From Corallium rubrum (Eukaryota > Cnidaria > Anthozoa > Scleralcyonacea > Coralliidae): a stretch of DNA of 64,000 nucleotides. Shown here in pieces: positions 1 through 64,000 of this stretch (position 1 is its first letter; the number at the start of each line of letters is the position of its first letter). The stretch spans positions 41,155,531-41,219,530 of the forward strand of contig OZ035998.1 in assembly GCA_964035015.1 (NCBI GenBank), in the 5' to 3' direction. The position numbers were made by a program, and so were the translations under genes. The notes beneath the pieces were generated by a model that saw only the letters and a list, made by a program, of their open reading frames with translations, had not been told where the DNA came from and searched no databases.

Positions 1-2626
1 TCCAGTGTTACTATACAGGAGGAGACCAAGTACCTGGAGAAAACATGCGGCGTTTAGTAAGAGTAAAACGGGAAGCACTCTTCTCACATGCAATGTGAAA
101 TTTTAATCTCATACCTGCAATCTGCAACAATCACCCATGGATTACCGTTTATGTTGGCTATGAAGTACCTGGGTTATATATAGTACCTCGCATTCTATCA
201 ACTGTGAGCTGACTTACAACCTAACTTGAACTGCGCGTCCACATAATTTACTTGGAGCGAACTTTAACGGTCTATCAGTATATACTCATCCTACCTTGTA
301 ATTTTTCCCACCATACGCGCATGCTTTTTCTGACGGAACGGCAGGCTTTGGATCTAAATATACAAAGCGAGTTAAATCAGAGGTTTTCGCGAAATACATT
401 AACATATATTTCATCTCACGCAGGTGTTTGTATCAAGCTATAAATTGCCCATATTTTTTTTTACTTTTTAAAAACGTTCATCTTACGCTCGAATGGATAA
501 TTCGAGAGTACTTTATGTAAAGCTGCACTTACGGTTTCGAGTTCACATAAACTTTCGAATTCTCCCAAACTCTCGTGTTTGCGTCAGGTTATATAACAAT
601 TGTGGCTATACGCACAATTGTCGCTAACAATTGTGGCTATCCACCTGTCCAAATTTGTCTCGATTTCAAACTATCAGTTCATTCAGAAAAATGACCCATG
701 TTTTTTCACCATCTTTGGGTGTAAAGGTGTAAAATTGGGGAGGATAGAAAGGATTTCAAAACAGCCGCGTTTCTGCACGGGTCAATTAAAGTCCCAAAAT
801 GACTCTTGCGCGAGCTGGGACGTGATTGCAGGGGTGGTGCCACTAATTACTAACGCAGGGACTAAGTGTTCCCAACGGGGGTATGGGGCTGCAATGAAAT
901 TCTTGAAAGAAAGGTAAGTACTTACTGCACTCATCGCAACATTGGCCTGTAATATTTACTCTCTCGTAACCCTAAAAACAGAAATAATACTTTCGTCTGT
1001 GTAGTCGATAAATGCGACTCGACATGAAGCTTATCTCAACATACAACTGAGCCGCATGCAGATTACACGATTCCTTTGATGATGTTTTTATACTAGAAAA
1101 AGTTTAAGCCGTGTCGCACGTCTGAAATGGCTTTAAAGTCAATTTTGAAACTCATTAATAATTCATGAACCAAAAACAAAAGAAATTATTGTTTAATCAG
1201 TGCTTTGAAACCGGAGGAAACGGTACTAGTACTTTGAAATCGGAGGAAAAATACTAGTACTTTGAAATAAGGCAAACTATATTACGTTTCAGAGGTATCT
1301 TCGGAGTTTTGAGTTTGAGAAGTTAGTTCAGATACTCGACGTCGGACTTTACCGGGATTACAAAGCCCTCGTGCATTAAAACGGCTCGCCTTTTCAAAAA
1401 GCACTCGGACTTTGAAATCCCGGTAAAGTCTTCCGTCTCGTGCAGTATTTGAACTATTACGTATAAATGTGGGTCACAAAAAATTAATGAAAGTCTTAAC
1501 TAGACGCACTAACCTGGATGCACTTATAGTTAAAACAATTGTATTAAATCTTGCCTAGCTTCCAGTATTATAAATTTTTGCCCGTCCAAATTACCTTCGT
1601 TCACCCGTATTTAGTTCAGTATATTAGTTTTTTAGTTAGTGTTTTAGTTCAGTATATTAGTATTTAGTTTCAGTATATTAGTTCTACTTTATCACGTGTC
1701 AAATCTAATGTAAATCAGGGTCGTGCATGTGCATAGCAGGAACTATAAACTGACTTATACTATATACTAAACAGTACAAAAATACAAATGACGAGTAGAT
1801 TTTTCTAAAGATATGAAGTTTTATTCTTTATTAGTAGAAACTTACTAGTATTCTATTGCAAATGCTGTAATCTGATTGGCTACTCTACTCGATATCTATT
1901 CGTCAATAGATAGCGAGTAGCAAATTGAGTACCAGTACTCGCGCGGCTATGCAGTAAAACAACATGGAGGACACGAGGAGTGAAAGATTGTTCTGCCTTG
2001 GTTTTCACACAGAAACAACGGTTATGCTTCGTTGTTTGAAATAATTTGGAAGAACTAAGGTACACAAATTAGTTTCTACTAAAACAATTAGATTATCCGC
2101 TCTCAATTTCTATGAGATGATAGTGGACTCGAGCTCCGCTCTCGTCAACTATTCACTCATAGAAATTTCCAGCTCATAATCTAATTGTTAAATGGACTAA
2201 GGAGTAAGGTATTTATGCACAATGTCCTTAATACACCTTATTCCAAAATGGCCGCAGAATTAAAAGTCTTTTAAAATAAAGTCATAAAATAAGGTCATAA
2301 ATTAGCCCTTATGAATTCGTTTTCATGTGGGAAATTCAACTGATTTTTTACTTTCAAACGAGGTCATAAGGGGCTAATTTGTATGCACGTAAACGAATTT
2401 TAATTCGGCGGCCATTTTTGAATAAGGTCTATACAAGGAATTCAAAAACTCATTAATAATTCACGAGGAAAAGACAAGGAAATCAGTACCATATCCGTGG
2501 TTTTATATCTGATAAAGAAACCTGATTTCGCAGTAAAACATTGCTGCTCATGTTTTAAATATTACTGAAAACACAAACTACTGAAAAATCTTCCAGCACG
2601 AACACAAATGGATGTACAACACATAC
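1..2626. other. Downstream intron or flank: no exon recognised
   Basis: Three inverted-repeat hairpins are visible: about 1330-1452, 2086-2190, and a TIR element at about 2230-2430 with a GGCCGC/GCGGCC inner motif. The 60-115 stretch resembles 46635-46680, so the window edge is probably repeat-derived. A plus-strand open frame at 600-917 ends at a GTAAGT, but I recognise no domain in it. Confidence 0.5.
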
Positions 2627-2728
2627 CTCTGGACAAGTCATCGGGCAGGTTATTAACACGCACAGAATATTTTGAAAATCCGTACAGGAACACTTTTCAC
2701 AATCACGTCTATACCAGATCTCGCCAAA
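2627..2728 (-). CDS. Exon 32: VWC module, middle; last exon recognised
   Basis: A 102-nt phase 0-0 exon: FGEIWYRRDCEKCSCTDFQN, ILCVLITCPMTCPE. It continues CWDENGEIHQ of exon 31 into a VWC module (W then C-x-x-C-x-C). Acceptor CTCTTTCAG|TTT, donor GAG|GTATGT. The closing CC-x-C part is not recognised between here and position 1, so the gene most likely continues beyond the window. Confidence 0.82.
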
Positions 2729-3056
2729 CTGAAAGAGATAGTAAATCGTTTGTTTCTTTTTCAGGAATAGTGCAAGGGGCGCCCGAGGCACGCGTGGGAA
2801 TAAGATTCGCAGCCTTGCATGGTGCAATGGTTGCGAGCAAGTGCGGGGGGGGGGGGGGGGGCAGGCGTGTTCCCCACATATTAATACGAAAAAAGCTAGT
2901 CTAATATGAAATATGACACTTTTTTATTTTATCACCGTAAGTAAACATTTCTGCTGGTCAAATCCAGTAAAAAAAGAAAATTAAAAAATCTGGTTTTGCT
3001 TTAGCTAAAGACGTGTAAGCCTGGAGGCATCATGAAAAACGGGAGCTAGAAATGAG

Positions 3057-3370
3057 CTCGATCTAATCGTTTACGGCGGCCATATTGGTGTACTCTAACA
3101 AGATAGCGGCTATTATTGAATGCCGTTTCAATTAACTCGGTGGAATTTAGACCACGTCCACACGTATGCGTTTTCATAGCGTTTTTATATTGTTCTCGGT
3201 CCCCCAGGGGAGCAGAAAACAATGGTCTCATTACCTGAAACAATATGAAAACGCTAGGAAAACGTATACGTGTGGACGTGGCCTTAGCTTTATTGCTATG
3301 GAAACATTTTCTGTTGTTTCACCACCTCAATCGGGCCACCACTGATCACGTGAGCAAAAACGATCCATAT
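3057..3370. mobile_element. MITE (GGCGGCCATATTGGTG family) with nested hairpin
   Basis: Outer ends, with a cgtttacggcggccatattg start and a ccaccactgatcacgtgagc-type end, match the element at 62435-62606. Inside lies a separate hairpin, about 3148-3290, with arms based on ccacgtccacacgtatgcgt. A relative of the inner hairpin is at 57213-57345. It lies in the intron between exons 32 and 31. Confidence 0.6.
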
Positions 3371-3524
3371 AATTTATAGATCATGTTGTAACAAACAAAG
3401 AAACAGGCAGATAGTAAAGCGAATGTGTCGAGATTCTTCCGGTGCCCTAGGCTACTCTGGTGCCCTAGATAGTGCGACTTAGGCACTTATGTTACTTACA
3501 AACAAATATTCGAATATCACTTAC

Positions 3525-3721
3525 TTGATGAATTTCACCATTTTCATCCCAACAGATCTGGGCGGCTGTAGTTGGCACAACTGTTGTCGAAACGGCCGTA
3601 GTCGGGACAGCCGTAGTCAAAGCGGTTGTAGTCCGAACAGTAGTCGGAATAGCAGTAGTCGGAGCAGTAGTCGGAACACTAGTAGTCGGGACGCTTGTAG
3701 GTGGAGTAGCAGTGGAGATAG
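3525..3721 (-). CDS. Exon 31: third PTS tract and start of a VWC module
   Basis: About 54 residues of Thr/Pro-rich sequence on a looser four-to-six-residue pattern (VPTTSVPTTAPTTAIPTT), ending in QICWDENGEIHQ, the first strand of a VWC module that continues in exon 32. Acceptor TTTATAG|CT (phase 1), donor CAA|GTAAGT (phase 0). Its entry phase does not fit exon 30, so at least one exon between them is unseen. Confidence 0.8.
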
Positions 3722-6563
3722 CTATAAAAGAAGAAACGAAAATATCCTATTACATATAGACTAAATTAGTATAGGTAATCGCATGGGGCCAAGGAAAATT
3801 AAGGTTTAATTTCACAAGTGTTTTCAAAATTTTACAAAACTGCCCGAGTCGCGAAGCGACGAGGGTAATGTAATTTAGTAATATAGTGGGCAAAATTATT
3901 CAAGAGCTATGTTATGTCCAGAAAATGTCGAAGTACATGTACCTTATCACGGTCGGTGCTCGGCAACATTCCAATTTTCCTCGCTCTACCGCTGTGCCTG
4001 TAGCTTTCTTTTTGTAAACAGGCAACGGCCGTCGTAAATTTTCTGGTGTACAGTATTCATTTTCACTAATAGTTTAGTCATTTTTCCCCCCTTCAATTTT
4101 TCCCCCCTTCACTCCTTCGATAGTTTAAATTTAGTTCAAAGTAAACAAAAAAGCATTTTCAGACCGAAAAACCTTGCAGATTTGTTGAAAAAAGGTCAGT
4201 CCCCTGAAGTTCACTGTTGCTAAGTAACCAAGCGACCAATCCCGTGCAAGAACTGCTGATCAAGGAACAATCAAGTGCAAGTAATTTTGCCCTGAATTAC
4301 AAAAAAATGCTCTCTTCATTAGCCAATCATATTCGAGTAATTTTGCCCTTTATACTAGAAGTTTTTATCAAAAGTTAAGTGCTGTGAGTTGCTACCATTT
4401 ACTATTTAGTAGTAAAATACTTGTTATCGTCCGAAGCATTTTCAATTAAAGAGCTTAAGCATGCGACGTACGCGTTTTCCTCAACATGGACGTCACGCGT
4501 ATAAAATCGAGCCATGCATTAAAGAGTGATGGCGTCAGCACTCTTGCTTGAAGTGAAGAACGGCAATCTATGCAGTTTTAGGTTGTTGATTTGCAGCAAT
4601 AACGGCAGTTGTCGAAAAGTCCTCGAGGAAGAAAGACAACGTGGTGTAGCGTAGCGCACAATTTAATAATGCCTGTCGCTGATCGGTAGACATTGCGTAT
4701 ACCGAAGATCATCGCCCACGAAATCCTAAGAATCGAGTTTGTAAACGCCATATAAACTCGGCCCAGACCTCGTCAAGATTAGTGAGCTTAATTATTAGCT
4801 TCTTAATTTATAGTTTTGATTTTAGTTATTTATAATAAGTTTTTGTTTATCTCATCTTTGGGCTTTTGTATATTTATAATTTTTGGCACTTTCTAATAGG
4901 AATTATCTAATATTAATATGAATTAAAGTTCCATCCCATAATGATGAAACTAAACTGTACATAGAATTGTACAAAATATTATCGATTCATTAAACTGAAC
5001 TGACCTGTGACGACACAATGACAGCATTCGTTTACTGGTTGTTTCAACTCGTAGCCCTGGAACGTTCAAAATGTAGGTCAAATAAGACGTTTATAAATAT
5101 TATAGACGCGACCATACCAAATTGAAGAGACATGGAAAAATTGCTTAAAAGTGTGCAAGACTGGAAATCTGAAAAAAGTTTAGCCTAAATATTTTCGAGT
5201 TCTCATTTCCATAGTGGCGTCAAGATGAAGATAACAAAAAGAGATGGCTGGAAAACTAACTAAAAATGTTCGAGGCGACTCGACATTCTAAACTATACGA
5301 GAAATTCAGTATCACAGTATGTAAATACATGACTACAGATGAACTTCGCTAATTTCTCGGGTGTTTTTCTACATTTTCAAGTGAAACTAATTTGTATAGG
5401 TAATAGCATGGTTTCGAGTGCATTTTGGAAAAAACATGCACAAGCGAGTTTTTGAAAGACTATCAAAATTGCAGAAGGACGAGTGCTATTTGAGGTCTTT
5501 GAAAAACTCACGAGTGTGAGTTTTTTTCAAATTGCACGAGAAATCATGCTATTATACTTATTAATAATATACATGAAAAAATTTATCATAAAGAGAATCT
5601 TTCTAATCAAAATGCTTTGTTCAAATAACATACATGAAAAAAAATTAACAGGAAGAGCTTTTTTTCTAGTAAAAAATGATTTTTGTGCAAATTTAAAAAA
5701 TTACAAAATTTGCACGGTATTTCATTTTTCTGCACTGAATTACACAAAATTGCACTCCTCTCAGCCATCAGAATTGAGAATTTTTTTCATGTCTATTATT
5801 AGCTCGTTAATATCATAGTGAGTTCATCCCGAGAATCAGATTATATACTGGTTTGTTTCTCCATTTGTATTTTTCAGGCTGTTAATTTTACTTATTACGT
5901 TAGAAAATCACTTTGAAAACCTCCATATATAAATTATAAAACAGAATATTTTCAGAACCAGAGCGGATTCAGTTTAAGTTTTTCTTTAAGGTTTAACTTC
6001 GGAATTTATATAGTAAAATCGTTGATAACAAGATTTAACGGTGTGTGAAATAGGGCGGGGCGGGGCGGGGCGGGGGGTTGTTGCGTTCATGTATTTCTAG
6101 TGCATGTGGTGCATTTTGCTAGCTTGGTGTAACAGACGTTTGATCGACGTTCAAAGCTCACACGCTCAGAAAAGATTAGAGCCTCCGACAAGGTTTGAAC
6201 CCGTTGTGACTTTAATTTGATATCTATGTGCAAACGCGAAGCGACTTTTTCTTTTGTCTCATAAGCTCTGAGCTAATGGAACTAATCAGAAATCTATTGA
6301 ATTCAAACAAAAGAAAGTCGCTTGGCGCGAAAAAAATCGCCTAGTGGAAAACCGGCTTAAGAGGCACATACTATCAATTTACAAACATAGCTCTCCATCC
6401 GAGTCTTAGTCCGAGTCTATGTTCAGCGGATTCTAACCCGTCATTAGAATGTTGCATGTTTGATTATCATTCCTGTCTGGGGCTCAGAAACCGCAATTTC
6501 TAAGCAATTGACCTTGACTGAACGTCTTAATGTTAATAGTGCGCGACTATATAATGACATTAC
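3722..6563. other. Intron between exons 31 and 30: mostly unassigned
   Basis: 2.8 kb, AT-rich. A terminal-inverted-repeat element is visible at about 5398-5556 (ends based on taatagcatg). A GC-rich direct repeat (ggggc)n sits at 6056-6076. A repeat at 6270-6365 is shared with 46552-46626. An exon with closing VWC cysteines is expected here from the phases, but none is convincing. Confidence 0.5.
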
Positions 6564-6659
6564 CTGACCACATGTTACATTGCACGTTTGTTGACAAGAG
6601 AATCCATCGGCGAGGCAAACGCACGTCGTGCAGTTCTCGGTTGCGTAAGTTTCGCCAAA
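6564..6659 (-). CDS. Exon 30: VWC-like module
   Basis: A 96-nt phase 0-0 exon: FGETYATENCTTCVCLADGF, SCQQTCNVTCGQ. It matches exon 32 (FGEIWYRRDCEKCSC) in length, phase and Cys pattern. Acceptor TTTATAG|TTT, donor CAG|GTAATG. A following exon with the closing CC-x-C pattern would be expected; I do not find one before exon 31. Confidence 0.85.
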
Positions 6660-6778
6660 CTATAAAGAAAGTAAAGTCGCCGTATTAATAATAATAAATT
6701 AAATCGTTATATCGAAACACAAATTAACAACCTCCGACTATTCCGCGTCAAACTTTCTCCATACTTAGTCCCCCATAC

Positions 6779-6978
6779 CTTAAAAACTTTTCCATCGTGA
6801 TAGCATGGACAACCATAGACTGGATCATTGGGTGAAACGCAATTTCCTTGCCGAAGGACAGTACCGTTCGGACACTGGCAACCAGGTTGGCAAGTAGTAC
6901 AGTTCAACGATTGATCAGCCAGGTTTGCGCATGTCTTAACGCAAGCGCAAGTTAGATTTACGCATTGCATCATGGGAG
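6779..6978 (-). CDS. Exon 29: TIL domain after the giant PTS
   Basis: A TIL domain: CVNLTCACVKTCANLADQSL, CTTCQPGCQCPNGTVL, NCVSPNDPVYGCPCYHDGKV. Acceptor TTTTTAG|CT in phase 1 joins the last codon of exon 28 to give Thr. The donor AAG|GTATGG (phase 0) leads to exon 30. This shows the mucin repeat is interior, not C-terminal. Confidence 0.85.
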
Positions 6979-7137
6979 CTAAAAATCAAATCAACGTATG
7001 ATTAATGGACATGAAGCCACTTCGGAACAAGTTGGCGAAGTTATTCTAAATAATTTGCTAGAATATCGTCAATTATTATATAGCATGCTATCGGATACGA
7101 CCTTTTGCGTAATCTGATTGGTTCCCTACTACCAGGC

Positions 7138-7371
7138 TATCAGCTCATAGTGTAATAAAAGTAGAGTGCTGCGTAGGCAGTGTAGAAACAACAATCGAAA
7201 TATAGTAAGGTTAGATATACTGCTGAAACCGAGAACGTAGGAGTCTAACGTTTCGAGCGAAGGCCCTTCGTCAGAGAGAAACGTGAAGGGCCTTCGCTCG
7301 AAACGTTAGACTCCTACGTTCTCTGTTTCGGCAGTATATCTAACCTTACTATATTTCGATATCAGCTCATA
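7138..7371. mobile_element. Foldback element, family A, copy 1
   Basis: Near-perfect palindrome with arms about 7196-7276 and 7283-7359, plus an unpaired 45-bp left leader (gcgtaggcagtgtagaaaca). Flanked by a 12-bp direct repeat (tatcagctcata) at 7138-7149 and 7360-7371, read as a target-site duplication. Each arm carries a CTGACGA...CGAAACG-type motif on one strand. Confidence 0.8.
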
Positions 7372-7819
7372 TCCTGCTAGTAGAGGAAAAACAAGATGGC
7401 GGCATGTTTTTTTAAACTGCCGAAAAGAGTTGAAATTGACGGATTTTTTATACAGAAAAACATCAACACCCTCAAACCAATGTATAAAAAAACAACATTG
7501 TGTAAAAATACATTAACAAATACACAATTTAGCATGTTAAATGGTGAAATGCACGTAAAAATTACGTCTTTTTACCTCAAAAACCCAACTAAATTAACGG
7601 GTTGATATTAATTTGTTGCCAAACAAAGAAACTCACGGTTAAAATCAAGCTACAACACACATTTCGTAGGAGATCACCAGTAAAGTTCTTTTTCAAAAAC
7701 AACTAACTAAGTAATTTATAAGTAATATTGGGCATTTCACTCGATTACATAGCATGTTCTAAGGATTTTGGGTGAAGGAAAATTTGAGTGTAGAATATAT
7801 ACATTTTGAGACCAAACCG

Positions 7820-7945
7820 GGACCAGTTGCGAAAAATGCAACTACACGGGCCTTCCGGCAGGAATTGAACCCACGACCTTGCGATTCTAGTGCAATTCTC
7901 TGACCACAGAGCCACGGAGGCCGTTGCCGAGAGCTTGATCGTGAG
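7820..7945 (-). mobile_element. tRNA-derived SINE (fragment)
   Basis: On the minus strand the sequence reads like a tRNA: an A-box-like stretch (TGGCTCTGTGGTCAGAGAAT) and a B-box (GTGGGTTCAATTCC), followed by a non-tRNA tail. No folded CCA-type acceptor is visible, so it is a SINE head rather than a tRNA gene. A direct repeat (agtaatattgggcatttcac) flanks the block at about 7722 and 7999. Confidence 0.65.
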
Positions 7946-8345
7946 TTCTGTATATATAATAAGGTGGTAATGCCAGGAGAGAATTGGGTATATTATAAGT
8001 AATATTGGGCATTTCACTCGATTACATAGCATGTTTCACTGCCGAAGGTGTTTGTTTGATTTTTTCATGAAATCAAAACCTTTTTCACGATAGCAACGCC
8101 AATATAAACAACTGACCCACCTTTTGATTTCATAAAGGTACTTTTAACCTTTTTTGTTGATCTGCTCAACATATTTTTTGCCTCTCGAGCAACATTTATA
8201 CAACATTTCGAAGCTGTTTACTGAACAGCTCAGCGAGAAACTCTATGTGAATGCATCATTACGCATGGCGGAAGTATTAGTTGCCCATGCCGTTAGTTTG
8301 TTGTTTCAAACATTTCGCTGTAATTTTGTCTCTTGTACAGTGCTT

Positions 8346-8347
8346 GG

Positions 8348-8432
<85 letters not shown>

Positions 8433-8480
8433 CAGTGTACATATACAGTATATATATATACAGTGTATATATATATATAG
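8346..8480. repeat. (TA)n microsatellite
   Basis: About 85 bp of uninterrupted TA at 8346-8430, then an imperfect TA-rich tail with two TACAGTGTA-like interruptions. A shorter (TA)n occurs at 8577-8591. The open frames over it are artefacts of the dinucleotide. Confidence 0.95.
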
Positions 8481-8949
8481 CGAAGACTTTAAGGTAACTA
8501 TACTTCATGCTTTATATTTTGCTCTATCTAAATGGTATTGAGCACTCCAACATTTCGTGAACCAAAAACTCACTTTTATATATATATATAATAAAATAGT
8601 TATACCATTCGCTCTCGTTGTATACCAACTAATACCAACTATGAGCTCATGGTATAACTGTTGAATATCTTGCTCTTCTTGGAATTCGGTCCAAAAACAG
8701 TCGATTATGTTGATCAAATGGTCCATTTGCACGACGACGGATCAATAGTGTTCGGCGACTACAACTACCAGAACACTTCCCCAGTATCCCAATGCTAATA
8801 GACGGAGCATATTGACAAAAGCATTCTATATAGTAGTTGTAGCTACTTAACGTCATCGTGAAAATGCCCTATTGATGTGGCAATTGCTATATCGTCAACC
8901 TTATTTAAGCGACGAAAATTTACCACAGTCTTATTGTACGTGTAAACAC

Positions 8950-9895
8950 ACAATACACCTTTTCGATAATTACGTCACGCTGCATGAAAACGAGGCTCCC
9001 AGGCCAAAGTTTCACAATTTTGATTATCGTACCTGCCATATTTGTTTATGCAAGAAGATGGCTAATAACGTCCAAACTATATATGGTAGAAATACATCGT
9101 GTACGTATGTTGTTAGGCATTTCATAAGCTTTCATTTGATGTATATTTTAAGTTTCTATGTTGTGTGTAACTTTTTAAAATGTCCAAAATGTTCGCACCA
9201 TTGCTCGTCAAGTAATAATAATGAAGTCCCACAACTGTTGTAGAATTTCGGATATTGTTTTTAAAATACATAACGCACAACTTTGAAACATATATCAAAC
9301 AGAAGATACTGTAAAATGCTATTTGCGGTAGAACTTTCAAGTTTTTAGTTTAAGAGAAAGTATTTTAAAACTGATGGGAAAACGTACTATTATCTTGGTC
9401 TGAGTTGTAAACGAAACAAAGTTAACAATTCATCCATCAGACCAAGATAACATTAATTTTTCTCATTTTTAAAATACTTCCCCTCAAGCTAGAAACTTGA
9501 AAGTTCTACCACAAATAGCATTTTACAGTATCTTCTGTTTGATATATGTTCAAAGTTGTATGTTAAATATTTTGAAAACGGTATTCGAAATTCTACAACA
9601 GTTGTGAGAAATCCACATCATATTTATTACTTGACGAGCAATGATGCGAACATTTTGGACATTTTAAAAAGTTACACACAACATAGAAACTTAAAATACG
9701 CATCAAATGAAAGCTTATGAAATGCCTATAACAACATACGTACACGATGTATTTCTACCATATATAGTTTGGACGTTATTAGCCATCTTCTTCCATAAAC
9801 AGATATGACGGGATTGCTATGATAATCAAAATTGTGAAACTTTGGCCTGGGAGCCTCGTTTTCATGAAGCGTGACGCAATTATCGAAAAGGTCTA
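8950..9895. mobile_element. Long foldback element (about 450-bp arms)
   Basis: The left arm from about 8950 (accttttcgataattacgtc) to 9415 is repeated inverted from about 9432 to 9895 with scattered differences and small indels. It closes around a short centre with tatcttggtctga / tcagaccaagata. There is no coding capacity beyond shadow frames. It lies in the intron between exons 29 and 28. Confidence 0.85.
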
Positions 9896-10098
9896 TTCAA
9901 AAATGGTTCTTACATGCCTTCTATATTTTACGCGAACTTGAGTTCTTGATTATGTAATTTGAGTTACGACGTTAAAAGTTGTGCGTAAAAGACAAAACGA
10001 AAATTCAAACCAAACCCACAGATTGGTTTGACTAAACTGAATCTAACGTAGACTCGCCCTGGATGAATAGTCTGATCAGGTCTGCACAGGTAATTCAG

Positions 10099-10729
10099 TT
10101 AACGGGGAATACACCTGAATTTTGTCAAAAAAAATTTTTTGTGATTCATTCACAATTTTGACTTTGGTGGTGGACTTTAAATGGGATTTTTGAAAAATCA
10201 TATTTTTCGCACATTACAAACTTTGAATTGGTATAACTCCTAAAGTTTAATCAATTTACCTGACATTTTCAGCATTTGTTATTGTATATATTTGCAGCAA
10301 ACGGATGATAGCAATTTAGGAAGGGGGAGGTACTTTTTGAAATATTGTTAGTGAAACTCGGAAACTGTTTAATTATTTACTTTTTGTTGCTATGGCAACA
10401 GAGACAAATATTCTACAACTTCCATCCTATTTTAGGTTTACCCCTAAACTACTTTAAAAAGTGTTTTCGATGAAACTTGCTGATGTGTTTTTGAGGAGTT
10501 AAAATTTTGAGAACATATACTGCGCGAGGCCATTTTGACAATTGATCGCTTCAAATGTAAATTAGAAAGTAAATAATCCAAGTCAATTTACCTTTAATAT
10601 ATTGCTCAATTCCTGTAGTTACAGAAAATATATGGTTGTCCATACTTTGGTTCAATATTTCAATGAGATAAAGCACACCAGACTATCAACACCATAAATA
10701 AATATAATTCAGGTGTATTACCCCCTTAA
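10099..10729. mobile_element. Non-autonomous element with TTAA target duplication (piggyBac-like)
   Basis: Starts TTAA-c-ggggaatacacctgaatt and ends aattcaggtgtattaccccc-TTAA. The inverted ends and the TTAA duplication fit the piggyBac superfamily. About 620 bp, with no transposase frame. Confidence 0.7.
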
Positions 10730-11082
10730 GTAAACCAATGCAAAATATCGTTCATTTTTGATTTTGTCCAACACAGAACTTTGGACGTCATAGCTCACAC
10801 TACAATACCCAACCTCTCAAAAAAGGATACAAATATGAAAGGCAAATAAAAGCCATTGCATACATAACTGCACTGTCACTTCATTTGGGGTACGAATCGA
10901 CAACTAGCTAGGCGACTCATCCTTATTCGCAAAAATCAAGAGCAGTAAGGATAAGCCCCACTATACACATTTAAAGGACAGTTCCATTATTATTAAAAGC
11001 AACGTTTCCCACCACAAGAAAATATATAAGCCAAACACCATGCAATGCGAAAACGAATTGAAAACAAATTTAAAATATTTAC

Positions 11083-14000
11083 TTGTAGGTATGGATGTTG
11101 ATATCTGGGTGGTCAAAGGCAGTACTTTAGTAGTCACAGGTGATACAGCAGTAGATACTTTAGTAGTCACAGGTGACACAGCAGTAGTCACAGGTGGCAC
11201 AGTAGTAGTCACAGGTGGCACAGCGGTGGATACTTTAGTCGTCACAGGTGGTACAGCAGTGGATATTTTAGTAGTCACAGGTGGCACAGCAGTGGATCCT
11301 TTAGTAGTCACAGGTGGTACAGCGGTAGTCACAGGTGGTACAGCGGTGGATACTTTAGTAGTCACAGGTGGTACAGCAGTGGATACTTTAGTAGTCTGAG
11401 GTGGCACAGCAGTGGATACTTTAGTAGTCACAGGTGGTACAGCAGTGGATACTTTAGTAGTCACAGGTGGTACAGCAGTGGATACTTTTGTAGTCACAGG
11501 TGGGACAGCCGTAGTCACAGGTGGTACAGCAGTGGATACTTTAGTAGTCACAGGAGGCACAGCAGTGGATACTTTAGTTGTCACAGGAGGCACAGCAGTG
11601 GATACTTTAGTAGTCACAGGTGGTACAGCAGTGGATACTTTTGTAGTCACAGGTGGCACAGCCGTAGTCACAGGTGGTACAGCAGTGGATACTTTAGTAG
11701 TCACAGGTGGTACAGCAGTGGATACTTTTGTAGTCACAGGTGACACAGCAGTGGACACTTTAGTAGTCACAGGTGGTACAGCAGTGGATACTTTAGTAGT
11801 CACAGGTGGTACAGCAGTGGATACTTTAGTAGTCACAGGTGGTACAGCAGTGGATACTTTAGTCGTCATAGGTGGTACAGCAGTGGATACTTTAGTAGTC
11901 ACAGGTGGTACAGCAGTGGATACTTTAGTAGTCACAGGGGGCACAGCAGTTGATACTTTAGTAGTCACAGGTGGTACAGCAGTAGTCACAGGTGGTACAG
12001 CGGTGGATACTTTAGTAGTCACAGGTGGCACAGCAGTAGTCACAGGAGGTACAGCCGTGGATACTTTAGTAGTCACAGAAGGCACAGCAGTGGGTACTTT
12101 AGCAGTCACAGGTGGTACAGCAGTGGATACCTTAGTAGTCACAGGTGGTACAGCAGTGGCTACTTTTGTAGTCACAGGTGGCACAGCCGTAGTCACAGGT
12201 GGTACAGCAGTGGATACTTTAGTAGTCACAGGTGGTACAGCAGTGGATACTTTAGTAGTCACAGGTGGTACAGCTGTAGATACTTTAGTAGTCACAGGAG
12301 GTACAGCGGTGGAAACTTTAGTAGTCACAGGTGGTACAGCTGTAGATACTTTAGTAGTCACAGGTGGTACAGCTGTAGATACTTTAGTAGTCACAGGTGG
12401 TACAGCGGTGGATACTTTAGTAGTCACAGGTGGCAAAGCAGTGGATACTTTAGTAGTCACAGGTGGTACAGCAGTGGATACTTTTGTAGTCACAGGTGGC
12501 ACAGCGGTGGATACTTTAGTCGTCACAGGTGGTACAGCAGTGGATACTTTAGTCGTCACAGGTGGTACAGCAGTGCATACTTTAGTCGTCACATGTGGTA
12601 CAGCAGTGGATACTTTAGTCGTCACAGGTGGTACAGCAGTGGATACTTTAGTAGTCACAGGTGGTACAGCAGTAGTCACAGGTGGTACAGCGGTGGAGAC
12701 TTTAGTAGTCACAGGTGGCACAGCAGTAGTCACAGGAGGTGCAGCAGTGGATACTTTAGTAGTCACAGAAGGCACAGCAGTGGATACTTTAGTAGTCACA
12801 GGTGGTACAGCAGTAGTCACAGGTTGCACAGCAGTGGATACTTTAGTAGTCACAGGTGGTACAGCAGTAGATACTTTAGTAGTCACAGGTGGTACAGCAG
12901 TAGTCACAGGTGGTACTGCAGTAGTCACAGGAGGCACAGCAGTGGATACTTTAGTAGTCACAGGTGGTACAGCAGTGGATACTTTAGTAGTCACAGGTGG
13001 TACAGCAGTGGATAGTTTAGTAGTCACAGGTGGTACAGCAGTGGATACTTTAGTAGTCACCGGTGGTACAGCAGTGGATACTTTTGTAGTCACAGGTGGT
13101 ACAGCAGTGGATACTTTTGTAGTCACAGGTGGCACAGCCGTAGTCACAGGTGGTACAGCAGTGGATACTTTAGTAGTCACAGGTAGTACAGCAGTGGATA
13201 CTTTTGTAGTCACAGGTGGCACAGCCGTAGTCACAGGTGGTACAGCAGTGGATATTTTAGTAGTCACAGGAGGCACAGCAGTGGATACTTTAGTAGTCAC
13301 AGGTGGTACGGCTGTAGTCACAGGTGGCACAGCAGTGGATACTTTTGTAGTCACAGGAGGCACAGCAGTGGATACTTTAGTAGTCACAGGTGGTACAGCT
13401 GTAGTCACAGGTGGTACAGCAGTGGATACTTTTGTAGTCACAGGAGGCACAGCAGTGGATACTTTAGTAGTCACACGTGGTACAGCAGTGGATACTTTAG
13501 TAGTCACAGGTGGTACAGCAGTGGATAGTTTAGTAGTCACAGGTGGTACAGCAGTGGATACTTTAGTAGTCACCGGTGGTACAGCAGTGGATACTTTTGT
13601 AGTCACACGTGGTACAGCAGTGGATACTTTTGTAGTCACAGGTGGCACAGCCGTAGTCACAGGTGGTACAGCAGTGGATACTTTAGTAGTCACAGGTGGT
13701 ACAGCAGTGGATACTTTTGTAGTCACAGGTGGCACAGCCGTAGTCACAGGTGGTACAGCAGTGGATACTTTAGTAGTCACAGGAGGCACAGCAGTGGATA
13801 CTTTAGTAGTCACAGGTGGTACGGCTGTAGTCACAGGTGGCACAGCAGTGGATACTTTTGTAGTCACAGGAGGCACAGCAGTGGATACTTTAGTAGTCAC
13901 AGGTGGTACAGCTGTAGTCACAGGTGGTACAGCAGTGGATACTTTTGTAGTCACAGGAGGCACAGCAGTGGATACTTTAGTAGTCACAGGAGGCACAGCA

Positions 14001-17000
14001 GTGGATACTTTAGTAGTCACAGGTGGTACAGCTGTCGTCACAGGTGGTACAGCAGTGGATACTTTAGTCGTCACAGGTGGTACAGCAGTGGATACTTTAG
14101 TAGTCACAGGTGGTACAGCAGTGGATACTTTTGTAGTCACAGGTGGCACAGCCGTAGTCACAGGTGGTACAGCGGTGGATACTTTACTAGTCACAGGAGG
14201 TACAGCTGTAGATACTTTAGTAGTCACTGGTGGCACAGCAGTAGATACTTTAGTTGTCAGAGGTGGTACAGCAGTGGATACTTTAGTAGTCACAGGTGGC
14301 ACAGCAGTGGATACTTTAGTAGTCACAGGTGGTACAGCAGTGGATACTTTTGTAGTCACAGGTGGCACAGCCGTAGTCAGAGGTGGTATAGCAGTGGATA
14401 CTTTAGTAGTCACAGGAGGCACAGCAGTGGATACTTTAGTAGTCACAGGTGGTACAGCAGTGGATACTTTAGTTGTCACAGGTGGTACAGCAGTGGATAC
14501 TTTAGTAGTCACAGGTGGTACAGCAGTGGATACTTTAGTAGTCACAAGTGGTACAGCAGTGGATACTTTAGTAGTCACAGGTGGCACAGCTGTAGATACT
14601 TTAGTAGTCACAGGTGGTACAGCAGTGGATACTTTTGTAGTCACAGGTGGCACAGCCGTAGTCAGAGGTGGTACAGCAGTGGATACTTTAGTAGTCACAG
14701 GAGGCACAGCAGTGGATAGTTTAGTAGTCACAGGTGGTACAGCAGTGGATACTTTAGTAGTCACAGGAGGTACAGCTGTAGATACTTTAGTAGTCACAGG
14801 AGGTACAGCAGTGGATACTTTAGTAGTCACAGGTGGTACAGCAGTGGATACTTTTGTAGTCACAGGTGGCACAGCCGTAGTCACAGGTGGTACAGCAGTG
14901 GATACTTTAGTAGTCACAGGAGGCACAGCAGGGGATACTTTAGTCGTCACACGTGGCACAGCAGTGGATACTTTAGTAGTCACAGGTGGTACAGCAGTGG
15001 ATACTTTTGTAGTCACAGGTGGCACAGCCGTAGTCACAGGTGGTACAGCAGTGGATACTTTAGTAGTCACAGGTGGTACAGCAGTGGATACTTTAGTAGT
15101 CACTGGTGGTACAGCAGTGGATACTTTTGTAGTCACAGGTGGCACAGCCGTAGTCACAGGTGGTACAGCAGTGGATACTTTAGTAGTCACAGGTGGTACA
15201 GCAGTGGATACTTTTGTAGTCACAGGTGGCACAGCAGTGGACACTTTAGTAGTCACAGGAGGCACAGCAGTGGATACTTTAGTAGTCACAGGTGGTACAG
15301 CTGTAGTCGCAGGTGGTACAGCAGTGGATACTTTAGTAGTCACAGGAGGCACAGCAGTGGATACTTTAGTAGTCACAGGTGGTACAGCAGTGCATACTTT
15401 AGTAGTCACAGGTGGTACAGCAGTGGATACTTTTGTAGTCACAGGTGGCACAGCAGTGGACACTTTAGTAGTCACAGGTGGCACAGCAGTGGACACTTTA
15501 GTAGTCACAGGTGGTACAGCAGTGGATACTTTAGTAGTCACAGGTGGTACAGCAGTGGATACTTTAGTAGTCACAGGTGGTACAGCAGTGGATACTTTTG
15601 TAGTCACAGGTGGCACAGCAGTGGACACTTTAGTAGTCACAGGTGGTACAGCAGTGGATACTTTAGTAGTCACAGGTGGTACAGCAGTGGATACTTTAGT
15701 AGTCACAGGTGGTACAGCAGTGGATACTTTTGTAGTCACAGGTGGCACAGCAGTGGACACTTTAGTAGTCACAGGTGGTACAGCAGTGGATACTTTAGTA
15801 GTCACAGGTGGTACAGCAGTGGATACTTTAGTCGTCACAGGTGGTACAGCAGTGGATACTTTAGTCGTCACAGGTGGTACAGCAGTGGATACTTTAGTCG
15901 TCACAGGTGGTACAGCAGTGGATACTTTAGTCGTCACAGGTGGTACAGCAGTGGATACTTTAGTCGTCACAGGTGGTACAGCAGTGGATACTTTTGTAGT
16001 CACAGGTGGCACAGCAGTGGATACTTTAGTAGTCACAGGTGGTACAGCAGTGGATACTTTTGTAGTCACAGGTGGCACAGCCGTAGTCACAGGTGGTACA
16101 GCAGTGGATACTTTAGTAGTCACAGGTGGTACAGCAGTGGATACTTTTGTAGTCACAGGTGGTACAGCAGTGGATACTTTTGTAGTCATAGGTGGCACAG
16201 CCGTAGTCACAGGTGGTACAGCAGTGGATACTTTAGTAGTCACAGGTGGTACAGCAGTGGATACTTTTGTAGTCACAGGTGGCACAGGTAGTCACAGGTG
16301 GTACAGCAGTGGATACTTTAGTAGTCACAGGTGGCACAGCAGTGGACCTTTGTAGTCACAGGTGGTACAGCAGTGGATACTTTAGTAGTCACAGGTGGTA
16401 CAGCAGTGGATACTTTAGTAGTCACAGGTGGTACAGCAGTGGATACTTTAGTAGTCACAGGTGGTACAGCAGTGGATACTTTAGTAGTCACAGGTGGTAC
16501 AGCAGTGGATACTTTAGTAGTCACAGGTGGTACAGCAGTGGATACTTTAGTAGTCACAGGTGGTACAGCAGTGGATACTTTAGTAGTCACAGGGGTACAC
16601 GGATACTTTAGTAGTCCAGGTGGTACACTTTGGATCTAGTAGTCACAGGTGGTACAGCAGTGGATACTTTAGTAGTCACAGGTGGTACAGCAGTGGATAC
16701 TTTAGTAGTCACAGGTGGTACAGCAGTGGATACTTTAGTAGTCACAGGTGGTACAGCAGTGGATACTTTAGTAGTCACAGGTGGTACAGCAGTGGATACT
16801 TTAGTAGTCACAGGTGGTACAGCAGTGGATACTTTAGTAGTCACAGGTGGTACAGCAGTAGATACTTTAGTAGTCACAGGTGGTACAGCAGTGGATACTT
16901 TTGTAGTCACAGGTGGCACAGCAGTGGATACTTTAGTAGTCACAGGTGGTACAGCAGTGGATACTTTAGTAGTCACAGGTGGTACAGCAGTGGATACTTT

Positions 17001-20000
17001 AGTAGTCACAGGTGGTACAGCAGTGGATACTTTAGTAGTCACAGGTGGTACAGCAGTGGATACTTTAGTAGTCACAGGTGGTACAGCAGTGGATACTTTA
17101 GTAGTCACAGGTGGTACAGCAGTGGATACTTTAGTAGTCAGCAGTGTGGCACAGCAGTGGATACTTTAGTAGTCACAGGTGGTACAGCGGTAGTCACAGG
17201 TGGCACAGCAGTGGATACTTTAGTAGTCACAGGTGGTACAGCAGTAGTCACACGTGGCACAGCAGTGGATACTTTAGTAGTCACAGGTGGCACAGCTGTA
17301 GATACTTTAGTAGTCACAGGTGGTACAGCAGTGGATACTTTTGTAGTCACAGGTGGCACAGCCGTAGTCAGAGGTGGTACAGCAGTGGATACTTTAGTAG
17401 TCACAGGAGGCACAGCAGTGGATAGTTTAGTAGTCACAGGTGGTACAGCAGTGGATACTTTAGTAGTCACAGGAGGTACAGCTGTAGATACTTTAGTAGT
17501 CACAGGAGGTACAGCAGTGGATACTTTAGTAGTCACAGGTGGTACAGCAGTAGATACTTTTGTAGTCACAGGTGGCACAGCCGTAGTCACAGGTGGTACA
17601 GCAGTGGATACTTTAGTAGTCACAGGAGGCACAGCAGGGGATACTTTAGTCGTCACACGTGGCACAGCAGTGGATACTTTAGTAGTCACAGGTGGTACAG
17701 CAGTGGATACTTTTGTAGTCACAGGTGGCACAGCCGTAGTCACAGGTGGTACAGCAGTGGATACTTTAGTAGTCACAGGTGGTACAGCAGTGGATACTTT
17801 AGTAGTCACAGGTGGTACAGCAGTGGATACTTTTGTAGTCACAGGTGGCACAGCCGTAGTCACAGGTGGTACAGCAGTGGATACTTTAGTAGTCACAGGT
17901 GGTACAGCAGTGGATACTTTTGTAGTCACAGGTGGCACAGCCGTAGTCACAGGTGGTACAGCAGTGGATACTTTAATAGTCACAGGTGGTACAGCTGTAG
18001 TCACAGGTGGTACAGCAGTGGATACTTTTGTAGTCACAGGAGGCACAGCAGTGGATACTTTAGTAGTCACAGGTGGCACAGCAGTGGAACTTTAGTAGTC
18101 ACAGGTGGACAGCAGTGGATACTTTAGTAGTCACAGGTGGACAGCGTAGTCACAGGTGGTACAGCAGTGGATACTTTAGTAGTCACAGGAGGACAGCAGT
18201 GGATACTTTAGTAGTCACAGGTGGCAGTGGATACAGCAGTGGATACTTTGTAGTCACAGGTGGACAGCGTGGATAGTATCACAGGTGGTACAGCAGTGGA
18301 TACTTTAGTAGTCACAGGTGGGGACAGCAGTGGATACTTTAGTAGTCACAGGTGGTACAGCAGTGGATACTTTAGTAGTCACAGGTGGTACAGCAGTGTA
18401 GTAGTCACAGGTGGTACAGCAGTGGATACTTTGTAGTCACAGGTGGTACAGCAGTGGATACTTTAGTAGTTGGTAGCAGCAGTAGTCACAGGTGGTACAG
18501 CAGTGGATACTTTGTAGTACAGGTGGACAGCAGTGGATACTTTACACAGGTGGCACAGCAGTGGACACTTTAGTAGTCACAGGTGGCACAGCAGTGGATA
18601 CTTTAGTAGTCACAGGTGGTACAGCTGTAGTCACAGGTGGTACAGCAGTGGATACTTTAGTAGTCACAGGAGGCACAGCAGTGGATACTTTAGTAGTCAC
18701 AGGTGGTACAGCAGTGGATACTTTAGTAGTCACAGGTGGTACAGCAGTGGATACTTTTGTAGTCACAGGTGGCACAGCAGTGGACACTTTAGTAGTCACA
18801 GGTGGTACAGCAGTGGATACTTTAGTAGTCACAGGTGGTACAGCAGTGGATACTTTAGTAGTCACAGGTGGTACAGCAGTGGATACTTTGTAGTCACAGG
18901 TGGACAGCAGTGGAACTTTAGTAGTCACAGGTGGTACAGCAGTGGATACTTTAGTAGTCACAGGTGCAGTGATACTTAGGTGAGACAGTAGTCACAGGTG
19001 GATGGATACTTTAGTAGTCACAGGTGGTACAGCAGGATGGTACAGCAGTGGATACTTTAGTAGTCACAGGTGGTACAGCAGTGGATACTTTAGTAGTCAC
19101 AGGTGGTACAGCAGTGGATACTTTAGTCGTCACAGGTGGTACAGCAGTGGATACTTTAGTCGTCGCAGGTGGTACAGCAGTGGATACTTTAGTCGTCACA
19201 GGTGGTACAGCAGTGGATACTTTAGTCGTCACAGGTGGTACAGCAGTGGATACTTTAGTCGTCACAGGTGGTACAGCAGTGGATACTTTAGTAGTCACAG
19301 GTGGCACAGCAGTGGATACTTTTGTAGTCACAGGTGGCACAGCAGTGGACACTTTAGTAGTCACAGGTGGTACAGCAGTGGATACTTTAGTAGTCACAGG
19401 TGGTACAGCAGTGGATACTTTAGTCGTCACGGGTGGTACAGCAGTGGATACTTTAGTCGTCGCAGGTGGTACAGCAGTGGATACTTTAGTCGTCACAGGT
19501 GGTACAGCAGTGGATACTTTAGTCGTCACAGGTGGTACAGCAGTGGATACTTTAGTCGTCACAGGTGGTACAGCAGTGGATACTTTAGTCGTCACAGTTG
19601 GTACAGCAGTGGATACTTTTGTAGTCACAGGTGGCACAGCAGTGGATACTTTTGTAGTCACAGGTGGCACAGCAGTGGATACTTTTGTAGTCACAGGTGG
19701 CACAGCCGTAGTCACAGGTGGTACAGTAGTGGATACTTTAGTAGTCACAGGTGGTACAGCAGTGGATACTTTTGTAGTCACAGGTGGTACAGCAGTGGAT
19801 ACTTTTGTAGTCATAGGTGGCACAGCCGTAGTCACAGGTGGTACAGCAGTGGATACTTTAGTAGTCACAGGTGGTACAGCAGTGGATACTTTTGTAGTCA
19901 CAGGTGGCACAGCCGTAGTCACAGGTGGTACAGCAGTGGATACTTTAGTAGTCACAGGAGGCACAGCAGTGGACACTTCAGTAGTCACAGGTGGTACAGC

Positions 20001-21660
20001 AGTGGATACTTTAGTAGTCACAGGAGGTACAGCTGTAGATACTTTAGTAGTCACAGGTGGTACAGCAGTGGATACTTTAGTAGTCACAGGTGGTACAGCA
20101 GTGGATACTTTAGTAGTCACAGGTGGTACAGCGGTGGATACTTTAGTAGTCACAGGAGGTACAGCTGTAGATACTTTAGTAGTCGCAGGTGGTACAGCAG
20201 TGGATGCTTTAGTAGTCACAGGTGGTACAGCAGTGGATACTTTAGTAGTCACAGGTGGAACAGCAGTGGATGCTTTAGTAGTCACAGGTGGTACAGCAGT
20301 GGATACTTTAGTAGTCACAGGTGGTACAGCAGTAGATACTTTAGTAGTCACAGGTGGTACAGCAGTGGATACTTTAGTAGTCACAGGTGGTACAGCAGTG
20401 GATACTTTAGTAGTCACAGGTGGTACAGCAGTGGATGCTTTAGTAGTCACAGGTGGTACAGCAGTGGATACTTTAGTAGTCACAGGTGGAACAGCAGTGG
20501 ATGCTTTAGTAGTCACAGGTGGTACAGCAGTGGATACTTTAGTAGTCACAGGTGGTACAGCAGTGGATACTTTAGTAGTCACAGGTGGAACAGCAGTGGA
20601 TGCTTTAGTAGTCACAGGTGGTACAGCTGTAGATACTTTAGTAGTCACAGGTGGCACAGCAGTGGATACTTTAGTAGTCACAGGTGGTACAGCGGTAGTC
20701 ACAGGTGGCACAGCAGTGGATACTTTAGTAGTCACAGGTGGTACAGCAGTAGTCACACGTGGCACAGCAGTGGATACTTTAGTAGTCACAGGTGGCACAG
20801 CAGTGGGTACTTTAGTAGTCACAGGTGGCACAGCAGTGGATACTTTAGTAGTCACAGGTGGCACAGCAGTAGTCACAGGTGGCACAGCAGTGGATACTTT
20901 AGTAGTCACAGGTGGTACAGCAGTGGATACTTTAGTAGTCACAGGTGGTACAGCAGTGGTCACAGGTGGCACAGCAGTAGTCACAGGAGGCACAGCAGTG
21001 GATACTTTAGTAGTCACAGGTGGCACAGCAGTAGTCACAGGTGGTACAGCAGTGGATACTTTAGTAGTCACAGGTGGTACAGCAGTGGTCACAGGTGGCA
21101 CAGCAGTAGTCACAGGAGGCACAGCAGTGGATACTTTAGTAGTCACAGGTGGCACAGCAGTAGTCACAGGTGGTACAGCAGTGGATACTTTAGTAGTCAC
21201 ACGTGGCACAGCAGTGGGTACTTTAGTAGTCACAGGTGGCACAGCAGTGGATACTTTAGTAATCACAGGTGGCACAGCAGTAGTCACAGGTGGTACAGCA
21301 GTGGATACTTTAGTAGTCACAGGTGGCACAGCAGTAGTCACAGGTGGTACAGCAGTGGATACTTTAGTAGTCACAGGAGGTACAGCAGTGGATACTTTAG
21401 TAGTTACAGGTGGTACAGCAGTGGATACTTTAGTAGTTACAGGTGGCACAGCAGTAGATACTTTAGTAGTTACAGGTGGTACAGCAGTTGATACTTTAGT
21501 AGTCAGAGGTGATACAGCGGTAGTCACAGGTGGTACAGCAGTGGATACTTTAGTAGTCACAGGTGGTACAGCAGTGGATACTTTAGTAGTCGCAGGTGGC
21601 ACAGCAATTGATACTTTAGTAGTCACAGGTGGCACAGCAGTAGTGACTTTGGTGGTGGTG
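11083..21660 (-). repeat. 33-bp / 21-bp coding minisatellite with higher-order structure
   Basis: Plus-strand unit is gtggatactttagtagtcac followed by aggtggtacagca (33 bp); the short unit lacks the first 12 bp. Variant bases fall mainly at third codon positions of the minus-strand frame (ggt/gga, tac/cac, agt/cgt, tta/ttt). Shared rare variants reveal nested duplications: 513 bp (from 13.01 to 13.52 kb), 2,705 bp (from 14.66 to 17.37 kb), 297 bp (19.16 to 19.46 kb) and 132 bp (20.95 to 21.08 kb). Units from 18.07 to 19.03 kb are ragged, with many 1-12-bp losses. Confidence 0.95.
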
Positions 21661-21767
21661 GTGGTGAGTAGTTTTATACTTGAATGTTTAATAGTGGTTT
21701 GAGGAGGTTTAATTGTAACAGGTATACACAAGCAGCACCCTTCGGCCGGGTGTTGAATGTTTTCACC
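11083..21767 (-). CDS. Exon 28: end of VWC and giant PTS mucin domain (10.7 kb exon)
   Basis: Starts GENIQHPAEGCCLCIPV, closing the VWC module, then a short Thr-rich lead (TIKPPQTTIKHSSIKLLTTT) and then only repeats. The dominant unit is KVSTAVPPVTT (11 residues, 33 bp), mixed with a 21-bp form AVPPVTT lacking KVST, roughly 340 units in all. Thr, Ser, Pro and Val make up nearly everything, with a regular Lys: an O-glycosylated mucin domain. A good donor (ACAA|GTAAAT) follows the last repeat, and phase 1 matches exon 29. As written, the frame is broken several times between 16.27 and 19.03 kb, but the same frame is open for 5.3 kb below and 2.7 kb above. The total, 10,685 nt, is not the 3n+1 its phases require. 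Confidence 0.88.
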
Positions 21768-22924
21768 CTAAGAATACAAAACACTGATAAATTAGAAAAG
21801 ATGAAAGATTTTATTAATTGTTAAAGATTTTATGTTAAATATCGGTATAAAAAGGTTTGAACCATTCATTCAAATGTCCTTATTTTGTTAATAATCTTTT
21901 AGAAAATCTACCACTTCGGAACCTCTACATTCATTTCGAAACCCGAAGACAATTAGGGAAAAAAAAGTGCATTTAAAACGGAAATAAACGTTCAAAATAC
22001 TCCGCTATGTTTTAGTACAATATTGTTATAAGTAATCAGTTAGCGGTTTGACGAGGTAAATTATTTTTGGAATCTTGTGCGTATATAGTAAGATAATTTC
22101 CGGTCTGATTTTGAGTGGTCAAAGTTACTCTTTATGTAGATTTAAAAGTGATAGCCTGTTAAACTCGAAAAGCGGAGCGTTTTGTTATTTTAAAATTACT
22201 CCTTTTTCTTTTTTAAAATAATCCGGGTGTTGAAATGACTCCATATGTGCTAAAGATGTAGACATTTATTTTTCCTGTTTAAGACAATGTCTTAAAAAAC
22301 TCGTTAATTTATGGGGAAAACGCTGAGGAAGTCGAAGTCCGTACACCATGCATCTCCGTTGGTTTTATATCTGATAAAGAATCTTCCTAATTTATATGAA
22401 CTTAAGCTTAGGTTTCCCCGGCTTAGACAGGGTGATTTTTCAAACTAACTTACCAAATAGGTCGATTCTAAAGCTATATCGCGCCTCATGTTTTAATGCT
22501 GCTCAAGTTTTAACCCTTTCATGCCCATCGTTTTTGTCGAACAACTTTATCTTTTTACTCGGTCTAACACCAGACGATTTTACTCGTCAGGGGGGAGAAC
22601 TCGCGGAGAGCCATGCGTGAAAGGCTTAAATACTAGTTCTCAAACTCATCAATAATTCATGAGGAAACTACCAAAAAACAAATGTTTAGCAGAATTTAGA
22701 AATCGGAGTAGGATTACAGTCAAATTTAGCAAACTTTGAAGTTGCTTTTCTCTAAAAATAGATTCTATCGGTGCTCATCCTCCGATATCTAAATACAGCT
22801 AAGATGGTTAAAGAACGTTGCTTCGCCTCGTATTTTCAACCTAGACCAAGGACTCGTGTTGGATAGATTACTTAATGCTATAAAGGCCACAAAGGTCGCA
22901 AACAGCTCAAGTACCAATAGTATC

Positions 22925-23475
22925 AGTATAATAGTAGTATAATTACAATAGTATACACCAATGCCGAACATCTCCACCTTAACGTCATGTAGTTTCAGTA
23001 TAATATTAGTATAATTAGTATCAGTAGTATTAGTATCAATAGTATCAGTATAATATTAGTATAATTGCAATAGTATACACCAATGCCGAACATCCCCACC
23101 TTAACGTCATGTAGTTTCAGTTTAATATTAGTATCAGTAGTATTAGTATCGGTATAATATTAGTATAATTGCAATAGTATACACCAATGCCGAACATCCC
23201 CACCTTAACGTCATGTAGTTTCAGTATAATATTAGTATAATTAGTATCAGTAGTATTAGTATCAATAGTATCAGTATAATATTAGTATAATTGCAATAGT
23301 ATACACCAATACCGAACATCCCCACCTTAACGTCATGTAGTTTCAGTATAATATTAGTATAATTAGTATCAGTAGTATTAGTATCAATAGTATCAGTATA
23401 ATATTAGTATAATTGCAATAGTATACACCAATACCGGATATTTCTCATGCCGAACATCCCCACCTTAACGTCATG
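22925..23475. repeat. Minisatellite, unit about 105-125 bp
   Basis: The block catccccaccttaacgtcat followed by gtagtttcagtataatatta and a variable (agtat) section occurs about five times. Anchor tagtatacaccaatgccgaa or its variant lies near 22949, 23070, 23176, 23299 and 23417. Length variation comes from the inner agtatcagtagtatt tract. Confidence 0.9.
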
Positions 23476-23654
23476 TGGTCCAAAACGACATCAATGTAAA
23501 TACCTTTATTTGCGCAAAGGACTAGACAGATCCCACAATCTAAAACACTACAGTTTCATCTACACAAGACACATTACTGCATAAAATATCTACTTTGTTA
23601 TTCACCCTAACTTTGATTAACTCTGGACGGCATTCGACTTTCGTCTTATCTATT

Positions 23655-24150
23655 TTACTTTGGCTAAAGGTGAGGTAATACGGGCAACATTTTTCTTCAA
23701 CTTGCAACGCAACTTTGTTGTGTTGCAAGTTGAAAAGCGTTGTTGCACGTCTTACCACCCACCTTCAACATTGTCACGCAACAATGATTTTGTTGTAAGT
23801 TGGAAAAAATTTGTTGGTGGACTCCAGTTGTACTTGCTGCAACATACTGATTCGACTTGCAACAAAATCATTGTTGCGTGACAATGTTTATGGTGGGTGG
23901 TAATACGTGTGGTAACGCTATTCAACTTGCAACGCAACAATGTTGCAGCAATAGACCTTTCCGCATGAAGTGCGTGGATAACGCGTTGAGAGATTTGATT
24001 GGCTCTCGCAAAACTTCGGACATCCAAAACTTCGGACAAACATTGGACATCAGCCAATCAGATTTGTCAAAAAGAAAGATCATGCGATCCATTTACTTCA
24101 TGGGGAAAGGACGTATTTGTTGCTCGTGTTACTTCACCTTAACGCCAGAC
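23655..24150. mobile_element. TIR element rich in caacttgcaac
   Basis: Ends ggtgaggtaatacgggcaac and gttgctcgtgttacttcacc are inverted relative to each other. The interior carries several inverted copies of ttcaacttgcaacgcaac. A related but diverged block is at 60930-61202. Short open frames inside are not coding. Confidence 0.65.
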
Positions 24151-24451
24151 GATTTTACACGTCACAGGAAACCCCACTGACGGGAAAGAGGCAATTACTA
24201 ATGTTAAAGTGTCACTAAGATGAAAAAAGGTCCGCTATGCGTACACGTATCTGCGCAAACCCACCACTGTGAGAATCATGTCAAGATCTTGTGTGATCTT
24301 GGAGATCTTAAGAAAAATCTTAAGATTTTTATACGTAGATCTTATAAGATTTTAGCGAGATCTTATAAGATAATTAAAGAGAAAGTACACGTTCTCTGAC
24401 CTTAATAATTTTTTATCATGACTCATCATGACTCACAAAAACTGTGGTAGA

Positions 24452-25015
24452 TCAAATTCTGTACAACATATGTGAATTAAAACAAATCGTATAAAATAGC
24501 AACGAAGAAAAATATATCAGTTGAACTGAGATGAGCGCAAGTATCAAATTGCATTATACGGCTATTTACTTGGACGGTCGAACGCGGTCATATTTAAAGT
24601 AAATCAATCGTCTGTAGGTTTGTGCCATTTGGGAAACTTGTACGGTTAGATAGAGCGTTAAATTCTGTACAACATATGTGAATTAGAGAACATGGTATAG
24701 AATAACAACGGAGAAAAGGCTATTTGAGCTGACATGAGCGCAAATATCAAATTGCATTATTACGCTATTTACTTGGCGTACGGTCAAACGCGGTCATATT
24801 TAAAGTAAATCAATCGTCTGTAGGTTTGTGCCATTTGGGAAACTTGCACGGTTAGATAGAGAGTTAAATTCTGTACAACATATGTAAATTAGAACAAATC
24901 GTATAGAATAGCAACGGAGAAAAATCTATTTGAACTGAGATGAGCGCAAATATCAAATTGCATTATTAAGCTATCACTTGGCGTACGGTCAGACGCGATC
25001 ATTTTAAAGTATCCC
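24452..25015. repeat. Tandem repeat, unit about 205 bp, nearly three copies
   Basis: Unit starts attctgtacaacatatgtga at about 24456, 24661 and 24867 and includes gtctgtaggtttgtgccatt. The third copy is truncated after the ggtcagacgcg block. Copies differ by a few percent. Confidence 0.9.
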
Positions 25016-25227
25016 GGAATCATACTACTCCAATCATACAGCATTGCAATTGACTTTCTTCGAAAATAATGTTGTTCTTCGTCTCGCTCCTTAGTTCATA
25101 CAACATGGCGAGGAATATAAAGTCACACTACTGCACACATTACAGGTCAGCGGTTACACCAAAAAGTTAACACACACGCAAACACACAACACGATAGCAA
25201 TATATCTGCGCGTTGCGCGCAGATACA

Positions 25228-25999
25228 AAAATCGTCAGTCTTTTTTTGATCTAATCATAAAGTACATTTAAAATGAGGAGGAACGGCGTTTGTGGTTTGT
25301 AAATAACTCATCTCGTTCAAGAGATATTCACGTTTTTGAAATATGCAAATTATATGGCTGATGACGTCATTTTCTCCAAACGAGCGAAATGAAAATCGTA
25401 AAATTAGGAATATCTCTAGAAATAAACAATAGAAAGTGCTCAAATTTTGCATGCTTATAGTATTAAATAAAATACGTTTCACTGTGGAACTTTAGTTGCT
25501 TCCGTGGAAACTGCTGGTTCCTGGACCCCTCCAATGATAAAATTAAATTTTCTTATTTATCAGCAATCAAGTAGCGTTTACTCCAGCGAATAAATGTGAC
25601 GATTAGGGCTTATGTAGGCATTGTAATTCAAACGTTTAAATCTTTCTATTTTTAAACAATGAAGCAAAAATGATAATTCCCTTTTTAAGGTTTAGAGTAA
25701 CCTGAGAGCATGCGCTTACCATGGCAATCACAAACGTTCCACAGAGAAGTGTATTTTATTAGATACTATAAGCATACAAAGTTTAAGCACATTCTATTGT
25801 TTATTTCCAGAGATATGCCTTATTTTACGATTTTCATTTCGCTCGTTTGGAGAAAATGACGTCTTCAGCCATAAATTCGCATATTGCCAAAACGTGAATA
25901 TCTCCTGAACGAGATGAGATATTGACAAACCACAAGCGATGTTCACCCTCATTTTAAATGTACTTTATGATAAGATAAAAAAAAAGACTGACGATTTTC
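25228..25999. mobile_element. Foldback element next to exon 27
   Basis: The left arm (about 25228-25475, with gtacatttaaaatgagg and gtcattttctccaaacgagc) returns inverted at about 25745-25999. The interior of about 270 bp is unrelated. It ends about 30 bp from the exon 27 donor, so it forms nearly all of the intron's proximal sequence. Confidence 0.8.
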
Positions 26000-26027
26000 T
26001 CATCATAGTGACTTTAACGATACATAC

Positions 26028-26132
26028 TTCTGGGCAATGGAGAATAAGACAGTTCCGTTCACAAGATACACTTCTGTTGCTTTGGCACTCGCATTCAGTC
26101 CAGCACGGTTCCTTCCACCAGGTTTGGCCTTC
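26028..26132 (-). CDS. Exon 27: VWC module, middle
   Basis: A 105-nt phase 0-0 exon: EGQTWWKEPCWTECECQSNR, SVSCERNCLILHCPE. It fits a VWC/chordin-type module between the CVYNGTTYK end of exon 26 and the GCCLC start of exon 28. The same three-exon layout (end of PTS / W-containing 96-105-nt exon / CC-containing exon) is partly repeated at 2.6-3.7 kb. Its downstream intron begins next to a long foldback element. Confidence 0.88.
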
Positions 26133-26328
26133 CTATAAACAAAATATAAAAAGTGAGTTTGTTCTCCAAAGCGACCAAAGTCCTCCTCGCAACACTCTCG
26201 TGTAAGTGACCAGCTCAACGACCACCTTAAGCTTTAGAAACTGGACTGTTTTCGAGTTCTCGTAACTGGCTATAGCTCTAGTTACGGCCACTTTTCCAGC
26301 ATTCCTGGTCACTTTGAATAAACAAAGA

Positions 26329-26797
26329 GGGTGTTTATATGGAGGCGAGCCAGCCCGGGTACCAGAGCTAGTCCGATTTGCCGAGATCTTACTTGTGCTA
26401 TTATTTCTTGTTAATTATCATCTGTGATGGATAACTTTATTCGTTTATCATCTTGTGTTTATATGAGAGCCGAGCGAGGTCGCCTAGCTGAGATCTCGGT
26501 TTGTGTGTCCGCTCTCGGTTACCCGGGGTGGCTCACCTACCCGGGCTGGCACTAAAAGCTACGTGCACGTAACAATTGTTTTGATCAGCTTTTTTCGACA
26601 ATATTGACAATTTACAAGTTCTGCTTATTCGTGTGCAGTTCACATTTAAAACAATGAGATTTCGTGTCTTGCCAGAACTGATAAATGACGCCAACCCGGC
26701 TATGTAGGCGAGCTAGTCCTCATGTAAGCACGAATAAAAATCATCTCGCCAAAGCGGGCTAGTTCGGGCACCCGGCCTCCATATAAACACCGCCTAA
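26329..26797. mobile_element. TIR element in the intron between exons 27 and 26
   Basis: Ends gggtgtttatatggaggcga and cggcctccatataaacaccg are inverted repeats of about 25 bp around 470 bp. The interior has inverted cgggctagttcg/cgagctagtcct blocks. No coding frame. Confidence 0.7.
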
Positions 26798-26947
26798 AAC
26801 GAAAAAGCCAGTGCACTTTGAGGGGAATGTTTTTCGTTCGCGCAAAATATATTTGCGCCAGCTATGGCAAGCAAGACCAATTGCTCGCGTGAAACACAAG
26901 AATGACAAATTATATACGCGCAGCTCACATGCTTGCAACCTACGTAC

Positions 26948-27366
26948 CTTGTAAGTGGTACCATTGTAGACACATGTTGGCGCAAGTGTGGAAAGGGTCG
27001 TAAAAGGCGTCGTTATTTCAGTAAAAGCCGTTGTCTTCGTCGATTTCGTGGGTGTGAACACACCGGTCGGTGCCATACAGAACCTGGATTCATCCTCGGC
27101 GCCAGGACAATCAGGAGCGCCATTACAAAGAAGTGATAGTTGAATACACTGTCCATTCGAAGAGCATTTCCATGTTCCACTAGGACAAGACGCACAGTTT
27201 CCTTCATCTTCGCCCATTGCACAATCCTTGAAATAATCAGACACGTGATCGCGGAATACAGCTACCGTTCAAGCAAACGAACTCGCAGGGTAAAGGTGTA
27301 GTCGGGCAGATCTCCGGGAGCTCGTCCTCGCCTTCTGAGCAGTCCGTGTCGTTGTCGCACAAAAAC
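26948..27366 (-). CDS. Exon 26: end of LDLa-3, LDLa-4 (frameshifted), LDLa-5, PTS linker, start of VWC
   Basis: Begins [21 protein letters not shown], completing LDLa-3. LDLa-4 starts [12 protein letters not shown], but the frame then stops. The rest ([15 protein letters not shown]) is read one frame away from about 27240, and the expected fourth Cys is Ser there. LDLa-5 ([34 protein letters not shown]) is intact. It is followed by a Thr-rich linker and CVYNGTTYK, the first strand of a VWC module. Flanking phases (2 in, 0 out) predict a length of 3n+1; the observed 419 nt has one base too many. This is either a sequencing indel or a real lesion. Confidence 0.85.
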
Positions 27367-28787
27367 CTTGAACGACGGGGGAGAAAAATAAAGACAAAAA
27401 TAGAATCAGTCGTCGAAAAGACCACTTTTTAAATAACAATATTTTAAGAGCCCTTGCTTTCTAATGAGAATAGATTTATTCAATTTACAACGAGTACAAC
27501 CTGTTGAAAGACATGTCGAAAGATTGTCTGGTGCAAATTTCCGATAAAAAAAAGACCATACCTTCGCCCTCATGATGGCTGAATGCAAAACATGTCAAAC
27601 ATTCATTCAAAAATCGGTTGCTTATACGCAATCGATTAAATTCTAGGAGTGCTTTAATACCGATCCTTTTCATGTGACGTCAAGACAGCCCCGACATAAC
27701 ACTCGTTCCCAGCCATTGTGGGAAAAGCTGAACTAGGCGCGCAAAACAAGTGCAACTGGGCGCGCGCTCTCGCCAATGTGACCTTTCCCCTTGAGCTTGG
27801 GTACGAAGTTGAAAAAGGCCATCTTAAAAAGTGGATTCAAAGATCCAATGTTCAACAACTCAAATCCATTGATTTATCTCCAACAGGAAAGTAAGTAATT
27901 GCTGCGAGCCCGCGAGCCGGATATATTCTTGACGGGATCTCGATTTGTGCGATTTTTGTGTGTCACGATGATTTTGAGCATGCACTACGTATGTCTAGCA
28001 GGCTGCTTCGCCTTTCTTCGCCTACGTTCAGAGCACGTTGCTTGAAGCTTCATCCTTGCATCGCTTCAACTTCAAGGTAAGTGTTCATATTCGCAAATTA
28101 ATCATGCCAAATTCAGACTTATTTGTTGCTGGAAGCATTCATCAAGATCAGATCACGAACAATTCAGTGACATTTCAAGGGGAAGACAATGTTCGTTTAG
28201 GAGTTTTTCAGCGTTGTTTATGTGCTCAGAGTTTGCCGCTCGAACACTGGACCGCTTCCACAGTACTGCCAGCCCCACTATCGACTCGCAGCAATTCCCT
28301 TGCAATTCCAGTCATAAAAATAGTCCCGACAGCTCGCAATTGTTAAAAGATTAACAAAAATATAAGTTGTACGTGTACATGTAGTGCATGTGGTACGAAC
28401 GTCTACCAAACGTCTGTTAGATAAACAGAAAGTAAAACAAAAGATGAAAGATTTATGTTCGAGTTAAAACGAGAAACGTGCAATCATAGTTAGTGGAGGG
28501 GGGTGGTTTGGAAGGTCCATTGTCTTTCAAGATTACGCAATGGTCATGTTGATGAAAACAGTACTTCATGTTGGAGGAAGGCAATTAGTTGAAGAAAGGA
28601 AATTCTATGGACACGTGACGACGAAGGACTACACTAATCGAACGTTTATATTGGATGACTGCTCATTATACAGAAAATACAATATGTTCAGTGACCATGA
28701 AATTAAACAACTTGAACAAAAACATGGAACGATGACTTTTGCCGAGTTTCCAAACCATCCCCCTCTACTAACTATGGTGCAATTTAC
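27367..28787. other. Intron between exons 26 and 25
   Basis: Contains one family-D MITE (28504-28756, ends ggtttggaaggtc and ccgagtttccaaacc) close to the exon 25 donor. The remainder, about 1.1 kb, shows nothing I can assign. A plus-strand open stretch at 27778-27890 has no recognised domain. Confidence 0.6.
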
Positions 28788-29155
28788 CTGTGACTAATGC
28801 ACTTTCCATTTCGACACTGAAACTTGTCGACACAAGAAACATTGACGCAATTAGATCCTTCGTCAGAACCGTCGGGACAGTCCACCTTGCCATCGCACCG
28901 CAAGGAATTCTGGATGCACTCTCCACTTACACACGTGAATCCAGCACAAGGAGCCGTGGTGGGAGGTGACGCTCGACTTGGCGTTGTCGCTGTGGATGGT
29001 GGAGTAGACACTGGTTTGGGACAACCAAAAAACTCGACACGAAGACATATAGCTCCTAACCAATTGGTGGGCAAGACTTTCAAATATCTAGCAAAGATTG
29101 CGGCACTTAGTTTATTTCTTACCGTAGTGTAATCATCTACGTTTCCAGGAAACAT
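28788..29155 (-). CDS. Exon 25: end of F5/8C, PTS linker, LDLa-2 and start of LDLa-3
   Basis: Finishes F5/8C (AIFARYLKVLPTNWLGAICL then RVEFFGC, the usual A-R-Y-x-R-x-x-P-x-x-W-x-x-x-I-x-L-R-x-E-x-x-G-C end). A Pro/Ser/Thr linker follows, then an LDLa module (GFTCVSGECIQNSLRCDGKV, DCPDGSDEGSNC) and the start of the next (CVDKFQCRNGKCISH). Exit phase 2; the codon split across the intron gives Arg when joined to exon 26. Confidence 0.92.
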
Positions 29156-29400
29156 CTAAAAGTGAAAAGATGGTACAGTCAAATATTTAGCCGGAGATGG
29201 GCTAAACCAATTAATGGCGAAGCCACGGAAGAAACACAAAGTAAGCAACAGGGCTAGTGAACAATTATAGTGATACACGAAATAAATTGCGTTTATCAGT
29301 AGCAGGTAAATTATGTAATCAAGCTAAATTCTTAATATAGCTGCCATTCTAGTGGCGGAAACTAATTTTTCCCAGCACTGCAGCATAAGTAAAATTTTAC

Positions 29401-29690
29401 CTTCGTCGAGCCTCCGTCCTTGAAAGAAATCCATTTCGCACCATTAAGACTGGATGTCAGATTAAACGACTGCACATATTGGTCGGAATGTTGTAATCCT
29501 TGTGTGCTTATAGCAGTAACTTGGTAGACATCACGCAGATCAACTTCAAGCCATTGATTCGCGTCGTTAACGCCAGCACACCAAGCAACAAAACCAGTTC
29601 GGTTAAGTCGGGCTTGGTTTCCCGAGTACATCAGACTCTTTTGACTGCAAACTTTAATAGCAAAGTCTGGAATGCGGTTATCAGACATGC
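29401..29690 (-). CDS. Exon 24: F5/8C (discoidin) domain, first part
   Basis: Encodes MSDNRIPDFAIKVCSQKS, ARLNRTGFVAWCAGVNDANQ, WLEVDLRDVYQVTAISTQG and SFNLTSSLNGAKWISFKDGG. W-L-x-V-D-L followed by V-x-x-I-x-T-Q-G is the signature of the coagulation factor 5/8 C-terminal (discoidin) domain, a beta-sandwich that binds glycans or lipids. Entry phase 1 from exon 23, exit phase 0. Position between LDLa modules resembles SCO-spondin. Confidence 0.92.
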
Positions 29691-29834
29691 CTGTATAAGA
29701 TATAAAGACATACTATAGATTAATTTGTACAGAGTAAAGATTGATACGTTAAATTTCCTTTTTTGAATGCAGATCCATTTTGTCAGTTTCAACCGTTCTT
29801 GAAGCTAAATCTTAAAGTGCAAATGAAACGAAAA

Positions 29835-31185
29835 TTTAGTTTGTCTTATTTGAAAGAACACTTAAAATGATAGAGTAACATCTTTTGAAGTTTTTTTGTT
29901 TCCTTGCCTCGTTCTTGAGATATTTCAGTTTGTTTGACGTGCAAATTAAACATTTTAACGTCACATGTGCATAATGAGTTGTTGAAAAAAGTTATATCTT
30001 TGCTATTATTAAACCAAAATAATTCGAGGGAAGTATTTCATAAAAAGTCTTCCAAGGATATCCATTATGATATGAATGGTGTGTTGCTGGATCGAGTTAA
30101 GTCAGTGAAGGATCTAGGAATTTCGGTGACAGATGACCTGCGCTGGGTTCAACACATATCAGAAATAACTTTGAAAGCGAATAGAACTTTGGGTTTAGTC
30201 AAAAGGGTATGCAGAGATATAAAGGATGTCCACATCAGGAAAATTCTGTACTGTTCGTTGATAAGACCTCAACTGGAATATGCAACTGAACTGTGGTCCC
30301 CAGAACAAGTCACATACAAGCGTATGTTGGAAAATATTCAACGTAGAGCGACTAAATTCATTCTCGATTACCCCCTATACTCCAATTACACGGAGAGACT
30401 TGTCAGTTTGAATTTGCTTCCATTAGAACATAGAAAAATGTATAACGATCTGGTTTTCTTTTTCAAATGCCAAAACGGCCTATATGATCTAGATATTTCA
30501 AATATTGCCAAGAAACGGATTGCTAAATATAATATTAGATCTTTTAACATCAATAATTTTGATGAGATTAGATGTAACACTGAATTTTATAGACACTCAT
30601 ATTTTCCAAGAGTAGTTAAAGCTTGGAATCTACTGTCAGATGATTTGAAGACCGTTGCGAAGATTGGAGTGTTTAAGAGGAATCTGAGAACCCACTTCTA
30701 TGAAACTTTGAATGTTTATACACCTTCGTAATTATTTTTTTTTTTATTTTTAATGTTTATACACCTTCGTAATTTTCTTTATTTTTAATTCTTGTATTTT
30801 CATAGTATTTAACTAAACTATATTTGTTGTACCATAATTGCATGTTATTCGTCTGTAAAATTTATGGTAGGCAGATTCAATTGGGGCTATGCTCTGTCTG
30901 CTCACCTATCATCTGATGTAAATGTTTTGATGATGAAGTTATTAAACTAATGTGCGTGTATTTCGCCCAGAACACTAACCAGGTAGATTTTCAAGTGATT
31001 ATATTTCATAATAGCAAAGAGATATAACGTTTTCCGATAACCATTATGCACGTGTGACGTCGCAATATTTACATCAAACAAACTGAAATATTTCAACGAA
31101 GCAAGGAAATGAAAAACTGCAAAATATGTTACTCTACCATTTAAAGTGTTCTTTCAAATAAGACAAACTTAATTTTCGTTTCATA
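29835..31185. mobile_element. Foldback element, family E, interrupted by a retrotransposon
   Basis: Arms at about 29835-30009 and 31010-31185 are inverted repeats (gtcttatttgaaagaacact / agtgttctttcaaataagac; tttcagtttgtttgacgt and its complement; gttatatctttgctatta and its complement). Between them lies the CR1-like fragment. A second family-E element, also split by an insertion, is at 50995-51770. Confidence 0.8.
30012..30731 (+). pseudogene. CR1/jockey-type non-LTR retrotransposon, 3' end of reverse-transcriptase ORF
   Basis: Plus-strand frame ending at 30731 reads like the C-terminal region of a CR1-like polyprotein: VKSVKDLGISVTDDLRWVQH, LGLVKRVCRDIKDVHIRKIL, LIRPQLEYATELWSPEQVTY, LENIQRRATKFILDYP and WNLLSDDLKTVAKIGVFKRN. 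No catalytic YADD box is present, so the element is strongly 5'-truncated. A 3' untranslated stretch to about 31008 repeats tttatacaccttcgtaattt. It lies antisense inside the intron between exons 24 and 23. Confidence 0.85.
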
Positions 31186-31558
31186 TTTCGCTGCAGGTTG
31201 TTCTTAAGCAAGATTTTCAGCAAACGTGTCTGAAAGGCGTGGACTAGCCTGTTCACGGATGTAGACATTTGGACAATACATTTTGCAATAAGTGTTGGAC
31301 ATGCATGAAAAAGTAGACGTCAAACGGTAAACAAACTTTTTAAGGTCAGGAGGTTGATAGAGTACGAAGTTAATATAACACGCCAGTTTAGAGTTAATTG
31401 CAAATAAAACGGGCCAATAGGAATGCGGTCATCAACAACCTTAAATTCGCCGTTATGCGTAAATAAATTGGATTTTATCCCGAATTCACAAAGCTCTGCA
31501 CTCAATACACCCCTGCCACCCACACTATTCGAATGCGCGAAAAACAGTTAAATCTTAC

Positions 31559-32087
31559 CCAACGCTTGATTACAAATTGAAACTCCTCCTGGACAACTTT
31601 TCTCGTCCGTCTGATCAGGACAATCTTCTTCACCATCACAAAGCCACTGATTGGATATACAACTACTGTTCATCCTACACAGAAACTCACTCGCTAAACA
31701 AATACCAGTAGTCGGAACAGGAGTGGAAGACGTCGAAACTGCGGTCACCGAAACAGGGATACACACATCGCAACAACTTGCACGAACCACTTGATACTGT
31801 GGAGCAGGACAGTAGATTACGGGAGCGCAATCCTTTGGCTGGCACAACACTTTATTATTCCAACATAAACATTCATCGCAACCGGAGGTCCACCGCGAAC
31901 CAGGTTTGTAAAACTTGCCGTGAGAATAGCAAGGACAGGTAGACGGATGCACACAATAGGTGCCATTAAAAGCCATGTCGCTTGGACAGCTGCAACCAGG
32001 AACACAAGTAACGGTAGGAATTGGATTACATGATTCGTTCATGTATTGGCATTTCTCTTCACAGTCTGGCAAGCACTCGTTATAAAC
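31559..32087 (-). CDS. Exon 23: TIL, VWC-like module, short PTS linker, LDLa-1
   Basis: Three domains in one 529-nt exon. First a TIL domain (ECLPDCEEKCQYMNESCNP to STCPCYSHGKF). Then a VWC-like stretch (GCDECLCWNNKVLCQPKDC, ending RASCCDVCIPV). After a Ser/Thr/Pro linker comes an LDL-receptor class A module (EFLCRMNSSCISNQWLCDGE, EDCPDQTDEKSC) with the acidic calcium-binding D-G-E-x-D-C-x-x-x-x-D-E pattern. Entry phase 0, exit phase 1. Confidence 0.9.
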
Positions 32088-32336
32088 CTAAAATAAATTA
32101 GTGTTATTTAATAAATGTTCAGGAGCTACATTGTACTTGTAGTAAATGACCGTTTGACTGCCGCTGTTACATAACGGCCGTACCATATGATTATAGTGCG
32201 GAGTATAATCAAGGCTCCACTTCATGAAACATGAAATTCAAGGCCTTTTCAAGAACTTTCTAGGGTGAATTCAAAGGCCAACGTGGGCAAAATATATAAC
32301 GTAGTAACGTTAAGGTTAATAGTTAAACTATCACAA

Positions 32337-32705
32337 GCAATGAGAGAGCAACGGGGAGCATGGGTCGCGTGTGCTGTTAGCGCGCTGCCTCTCGCCAAAA
32401 GTTAAGCCCGGCTTTACGGGGTTAGTACTTGGATGGGTGACCACCTGAGAATGACCCCGTTCTCGAGCTTGGAACTCATGCGAGTAGAGTTGTATTTGAT
32501 CTCTCCTGTGTCTCGACAGTTTTTGGTCGGGTCCTTCGGTTTTCCTCCCTCCATAAAATCGACACCCTACATCTTAGCTGTGATCCGTGGTCTGAACTGT
32601 GTCGTATGGCGGCTGCCTGGAGCGCCTTTGATAGGCCATGAGACGGCTATGTTTGATCTGCGTCCTTCATAATTCAGTCACTGGCTGAAAGTAAGGATGA
32701 TAACC
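32337..32705 (+). mobile_element. 5S rRNA-derived SINE (SINE3-like)
   Basis: The segment 32390-32455 (aagttaagcccgg, then ggttagtacttggatgggtg accacctg) matches the internal promoter region of 5S rRNA, boxes A to C. It is followed by about 230 bp of unrelated body and a C19 run. The 5S part is diverged outside the promoter. It sits in the intron between exons 23 and 22, antisense to the gene. Confidence 0.8.
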
Positions 32706-33021
32706 TCCCCCCCCCCCCCCCCCAGTCATTTATTGTTTATTTATCCAAGCAACACACTTTGAAAACAGTTACTCTAGCATGGTTAATATATTAGTCGCAC
32801 AACTAGAGGAAAATTCCAGGACTTTCAAGGATCCCTATCGATTCTCATGGACTTTCCAAGCCTGGACTTTTATCAGTTTCGAATTCAAGGACTTTGCAAG
32901 GAGCCTTAATCGTAAACCTCAGTAAACGCATTAATTCGCCGTTTGTATAATAGCATACACCTAAAATAATTTAAACTTGCGTTTAAATACCGCCACTAGA
33001 GCAAAAATAATCAGAACTTAC

Positions 33022-33430
33022 TTTGCCAGAAGTACAAAGAAGCAATGTTGTCACATGGGTGACTGGTGGGAAAACAGTGGTTGCCTTGGTAGTAGCAGGT
33101 GGTACGACAGTAGTCACCTTGGTAGTAGTGGGTGGTACGACAGTAGTCGCCTTGGTAGTAGCGGATGGTACGACAGTAGTCGCCTTGGTAGTAACGGGTG
33201 GTACAACAGTGACCTTGGTAGTAGCGGGCGGTACGACAGTGGTCGCCTTGGTAATAGCGGGTGGTACGACAGTGGTCGCCTTGGTAATAGCGGGTGGTGC
33301 AACAGTGGTCGCCTTGGTAGTAGCGGGTGGTACGAGGGTAGATTTGGCTGTGGTTACTTTAGCAGTTGTAGTAGGGATAGGAGTAGTACACGTCTCCCCA
33401 TTACAACGAAAACATCCCGACTGACAAACA
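33022..33430 (-). CDS. Exon 22: end of E-3 fused to a short PTS (mucin) array
   Basis: The first 17 codons finish the E module (VCQSGCFRCNGETC). The rest, about 115 residues, is Thr/Pro/Val-rich and built from an 11-residue unit of the form TTVVPPATTKA (33 bp), in about eight to nine imperfect copies, suited to dense O-glycosylation. The unit has the same length and pattern as the giant array of exon 28. Acceptor TTTTCAG|T, donor AAA|GTAAGT, phase 0. Confidence 0.88.
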
Positions 33431-33595
33431 CTGAAAAGGAAAGGGATCTACCGTTAATCACCGTTTTGACCAAATATATTAATTTAGTTATAACTTTAAA
33501 AAGTTTGATTTAGTCTGATTCAAAATTTTTCAAGTTAAACCTACGTTAATTTTATTCTAGTAAACTTTCATAAATTTGTTAATATTATGGCTTAC

Positions 33596-33833
33596 CATGT
33601 TTGACAGTTGTTTATGATAAAATCACCGCTGGCATACTCTTTTCCATTCCAGTTGCAAGGACAAGTTTCAGACTCAACACAGCGACCATTGTGCAGGACT
33701 GTACCAGAAGCACAGTGACAACCTTCAGTGCATGGTACTGGACAAGAACTGGTATTTGTGCAAACGTTGGAACAGGTTTGTGGACAAGAAGAGCCGCAGG
33801 CTGCATAGTGCATCCCGTACTCGCACTGTATTG
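33596..33833 (-). CDS. Exon 21: TIL-3 and start of E-3
   Basis: TIL domain of D3: QCEYGMHYAACGSSCPQTCS, CTEGCHCASGTVLHNGRCVE, ETCPCNWNGKEYASGDF, ending in the split Cys codon (TG|GTAAGC). Entry phase 1, exit phase 2. It is followed directly by a PTS exon, just as the D3 assembly of gel-forming mucins is followed by the mucin domain. Confidence 0.9.
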
Positions 33834-33885
33834 CTGGAAATAAAAATAAAATACGGATATAAGAAAAACTCACTAGTATTGCGTT

Positions 33886-34084
33886 ATGTAGGCTTAAACC
33901 TGGTTCTCATATGTCGCCGATGGTCGTCGACTCATGATTTAGATACATGTTAAGTAAAAGAATAAAAGCACTGCTTTTCTGCATTGTTCTTTATTACTTA
34001 ACATGCTGCTGCACTTCCCGTTTTAACATGCATCTAAATCACAAATCGGCGACGATCGGCGACATATGAGAACCAGGCTTTAGC
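33886..34084. mobile_element. Foldback MITE, family B, copy 1
   Basis: Inverted ends cctggttctcatatgtcgcc and ggcgacatatgagaaccagg. Inner halves pair through catgttaagtaa.aagaa and gcactgcttttctgcattgt. Family copies are at 44173-44335 and 57570-57784. Confidence 0.85.
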
Positions 34085-34627
34085 TCTTTCAGATATACGT
34101 GCAGAACAGAACAAAGGAAAACTGAGTATAATTTATACAAAATTGAAAAAATAGTTTAGGTTTCCAACGAAACATTCAACGAAATAAATGTAAAAAAAGT
34201 ATAGTGCAGCGTAGTAAAAAAGTGGTAAATCGCCGATATTTTCAAAACGTTGTGCAGTGGTCAAAATCGTGCCATACAAGCTCTTCATTTTAAAGAGAGG
34301 GAAAGCGCAGAGTAAAACATGTCAACGACAATTTTTTTTTATTAGGTCAGAAGCAACAAGCAACCTCATTGGCTGACAATAGGAAGACGGCTATTTCCAT
34401 TGGCGTCATCTATACGCCTATTGTAGCAACATATAGATTTTAGCCACTCAATTGTTTTACCGAACTGCGCAAAAATTACTGGATTTCAACGACATGAGTA
34501 CCCCCCCCCCCCCCCCCCCATTCTCCAGATCTGGAGCGCTAACTTCAGTCATTAGCATGCTTCAAAAGTGAAGTCAGGATTTTCGTATATCACGTCGGAT
34601 TCAGTATCTTACGCAATAGAACATATA

Positions 34628-34892
34628 CATGGTTTGGAAGCTCTATTGTCTTTCATCATGAAGCCTGGTCATGTTGAACTGCAGACAATGGAGTTCCTTG
34701 TATGGAAGTAAATTGTATGGACACGTGACGATGAAGCACCACAACACGTGACGATGAAGCAACTCACTAATTAAAACCCGAGCGTTGCTATTGGACGACT
34801 GCTTCATATACAGAATACCGTGAAATTGCACAAATTTCCATAAACTTGAACAAAAACATAGAACAATCACTTTGGACAAGTTTCCAAACCAT
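34628..34892. mobile_element. MITE, family D, copy
   Basis: Ends catggtttggaagct and gtttccaaaccatg. The interior includes the tgacgatgaagcaactcact block and gcgttgctattggacgactg, shared with the copies at 28504-28756, 51124-51403, 53525-53824 and 56731-57030. A C20 run lies just outside at 34501-34520. Confidence 0.75.
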
Positions 34893-35053
34893 GTATATGT
34901 TTATTAACTATGACCGTGGAGAACAGTTTGTAGAGAGACCGAAAGCGACCTAATATAACCGATTTCACTTTCCGCACAGGAATCAGCGTTCCATTTCTGA
35001 AAATGAAGTTCACTGTTCCGTTCTGACAGAATTTATGTTTAATAAAAACTTAC

Positions 35054-35210
35054 GACAAAGTTCCTGTGTTCTCCACTTGATATGAACCCCGTGTCGGTTA
35101 CATTCCCTCGTATAAGCTGCTATGGCCGTACACATACATTCACAATCTCCACCACTGTCACAACCACATGCATCGTAGTAGCAAGCTTCGTAAAACGGCT
35201 GGGGATCAAC
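35054..35210 (-). CDS. Exon 20: C8-3, remainder
   Basis: Completes the third C8 domain: [49 protein letters not shown]. It enters in phase 0 from exon 19 and leaves in phase 1 into the TIL exon, as C8-1 and C8-2 do. Acceptor TATTCTAG|GTT, donor TGTC|GTAAGT. Splitting C8 over two exons is unlike D1 and D2, where VWD end and C8 share one exon. Confidence 0.9.
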
Positions 35211-35599
35211 CTAGAATAAGCGAGGAGAATCAAATTAGTATTCTACGTATTTTATTACATCTAAATTAGTAATATTTTAGAGAATGTTCGTGCACTTCTT
35301 AAACCAACCATCGAGTTGATATTCTCTTTTTCTTGAAAATGCACGGGAAATCATTTCAACATGGACCTTTCAAGTAGTCGCTTGCTGTATACCTACAACT
35401 ATTTAATTCCAATCAACCCGCAAAGACTTAGCGGCCATCTTGATCAGTAGAGACAATAAACCAAGATGGCCGCTGTGACGTCATTCGCAACCCAGCAAGA
35501 ATACACAAAATGTTTGACAAATTCTTAAAGCTTCACTTTAATTTTGACCAACGCTATTAAGAATCAGTATCTTACTTGTAGTTCAACGTAAAATAAGCC

Positions 35600-35765
35600 A
35601 ATCCCGTTCTGCGTCGGGATAAAACCTTTTCCAATACATAGCATCAGGCTATCGCAGCAGGGCAGGATTCATTTGCGTTTTCATATACACTTGCAAATTC
35701 GTTATATTGAATTCCCCAGCCTGATGTTAGAAATTGAAGTAAGTTTTATCCCGACGCAGAACACG
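35600..35765. mobile_element. Short TIR element
   Basis: Ends cgttctgcgtcgggataaaa and ttttatcccgacgcagaaca are perfect inverted repeats of about 22 bp around 165 bp. The inner halves also pair (gcatcaggct / agcctgatg). Lies in the intron between exons 20 and 19, near a 20-bp C run at 35861. Confidence 0.75.
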
Positions 35766-36221
35766 TAATTAATGCGCAGTCGAGATTACGAATTGACGTA
35801 TTGGAGAAAAAGTTGCTCTCCGGGTTTTCGATACCAGCTAATGTTCATGACGACGTTGACCCCCCCCCCCCCCCCCCCTCCAGCGTTACATGGTTTTATT
35901 CGGCTTACATGCAGAGAATATGAAACATGTCGTTGAAACGTGTACTGTAAATAGTCCCCTTCAGTTTCTATTCTTTCACCCGTTGAAGACCATCAGTTGA
36001 AGACCGTCAAATAACGCCGTTCCCATTTTTCATTAGTTTCTTTTCTCTCTCAATGTAATGGACAAAGTGATCGTAGCTGTTTTGAGGATGCACAATATTC
36101 GTTTTTGCGCCATTTTTTTCAAACTTTACTGCACTTGTTCCTTCAACCACTCATTCATTCAACAAATTTTCTTACACAATAAAGCAATGAAACAAAGCAA
36201 TTGATTCAGCCCCAGGCTTAC

Positions 36222-36460
36222 CTTAGAATGACACGACTGAAAGACTTCGTTACGTATTATATTACACGTCTTATGCGACCAGGCTGCTCTGTGTTGGTTG
36301 ACGTTACAGGGGTGGTCACCAGGAATGACATCTGGACAACCGTCGTGGATCTTCCAACTGTCACCAAAATCGTTGGCGTTGACCTCAGTAAGTTGCTGAG
36401 GAGTCATGAAATCATCGGACTGATCATCGTTGAAAGTACCACACAGGCCACAGGTAGTCC
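36222..36460 (-). CDS. Exon 19: VWD3, second half only, and start of C8-3
   Basis: Starts at TTCGLCGTFNDDQSDDFM, the CGLCG core of a third VWD domain, then runs into a C8 domain (PCNVNQHRAAWSHKTCNIIR, VFQSCHSK). The acceptor GTCTAG|GG implies phase 1, which does not match exon 18 (phase 2). The first half of VWD3, about 90-100 residues with G-D-P-H-Y-x-T-F-D, is not visible between 36461 and 37663. One or more exons are therefore missing, deleted or misplaced in this sequence. Confidence 0.85.
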
Positions 36461-37663
36461 CTAGACGACACGATATAAAGCATTCACTTAGGCTTCACAT
36501 GATCGACTGCAATTAGGACAATACTGTCCCCGAATTACAACTACTATTTATAGAGGAAGCCATTTCATGTCTTTCATGGATTATCGGGTACTTTATTGAA
36601 AACTTACTGACTGAAAGTAATAAAAGTAGCGTGCTGCGTAGGCAGTGTAGAAACAACAATCGAAATATAGTAAGGTTAGATATACTGCCGAAACAGAGAA
36701 CGTAGGAGTCTAACGTTTCGAGCGAAGGTCCTTCGTCAGAGAGAAACGAGGAAGGGCCTTCGCTCGAAACGTTAGACTCCTACGTTCTCTGTTTCGGCAG
36801 TATATCTAACCTTACTATATTTTGACTGAAAGTGAGGTCTTTAGGGCAAAATTATGCTGCCCGAGGTCGTTCAGTGCAGTCGACCGAGCGACGTAGGAAT
36901 GTGAGCAGAGTAGTTTCCATAAAGACCTTACTTTTACTCTAAAGATTTTTATTATATGGCCAAGATTATTTTAGTTTTGTTTCAATATATAGAGACCACA
37001 AGCAGCGAAAGCCGAAGCAACGAATTGACAAAAACCGTAAACAAAACACTTCAGTCTTCGTGGGTTTGTAAGAACCACTCAGGAACCAATCAGACTGCAC
37101 GGAAATCGCGTTAAGACAGCTCACGTGACAAAGCCAATATAGACCAAATCGTAGTTTCATTTAGGCCCACATGCAAATTAGTTTCCTCTTCAATTTGACC
37201 CCTATGCAAATTACATCGTGTCTATTAAAGCATAACGGGAAGATAATATAGACTGGGACTGTTTTTTCATGTTTTGAGTTCATTATTTTTAGACACTACG
37301 TTTAGGATTATTGTCAAGGATAATCGATAAGCAAATTTTATCCTTATAGAATACCTGCTTCAGCCTCATGTTATAAGTGAACTAAAATCATTTTCCTATT
37401 CGCCCCAGGGCTTACTCAGAGAGACCTGAAGCTGTCTATGTTGTTGGTTAGGGAAGGTAATATTTTGAAATAGAGGCGTGAAGCTTACGAGATGATGATA
37501 AAATTGATCGTAAAATGTCGGAAACAAAGAAGACAGCAAACGGTATGCGACTCTATGGGACTTGGGAGCCAATGGTCTGGAGGACACAAGCGCGCGGTTT
37601 TTCTCCTATAGTCAGCCCTGAGCGCGTTATTGACCAATGGGCTTTTAGAAAAACAAATCTTAC
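36461..37663. other. Intron between exons 19 and 18; VWD3 first half expected but absent
   Basis: 1.2 kb containing foldback family A copy 2 (36608-36833) and a repeat fragment (36835-36950, aggtctttagggcaaaatta) also present at 45040-45110. The remaining 700 bp was read in all minus-strand frames for G-D-P-H-Y / T-F-D and for a C-x-C-x-x-G-x-W-x-C exon; neither was found. Confidence 0.65.
36608..36833. mobile_element. Foldback element, family A, copy 2
   Basis: Same leader and arms as the 7.2-kb copy (gcgtaggcagtgtagaaaca; gtttcgagcgaagg). Flanked by an 11-bp direct repeat, tgactgaaagt, at 36608-36618 and 36823-36833. The arms are nearly identical to one another. Confidence 0.85.
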
Positions 37664-37895
37664 CATGTGTTACAGTCAAGTTGTATAACGCGTCCCTGTG
37701 AATAACTTTGCCCTTCATAATGACATGGACAATCTTCAACCTGGACACAACGCGAGCCATCTAACACGAGTCCACGGGGACAGACACACCCCTCCTTGCA
37801 ATCATTGGTCAAGCATGGAAGATGAACATTTTCACATGTCTTTGCGCACTCGGCACCGCAGGAAGACCACGACTGACCTCCAACACATTCCGAAC
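37664..37895 (-). CDS. Exon 18: TIL' (D' module)
   Basis: A TIL domain with no VWD-C8 before it: ECVGGQSWSSCGAECAKTC, CLTNDCKEGCVC, SRCVQVEDCPC, then YSQGRVIQLDCNT at the start of an E module. A solitary TIL-E between D2 and D3 is exactly the D' position of von Willebrand factor and gel-forming mucins. It joins exon 17 in phase 1. The donor TG|GTAAGA leaves in phase 2 and needs a 47-nt E-closing exon that I cannot find. Confidence 0.88.
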
Positions 37896-38775
37896 CTATT
37901 GTGGGAAATATAAAAGGCGTTCGTTAATTAAGCCGCAAAAATCGACATAGTTTGTATGTAAACCAGTTTGTATGTAAACCAAACATTTCAGAACAAGCTT
38001 TTAGTTGTTTAAAATAATCACAATGCTGTGATGTGTATGTAGGTCAATATTAAATCCCAAGACTGATCATGTAATTTGAAAAATGGGTATGTAAGAATAG
38101 TGATGAAGAACAACTTTTGGTGTATCCAATATAGAAATTATGTAAAAATTTAGGATGGAGTAAGCAAACTATTAAAGTCGGTTGTTTGTGACAAACTCGG
38201 CTAGGAAACCGTCGTATAATTTAATTTTTAGAGGATATTACATTACATATTAGTGCGAAGATATGGATTTTATCTTCGTGTGGTGAAAACAATATTTTAC
38301 GAATGAGCATAACGAATGAGTAAAATATCGTTTTTACCACGAGAAGATAAAATTCATATCTTCAAGCCAGCGTGTAATTTTCTTTTTATTATATAGATTC
38401 AATGCAAAAAGAGGTAAAATTTTTAATGACGTCATTGATATCTTCACTAGTGAGGATATGGAAAATACGACACGGCATATTTTCTAATAAAACACTCACA
38501 TCTATATAATAATAGACGATAAACAGAAAAGCCTAAAAGGTACAAGTAGTAATGGGTTGTCAAGCAAACGTATATATTTTTCTGTTTTCAAACGTGTTAA
38601 CGCAACAGACGTCTCTGAAGACGGCTGGAGTATACGAGCCAAAAGTTCAAATTTAATACAAACATGGTGTAACCCACAATTCGCAAATTGCGATATATGC
38701 AAATAATATAACGGCCGTAAAATGAAAACTTCCAACAATATAACCTAGGCCTAATGTAATAAAGAATCATCCTCA

Positions 38776-40590
38776 GAGAAAATTATGATTTTCTTACACT
38801 GCTAAAGTCAACCGAAAAATCGGCTGACTCGAGCGGGATTTCGGAACTCGCAGCTACAATCATTTTCAAAAGTCTTGGGACATTTGCGTCCTTTTTCGGT
38901 TTTCCAACTCCCCCGGCCCCCTGTTCAATGTTGTATACCATGTTCACGGTGAATTTTGCCGGATTGTTAATTTGTTTCATTAGACAACATTGTCAAGGGA
39001 GGGGGAGGGAGGGATTGTGTACATATCGCAAAATAGACGATGTTGTTACAATTGACGCTTTTAAAAAACGTTTTTTACAACGATACTCGCTATATACTAT
39101 AAATAACTTGATCTTATGTCTCCTATTTTAAAGTACGGAAGTGAGCATCGTCGCCGCTTAAAGTCTATTTTGTGAATGAAACAGAAGTTAATACCTTTCA
39201 TAGAAACCAACACAATGCTGGTAACACTAGCAAACGGCCGAAGTGAGCAGTTTTCGTGAAACAACACAGATTTACCGAAATAATTCCCATGCCAATCAGT
39301 GAGTATCGTGGTGAGTACCGTGCGAGCACAGTGCTGGCATTAGTAGTAACAACAGAATATCAAGTTATATTTGTTAATAAGTTAGCGCATTATTTCCACG
39401 TGTTATCGCTGTGTATACTGCTACTCTCGTGCATGGTATGTATACTAATGAAAACCTAAAACAATTTAATATATTACGCAATTTACTTGTTTGTATTAGG
39501 TGTTATTGAATGTCTAAAGTTCCGTGCTTTTTGATCGAAGTTCACTTCTACAATATTGCTTTCCGTAGTGAAATTGAGTAACGCACATATTCTATGGCAT
39601 TTGTGAAATTATTAAAATATTCGCTATTCAAAAAGCGTTTTCGCTTACATGCGCAGAACACATGAAAGGCTGCGCACCCCAGGTTAACACAAAGACGTTT
39701 CAATTCCCCTTTAACGCGAAGTCGTTTAAGTGAAGGGAATATTGCATAAGTTAAACTCTCCACATACTTAAAGAAATGCGTAATCGATTGATTGTGAATA
39801 AATTTAAATTATTTTTTAGATAAATCAAGCTTTTCCAATTGCATTGTCATGAGGCGATCACTTTCATTGTAGTATGTTTTCAATAATTCGTGCAAAGACG
39901 TCTTAATCAATAAAATAACGTTTTTGGGAGCAATAAACACAACTAAATGCCTTTAAACCCCCTAGAACAATTCTGTTATCAACAAAATGTCAACATTTCA
40001 CTCAATTGTTGCTATTATTGTAAAAACCCAAACTACATAACAGCTAATGTTAGATTAACGAAAAAGGTTTTCTCAGACAATCATTTTCAAAAGTCTTGGG
40101 ACATTTGCGTCCTTTTTCGGTTTTCCAACTCCCCTGGCCCCCTGTTCAATGTTGTATACCATGTTCACGGTGAATTTTGCCGGATTGTTAATTTGTTTCA
40201 TTAGACAACATTGTAAAGGGAGGGGGAGGGAAGGATTGTGTACATATCGCAAAATAGACGATGTTGAACGAGTATATTTAGAAAAGCTCAAGTGTCCCAA
40301 CTACTTTTGAAATGGATTGTAGGCCTTCGGGATTCCGGTCCGCCGCTCTACCTGTTGAGTTATCGAACAGCACAGGGATTGGAGGCGAGTTTTATCCAAC
40401 TTAAGTGCACGAGATATTCTCGCGACAACTTAACGCTTATCCGTGAGGACGTGCAGTGTTTCAATTCTATTACAGAAGCATCCTCAGAAAAACAAGCAAA
40501 AAATTCAGGATTTTCTAAAAAATAAGTCAGCCGAATTTTTCGGTTGACCTTAGCAGTGAAAGAAAATCATGAAAAATTTTCTGATGTATT
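38776..40590. mobile_element. 1.8-kb non-autonomous DNA element with internal direct duplication
   Basis: Terminal blocks pair inverted: gattttcttacactgctaaa gtcaaccgaaaaatcggctgac at the left, and gtcagccgaatttttcggtt gacc...agcagtgaaagaaaatc at the right. A 190-bp segment (acaatcattttcaaaagtct to caaaatagacgatgttg) is directly repeated at 38858-39045 and 40077-40266. No transposase frame. It fills most of the intron between exons 18 and 17. Confidence 0.75.
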
Positions 40591-40644
40591 AAACATGACG
40601 TAATTAATTGTTAAATAAATACCAATGCGGAGTAGATTGCCTAC

Positions 40645-40691
40645 CTTTACAAGTTGTGTTTGAGCAGTTGAATTTTCCGTTCTCGCACAAA
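40645..40691 (-). CDS. Exon 17: end of E-2
   Basis: A 47-nt exon, C-LCENGKFNCSNTTCK, with the same length and phases (2 in, 1 out) as exon 13. It closes the D2 TIL-E unit. Acceptor TTTTTTCAG|T, donor AAAG|GTAGGC. Confidence 0.85.
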
Positions 40692-42040
40692 CTGAAAAAA
40701 GATAAAGGCTTAGAAAACAACATCGATTAAAACCAAATTCTAGTTAACGGAAGTTCTAAAATCACTTACTACATGAAAGTATCTTTTTATTTTTTGTCGT
40801 TCAAATTGAATAGTTAAAAAAATAGACACGTAAAGGAGAATATAATACACAAAAATAGCGTACTGCATGTGCATGTCAAACGCAAAATATGATTATTAAA
40901 ATTCAGGTTTAAGGTCTACGGTAATTTTAAGTAGGGACTGGTAACAAGTATGACGTCGACACATGCGCGAATAGCAATCTTGTCGAGTTGATATTCTGTC
41001 ACCTCAGCAGCCGTCCGAGCGATACAAATGCTCAAATATAACACATTTGCTTCGGTAAGTTAAAATTTTGTGCATAAAGAAATAGGTAAAACTTAAACAC
41101 ACTTAATTTTTAAAATATTTCATAAGACAGAACTTTTTTTAAGCCATTAAATTTATAGCGAAAAATCTGTCTTGACAACTTTCCCTAACATTTCTAATAA
41201 ATAATATTTCCTAATAGTGTTCCACGTAGAAAAAACGGCCATTTTTAGAAATCGACACCGATATGCGTCTAAAGAGACAAAAACCTGGAGATATGCGTCT
41301 AAATAGTGAAAATTGACAAATTTAATACGCCATTTTATTACCATGGTAACAGCAGATATTAACACTATTCAACAAATACTTGAAAGTGATGGGAAAACAT
41401 CATTCGCATTTAGTTTTAATACTGTACCTAATAAACTTGGGAGTTAGTGACGTTACAAGCTGGATAAATATTATAAAATTACACACCTAAACTTTGCTAA
41501 TAGGTTTCCATGCAATAATGTGAAAACGACTTTCACTAAAATCGAGCTTCGGACATCCATACATATCGGTATAACTAAGTAAATATTTTGCTTAACCCAG
41601 CTTGTGACGTCAGATGCATATGAAAAAATTGTCCAAAACGGCGGACGACAAGATTGGTATTTTTTTTGTCAAAACTGGCAATGTTGTTGGAAAAAAAGTC
41701 CACTTTTCTTAAATTACTTTAGTAAGTATGATTATTGCCAGTACGGTCGAGGTTAAAGGGATGGTTCAAAAGAATTCGTTAGTCCTTTCGAGGCTTTTCA
41801 AAAAATATATCGCAAATTTGTTTTTCCAAATTTGTCGTCAAGTTTCAGTAAGATTTTAGCAATCTTCTGGATAACCTAACCAAAAAAAAACTATAATCCT
41901 TGATAGTAATCTGGTTTACCGCCTAGCTTTTTGGAAAAACATGTGACGACATTTTGGAAAAGTCGCGAAAAGACTAGACGAGTCCCTTTGAGTTATCCCT
42001 TTTAACCTCGCCTGCAATCAGGTGGCCATGAAGTACTCAC
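40692..42040. other. Intron between exons 17 and 16
   Basis: A TIR element occupies about 41752-42010 (gaggttaaagggatggttca at the left, gagttatcccttttaacctc at the right), ending some 30 bp from exon 16. The other kilobase is AT-rich, with nothing I can assign. Confidence 0.6.
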
Positions 42041-42284
42041 CAGGATGTACATCGAGTAAACATGACAACAGAACCAGTAGCGTACAATCGTGCGTCGTGT
42101 GTACAAGAACACTGAGAAACCGGGACACATTTCATCTTTTGTTCATCCAGAGCAAATCCAGTTTGACAGCGACAGCCTGCATAACACTCATCACTACAAC
42201 TCTCCGTCGTCAGGTCGTTGCAGGTTAAAAGGCAAGATAAACCACATTCCTGGTATTCTTGACCTTCAATATCGCATTTTGTGT
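42041..42284 (-). CDS. Exon 16: TIL-2 and start of E-2
   Basis: A TIL domain (KCDIEGQEYQECGLSCLLTC, ESCSDECYAGCRC, KCVPVSQCSC) followed by the start of the E module (ATGSVVMFTRCTS). Acceptor TTTACCAG|AC, donor TG|GTGAGT, phase 2, as in exon 12. A TIR-bearing MITE ends about 30 bp from the donor side. Confidence 0.9.
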
Positions 42285-43172
42285 CTGGTAAAATAAAAAA
42301 ACAACTTTCAAAATTAACAAATATCAAGTTTTTGAATGGCACATTGACTGGGAGATAATGTGTGAAGGTTTCTAGATTGGGAGTAGGCCCCCAAACAGCT
42401 CCACGATGCAGAACAAGCGAACTCTAGAAATGTCGATAAGCGCCAAACAACCAAAACATCTGATTTGGTTCTTCGAGTTCATTGGGTTTTTTACCGACCA
42501 AACTTTACTTTTGTTTATACTGTTATATACTCTATCAGTCATATTTAAACTGTTCTTCCTACTGGATAGAGATTCAGTAATTTGGCCGTCCTTCATTAGC
42601 CAGGTCTTCATTCGCTCGACTTTCCTGGAAAAATATTGAATGGTTATCTTACATGTTCTAATTCGTTTCTTAAGGAAACTCGCAAAACCAATAGAAAAGA
42701 TAGAGCGTGCGGCTTTTTATGGCTAACAAAAATCCGGCTTCAAGCACCAGCGCAATAAAATAAATTTCTTGTATACTTCTGCAGCAACACCGAGTACTCC
42801 AGGGCTATAAAAGAAAGGTAGCCTTAATATGTCTCCTTAGTATAAATACACAGGTGATGACAGAAAACCACGCGCGCTGATTGGTCGAGCTACTTCGGAT
42901 TAATTCTCGATAATCACCTACAGCGTTTATTTAAAATGGCCGCCAGCCAAGTTGTCAATGCGACAGACGAGGGAATTAACAACTTTAAAGAAAATGTTGT
43001 TCCTAAAAGTACGAAAATGTTTATACTAAAACAATTATTCGCCTCAGTGAATATCAGTGTATAATAACCTCGACTTTGTCTCGGCTATTATACACCAATA
43101 TTCACCTCGCCTTCGGCGAATAATTGTTAAATATAAAGAGAATGTTACGTTTTTAAAACTTTTGTAACATAC
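42285..43172. other. Intron between exons 16 and 15
   Basis: A hairpin at about 43025-43131 (acaattattcgcctcagtga / cgccttcggcgaataattgt) lies just before the exon 15 donor. Nothing else is recognised. Confidence 0.6.
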
Positions 43173-43691
43173 CACATTCAGGAGCAATTCCTTTGTTTCG
43201 CCATTCAACGACAACGCCATGTCTTGAACAATGATAAGCATAGTCACTGAGTGAAGAACAGTAACATGCTTCAGCATCGTCACAACCACATACATCCGAT
43301 TCACAGTTTTGAATAAAACCATCTTCAGGATCGACGGAATAGTGACACTGACTGAATGGATCCTGGCGCAAAACACCACATTTCGTAGACGCAATTGAAG
43401 CCCTCTGGACAAAAATCTCGCATGGGTTTTTCTCTTTATACGCGACATCTTCGCAGTTTATGTCGGTTTTCCAAGAATTCCCGAAAGCAATGGTCCTGGG
43501 CTCGACGATATTTTCTCGATTGAGGAAATCGTCTCGCTGATCGTGGTTGAAGTTGCCACATAAACCACATGTTTTACCACTAAATGTTGAATCCAGGCTA
43601 ACGTAAAGTCGCAAATAACCATCCCAGGTGACTTTGAAACCAGCATTTACATGAAGGTGTGTTAGGGTAGAAACGCGAGTAATGGAAAACC
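43173..43691 (-). CDS. Exon 15: VWD2 second half and C8-2
   Basis: Finishes VWD2 (FKVTWDGYLRLYVSLDSTF, then CGLCGNFNHDQRDDF) and carries a C8 domain (STKCGVLRQDPFSQCHYSVD to ESDVCGCDDAEACYC to YAYHCSRHGVVVEWRNKG). The CGLCG motif and the Asp/Asn-rich loop are intact. Acceptor TTTCAAG|GG, donor TGTG|GTATGT, phase 1 on both sides. Confidence 0.92.
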
Positions 43692-44172
43692 CTTGAAAGA
43701 AAAATAAATATTGCAGCTCAGAAAAACACCATTTGTGACCCTTAATAAACTAGTATTTGCTCGAATAATAGACCGTGGGCGTTACCCTAACGCACAATAC
43801 CGTACAGTTGGGAGCCTCCGTACCTTTTACGGAAGATGGCGACAAAAATCATATTTACAATTTGACCGTCTTCCAACGGTAATCCACAAAAACAAAATAG
43901 ATTTTTCAGCTCAAGTATAAACTTGTTAGGGTGCAACACTTTTTAAAGGGGAAAAAGGGAAATACAGTCGGTTTTGTGAATGTTCTGTGATTTTATTGTT
44001 GGCGACTCCACTGAAACTTTGATATGCTCGTTCTCGTTCTACGCGGCCAATAGTTGATGTTGATCTTCTTTTAATAAGTGCAAAGTACATGTACGTCATT
44101 TTTCGCACCTGATGTCATTTTCAGTCTTTTGAATTCTATTGAAAATATACGGACGTCATAGGTGAAAACACG

Positions 44173-44335
44173 TACCTAGTTCTCATAAATCGCCGATGAT
44201 CGGCGATTTATGATTTAGATGCATGTTAAAACGGGAAGTGCAGCAGCATGTTAAGTAATAAAGAACTTCTGCATTGTTCTTTATTACTTAACATGCACCT
44301 AAATCATAAATCGCCGACATACGAGAACTAGGCTA
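44173..44335. mobile_element. Foldback MITE, family B, copy 2
   Basis: Ends cctagttctcataaatcgcc and gccgacatacgagaactagg. Shorter than the other two copies, missing about 35 bp of the right inner half. It is inside the intron between exons 15 and 14. Confidence 0.85.
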
Positions 44336-44650
44336 TACGACGTCTGTTAAACACTGGTAGTAGCAGGAAACAACATTACGCTACCATGCAGATGCCTCCA
44401 AGATACATTTGAAACTTTTCAGAGATGCATGAAGAAATAGAAGGAAGAAAGCGAGTTGAAGCCAGATGAGGAAGTTGCTGTTGCATGTCTTTTAACAGAT
44501 TCGTCCAAGACTTTTATCAAAGTGGTATCCAAATTATCAGAACTCAAATTAAAACGTAAACAATCCTGTGGACATGCACAAAACAGAACGTTATCGAACC
44601 TAAAGATTTTTTGTAATATGCACTATAGAACTTAGAAAAACCATTCTTAC

Positions 44651-44923
44651 CTGGTCGATCAATAGGAAAACTTGTTATTTTTGCTCCATCTAGTGTAACC
44701 AGCCCAGCTCTTTGGAGCGCCACATTAGTACCATTGATACGTACAAGAGCAGACTTAGAACAAGTCAAGATATTAGCCGGTCCGCAGGGTGTGTTCTGTA
44801 CTAATATCTCAAACTGGTTTGAAAAGCAATCACGAGCAAGCACGTACTGACATTTACCCATGAAAGAGTAAACTTTGCCATCAAATGTTCGGTAATGGGG
44901 ATCACCAGTCGCAGAACAGACAC
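44651..44923 (-). CDS. Exon 14: VWD2, first half
   Basis: Begins GVCSATGDPHYRTFDGKVYS, a textbook VWD start, then a Cys-containing strand region (KCQYVLARDC, QNTPCG, TCSKSALVRINGT). Acceptor TTTACTAG|GT, donor CCAG|GTAAGA, phase 1 on both sides. It lies immediately after the D1 TIL-E unit as expected for D1-D2 in mucin and VWF-type proteins. Confidence 0.92.
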
Positions 44924-45298
44924 CTAGTAAAGAACAGATCGTTTTATTCAATATTTTCGTAACAGACTCTATATCAAAAACCACTGCAAGACATGAACTG
45001 TATAATAAATTATTCACCGAGTTGGGGGGGGGGGGGGGGGGGGAGGTCTTTACGGCAACATTACCATGCCCGCGGTCTTTCAGTACAGACCGAGCGACGA
45101 AGAAGCGAGGTTTGTGCTAGCCTGCGTAGCTGGCGGTACTAGGGGGTTCGGGCACGGGCGGTAGGCCCGGCAACGCGAAATACCGCCTGCCCAAAAACCA
45201 TGTTTTTTAATTCCGCCCAGTTAAGCGATTCAAGAGAAGAGATTCGATCGTTTATAAATACTCTTCAAGGGAGAGACGACGAGTACTGAACAGCCATC

Positions 45299-45557
45299 AT
45301 TAATAATTCCAAATAGTGAAATAAAAGTAATGTAGCGTGCTGCATAGGCAGTATTGACACAACAATTGAAATATAGTAAGGTTAGATATAACTGCCGAAA
45401 CAGAACGTAGGAGTCTATAACGTTTCGAGCGAAGGCCCTTCTCTCTTTCTCTCGGACGAAGGGCCTTCGCTCGAAACGCTATAGACTCGTACGTTCCGTT
45501 TCGGCAATACATCTAACCTTACTATATTGACATTCGATTGTTATATTAATAATTCCA
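45299..45557. mobile_element. Foldback element, family A, copy 3
   Basis: Same leader (gtgctgcataggcagta) and inverted arms (tagactcgtacgttccgttt), more diverged than copies 1 and 2. Flanked by a 13-bp direct repeat, attaataattcca, at 45299-45311 and 45545-45557. Upstream, 45024-45235 holds an 18-bp G run and a GC-rich repeat fragment shared with 36835-36950. Confidence 0.8.
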
Positions 45558-46141
45558 GGCATTTTCATCATCTCGTCCTTCGCCAAAGCATACACGGTAA
45601 ATATCATACTTTTACCAAATCTATTTGGCAAAATTGCAATCACAGCCCTACCAAGCGCCCCTCGTGGCTGTTAAGCTTCACTCACGATATTAAATCCCAT
45701 ATCATACTCGTGACCATTAATTAACCATCTTATCCCATGGCACACCCAAAATTACATAAAACAATAGCTGATTGAAAGCAAGGTTAAAACACATTTCTGA
45801 TAAACGATAAAATGCTTTGTTTCAGTGAATGTTCATTGTAAATGAAAGCCATTTGCTGTTTAAATTAGCAGTGTTAATCTCATTTGTATGCATAGCGTGA
45901 TAAGTAGTTATCGAGTGGGATAACTAGTTATCGCATACTAATGAGCATTTTTACCTCACAATTTCCCTCTCTGCAAAGCCCTGCCCACTTGACGTCGTTA
46001 AGACAGTTGGATAAAGGATTTAACGAGTCTCTTGGAACAATGAATTTTGCGTGTGTCATGGGATAATAGTAGATAAGACAGACAATGCATGCAACATGCA
46101 GTCGCCTTTAGTTAACATCAACTGCGCACATGCATACGTAC

Positions 46142-46188
46142 CAGGGCAAATCTTTGCAGAACAGTTCCATCTCCCGGACTTGCAATTA
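46142..46188 (-). CDS. Exon 13: end of E-1
   Basis: A 47-nt exon completing the E module: C-NCKSGRWNCSAKICPG, the C-x-C-x-x-G-x-W-x-C pattern that closes each TIL-E unit. It enters in phase 2 and leaves in phase 1. The same 47-nt exon with the same phases recurs at the end of D2, which supports this small call. Confidence 0.85.
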
Positions 46189-46756
46189 CTTAAAAAAAAA
46201 ATCGAATATTTATGGTGAAAATGTATAAATTATACAATTGACATATATAGTTAGGAAGATAAGAATTGCTTTGACAAAAGTTTAACTTGTTCAAATCGTT
46301 TATCTTCTATCGGGAATATAAAAGACAGAATATCGCGTAGTGAAATTTTATTTGTACTAGATAACCCTAACCGTTCAAATTTCACGCGGTTTTCTTTGTT
46401 ATTACCACACAAACTGAATTAAATTGAATTGTCATTATAAACGCACGGTCTTTATCTGTATAAAGCCCAGACGAAACATTGTGAAATTTGAACTAAATTA
46501 GTTAATTACCGAGAACCTCGGCATTAAGCCTATATTAGGTTCGGCTGGAACTAATCAGAAATCTATTGAATTCGAACAAAAGAAAGCCGCGGAAAAAAAA
46601 ATCGCCTAGTGGAAAACCGGCTTTAGGTCTCAAACTAAAAGTACGCTTCTCACATGCGGCCAAGGTGAAATTTTAATCAGGTAAATTGCATGGAGAAGGG
46701 AATTGAACCCAGGTTGCACAGGCAAAAGGCACGTGCGCTTACTCTTGTACGAACGA

Positions 46757-46993
46757 CACATTCAATTACGTTCCCAATCTCGTTCCCAGAGCCCACGTTC
46801 CCCACCCGGGAAACGAGAAACTCTGGGATAATCCGTTTCACATCGATATTTCATTGGCTGATGGGAATGATTACTCTTCTTCCGGATAACAAGAATCCTG
46901 TGATGGCGTGAACGGATTATCCCATAGCCTCTCGTTTCCCGCCCACTGGGTAAGGGGAACGTGGGCTCTGGGAACGAGATTGTTACGTTCCGA
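46757..46993. mobile_element. TIR MITE in the intron between exons 13 and 12
   Basis: Ends acgttcccaatctcgttccc and gggaacgagattgttacgtt, continuing through agagcccacgttcccc and its complement; the inner halves pair as well (ggataatccgtt / aacggattatcc). Just left, at 46690-46745, is a tRNA-like fragment (gggaattgaacccaggttgc). Just right is a 23-bp tandem repeat (47030-47080). Confidence 0.8.
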
Positions 46994-47122
46994 GAAATAC
47001 AGTCTAGCATTCTGTTCCACATTCAAGTACTCGTTTTCTCCCAATGCTGATTTCCTCGTTTTCTCCCAATGCTGATTTCCGATACCAATTCATTTTGCAG
47101 CGCATATTATAATTGTACTCAC

Positions 47123-47360
47123 CATTCATTGCAATCGAGTTTTATCTTGCTTCCTGTAGGATAGACCTCGTGCTTGTACTCACAAGGACACGCCCTTTCT
47201 TCGACACAATGAGAACCATTGAAGTAGGTAGTGTCTGAACAATGACAACCATCGACACACTGCTCGTTACAAGCGAACACAAGATCTTTGTTGCTACAAC
47301 GCTTTGGACATGCGGAACCACATTCGGAGTATTCAAGATTGGCTGAACAAACTTGGGCTG
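47123..47360 (-). CDS. Exon 12: TIL-1 and start of E-1
   Basis: A trypsin-inhibitor-like Cys-rich (TIL) domain: VCSANLEYSECGSACPKRCS, CNEQCVDGCHC, NGSHCVEERACPCEYK, followed by the start of the small VWC-like E module (YPTGSKIKLDCNE). Acceptor TATCCAG|CA, donor TG|GTGAGT in phase 2. The split codon becomes Cys when joined to exon 13. Confidence 0.9.
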
Positions 47361-47577
47361 CTGGATAAAGAACATTTTAGAAAAGAAAGAAAACCATTAA
47401 TAATTTACTGTATTTAGATACAGATAGGTTGAAATACTAGCATTAGTTCTTTTTTGGTCATACTTTTTAGTAAAGTTGATTGCAAGAATTGATTGCAAAA
47501 TAACACTTTTATACGGTTCGCACAAATTTTTTGCAAAAAATGCATTCTACATGTACATGTACAGTACGTGTACTTAC

Positions 47578-48175
47578 CACAAAATTCAGGCTTTCTCCAG
47601 TTAAGCACTATTCCATTTCTTGCGCATGCGCGCGAGTATTGCATCAAGGCATCACAAGGACAGCTGGGATCGGAGGTGAAGTTGCAGGAGCACACATCTT
47701 CCTCACACATCCTGAGGAATAAATCTGGAGGAACAACCGAGTGGCACGGACTAAAATCAGGAGCATATATCACGTTACAGAGGGCGCTGACGCTGGACTG
47801 TTCTTTCACGCTCAAACCAGTACAAGGGAATGCCTCTTGCTGTTCGGTAACGTCAGGACAAGTCTCACCCAGCATAGTCATCTTATAACTGTTGCCAAAA
47901 GTGGCTGGTGAGTTGACCAGGGAGCCACCAAGGGTGGTAAAGTCGTCATCAGGGTTTCCATTAAAGTTTCCACACAGTCCGCAAGTATTGTTTTGAAATT
48001 CTTTAGCCATGCGTACGTACACGCCATTATGTCCGTCCCATAGCACGGTGATACCACTGAAGCCGTAAACTAAGATGTACTGAGAAACCTCCATAACAAC
48101 AATCTTTTCAATCACATAAGGCAAGTTCACGTTCGCACCATTGACGCTTACACGAGTACCTTGGTCGAGGTGAAT
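47578..48175 (-). CDS. Exon 11: VWD1 second half and C8-1
   Basis: About 199 residues. The first part finishes VWD1 (GITVLWDGHNGVYVRMAKEF, then the CGLCGNFNGNPDDDF core). The second is a C8 domain (SVSALCNVIYAPDFSPCHSV to EEDVCSC ... PCDALMQYSRACARNGIVLN, then WRKPEFCG). CGLCG is the conserved di-Cys motif of VWD domains associated with interchain disulfides. D, N and D residues after it resemble the calcium loop. It exits in phase 1 into the TIL exon. Confidence 0.9.
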
Positions 48176-48194
48176 CTAAGACACGAGAAATAAC

Positions 48195-48400
48195 TCAAGT
48201 TATAATTAACGAATAAACAAAGCTCCGTTTTTTGTATGTTATTAGTGTTTTCAGCTTGAGTTGGCAAAGTTTTTTTAGTATGTTTTTGCAGTACAAGCTG
48301 TCGTAAGTTAAACTCCGAGCTCCAGACGGGACTCGAACCCACAACCTTGTGAATGCCAGCGGACGCTCCCACCATTGAGACACTGGAACTCAGATGGTAG
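48195..48400 (-). mobile_element. tRNA-derived SINE, copy 1
   Basis: Minus strand reads GTGTCTCAATGGTGGGAGCG (A-box region), GTTGTGGGTTCGAGTCCCGT (B-box), then a body with GTTTAACTTACGACAGCTTG and CAAAAACATACTAAAAA. The same head and body occur on the plus strand at 50310-50460. It is an RNA polymerase III type promoter attached to a non-tRNA tail. Confidence 0.85.
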
Positions 48401-48489
48401 ACCGAGGCACAGAATAAAGGCACAAAATAGTAATCCAACCAGAATTCCAACTCAAGTGAAAACTTGTCCGCATTTCTTCAATGCCTATG

Positions 48490-48612
48490 CGATATTTTAC
48501 GCCATCCTACGCCATCCCACGCGATCCTGGCAACTTCCCCCGGCAGTTTTAACGTTCTTGTGAAGGTCCAAACTACCGGGGGAACTTGCCAGGATGGCGT
48601 AGGATGGCGATG
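48490..48612. mobile_element. Palindromic MITE
   Basis: Arms gcgatcctggcaacttcccc and gggggaacttgccaggatgg, bounded by tacgccatcctacgccatcc and ggatggcgtaggatggcg. About 120 bp. Confidence 0.75.
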
Positions 48613-48974
48613 AATCAAGATGCGCGAGGCGACATGCGCCAGGATATAAACTTCAAAGGTTCCGACGCAAGTTGGACTTCAACCTCGTACCCAGGCTCTT
48701 TCTCTGCGCCGGCTGGAGGAAAGACCCTGGTAGGAGCTGCTGACGCCACCACCCAGATTCTGGGTGGTGACAATTCTTTTTTTCTGAGAGGGGAGGCAAA
48801 GTAATATTGTGTTCGGAGTCGGCTAGCGTCAGCGTCATGATTCTCTACTTTTATTTGTCACTCGCGATATTTCCCATTGAATGTAAAAACATAATATCAG
48901 TCTTGAGCAATGTCATTAAGTAAAGCTGTACCAGAAAGTCCAAGAAAAATCTACGCAACTCAAAATATAGAAAC

Positions 48975-49293
48975 AAATTGCTGTCGCCTGTGTCGTTCTG
49001 TTTGTGATGTGCAACACCCCAAAAAAATTATTTAAAATAAAGAACAAGAGTTGTCGGCCGCGGAAGATATATACTGTGCTTCAATTCCCAATGTCGTCTC
49101 ACTTCCACGTTTGGTCTGCAGAGTTTGTGAAAGGCGACTTTACAGTTTCGAGACCTTCAAGTTTGTTATTTCTGAAAGCCAAGCCACTTTTACTCAAGTT
49201 AAAAGATGCAGTACTTCCACTCCTCAACGGGATTTAAGAAAGATAGAAATGGGACCTTTATTTACTTCAACCAAAAACCAACGTAAAAAAACG
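48975..49293 (+). pseudogene. Decayed zinc-binding (ZAD-like) domain exon
   Basis: Plus strand, read over three frames: CCRLCRSVCDVQHPKK, then LFKIKNKS, then AAEDIYCASIPNVVSLPRLV followed by CRVCERRLYSFETFKF. Paired C-x-x-C motifs about 50 residues apart resemble a zinc-finger-associated (ZAD-like) domain. Two frame changes, one at an A7 run near 49020, make it a remnant. It ends at a plausible donor (AAAAAC|GTAAGT). It is antisense within the intron between exons 11 and 10; origin from a mobile element or retrocopy is a guess. Confidence 0.35.
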
Positions 49294-50299
49294 TAAGTAA
49301 AGAAATGGGCTGTTGTTCTTTCATATGTTTCGTTTTCATATGTTTTTGCGACCGATTTTGACAAAAGTAAAACCCTTTATCCTTCCCCGACAATAACCAA
49401 CAGAAACTCGTCACTGAAAAATGAAAAACTATCTGTTTATTAGTTAGTTCGTGTTTCCGACTCCAAATTTCTCTCTCCCCTTCTTGAATCGCAGATATCA
49501 TTAAAATTATACAAAACAGCAGTTGGTTTTGCTGTGTAATTATATCTTGGCATTTGAGGCTTACAAAACAGAACTGAAAAACTCTTCTGCATATACTTCT
49601 TCGACAAAACTTAACTTCATTATAAACTACAATCAGTGACAAAAGAACGTTGGACACTGTTAAAAATCGCATATTTTATACTTAACGATGAATAATCGCT
49701 ATTGCTGACTGAAAGGTCATATATAAGTAATAAGATTACGCCAAACATTGCATGAAGTGAACTCAAAAAATGGCAGATAACTTAAGTTTTTAATACAATA
49801 TCCATTGGCGTTATACTGGTTTTAAATTGAAAATTCCAATGCTCTATACGGTACCAAATGAAGCGGCCAGACTTCGAACTGTTTGATCGACCTGCCACTG
49901 CTATTGTAAAAAATAAAGTGCGAAAACTAACCTGCTTTAAAATTCCAAAGCGATAAATCGAAGATAGAATTTTCAGCTAGCCAAGACAATGTTTTAGGCA
50001 TGAAATCTCCGATATGAGTAATTTTCAATTGATGTCTCCATTTTTAAACACGTAATTATTGACCAGTAAGCGTTTGAAATGATAATCGACAACCAGGTAG
50101 AAACATTTCAGTCTTATAAATAACAACTAGATTAGCCGGCGTAGACGACAGAAATAACAATTGCACACAAAGAACCTCCCCTCCCGTATTAAATTTTTTG
50201 CTCGGTGCAACGTCAGCAAATCGCCAGCAGCTCCTACCAGGGTCTTTCTCTCGCTAGAGTGAAAAACCCTGGGTACGAGGTTGGTTGGACTTCTAGTTG

Positions 50300-50465
50300 T
50301 ATTATCATTCTGTGACCGAGGTGTCTCAATGGTGAGAGCGCCCGCTGGCATTCGGAAGGTTGTGGGGTCGAGTCCTGAAGCTCAGAGTTTTTCTGAGTTT
50401 AACTTACGACAGCTTGTACAGCAAAAACATACGAAAAAAGCTCCGTTTATTGTAACAATGTACCG
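50300..50465 (+). mobile_element. tRNA-derived SINE, copy 2
   Basis: Reads gtgtctcaatggtgagagcg (A-box region), gttgtggggtcgagtcctga (B-box), then tttaacttacgacagcttgt and aaaacatacgaaaaaag. Opposite orientation to copy 1. Immediately left, 50170-50285, is a repeat with agctcctaccagggtctttc also present inverted at 48680-48745. Confidence 0.85.
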
Positions 50466-50741
50466 TACACGTGCATTCTCATGAACGCACTTTCACGGTC
50501 ACCAGCAACATTCGCGTTACTTTCGCGTTTAAATGACATCAAGTGTCCTTACTTCGAAATTTCTAGAAATTTGTCTTGAAATGTTCTGCGTACATTTATA
50601 TGTACATAAATTTGGTGGACATCAATTTGGATTTTTACACTGATAGTTCACTGTGCAATTAATTTGGATTTCCGCACGGACTCGACTCCGAAACGGCTTC
50701 TCAAATGAATTCTAAAGGAAAGCAATTTTGAGCAAATTTAC

Positions 50742-50962
50742 CTTTATTTCATTTCCTCCAAGATACAGTTCAATTGATCTACGACATTTGGTTATCGACT
50801 GGCAGTCGGGATCGTTCGTGACATGAACGGCGAACATGTCGTCTAAGCAATCTGCAACGAACTTGTACGAGCATTGCCCAGGAAAGTAGAAATATTTCCC
50901 ATCAAATGTTTTAAAATGAGATTGTCCCCAAGTATAGCAGAGATCATCTTCAGTAAGACCGT
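50742..50962 (-). CDS. Exon 10: VWD1, first half
   Basis: Encodes the start of a von Willebrand factor type D domain: LCYTWGQSHFKTFDGKYFYF, then PGQCSYKFVADC and a Cys-rich stretch ending in ELYLGGNEIK. The motif G-x-x-H-F/Y-x-T-F-D-G is diagnostic of VWD; here Gln-Ser replaces the usual Asp-Pro, as in some D1 domains. Acceptor TTACAG|AC, donor AAG|GTAAAT, exit phase 0 matching exon 11. Confidence 0.88.
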
Positions 50963-50994
50963 CTGTAATACAAAGAATAGAAAAATTAATGTCA

Positions 50995-51770
50995 TCAGTA
51001 AATATTTAAAAGGCCATTGGCAATACAAAATTAAGTTTATCGAATTTGAGAAAACGCGTGAAATACTAAGAGCTTTTTCAACTTTTCCATATTTTTCTTC
51101 GTTTTCGAGATACTTCAATCATAGTCAGTCGAGATATGGTCTGGAAACTCAGCTAAAGTCTTTGGTCTATCTTTTTGTTCGCCTTTATGCATTTTTGTGC
51201 ACGGTGCACGGTCACTGAACACATTGTATTTTAGTATAATGAACGAATTGTCCAATAGCAACGTTTCAGTTCAATCACTCAACCGTGCTATTTAAATATT
51301 AATAAACCTAAAACAAAGGATGTGCATGTAAGGTACGGTTCAACATAAAATCACAGCTCATTATAGGCGCTTTGAAGTTTGCCGAGTTTCCAGACCAGTT
51401 ATCGATTTCTTCAATTGGCTTGGTACGGAAACGAAATGGTCTCTGACGACACAACCACAGTACAGCATTTTCATGCATAGCAAACTTGGTCATGCATAAA
51501 TCAATTGGAACTGTGCCTATTTTTAAAACTCCTCGTTAGACTGAATATTTCAAGTTGAGCAATCATGAACGTAATTTTGAAAAGTAATCATGAAAGTAAT
51601 TTTGTAATGCATGAAAATTATGTACCCTGGTTATGACGTCAGATCTCATTCACATAAACAAATTGAAATATCTCAGAAATGAAGAAAGATACGAAAACGT
51701 TGTAAAAGGTCGCATTATAATTTCACAAGTTTTAATTTCTCAAGATATATCAAGGCCAGATCTAATATCG
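50995..51770. mobile_element. Foldback element, family E, split by a family-D MITE
   Basis: Arms about 50995-51122 (tttttcttcgttttcgagat acttcaatc) and 51640-51770 (inverted, attgaaatatctcagaaatg) resemble the family-E element at 29.8-31.2 kb. Between them a family-D MITE lies at 51124-51403 (ends cgagatatggtctggaaact and agtttccagaccag-type). Confidence 0.7.
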
Positions 51771-51805
51771 TTTGAAATACATGTTGTTCTTGTCGAAATA
51801 CTTAC

Positions 51806-51868
51806 TTGAAACAACTGTTGCTCTTTTAATTTTCAAAGCATAATCAGCTGTAGGTGGATTGATTAATG
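51806..51868 (-). CDS. Exon 9: short linker
   Basis: A 63-nt exon (SLINPPTADYALKIKRATVV) between good splice sites (TTTTTTAG|CA and TCAA|GTAAGT). It keeps phase 1 on both sides and links the EGF row to the first VWD domain. There is no recognisable domain. It is accepted as an exon on splice sites and phase only. Confidence 0.65.
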
Positions 51869-51978
51869 CTAAAAAAATGTACACAATGAGATTGTAGAAT
51901 GTAACATATACAATGAAAATGTACACAAAAATAAAAGCTTGCTTAACAGGAGTGATTTGTTGACTCTCTAAAACTTAC

Positions 51979-52071
51979 ACAATTCGCAATTATTTCCTCC
52001 ATAACCAGGAGGACAGAAGCATTTGTTTGGAGCCAAGCATTTTCCATATCCACATCCTCCCTGACAAATAG
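51979..52071 (-). CDS. Exon 8: EGF-like module 5
   Basis: A 93-nt phase 1-1 exon encoding ICQGGCGYGKCLAPNKCFCP then PGYGGNNCEL. It is one residue shorter than its neighbours, with a compact first loop. Acceptor TTACAG|CT, donor TTGT|GTAAGT. Confidence 0.9.
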
Positions 52072-52135
52072 CTGTAAGTAGGTTGAAAAAGTTAAGAAAA
52101 GTCAATTACGCTATTTAAGAGTATTCAATATATAT

Positions 52136-52378
52136 AGACGAGTTTCAGGGTGTTGGGCGCGCATCACTTTTCAAAAAAACTGGCAAGTTCCCCTCAAAGT
52201 AAACACACTGTTTAAATAAACGAAGTATAGATACAGTTTCTGGACGTTTAACACTGACTGTTATTCTGCTGTTGTTGGCTCACTAGCAAGTCTGTTTGCC
52301 ATTGCTTACTTTGTGGAGAGCCCACCAACTCCTTTGCGAAATGATGCGCGCGCAACACCCTGAAATTCGCCTATCTGA
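52136..52378. mobile_element. TIR MITE
   Basis: Ends agacgagtttcagggtgttg ggcgcgca and tgcgcgcgcaacaccctgaa attcgcct are inverted, about 240 bp in total. The intron between exons 8 and 7 consists almost wholly of this element. Confidence 0.8.
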
Positions 52379-52457
52379 ACCCACAACTCAAAAGCGTATC
52401 CAAAACGTATGACCAACGTAAGCGTGCATATATTTTCAACATTTATCAGCAACTAAC

Positions 52458-52553
52458 CTTCGCTGCACGATTTTTCAGTCCAACCAACTTTACAGTCACA
52501 TGTTCTTTGCGTGTTGCACGCACCGCCGTTCATACAAGGAGGAAGACACACCC
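52458..52553 (-). CDS. Exon 7: EGF-like module 4
   Basis: A 96-nt phase 1-1 exon encoding VCLPPCMNGGACNTQRTCDC then KVGWTEKSCSE, a complete EGF module. Acceptor TTTATAG|GG, donor GAAG|GTTAGT. Confidence 0.9.
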
Positions 52554-52799
52554 CTATAAAAAAACGATATATTTTCATTTTCATTCTAATATAAACTTAG
52601 TCAGTTGGAACAAGAAGGTTTAATACTATAAACTAAACTATACGATGTTTACATCGTAGTTCCACTACGCAGTGCATTTTTCTATACTTCCGAAACCCGC
52701 AAACAACGTTGTTGCTTCAACACTATATATACGGACACTGATGTAAACTATCATAGGTTCTATATAAGACTAAATCAATCAGCGATATTCGCGCATGAC

Positions 52800-53890
52800 A
52801 ATTGGGAAGTTAAGCAAATACAACGCGAACGTCAAGGACTGAAGGACAACGTCCTTAATACAATATAATTTTTCTCACACAACAAAGAAAATGAATAATT
52901 TTTAGTCCCAAGAGTAACCTTGACGCCGTCCCCGTTCTACGTACGTTAGTAGGGAGCTTAAGCAAATACAACTCGAACGCCAACGACGCCGTCCTTAATA
53001 CAATAGAATTTTCCTCATACAACAAAGAAGATGAATAATTTTTAGTCCCAAGAGTAATCTTAACGCCGTTCCCGTTCTACATACAAAGTTATTCAGATCA
53101 TTTTCACGTCTTTAGGACAACGTTAACTCGTGGAACGGCAAAACCCGTAGTCGAGTTGGACTTCAAACTATGCAACGAAATCCTTTTAGAACTAGCTCTA
53201 TAAAGTTTTGGATGCAAAAAAACATAATTAGGTATTCAATACTACGCTTAGTAAATGATTCGTGGTTTCTGCTAGATACTGAACTTTACATTGCCGTCGT
53301 CGTCCTAGCTTGCTTAAGCTCCCAAATCAGATAATTTTCACGTCTTCAGGACAACGTTAACCCGTAAAACGGCGAAACCTGTTGGTTGAGTTTGACTTCA
53401 AACTACATGTATGCAACAACATCCTTTTAGAACTCTAAAGCTTCTGAATGTCGAAAAACAGACTTTAAGTATTCAATATTATGTAAATGGATTCGTGGTT
53501 TCTGTTAGATATTGAACCATAGTTAATAGAAGATATACATGGTTTGGAAGCTCACAAAAGTCATTGTTTTATGTTTTTGTTTAGGTTTATGGAAATTTTT
53601 GCACTTTCATTGGTTACTGAACATATTGTGTTTTCTGTATAATGAAGCAATCATCCAATAGCAACGTTTGGCTTCAATCACTCAACCGTACTGTTTAAAT
53701 ATTAATAAACCTAAAACAAAGGATTTGGCACCTTCGTGTACCTTTCAAGATGAATCGTAGCTTGATTGTTAACCGCTTTGAAGTTTGCCGGGTTTCCAAA
53801 CCATGTATATTTTCTATTAACTATGATTGAACTTTAGATTACCGTCGTCCTAGCTTGTTTAATAATAAGCTCCTTAACGAAACAGCAGTA
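52800..53890. mobile_element. Nested MITE cluster in the intron between exons 7 and 6
   Basis: A direct duplication (gcttaagcaaatacaactcg ... atttttagtcccaagagtaa) at 52806-52945 and 52960-53095 belongs to an element with gggagcttaagc / gcttaagctccc ends. A second partial copy, 53335-53880, is split by a family-D MITE at 53525-53824 (ends agttaatagaagatatacat and tttctattaactatg). Confidence 0.7.
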
Positions 53891-54169
53891 GTGAGCCAGG
53901 TACTCATGGGTGGTAAGGCAAATGCTGCACTTAAAAATTCCTGACAAATTTCTAAAAACCAATAAATTTGCAAACAAAAGGACTCACACCGATAATGTCT
54001 GTACGAATCTATCAAAGCTTTTTTTTTTTTGAGGGTTCAGTTTTCCGACAGTCTAATTTTCCCTCCCCATACTATGTACGCCAGCGTGTTATTGTATTAA
54101 TTGTTCTGTTATAAACAAGTATTCTTGAGATTTCTATACGCCTGTAATGTTATAAAAACGCGACGTTAC

Positions 54170-54265
54170 CTTTTTCACATTGCGTTCCAGTGAAGCCATT
54201 GGTACACGCACAAACATCAGGTGCCACACACGAGCCGCCATGCATACATTGCTTGGAGCATTGAG
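54170..54265 (-). CDS. Exon 6: EGF-like module 3
   Basis: A 96-nt phase 1-1 exon encoding QCSKQCMHGGSCVAPDVCAC then TNGFTGTQCEK. Six cysteines in EGF spacing. Acceptor ATTGCAG|CT, donor AAAG|GTAACG. It lies only about 50 bp from the outer end of the Penelope-like inverted pair. Confidence 0.9.
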
Positions 54266-54577
54266 CTGCAATGAAGAAAAAAATCAGTACGTTTATTTAA
54301 ACATTAAAAAATTCAGAAATGAATATCAGAGCCCAGCAAATGACTTTGAAACAAGACATAATAAAAAGAAAAGAAAATTTATTTACTGACGTTTCGTTGT
54401 TACATCACAACATCTTCAGAGCATTTAAACTATATTACAGTTGGTTCACTATATATACTACAAAGATATACTGGTTTAAAATTACAAGAACGGTTACAAA
54501 ATTTAAAGTTCAAACGGACAAATGAACATCAAGAACAGACAACAGAGATTGAATATCAATAACAGACAACATACTTA

Positions 54578-55212
54578 AAATAGATCAAGAGGAGTTGATC
54601 TTATAGTGGCGTTAAGAACTGGATTAAGTTTGGAGATTAGAAGGCTTTCACGTATAAGTAGATCATATTCAGAAATGCCAGATGAAAGTATTTTAAAGTC
54701 AGAGGAGGAGACAGTGTGTTTGAGGAGATGTTTATGTGCAAGTATACTTGACATAGTTGATACAGAGCGATTCTTTCCAGTCAAAGGCGAGATACCCATA
54801 TGCTCTGAGATACGTGTGTGAAAATGTCGGCGTGTTTGGCCAACATACAATGCACTACAGCATTGACACAATGCACTACAGCATTGACACTTAAACAATA
54901 CACAACACGTGATCTCAGGTCAAATGGGATTTTGTCTTTGAAAGGAAAGAAACTAGAGAGACGGCAAGATGGACGGAAAACGACTCGTAGAGAGATATGT
55001 GGATAAGCAGAGGAGAGAATTTTATGGAGATGTGAGCGAATCTGTAAGCCATGATGACAGGTGAATGGAAGGCAGAAATAGACAGTCTTTTTAGCACATG
55101 TGTGAACTAAGTCTTGCGAAGTGTAAACTTTGTCAAGGAAGGTCTTAATACAACTGTCCAAGAGTACTGCAGGATAGCCATTGAGAGAGAATGTCTTTTT
55201 AAATCTTTCCAT
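54578..55212 (-). pseudogene. Penelope-like element: GIY-YIG fragment, left copy, frameshifted
   Basis: Inverted duplicate of the right copy. One T is missing at about 54898 (in the VVYLFKC codons), which changes frame. A 21-bp in-frame tandem duplication doubles CQCCSAL just before the GIY-YIG motif. The rest of the domain reads through to the same stop. Confidence 0.85.
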
Positions 55213-55384
55213 TTCAGAATGAAAAAATTCGTAAGAAGAGCAAATGTTTGCTCTACAAACATTTGCTCAAATGTTGACGTGTTTTTTTTGTTGTTGTTTT
55301 TTTTGCTCAAATGTTGTTGTTTTGCTCTTTTCGCAAATGTTTTGCTCTAACATTTGCTCTTCTTACGAATTTTTTCATTCTGAA

Positions 55385-56002
55385 ATGGAAAGATTTAAAA
55401 AGACATTCTCTCTCAATGGCTATCCTGCAGTACTCTTGGACAGTTGTATTAAGACCTTCCTTGACAAAGTTTACACTTCGCAAGACTTAGTTCACACATG
55501 TGCTAAAAAGACTGTCTATTTCTGCCTTCCATTCACCGGTCATCATGGCCTACAGATTCGCTCACATCTCCATAAAATTCTCTCCTCTGCTTATCCACAT
55601 ATCTCTCTACGAGTCGTTTTCCGTCCATCTTGCCGTCTCTCTAGTTTCTTTCCTTTCAAAGACAAAATCCCATTTGACCTGAGATCACGTGTTGTGTATT
55701 TGTTTAAGTGTCAATGCTGTAGTGCATTGTATGTTGGCCAAACACGCCGACATTTTCACACACGTATCTCAGAGCATATGGGTATCTCGCCTTTGACTGG
55801 AAAGGATCGCTCTGTATCAACTATGTCAAGTATACTTGCACATAAACATCTCCTCAAACACACTGTCTCCTCCTCTGACTTTAAAATACTTTCATCTGGC
55901 ATTTCTGAATATGATCTACTTATACGTGAAAGCCTTCTAATCTCCAAACTTAATCCAGTTCTTAACGCCACTATAAGATCAACTCCTCTTGATCTATTTT
56001 AA
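55385..56002 (+). CDS. Penelope-like element: C-terminal GIY-YIG endonuclease fragment (right copy)
   Basis: Open to a stop at 56002. It contains RFKKTFSLNGYPAVLLDSCI, PFKDKIPFDLRSRVVYLFKC, then ALYVGQTRRHFHTRISEHMG and LLIRESLLISKLNPVLN. A-L-Y-V-G-Q-T with R-x-x-x-H-x-R-I-S-E-H and a distal Glu is the GIY-YIG nuclease fold found at the C terminus of Penelope-like reverse transcriptases. The upstream CQCC is the usual zinc-finger-like linker. The RT domain is missing, so this is a 5'-truncated, inactive copy. Confidence 0.85.
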   Translation: MERFKKTFSLNGYPAVLLDSCIKTFLDKVYTSQDLVHTCAKKTVYFCLPFTGHHGLQIRSHLHKILSSAYPHISLRVVFRPSCRLSSFFPFKDKIPFDLRSRVVYLFKCQCCSALYVGQTRRHFHTRISEHMGISPLTGKDRSVSTMSSILAHKHLLKHTVSSSDFKILSSGISEYDLLIRESLLISKLNPVLNATIRSTPLDLF

Positions 56003-56389
56003 GTATGTTGTCTGTTATTGATATTCAATCTCTGTTGTCTGTTCTTGATGTTCATTTGTCCGTTTGAACTTTAAATTTTGTAACCGTTCTTGTAATTTTA
56101 AACCAGTATATCTTTGTAGTATATATAGTGAACCAACTGTAATATAGTTTAAATGCTCTGAAGATGTTGTGATGTAACAACGAAACGTCAGTAAATAAAT
56201 TTTCTTTTCTTTTTATTATGTCTTGTTTCAAAGTCATTTGCTGGGCTCTGATATTCATTTTTAAATTGCGTTTTCCGCCTGGTGTGTCTATCGCTACAAT
56301 ATTAAAGAATTCAGTTAACATTTTAGCTTCAATCGATCATCAGAGGAAATTCCTTTTAAAACGCTTGAAACTAGGGCTGGTCAGCATAC

Positions 56390-56485
56390 CTTGTTCACAA
56401 TATTTTCCTTGCCAGCCAGATAAACATTCGCACTTGTCAGGCCAAATACAAGATCCTCCATTTTGACAAGAGTGACTACAAACAG
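56390..56485 (-). CDS. Exon 5: EGF-like module 2
   Basis: A 96-nt phase 1-1 exon encoding [20 protein letters not shown] followed by [11 protein letters not shown], a complete six-Cys EGF module without the Asp/Asn calcium-binding consensus. Acceptor TATCCAG|CT, donor CAAG|GTATGC. The intron on its downstream side contains the Penelope-like inverted pair. Confidence 0.9.
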
Positions 56486-56559
56486 CTGGATAGAGACATT
56501 GAAATTTAGTCTGATACAAGAATACATTACAACAGTAGTACAACAAAGTACCGCAGAAT

Positions 56560-56690
56560 GCCGAAAGTAGCGCCCTCCCCCCCCCCCCCCGAAAGTAGCG
56601 ACAAATTTCAGGTGTCTACAAAATTTCCGAAAGTAGCGCCCCCCTTCCCCCCCCCCCCCCCCCCCGCCCCCCATGTTTAATACAAAACGA
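56560..56690. repeat. Poly-C tracts with duplicated cgaaagtagcg
   Basis: C runs of 14 and about 21 bp near 56577 and 56652, each beside a copy of ccgaaagtagcgcccc. Very low complexity; base counts here are likely unreliable. A family-D MITE follows at 56731-57030. Confidence 0.8.
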
Positions 56691-57084
56691 TTGGCTAAGT
56701 TCACAAAAAGAGTTGATATATATATATTATCATAGTCAATCGAGATATGGTCTGGAAACTCGGCAAACTTCAAAGCGCCTATAATGAGCTGTGATTTTAT
56801 GTTGAACCGTACCTTACACCGTGCACATCCTTTGTTTTAGGTTTATTAATATTTAGATAGCACGGTTGAGTGATTGAACTGAAACGTTGCTATTGGACAA
56901 TTCGTTCATTATACTAAAATACAATGTGTTCAGTGACCGTGCACCGTGCACAAAAATGCATAAAGGCGAACAAAAAGATAGACCAAAGACTTTAGCTGAG
57001 TTTCCAGACCATATGTCGATTGACTATGATATTATAAACAAAAATATTTGAGCTTTAGTATATAATTAAAAAACAAATCTATAC

Positions 57085-57183
57085 CTTCTTCACATTTATT
57101 TCCAGTGTATCCAGAAGAACAATAGCACTTTCCATCGACACAAACTCCTCCATTCTTGCACTTAATGTTGCACGACGTAATTG
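57085..57183 (-). CDS. Exon 4: EGF-like module 1
   Basis: A 99-nt exon with phase-1 introns on both sides. It holds six cysteines in EGF spacing (SCNIKCKNGGVCVDGKCYC, then SSGYTGNKC). The acceptor is TTGTTGCAG|CA and the donor GAAG|GTATAG. Symmetric phase-1 exons of this kind can duplicate without breaking frame, which fits the five successive EGF exons here. Confidence 0.88.
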
Positions 57184-57212
57184 CTGCAACAAGAAAAGAG
57201 ACACGTTAGACT

Positions 57213-57345
57213 ATGTGCACACGGTATCGTTTCTGAGCATTTTTGTATTGTTTCAAGTAATGAGCTGATTGTTCTCGATCCGGCCCTTGACAACAGTAAA
57301 CAATACGAAAACGGTCGGAAACGTTACCGTGTGCAATTATCTTAG
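57213..57345. mobile_element. Hairpin MITE related to 3148-3290
   Basis: Ends tgcacacggtatcgtttctg and cggaaacgttaccgtgtgca. The inner halves pair (gtattgtttcaagtaatg; acaatacgaaaa). About 135 bp. Confidence 0.7.
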
Positions 57346-57569
57346 TTCACAAACTTACAGTAAATGCATAATTCACAACAAATCATAATTCTAACCCTAA
57401 GAATTCGCAGTTAAAGGTGATTTTTTACATTTCAAGATTAATCCATGGGCGCGTTTGTATTTCAGGAATATTTATGTTGGTGATTCAAAGAAAAATAATG
57501 AGGGAAACATAATTCTTGAATTTTACAATTTTAGAGTGGGTAATGAGAACCACATGCACTGTAAGAGTA

Positions 57570-57784
57570 AAGCCTAGTTCTCATATGTCGCTGACAGTCG
57601 CAGATCGTCGCCGATTTATGATTTAGATGCATGTTACGTAATAAAGAACAATGCAGAAAAGCACTGCTTTTCTGCATTGTTCTGTATTACTTAACATGCT
57701 GCTGCACTTCCTGTTTTAACATGCATCTAAATCATTAATCGGCGATGATCTGCGACCGTCGGCGATGTATGAGAACTGGGCTTA
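57570..57784. mobile_element. Foldback MITE, family B, copy 3
   Basis: Ends agcctagttctcatatgtcg and cgatgtatgagaactgggct. Inner halves pair through aaagaacaatgcagaaaagc. The longest copy of the family. A separate palindrome follows immediately at 57796-57948 (tgtttggatatcctgatgag / catcagaatatccaaaca). Confidence 0.85.
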
Positions 57785-58306
57785 AAATATAGAGAAGTAA
57801 TATATCATACACGAGGAGGAGTGTTTCATCAGAATATCCAAACACCGAGACGTTTGTTGAAAACCGAAGCCGAGGTTTGAACAAACTTCGAGGTGTTTGG
57901 ATATCCTGATGAGACACTCCTCCGAGTGTATGATATAGTATTTCAAACAAATCAGTATTTTAAGAGAAAATCAAGGTAAAAGTTTGCTTAATTTATGTAA
58001 TTTCTTCCTCCGATATCCAAACCACCGTCACGGTACTGATTTCCTTTGGGTTTTCCTCATGAATTATTAATGAGTTTGAGATATTTGAATAATACACGCA
58101 AATCGCCTCCGGCTATGTTGCGTATCAATTGACGACGCGGAATCACGATTATTATATAGAAGATTATGTATAACATCAAAAATACAGGTAAGAATCTGGT
58201 AAAAAAAGCCGAGAATCCGGACAAGAACGCTCAAAGTAGAGAACCATGCAACAACTCTACTCTCACGAGGTATTCAAAGTTGAGACAAATCGCCAACCAT
58301 GCAGGC

Positions 58307-58590
58307 TTAACTTGACCCTAGACTTGCTCCAAGTCTGCCTCTTGTTGTTTCGAGACGGGTTTGTTTCGAGATGGGTTATGTTTTGATTTAAAGGTGTACG
58401 TGTGAAAAGTGGCGACGCGGGCGAGCAAAATGGCGAATATAAAAGGCGGTCGGCCACGGGAAGAAAAGCGGGCGAGCGAAAACCCGCGTTCGCTCGCCCG
58501 CTTTTCTTCCCGTGGCCGACCGCCTTTTATCTCGAAACAAACCCGTCGCGAAACAACAAGAGGCAGACTTGGAGCAAGTCTACCCTGACC
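58307..58590. mobile_element. Palindromic element with gcgggcgagcg core
   Basis: Arms (agacttgctccaagtctgcc, ctcttgttgtttcgagacgg, ggcggtcggccacgggaaga) return inverted on the right. The centre is cccgcgttcgctcgcccgct. The left half is longer by about 60 bp. GC-rich against an AT-rich background. Confidence 0.8.
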
Positions 58591-58733
58591 CATGCTTTTC
58601 AAAAGTATATGGCACCCGACGTAAAATGCTCCAAGGCTCATAAAACTGAATGCACTGACGTTACCAAAGAACCACATAATACACTTGTAAACTCAAGCTT
58701 ACTATATAAAATCATGCAGAATATCTCACCAAC

Positions 58734-58837
58734 CTTGGGTACAGTCTGAGCCAGTCCATCCTTCACAACACTTTTTCACTTCTTGGTACCTTGTCTTGTA
58801 AACATTCTTCCGTATCATCCGTGTCAAGGTTAGATTT
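58734..58837 (-). CDS. Exon 3: EMI domain, second half
   Basis: Reads TRMIRKNVYKTRYQEVKKCC then EGWTGSDCTQ: the diagnostic end of an EMI domain (aromatic Y-x-x-R-Y followed by CC-x-G-W-x-G-x-x-C). It joins exon 2 across a phase-2 intron to make one Arg codon, and leaves in phase 1, the phase used by every following EGF exon. The donor AAG|GTTGGT is weaker than an overlapping GTGAGA, but only the former keeps phase with exon 4. Confidence 0.8.
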
Positions 58838-59094
58838 CTATTCAGACATGAATGACAAACTGGTTAATATATAGGGGGGAAACGAGTATTGAAGGTCTTG
58901 CATAATCTAATTTTCTCTCAGTCTTTCAGCGTTCGGCAGCTTCGCCGCACTTAAACTAAATGTTTAGACACCTTCGGTTCTGAATGTACCAAAAGTAAGT
59001 GTGTATGGTGTTTTCCCTTGAACCCTATACCACGACACTTATACATACTAGCAAATAGATATAAGGAATAGTCGATAATTTCTGTCGTACAAAC

Positions 59095-59313
59095 CTGTGG
59101 ACTTTGCAGTATTCGCTTCCATTCCACAACGGTACGCCATTTTCTGCTTCGCTACAGCGGACGATAATATCGTCTTTAACTGTCTGGTTAACACGAATCA
59201 CTTCACGTTCGGCTTTGAGGTAGGGTTCACGATAAATACAGAAGTGTTGAACTGTATTCACGGTGGACGTTTCACTACGATTGGAGACCAATTCCTGATC
59301 GAGTTCGTCAAGT
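59095..59313 (-). CDS. Exon 2: EMI domain, first half
   Basis: Encodes about 72 residues with a C-x(n)-C-x(n)-C pattern (HFCIYREPY ... VRCSEAENG ... SEYCKVHR) and two N-glycosylation sites (NQT, NGS). This is the first half of an EMI domain, a small Cys-rich module found near the N terminus of multimerin, emilin and SCO-spondin and linked to protein multimerisation. The acceptor is CTATAG|A and the donor is AG|GTTTGT. The exit phase (2) matches the entry of exon 3 exactly, giving a continuous reading through the domain. Confidence 0.75.
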
Positions 59314-59428
59314 CTATAGAAAAGTAATATTCACAACAAAGCTCTAGTATCGTCGTCAAACTAAAGATTTAGAAACAAAGTGGTTCAACCGTGTACGATG
59401 AACATGATGAAGGAAAGTTAAAACTTAC

Positions 59429-59840
59429 AATGCTAAACTCGCATCTCGTGGTTCTCTTTCCAAAGACTTTATTACGTGTATTAGCCAAAAAGCTAGAAGC
59501 AAACACGTTAGTTTCTTCTTCGCAATCATTTCTCACCGAGGATGAGGAATTCAAAACCTCGCCAATTGATGTCTTGTTCTTCTTGCTTCGGAGAAGATCA
59601 ACGACACCGAACTCAAGCACTTCGTCTGTCAAAAATGGGCGTTGCACACACAACGCTTCGTTGTCGTAGAATTTTAAAGCTTCGCCTTCTATCGGAATAT
59701 CATTATAATTAGAAAAGAAGAACGGTTTTGTGGTCTCGTGGGATGGACACACCCATATACAGTATATAGTCTGATTCAACGACAAACTTAGTAAACATGA
59801 GCATATAACAAAAGATGCTTTGTTTTCTCTTTTGTATTGG
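59429..59840 (-). CDS. Exon 1 seen: signal peptide core and unknown N-terminal region
   Basis: The minus-strand frame is open from 59851 down to a strong donor (ATT|GTAAGT) at 59429. It begins with a hydrophobic run (ASFVICSCLLSLSLNQ) that looks like a signal-peptide core, followed by about 110 residues with Cys and N-glycosylation sequons (NKT, NSS) but no family I recognise. There is no in-frame ATG before the hydrophobic run, so the initiator Met is probably in a small upstream exon that I could not place; the high end given here is approximate. The exon ends in phase 0, while the best acceptor for the next exon needs phase 2. Either an alternative acceptor (CAG|GAA, exon start 59294) or a missing micro-exon would fix this. 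Confidence 0.55.
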
Positions 59841-60073
59841 TATAATCGTAATCAGTTTGGTGGTCTTTGGTCATTGAAATTTAACCATCGTCACTCATAC
59901 TTATGCAACAATAATAACCACAAGAATAAGGCCATGTGCACACGTGTGGATGGGGTCTAAAACATAGCAAGACAAAACCGGTATCCCTAGATCGTGTTTG
60001 GAAGAAGAGCGAGATCAAAGTATAATTATATAATTGTCAAAAATGATAATTTGTATTTGTTTTGAATTTTAGC

Positions 60074-60398
60074 TATAGTGTGTATCAAAAAAATTCGAAC
60101 CCTTAGAAAATGAATTAGCACTCTTTTCAAACAACCTATTGTAGTAGTTTGAAAGCCCTAAACACTTCTGAGCCACGGATGCGTAAAAAAACACGGTCTT
60201 ATACACCTGGGAAATTAAGATAACTTGAAGTGTATGCATGGTGAAAGTATTTAAAAGCTTTTTCTCTTCCTGTTTAACTTATGTCCTGATTAATTTATAA
60301 CTCAGCGCTTTTAGGGCTTTCAAACTACTACAATAGGTTGTTTGAAAAGAATGCTAATTTATTTTCTAAGGGTTCGAATTTTTTTGATACACACTGTA
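60074..60398. mobile_element. Tc1/mariner-like MITE, copy 1
   Basis: Terminal inverted repeats of about 75 bp starting tagtgtgtatcaaaaaaatt cgaaccc and ending in the inverse, flanked by TA. About 325 bp with no transposase. Copy 2 is at 62604-62936. Confidence 0.8.
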
Positions 60399-61484
60399 GA
60401 CCTCTTGCAGATGACGTCAAAACGGTGCATCTGGAGGACAACATCAAAGTTCCGACGTTCAACAAGCAAATAATGAATGAAAATTCTATAGTTTATAAGC
60501 ATTTGTCCTCCACCAAGGGAATAAGTGCAAGTGGTCTATAGACCTCCTTTTAGCTATGACGTCAAAAAAATCATCTGGAGGACAACTTCAAAGCTCCAAT
60601 GTTCAACAGAGTAAATAACCGAGAAAGCGTAAGATGTCTAATGATTTGATCACACACAACGTTCTTAAGGAATATCTTGTATATGGGATTTTCTAGATTA
60701 TACAATGCAGTGGATTTGTTTTGCTCCATTTAATCGAATATATAAAGCGATGGACGCACCGTATGGACCACTTCTACATTAACGACTAATTTCAATATTC
60801 TTTTATGTACATTTTAAGCCTTTCTAGCCTCGTTTGTGTGCATTCTGCAAAAGAACCTTTCCAAAAAGGTTCATTCAGATGCACATAAAATAATATTTAA
60901 AATGAAGGCCATTATAGCATTGGTCTATAATTTTCTTGCAACTTGCAACAAATCACTGAATGTTGTAAGTTGCATAAAAAATTGCACCGGGTAACACCCC
61001 ATAGCAACTTACGATTTTGTTATTTTTGCCCTGTTGCAAGTTGCAAGAAAAGTTGGATGTGTTCTACTTTTTGCTGCAACTTACAACAATAATCGCAAAG
61101 TTGCTGAACGCGTAACACCCTTCCTGCAACTTGCGATTTTTTTTTCACGAGTAAATTTGTTGTAAGTTGCAAGAAAAATCGCATAGTGTAACAGCACCTT
61201 AATAACACGTTCACCAGAAAACAAATTCAGTGCAAGGACTTATAGAACTAAATCATATATTTCAGTCGCAACTGATGGACCATGAAAAAAAAAGACTCCA
61301 CAATTCTAACAGACACCAAATGTTAGCGCTTGGCACATTTTACATGGCGAGTTCGTGGTTTGTGATAGTGTATGTACACGTACTTGTGATATTTGTGTGT
61401 GTGTTCCTGTCCACATGTCCACATGTCCACGTCTATAGCTATGTCTATGACTCTACCTATTCGTGTGCCCTTATGTGATTGATT

Positions 61485-61930
61485 ACACGACACGACACGA
61501 CACGACACGACACGACACGACACGACACGACACGACACGACACCACACAACACAACACAACACAACACAACACAACACAACACAACACAACACAACACAA
61601 CACAACACAACACAACACAACACAACACAACACAACACAACACAACACAACACAACACAACACAACACAACACAACACAACACAACACAACACAACACAA
61701 CACAACACAACACAACACAACACAACACAACACAACACAACACAACACAACACAACACAACACAACACAACACAACACAACACAACACAACACAACACAA
61801 CACAACACAACACAACACAACACAACACAACACAACACAACACAACACAACACAACACAACACAACACAACACAACACAACACAACACAACAACAGGGCA
61901 CGAACAACACAATACGACACAACACGACAC
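61485..61930. repeat. Pentanucleotide satellite (CACGA)n-(CACAA)n
   Basis: About eleven CACGA units (61489-61542), then about 70 CACAA units (61547-61890), then a mixed edge with CACGA again to 61930. Every frame is open on both strands because the unit lacks stops; this is not coding. Confidence 0.95.
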
Positions 61931-62434
61931 GACAGAGAAAATTAAATGACATTGGGGATGTGTTACAACAACTTAAACTAGAATTGTGAAAATGTTACAA
62001 TTAACAAGCAAACATTTAAAAATACAAATTTTTAAAAATACAGAAATTCTTTTTAAAAAATACAGAGTAAAATAATAATCTTTATTAAATTAATGTACTA
62101 CAAAATTAGTCTGACTGCATGAGTCCAACGTTTTTGCATTAGAAGTTCACACGTCACTCAACGTTGACGAATTTATTGTTTTTAACACCAAATATGCAAA
62201 TTAAACTACAGTAAACTAAGCTTAACAACATTACAGTCCAAAAATCCAACTAATAACAACCAAATAAGAGTTTTTCTATTATCCAAGGCTTAAGTTTACG
62301 ACAACGTCTTGACAAAAACCTATACAAGTACGCCAAAATGAATTAAATAGTCACATAATACTTTCTACGAATATAATTGTCCTCAAAAAATATATACAAA
62401 TTAAATTGTTTAAACAAAAAATACGTTATAGATC

Positions 62435-62606
62435 GTTTTCATCTGACGTCACAGCAGCCATATTGGTGTACCAAAACAATAAAATGGCGGCCATATTGGT
62501 GTACCATATTTATCCTGTGGGAATTTAGCTCTATTCTTATTCAAATATTTCGTATTGTTTCACCGCCACAATGGGGCCACTGATCACGTGAGTGAAAACG
62601 ATCTAC
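62435..62606. mobile_element. TIR MITE (GGCGGCCATATTGGTG family)
   Basis: Ends gatcgttttcatctgacgtc and gatcacgtgagtgaaaacga tc are inverted. The interior has two gccatattggtgtacc repeats. Related to the outer element at 3057-3370. Confidence 0.75.
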
Positions 62607-62936
62607 AGTGTGTATCAAAAAAATTCGAACCCTTAGAAAATGAATTAGCATTCGTTTCAAACAACCTATTGTAGTAGTTTGAAAGCCCTAACCACTTCTG
62701 AGCCATGCATGGATGCGTAAAAAAACACGGTCTTATACACCTGGGAAATTAAGATAACTTGAAGTGTATGCATGGTGAAAATATTTAAAAGCTTTTTCTC
62801 TTCTTGTTTTAAACTTATTGCTGATTAATTTATAACTCAGCGCTTTTTGGGCTTTCAAACTACTACAATAGGTTGTTTGAAAAGAATGCTAATTCATTTT
62901 CTAAGGGTTCGAATTTTTTTGTATACACACTGTATA
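62604..62936. mobile_element. Tc1/mariner-like MITE, copy 2
   Basis: Starts TA-cagtgtgtatcaaaaaaa and ends ttttttgtatacacactg-TA. About 95 percent alike to copy 1 by eye, including the acacggtcttatacacctgg centre. It abuts the MITE at 62435-62606. Confidence 0.85.
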
Positions 62937-64000
62937 CAAAAAACCTATACAAAAAATTGGTGGTATTTTAATATTAATGTTTAGTACCTCGTCGTTAATC
63001 TAAGATTTTTACATCAAGACTCTGCATGTACATAGAATACTAATGTGCGCAAATAGTGCGGTATAAGGTGTATAATCCCGTAGGATTTTTGTCCTAAAGT
63101 TCATTTTTTTTCTTTTTGTAGTTGACTATCGGAGACATGGCAAATAGGAGTGACTTGAAGATCTTTACTGACCCTGATCCTAGCCCGAATAGTGTGGTAT
63201 GAAGTGTCATCAAAACAGATTTCGTAGGATTTGCATGCTAAAGTTGATTTTTTTTCTTTTTTCAGTTTTTTTGAGTGGACTAGGAATCACATCAGATAAT
63301 GCAGTTCAAATTTTCCGAGCTCTCAACCCCCTGTATATCGAAAGGTCGAAAATTTGAAGCCCATCGTTTTCTGATAGTTCGATATCTAGTCAACTCAAAA
63401 AAAAAATCAACTTTAGCATGAAAATCCTATGGGAGCGGTTTTCATGATACTTCTACCACACTAAAATGTAAATCAGGTCTTACAACCAAAATTAACACAC
63501 AACATATAATTGTTGCAAGAAAACGCAAGTATTCAGATTTCTATTCAAATGTCTTATTAAGTGAACTCTCTCCTTACAACAAATAATGTATAACTGACAA
63601 CATATCGTGCACAACATAAAATAACAGTCGTATATACATGCATCATAGTTTCTAGAATTAAGGTGTCTGAGAACGCAGCCAAACCCTTTGTTCTATGTTT
63701 TTGCTCACGTTTGCGCACTTTCACAGTTACAAAACGCATAGAATTTTCTGTATAATAGAGCAGTCATCCAATAGCAACGTTAGGGTTTAATTAATTTTGT
63801 TTAAATAAGCCTGAAACAAAAAAATGTGCACCTTTGGGTCCCTTTCAATATGAATCGTATAGGTAAAAAATATATCCTCTAGCACCTTAATTGTATAAAA
63901 CTGTTTCTCCTTTCAACAGCAAAGTAAAGTAAAGTAAAGTAAAGTAATATACTTCTTGTACATTACTCTTCCATAACCATATATAACCACAAGCATAACA

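Follow-up and report, generated by a model that had tools for sequence, protein, structure and literature searches.

A giant PTS-like repeat domain in a probable gel-forming-type mucin gene from Corallium rubrum

We analyzed a 64,000-nucleotide stretch of Corallium rubrum DNA (contig OZ035998.1, positions 41,155,531 to 41,219,530; hereafter, the window). Its minus strand carries a long series of recognizable exons and, between a VWC domain on one side and a TIL domain on the other, a tandem array of 33- and 21-bp units that a tandem-repeat scan of the window places at about 21,656 to 11,123. Features are given below in the order of the minus strand, on which all of them lie; positions are those of the window unless prefixed with a contig (C8 being that of the window).

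First in this order is the C-terminal half of an EMI domain (58729-58863; Pfam E 3.6e-4, profile 37-69 of 69), which at 21.7 bits falls below the cut-off of 25, followed by five EGF-like exons (51971-57205: 57205-57035, 56615-56343, 54296-54153, 52596-52456, and 52105-51971), the last of which is below every EGF cut-off in Pfam. Two VWD-C8-TIL units come next, D1 at 47122-51005 and D2 at 42040-45116, each recognized by Pfam and by a CGLC motif (at 47983 and 43569). Among solved structures, the D1 VWD-C8 exon scores best against FCGBP, VWF, MUC2, MUC5AC, and MUC5B. A TIL domain at 37663-37923 (Pfam E 2.7e-11) is assigned to D' by its position, and D3 (33595-36494) comprises the end of a VWD, a C8, and a TIL, so that Pfam and three CGLC motifs together outline D1-D2-D'-D3, with the third VWD matched only at its end (profile 132-155; CGLC at 36452).

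After D3 lies a short PTS exon (32986-33447) built of VVPPATTKATT, counted as 7 units or 8.0 copies depending on the method (unit or tandem-repeat scan). It is followed by a TIL-VWC-LDLa exon (31551-32087; Pfam), an F5/8 type C domain split over two exons, of which the second scores below cut-off, and an LDLa (28787-29712), and LDLa exons with a T/P-rich linker, at the end of which a VWC start (CVYNGTTYK) is visible by eye (26762-27428). The middle of this VWC occupies the exon at 26028-26132, which alone has no Pfam match and was recognized by visual comparison with the VWC at 31551-32087; the giant exon (11083-21767) completes the domain. Beyond the giant exon, the next recognized exon encodes a TIL (6710-6978; Pfam) and is phase-compatible; further on are a VWC fragment at 6447-6659 (E 0.0038, 17.9 bits versus a cut-off of 27.6), another short PTS exon without a Pfam family (3495-3746), and a second VWC fragment at 2558-2923 (27.3 bits versus 27.6). 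A cystine knot (C8:41152804-41152529; Pfam Cys_knot E 8.9e-9) adjoins the window on the same strand, 2.7 kb outside it, and is a candidate member of the same gene.

The giant exon begins with the end of the VWC (GENIQHPAEGCCLCIPV) and continues into the repeat, in which cyclic-unit alignment counts 343 units of KVSTAVPPVTT or AVPPVTT: 277 of 11 residues, 65 of 7 residues, and one fragment. The 21-bp unit is the 33-bp unit minus the KVST codons, and both lengths are multiples of three. An initial annotation had described this interval as a single mucin exon of about 340 units, running uninterrupted between an acceptor, placed after a VWC CC-x-C motif, and a donor that both keep phase with flanking exons. 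The unit count is confirmed, and the splice sites fit on both sides. The acceptor TTTTGTATTCTTAG|GGT at 21767 (phase 0) precedes the missing VWC half (GCCLC), from which the frame continues into the repeat, and it agrees with a donor further upstream, GAA|GTATGT (26028, phase 0), picked from several GT sites at the end of the exon assigned by eye; at the far end, the donor CAA|GTAAAT at 11083 (phase 1) agrees with the acceptor TTTTTAG|CA at 6978 (phase 1). The run is not uninterrupted, however. Open-frame scanning finds block A, 918 clean codons at 19014-21767, and block C, 1,736 clean codons at 11083-16291, in different frames, and between 19.0 and 16.3 kb all three minus-strand frames are stopped; the exon interval of 10,685 bp leaves a remainder of 2 on division by 3, whereas phases 0 and 1 require a remainder of 1. 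What is supported is a mucin-like repeat of great length that follows a VWC CC-x-C motif and fits a single exon by its splice sites and phases; the assembly holds no continuous frame through it. Further tandem arrays lie outside recognized exons, at 22910-23436 and 24454-25011.

A threshold often applied to PTS domains is > 40% S + T with ~ 5% P (PMC9080433); the clean blocks contain 35.4% and 35.3% S + T, below that threshold, with 19.0% P. S + T reaches 37.4% in the short PTS exon that follows D3, and a 51-residue stretch within 3495-3746 (limits by eye) lies above the threshold at 47.1% S + T and 15.7% P. Block C is basic, with 137 K, 3 R, and no D or E in 1,723 residues. The array itself is not attributable to chance. 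The array also matched the Pfam family Baculo_PEP_C, with E values as low as 1.1e-45; this was set aside as a low-complexity effect, since none of the stretches passed by itself. A literature search returned no publication on the unit peptides, and a genome search with the pattern GCAGTACCGCCAGTTACAACC, whose codons were guessed, returned no match.

A genome search in which 12 candidates were scored found at least four cystine knots, and the four share their neighborhoods with the four best D1 matches and with four strong TIL-VWC-LDLa matches, one of which is the window's own exon. The one GFP-family match scores best, among PDB entries, against red fluorescent proteins such as drFP583, which are anthozoan proteins, in keeping with an anthozoan genome. 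The closest comparison is with a paralogue on the same contig, 10.7 Mb away (C8:about 30.43-30.49 Mb), with an open frame of 5,086 codons. The peptide of its 11-residue unit is identical to that of the window gene, and the consensus differs at 4 of 33 bases (6 when its majority unit is used), all synonymous. The two genes share the same downstream domains, with TIL-VWC-LDLa 47% and TIL 54% identical, and the cystine knot. Their giant exons, on the other hand, occupy different slots: that of the paralogue lies before TIL-VWC-LDLa, where the window gene has its short PTS exon, whereas the slot of the window gene's giant exon holds a short exon in the paralogue (30445921 downwards; limits by eye). 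All three paralogues have large PTS exons before the TIL-VWC-LDLa exon, with array S + T of 34.4% in the paralogue just described, 37.4% in the gene on C25, and 63.2% (2.8% P) in the fourth gene.

At both its N- and C-terminal ends, the host gene follows the domain plan known from gel-forming mucins and VWF. The initial annotation had placed the exon in an EMI/LDLa/F5-8C protein rather than a classical mucin, a contrast that is not supported given D1-D2-D'-D3, a PTS exon after D3, and a cystine knot. D1-D2-D'-D3 and the knot are common to MUC2, MUC5AC, MUC5B, MUC6, and VWF; the EMI (partial and below cut-off), EGF, LDLa, and F5/8C domains genuinely extend this plan. In mucins, tandem PTS repeats as a rule occupy one large exon, chicken Muc13 with several exons being an exception (PMC1552070), and here the splice sites and phases would fit such an exon, with the frame broken in the assembly; the central exons of MUC5AC and MUC5B make up 60-80% of the coding sequence (part of PMC10983947). 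What is unusual here is the position, as the giant exon sits at a second, downstream PTS site after a VWC rather than at the standard one after D3, and the window gene's repeat differs from those of gel-forming mucins in being Val-rich, 35% S + T, and basic. A Pfam scan of 31 stretches of the window found no CysD family. In repeat type, though not by homology, the array resembles jellyfish qniumucin, likewise cnidarian, Val-rich, and low in Thr, which is almost purely a short repeat of VVETTAAP or VIETTAAP; that unit differs in having eight residues, with Glu and without Lys (part of PMC2801673).

We consider it very likely that the array is the largest PTS-like, glycosylation-type domain of a mucin of the gel-forming type, secreted and polymeric. 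The strongest competing view, though an unlikely one, accepts that the array is coding and disputes its role. On this view, which partly overlaps the mucin reading, the EMI, LDLa, and F5/8C domains indicate a function in the matrix or another secretory one, the protein is a matrix glycoprotein, of SCO-spondin type or another, and the array serves as its spacer. In SCO-spondin, a cystine knot likewise occurs together with EMI, LDLa, F5/8C, and three VWD units, and coral larval proteomics includes both SCO-spondin and a mucin-19-like protein (part of PMC12960093). The large PTS exons of the window gene, and those before TIL-VWC-LDLa in the three paralogues, argue against such a role. TSP1 repeats are the defining feature of SCO-spondin, and a regular expression (rather than a profile) for the TSP1-like motif WxxWxxC had no match on the minus strand, either in the window or in a further 8 kb past it.

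That the array is coding is supported by the codon positions at which its units vary. This test covers the 33-bp matches with up to 9 mismatches (71, 137, 64, 369, and 39 units in five arrays), excludes 7-residue units, and counts variants that are copies of each other and thus non-independent. In block C, differences from the unit fall at codon positions 1/2/3 as 23/13/163; 19 of 31 possible synonymous variants occur versus 17 of 67 non-synonymous ones (p 0.0013), and in block A 12 of 31 versus 12 of 67 (p 0.042), with N/S token rates of 0.08 and 0.14, respectively. In the middle block, the counts are 8 of 31 and 8 of 67, not significant (p 0.14). A long open frame counts for little by itself, and we dropped it as proof of coding: in an array of 33- and 21-bp units, the plus strand stays open as well (1,651 and 894 codons). 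In block C, variation in one antisense frame is likewise biased to the third position (p 0.014), and in the paralogue the antisense p of 0.0079 is below the sense p of 0.049, the latter gene being scored against a unit two common synonymous bases off its majority unit, which inflates the synonymous count. The codon test thus leaves the strand unfixed. An antisense gene would fit these open, codon-biased plus-strand frames, but it was rejected, as the flanking domains and splice phases are those of the minus strand. The paralogue, with its open frame and a consensus differing only synonymously, is the other support for coding.

The frame-broken middle (2.7 kb, 16288-19035) contains 34 frameshifting indels by alignment to the repeat unit, in five patches that total 722 bp (19035-18886, 18545-18087, 17145-17138, 16635-16590, and 16346-16288); as patch limits were drawn after the events were seen, the probability computed with them is descriptive. 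Between the patches, 14 of 2,026 bases differ from the unit. The 9,811 bp of clean array hold no frameshift except one at 21656, at the repeat edge, which was kept as a 35th event when eight of nine frameshifts flagged at non-repeat ends by the repeat-model alignment were dropped. A real null or decaying allele, i.e., a once-functional exon whose indels truncate the protein in the present lineage or haplotype, would explain why every minus-strand frame is stopped here and why the outer blocks are out of phase. Decay, however, is expected to bring substitutions and to spread; the indels are confined to the patches, where substitutions are not in excess (6/703 versus 122/9,811 elsewhere, p 0.48). 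The one decayed array found (C8:30350116-30351710) looks different, with variation of 39/27/45 over codon positions and, when its own consensus (a paralogue-type unit) is the reference, an N/S of 0.71, although this control hinges on the choice of unit, since fixed synonymous differences from the window's unit lower N/S to 0.10 (p 0.058) when that unit is the reference. We therefore rejected the pseudogene reading as improbable. Six of the 20 single-base deletions recur at a single position within the unit, a pattern to be expected of systematic read error, and errors and low coverage are on record for assembled MUC2 and MUC6 arrays (part of PMC6269512). From the indel pattern, we infer that sequence error, rather than a null allele, is most likely. 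Very improbable, despite the other arrays outside recognized exons, is a non-coding intronic minisatellite that is spliced out, the VWC half and TIL being joined in some other way, given the acceptor before GCCLC, the frame running from it into the repeat, the phase-compatible far donor, the third-position bias, and the paralogue's identical peptide with synonymous-only consensus differences.

Taking the array as a mucin domain, we infer that the exons form one transcript whose product would be secreted, glycosylated, and polymerized. In the VWF/mucin family, the cystine knot dimerizes chains, D1-D2-D'-D3 links the dimers by disulfides, and PTS regions are O-glycosylated. Here, the C-terminal knot would likewise yield dimers and the D assembly would supply the disulfides that join them, while O-glycosylation of the Pro/Thr/Ser repeat would make a long, stiff, hydrated rod that forms the mass of the gel. 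Unequal crossing-over could add or remove whole units, and, because 33 and 21 bp are both multiples of three, the domain would change in length without loss of frame.

The shifted slots suggest, tentatively and a little short of probable in our judgment, that repeat arrays behave as cassettes, passing from a PTS slot in one mucin gene to a non-homologous slot in a paralogue, with the peptide rather than the DNA conserved afterwards. If so, the KVSTAVPPVTT unit moved between the slot before TIL-VWC-LDLa and the far-downstream one. A giant mucin exon may appear frame-broken even within a 53-Mb contig, and automatic annotation may therefore split or omit it. Four genes of gel-forming-mucin type are indicated in this genome, and as the location, repeat unit, and length of their PTS slots vary, mucin repeat turnover becomes directly comparable between paralogues.

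The gene in the window has the domain plan of a gel-forming mucin. Read 5' to 3', it encodes a partial EMI (E 3.6e-4, under the Pfam cut-off), five EGF-like exons (four of them over a cut-off), D1, D2, a TIL in the D' place and D3 (where VWD is matched at its end only), followed by a short PTS (Pro/Thr/Ser repeat) exon, TIL-VWC-LDLa, F5/8C, LDLa repeats and a VWC, and then by the giant exon (11083-21767, minus strand), a TIL, a VWC, a 51-aa PTS segment and a last VWC. A cystine knot lies beyond this last VWC and outside the window, at C8:41152804-41152529 (C8 being the contig that holds the window). Pfam was applied to 31 chosen stretches of the window rather than to all frames, and the three-exon VWC was assigned by eye. 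The initial annotation had placed the giant exon in a host that is not a classical mucin; the D1-D2-D'-D3 plan and the adjoining cystine knot speak against this.

Four cystine knots, a lower bound, were found in the genome (12 candidates, all scored), the other three at C8:30432408, C25:4936955 and C8:30534815. The neighbourhoods of these knots also hold, in the same order and on the same strand, the four top-scoring hits of the D1 exon and the four strong hits of the TIL-VWC-LDLa exon (100, 56, 49 and 40% identity). Because these three features co-locate, we regard the window gene as one of four gel-forming-mucin-type genes, and we infer that each neighbourhood is one gene. Elsewhere in the genome, C15:11.07-11.10 and 11.69-11.75 Mb carry many serial VWD-C8 matches, perhaps FCGBP-like proteins, several with identical scores as if recently duplicated.

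A single large PTS exon is given as the rule in mucins in PMC1552070, in agreement with the initial annotation's appeal to gel-forming mucins, and since mucin repeats are described in one exon, a large single exon is expected in the window gene. The acceptor that the annotation placed after a VWC motif, and its phase-keeping junctions, also hold: the last part of the VWC domain (GENIQHPAEGCCLCIPV) precedes the array, donor 26028 (one choice among several GT sites) is compatible with acceptor 21767 in phase 0, and donor 11083 with acceptor 6978 in phase 1. Additional small exons may lie between the giant exon and the neighbouring recognised exons. The array itself consists of 33- and 21-bp units in tandem (21,656-11,123, minus strand). 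Of the "uninterrupted" run of about 340 units first described, the number stands (343 by cyclic-unit alignment, as assembled: 277 of 11 aa, AVPPVTTKVST; 65 of 7 aa, AVPPVTT; and one fragment) and the continuity does not, as the frame is broken in the middle. We term the array PTS-like because its S+T content, 35%, is under the 40% rule. Unlike typical vertebrate mucins it is Val-rich and basic (206 K and 5 R, compared with a single D and a single E, over the 2,604 aa of the two clean blocks); such an array may, as a guess, bind acidic glycans or surfaces. The Pfam profile Baculo_PEP_C scores it at 11084-21767 with E down to 1.1e-45 and no single stretch passing, a caution on profile scores for low-complexity proteins. 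Other tandem repeats in the window, all outside recognised exons, are a 5-bp repeat of 450 bp (61485-61934), a 122-bp minisatellite (22910-23436) and a 206-bp tandem (24454-25011).

As assembled, the giant exon has no single open frame. Block A is open for 918 codons (21767-19014) and block C for 1,736 codons in another frame (16291-11083), with stops in all three frames in between. This middle holds 34 frameshifting indels in five patches (722 bp in total), and the 9,811 bp of clean array hold none; the event at 21656, the 35th, marks the edge of the repeat, and eight more flagged frameshifts arise from running the repeat model across non-repeat ends. The probability of at least 34 of 35 events falling in the patches under an even spread is ~1e-38, a descriptive figure, the patches having been drawn after the events were seen. 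Single-base indels make up 24/37 in the middle, and the same unit base is lost in 6 of 20 single-base deletions. Substitutions show no excess in the patches (6/703 versus 122/9,811 in clean array, p 0.48); they would be expected under decay, and raw long-read error need not bring any. Errors and low coverage are reported for the assembled human MUC2 and MUC6 arrays (PMC6269512). Given clustered indels without a substitution excess, the broken middle is most likely sequence error, and its length and unit number as assembled are not reliable.

A search with the unit peptide found a second giant array in a paralogue on the same contig (C8:30.455-30.470 Mb, the C8:30.45 gene), whose open frame spans 5,086 codons; the final ~20 of these lie, by eye, past a likely donor. 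A few further units just upstream are in a different frame, which an internal acceptor or an indel would explain. The two arrays have the same unit peptide, and the differences between their consensus DNA units, 4 in 33 bases (6 when the paralogue's majority unit is taken), are all synonymous; between the giant unit and that of the short PTS exon in the window gene itself (33447-32986, from 7 units) there are 10 base and 4 residue differences. The longest exact repeat measures 293 bp in the window's array and 1,054 bp in that of the paralogue. No identical stretch of 40 bp or longer is common to the two arrays, so they do not reflect a recent copy. About five array units also adjoin a simple repeat (read as FTSLH) at C1:85816209-85816766, perhaps a transposed fragment.

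Codon-position bias points to coding. Units of block C depart from their consensus 23/13/163 times at codon positions 1/2/3, and the distinct variants comprise 19 of 31 possible synonymous versus 17 of 67 non-synonymous changes (p 0.0013). The corresponding counts are 12/31 versus 12/67 in block A (p 0.042), 22/31 versus 32/67 in the paralogue (p 0.049, with a reference unit two synonymous bases off its majority unit) and 8/31 versus 8/67 in the middle (p 0.14); array units are mutual copies, so these counts are non-independent. As a control we used a small, frame-broken third array of the window's unit (C8:30350116-30351710). Against its own consensus, a paralogue-type unit, it is without bias (39/27/45 by codon position; 13/31 versus 26/67, p 0.83), and the p of 0.058 against the window's unit (14/31 versus 16/67) is due to fixed synonymous differences; this third array looks like a decayed relative of the one in the paralogue. 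One antisense frame is also open and biased in the same way (block C, p 0.014; paralogue, p 0.0079), so the strand call depends on the flanking domains and on the splice phases.

Reports of gel-forming mucins in cnidarians are few. The amino-terminal plan of mucins is said to date back to an early origin, in ctenophores (PMC9169620). Actinia has two partial mucin5B-like sequences, whose arrangement of domains is conserved in other cnidarians (PMC9080433), and jellyfish qniumucin has VVETTAAP repeats (PMC2801673). We met no description of the window gene in the cnidarian-mucin literature searched, a scope that leaves aside key papers of Lang and colleagues, and do not claim its absence from print; a literature search for the array's unit peptides gave no match. 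By analogy with the family, the cystine knot would dimerise chains, the D domains would polymerise them, and the repeat would be O-glycosylated into an extended rod.

The repeat exons of the four genes differ by slot, that is, by position in the domain order. Before TIL-VWC-LDLa, the window gene has 7-8 units of VVPPATTKATT, and the C8:30.45 gene about 5,000 codons or more. In the C25 gene, TVQPPVTTGT-type repeats fill a 559-codon frame that follows a TIL; in the fourth gene, ASTTGTT-type repeats (63% S+T) fill a 1,034-codon frame, also after a TIL and separated from the TIL-VWC-LDLa exon by an LDLa-like piece. Upstream of the array in the C8:30.45 gene a stretch of the assembly reads N, which hides the preceding exon, and VWD matches lie further upstream. 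In the fourth gene's neighbourhood, repeats of TTTGPTTKPNVTSTAPQR type form a PTS run among LDLa domains (C8:30573266-30574480), a further PTS slot. Between VWC and TIL, a slot compared for the window gene and the C8:30.45 gene, the former has the giant exon and the latter a short exon (limits by eye). What stands out most is that two paralogues carry one and the same peptide unit in slots that are not homologous: the array could have been transferred between loci, or an ancestor could have had the unit in both slots.
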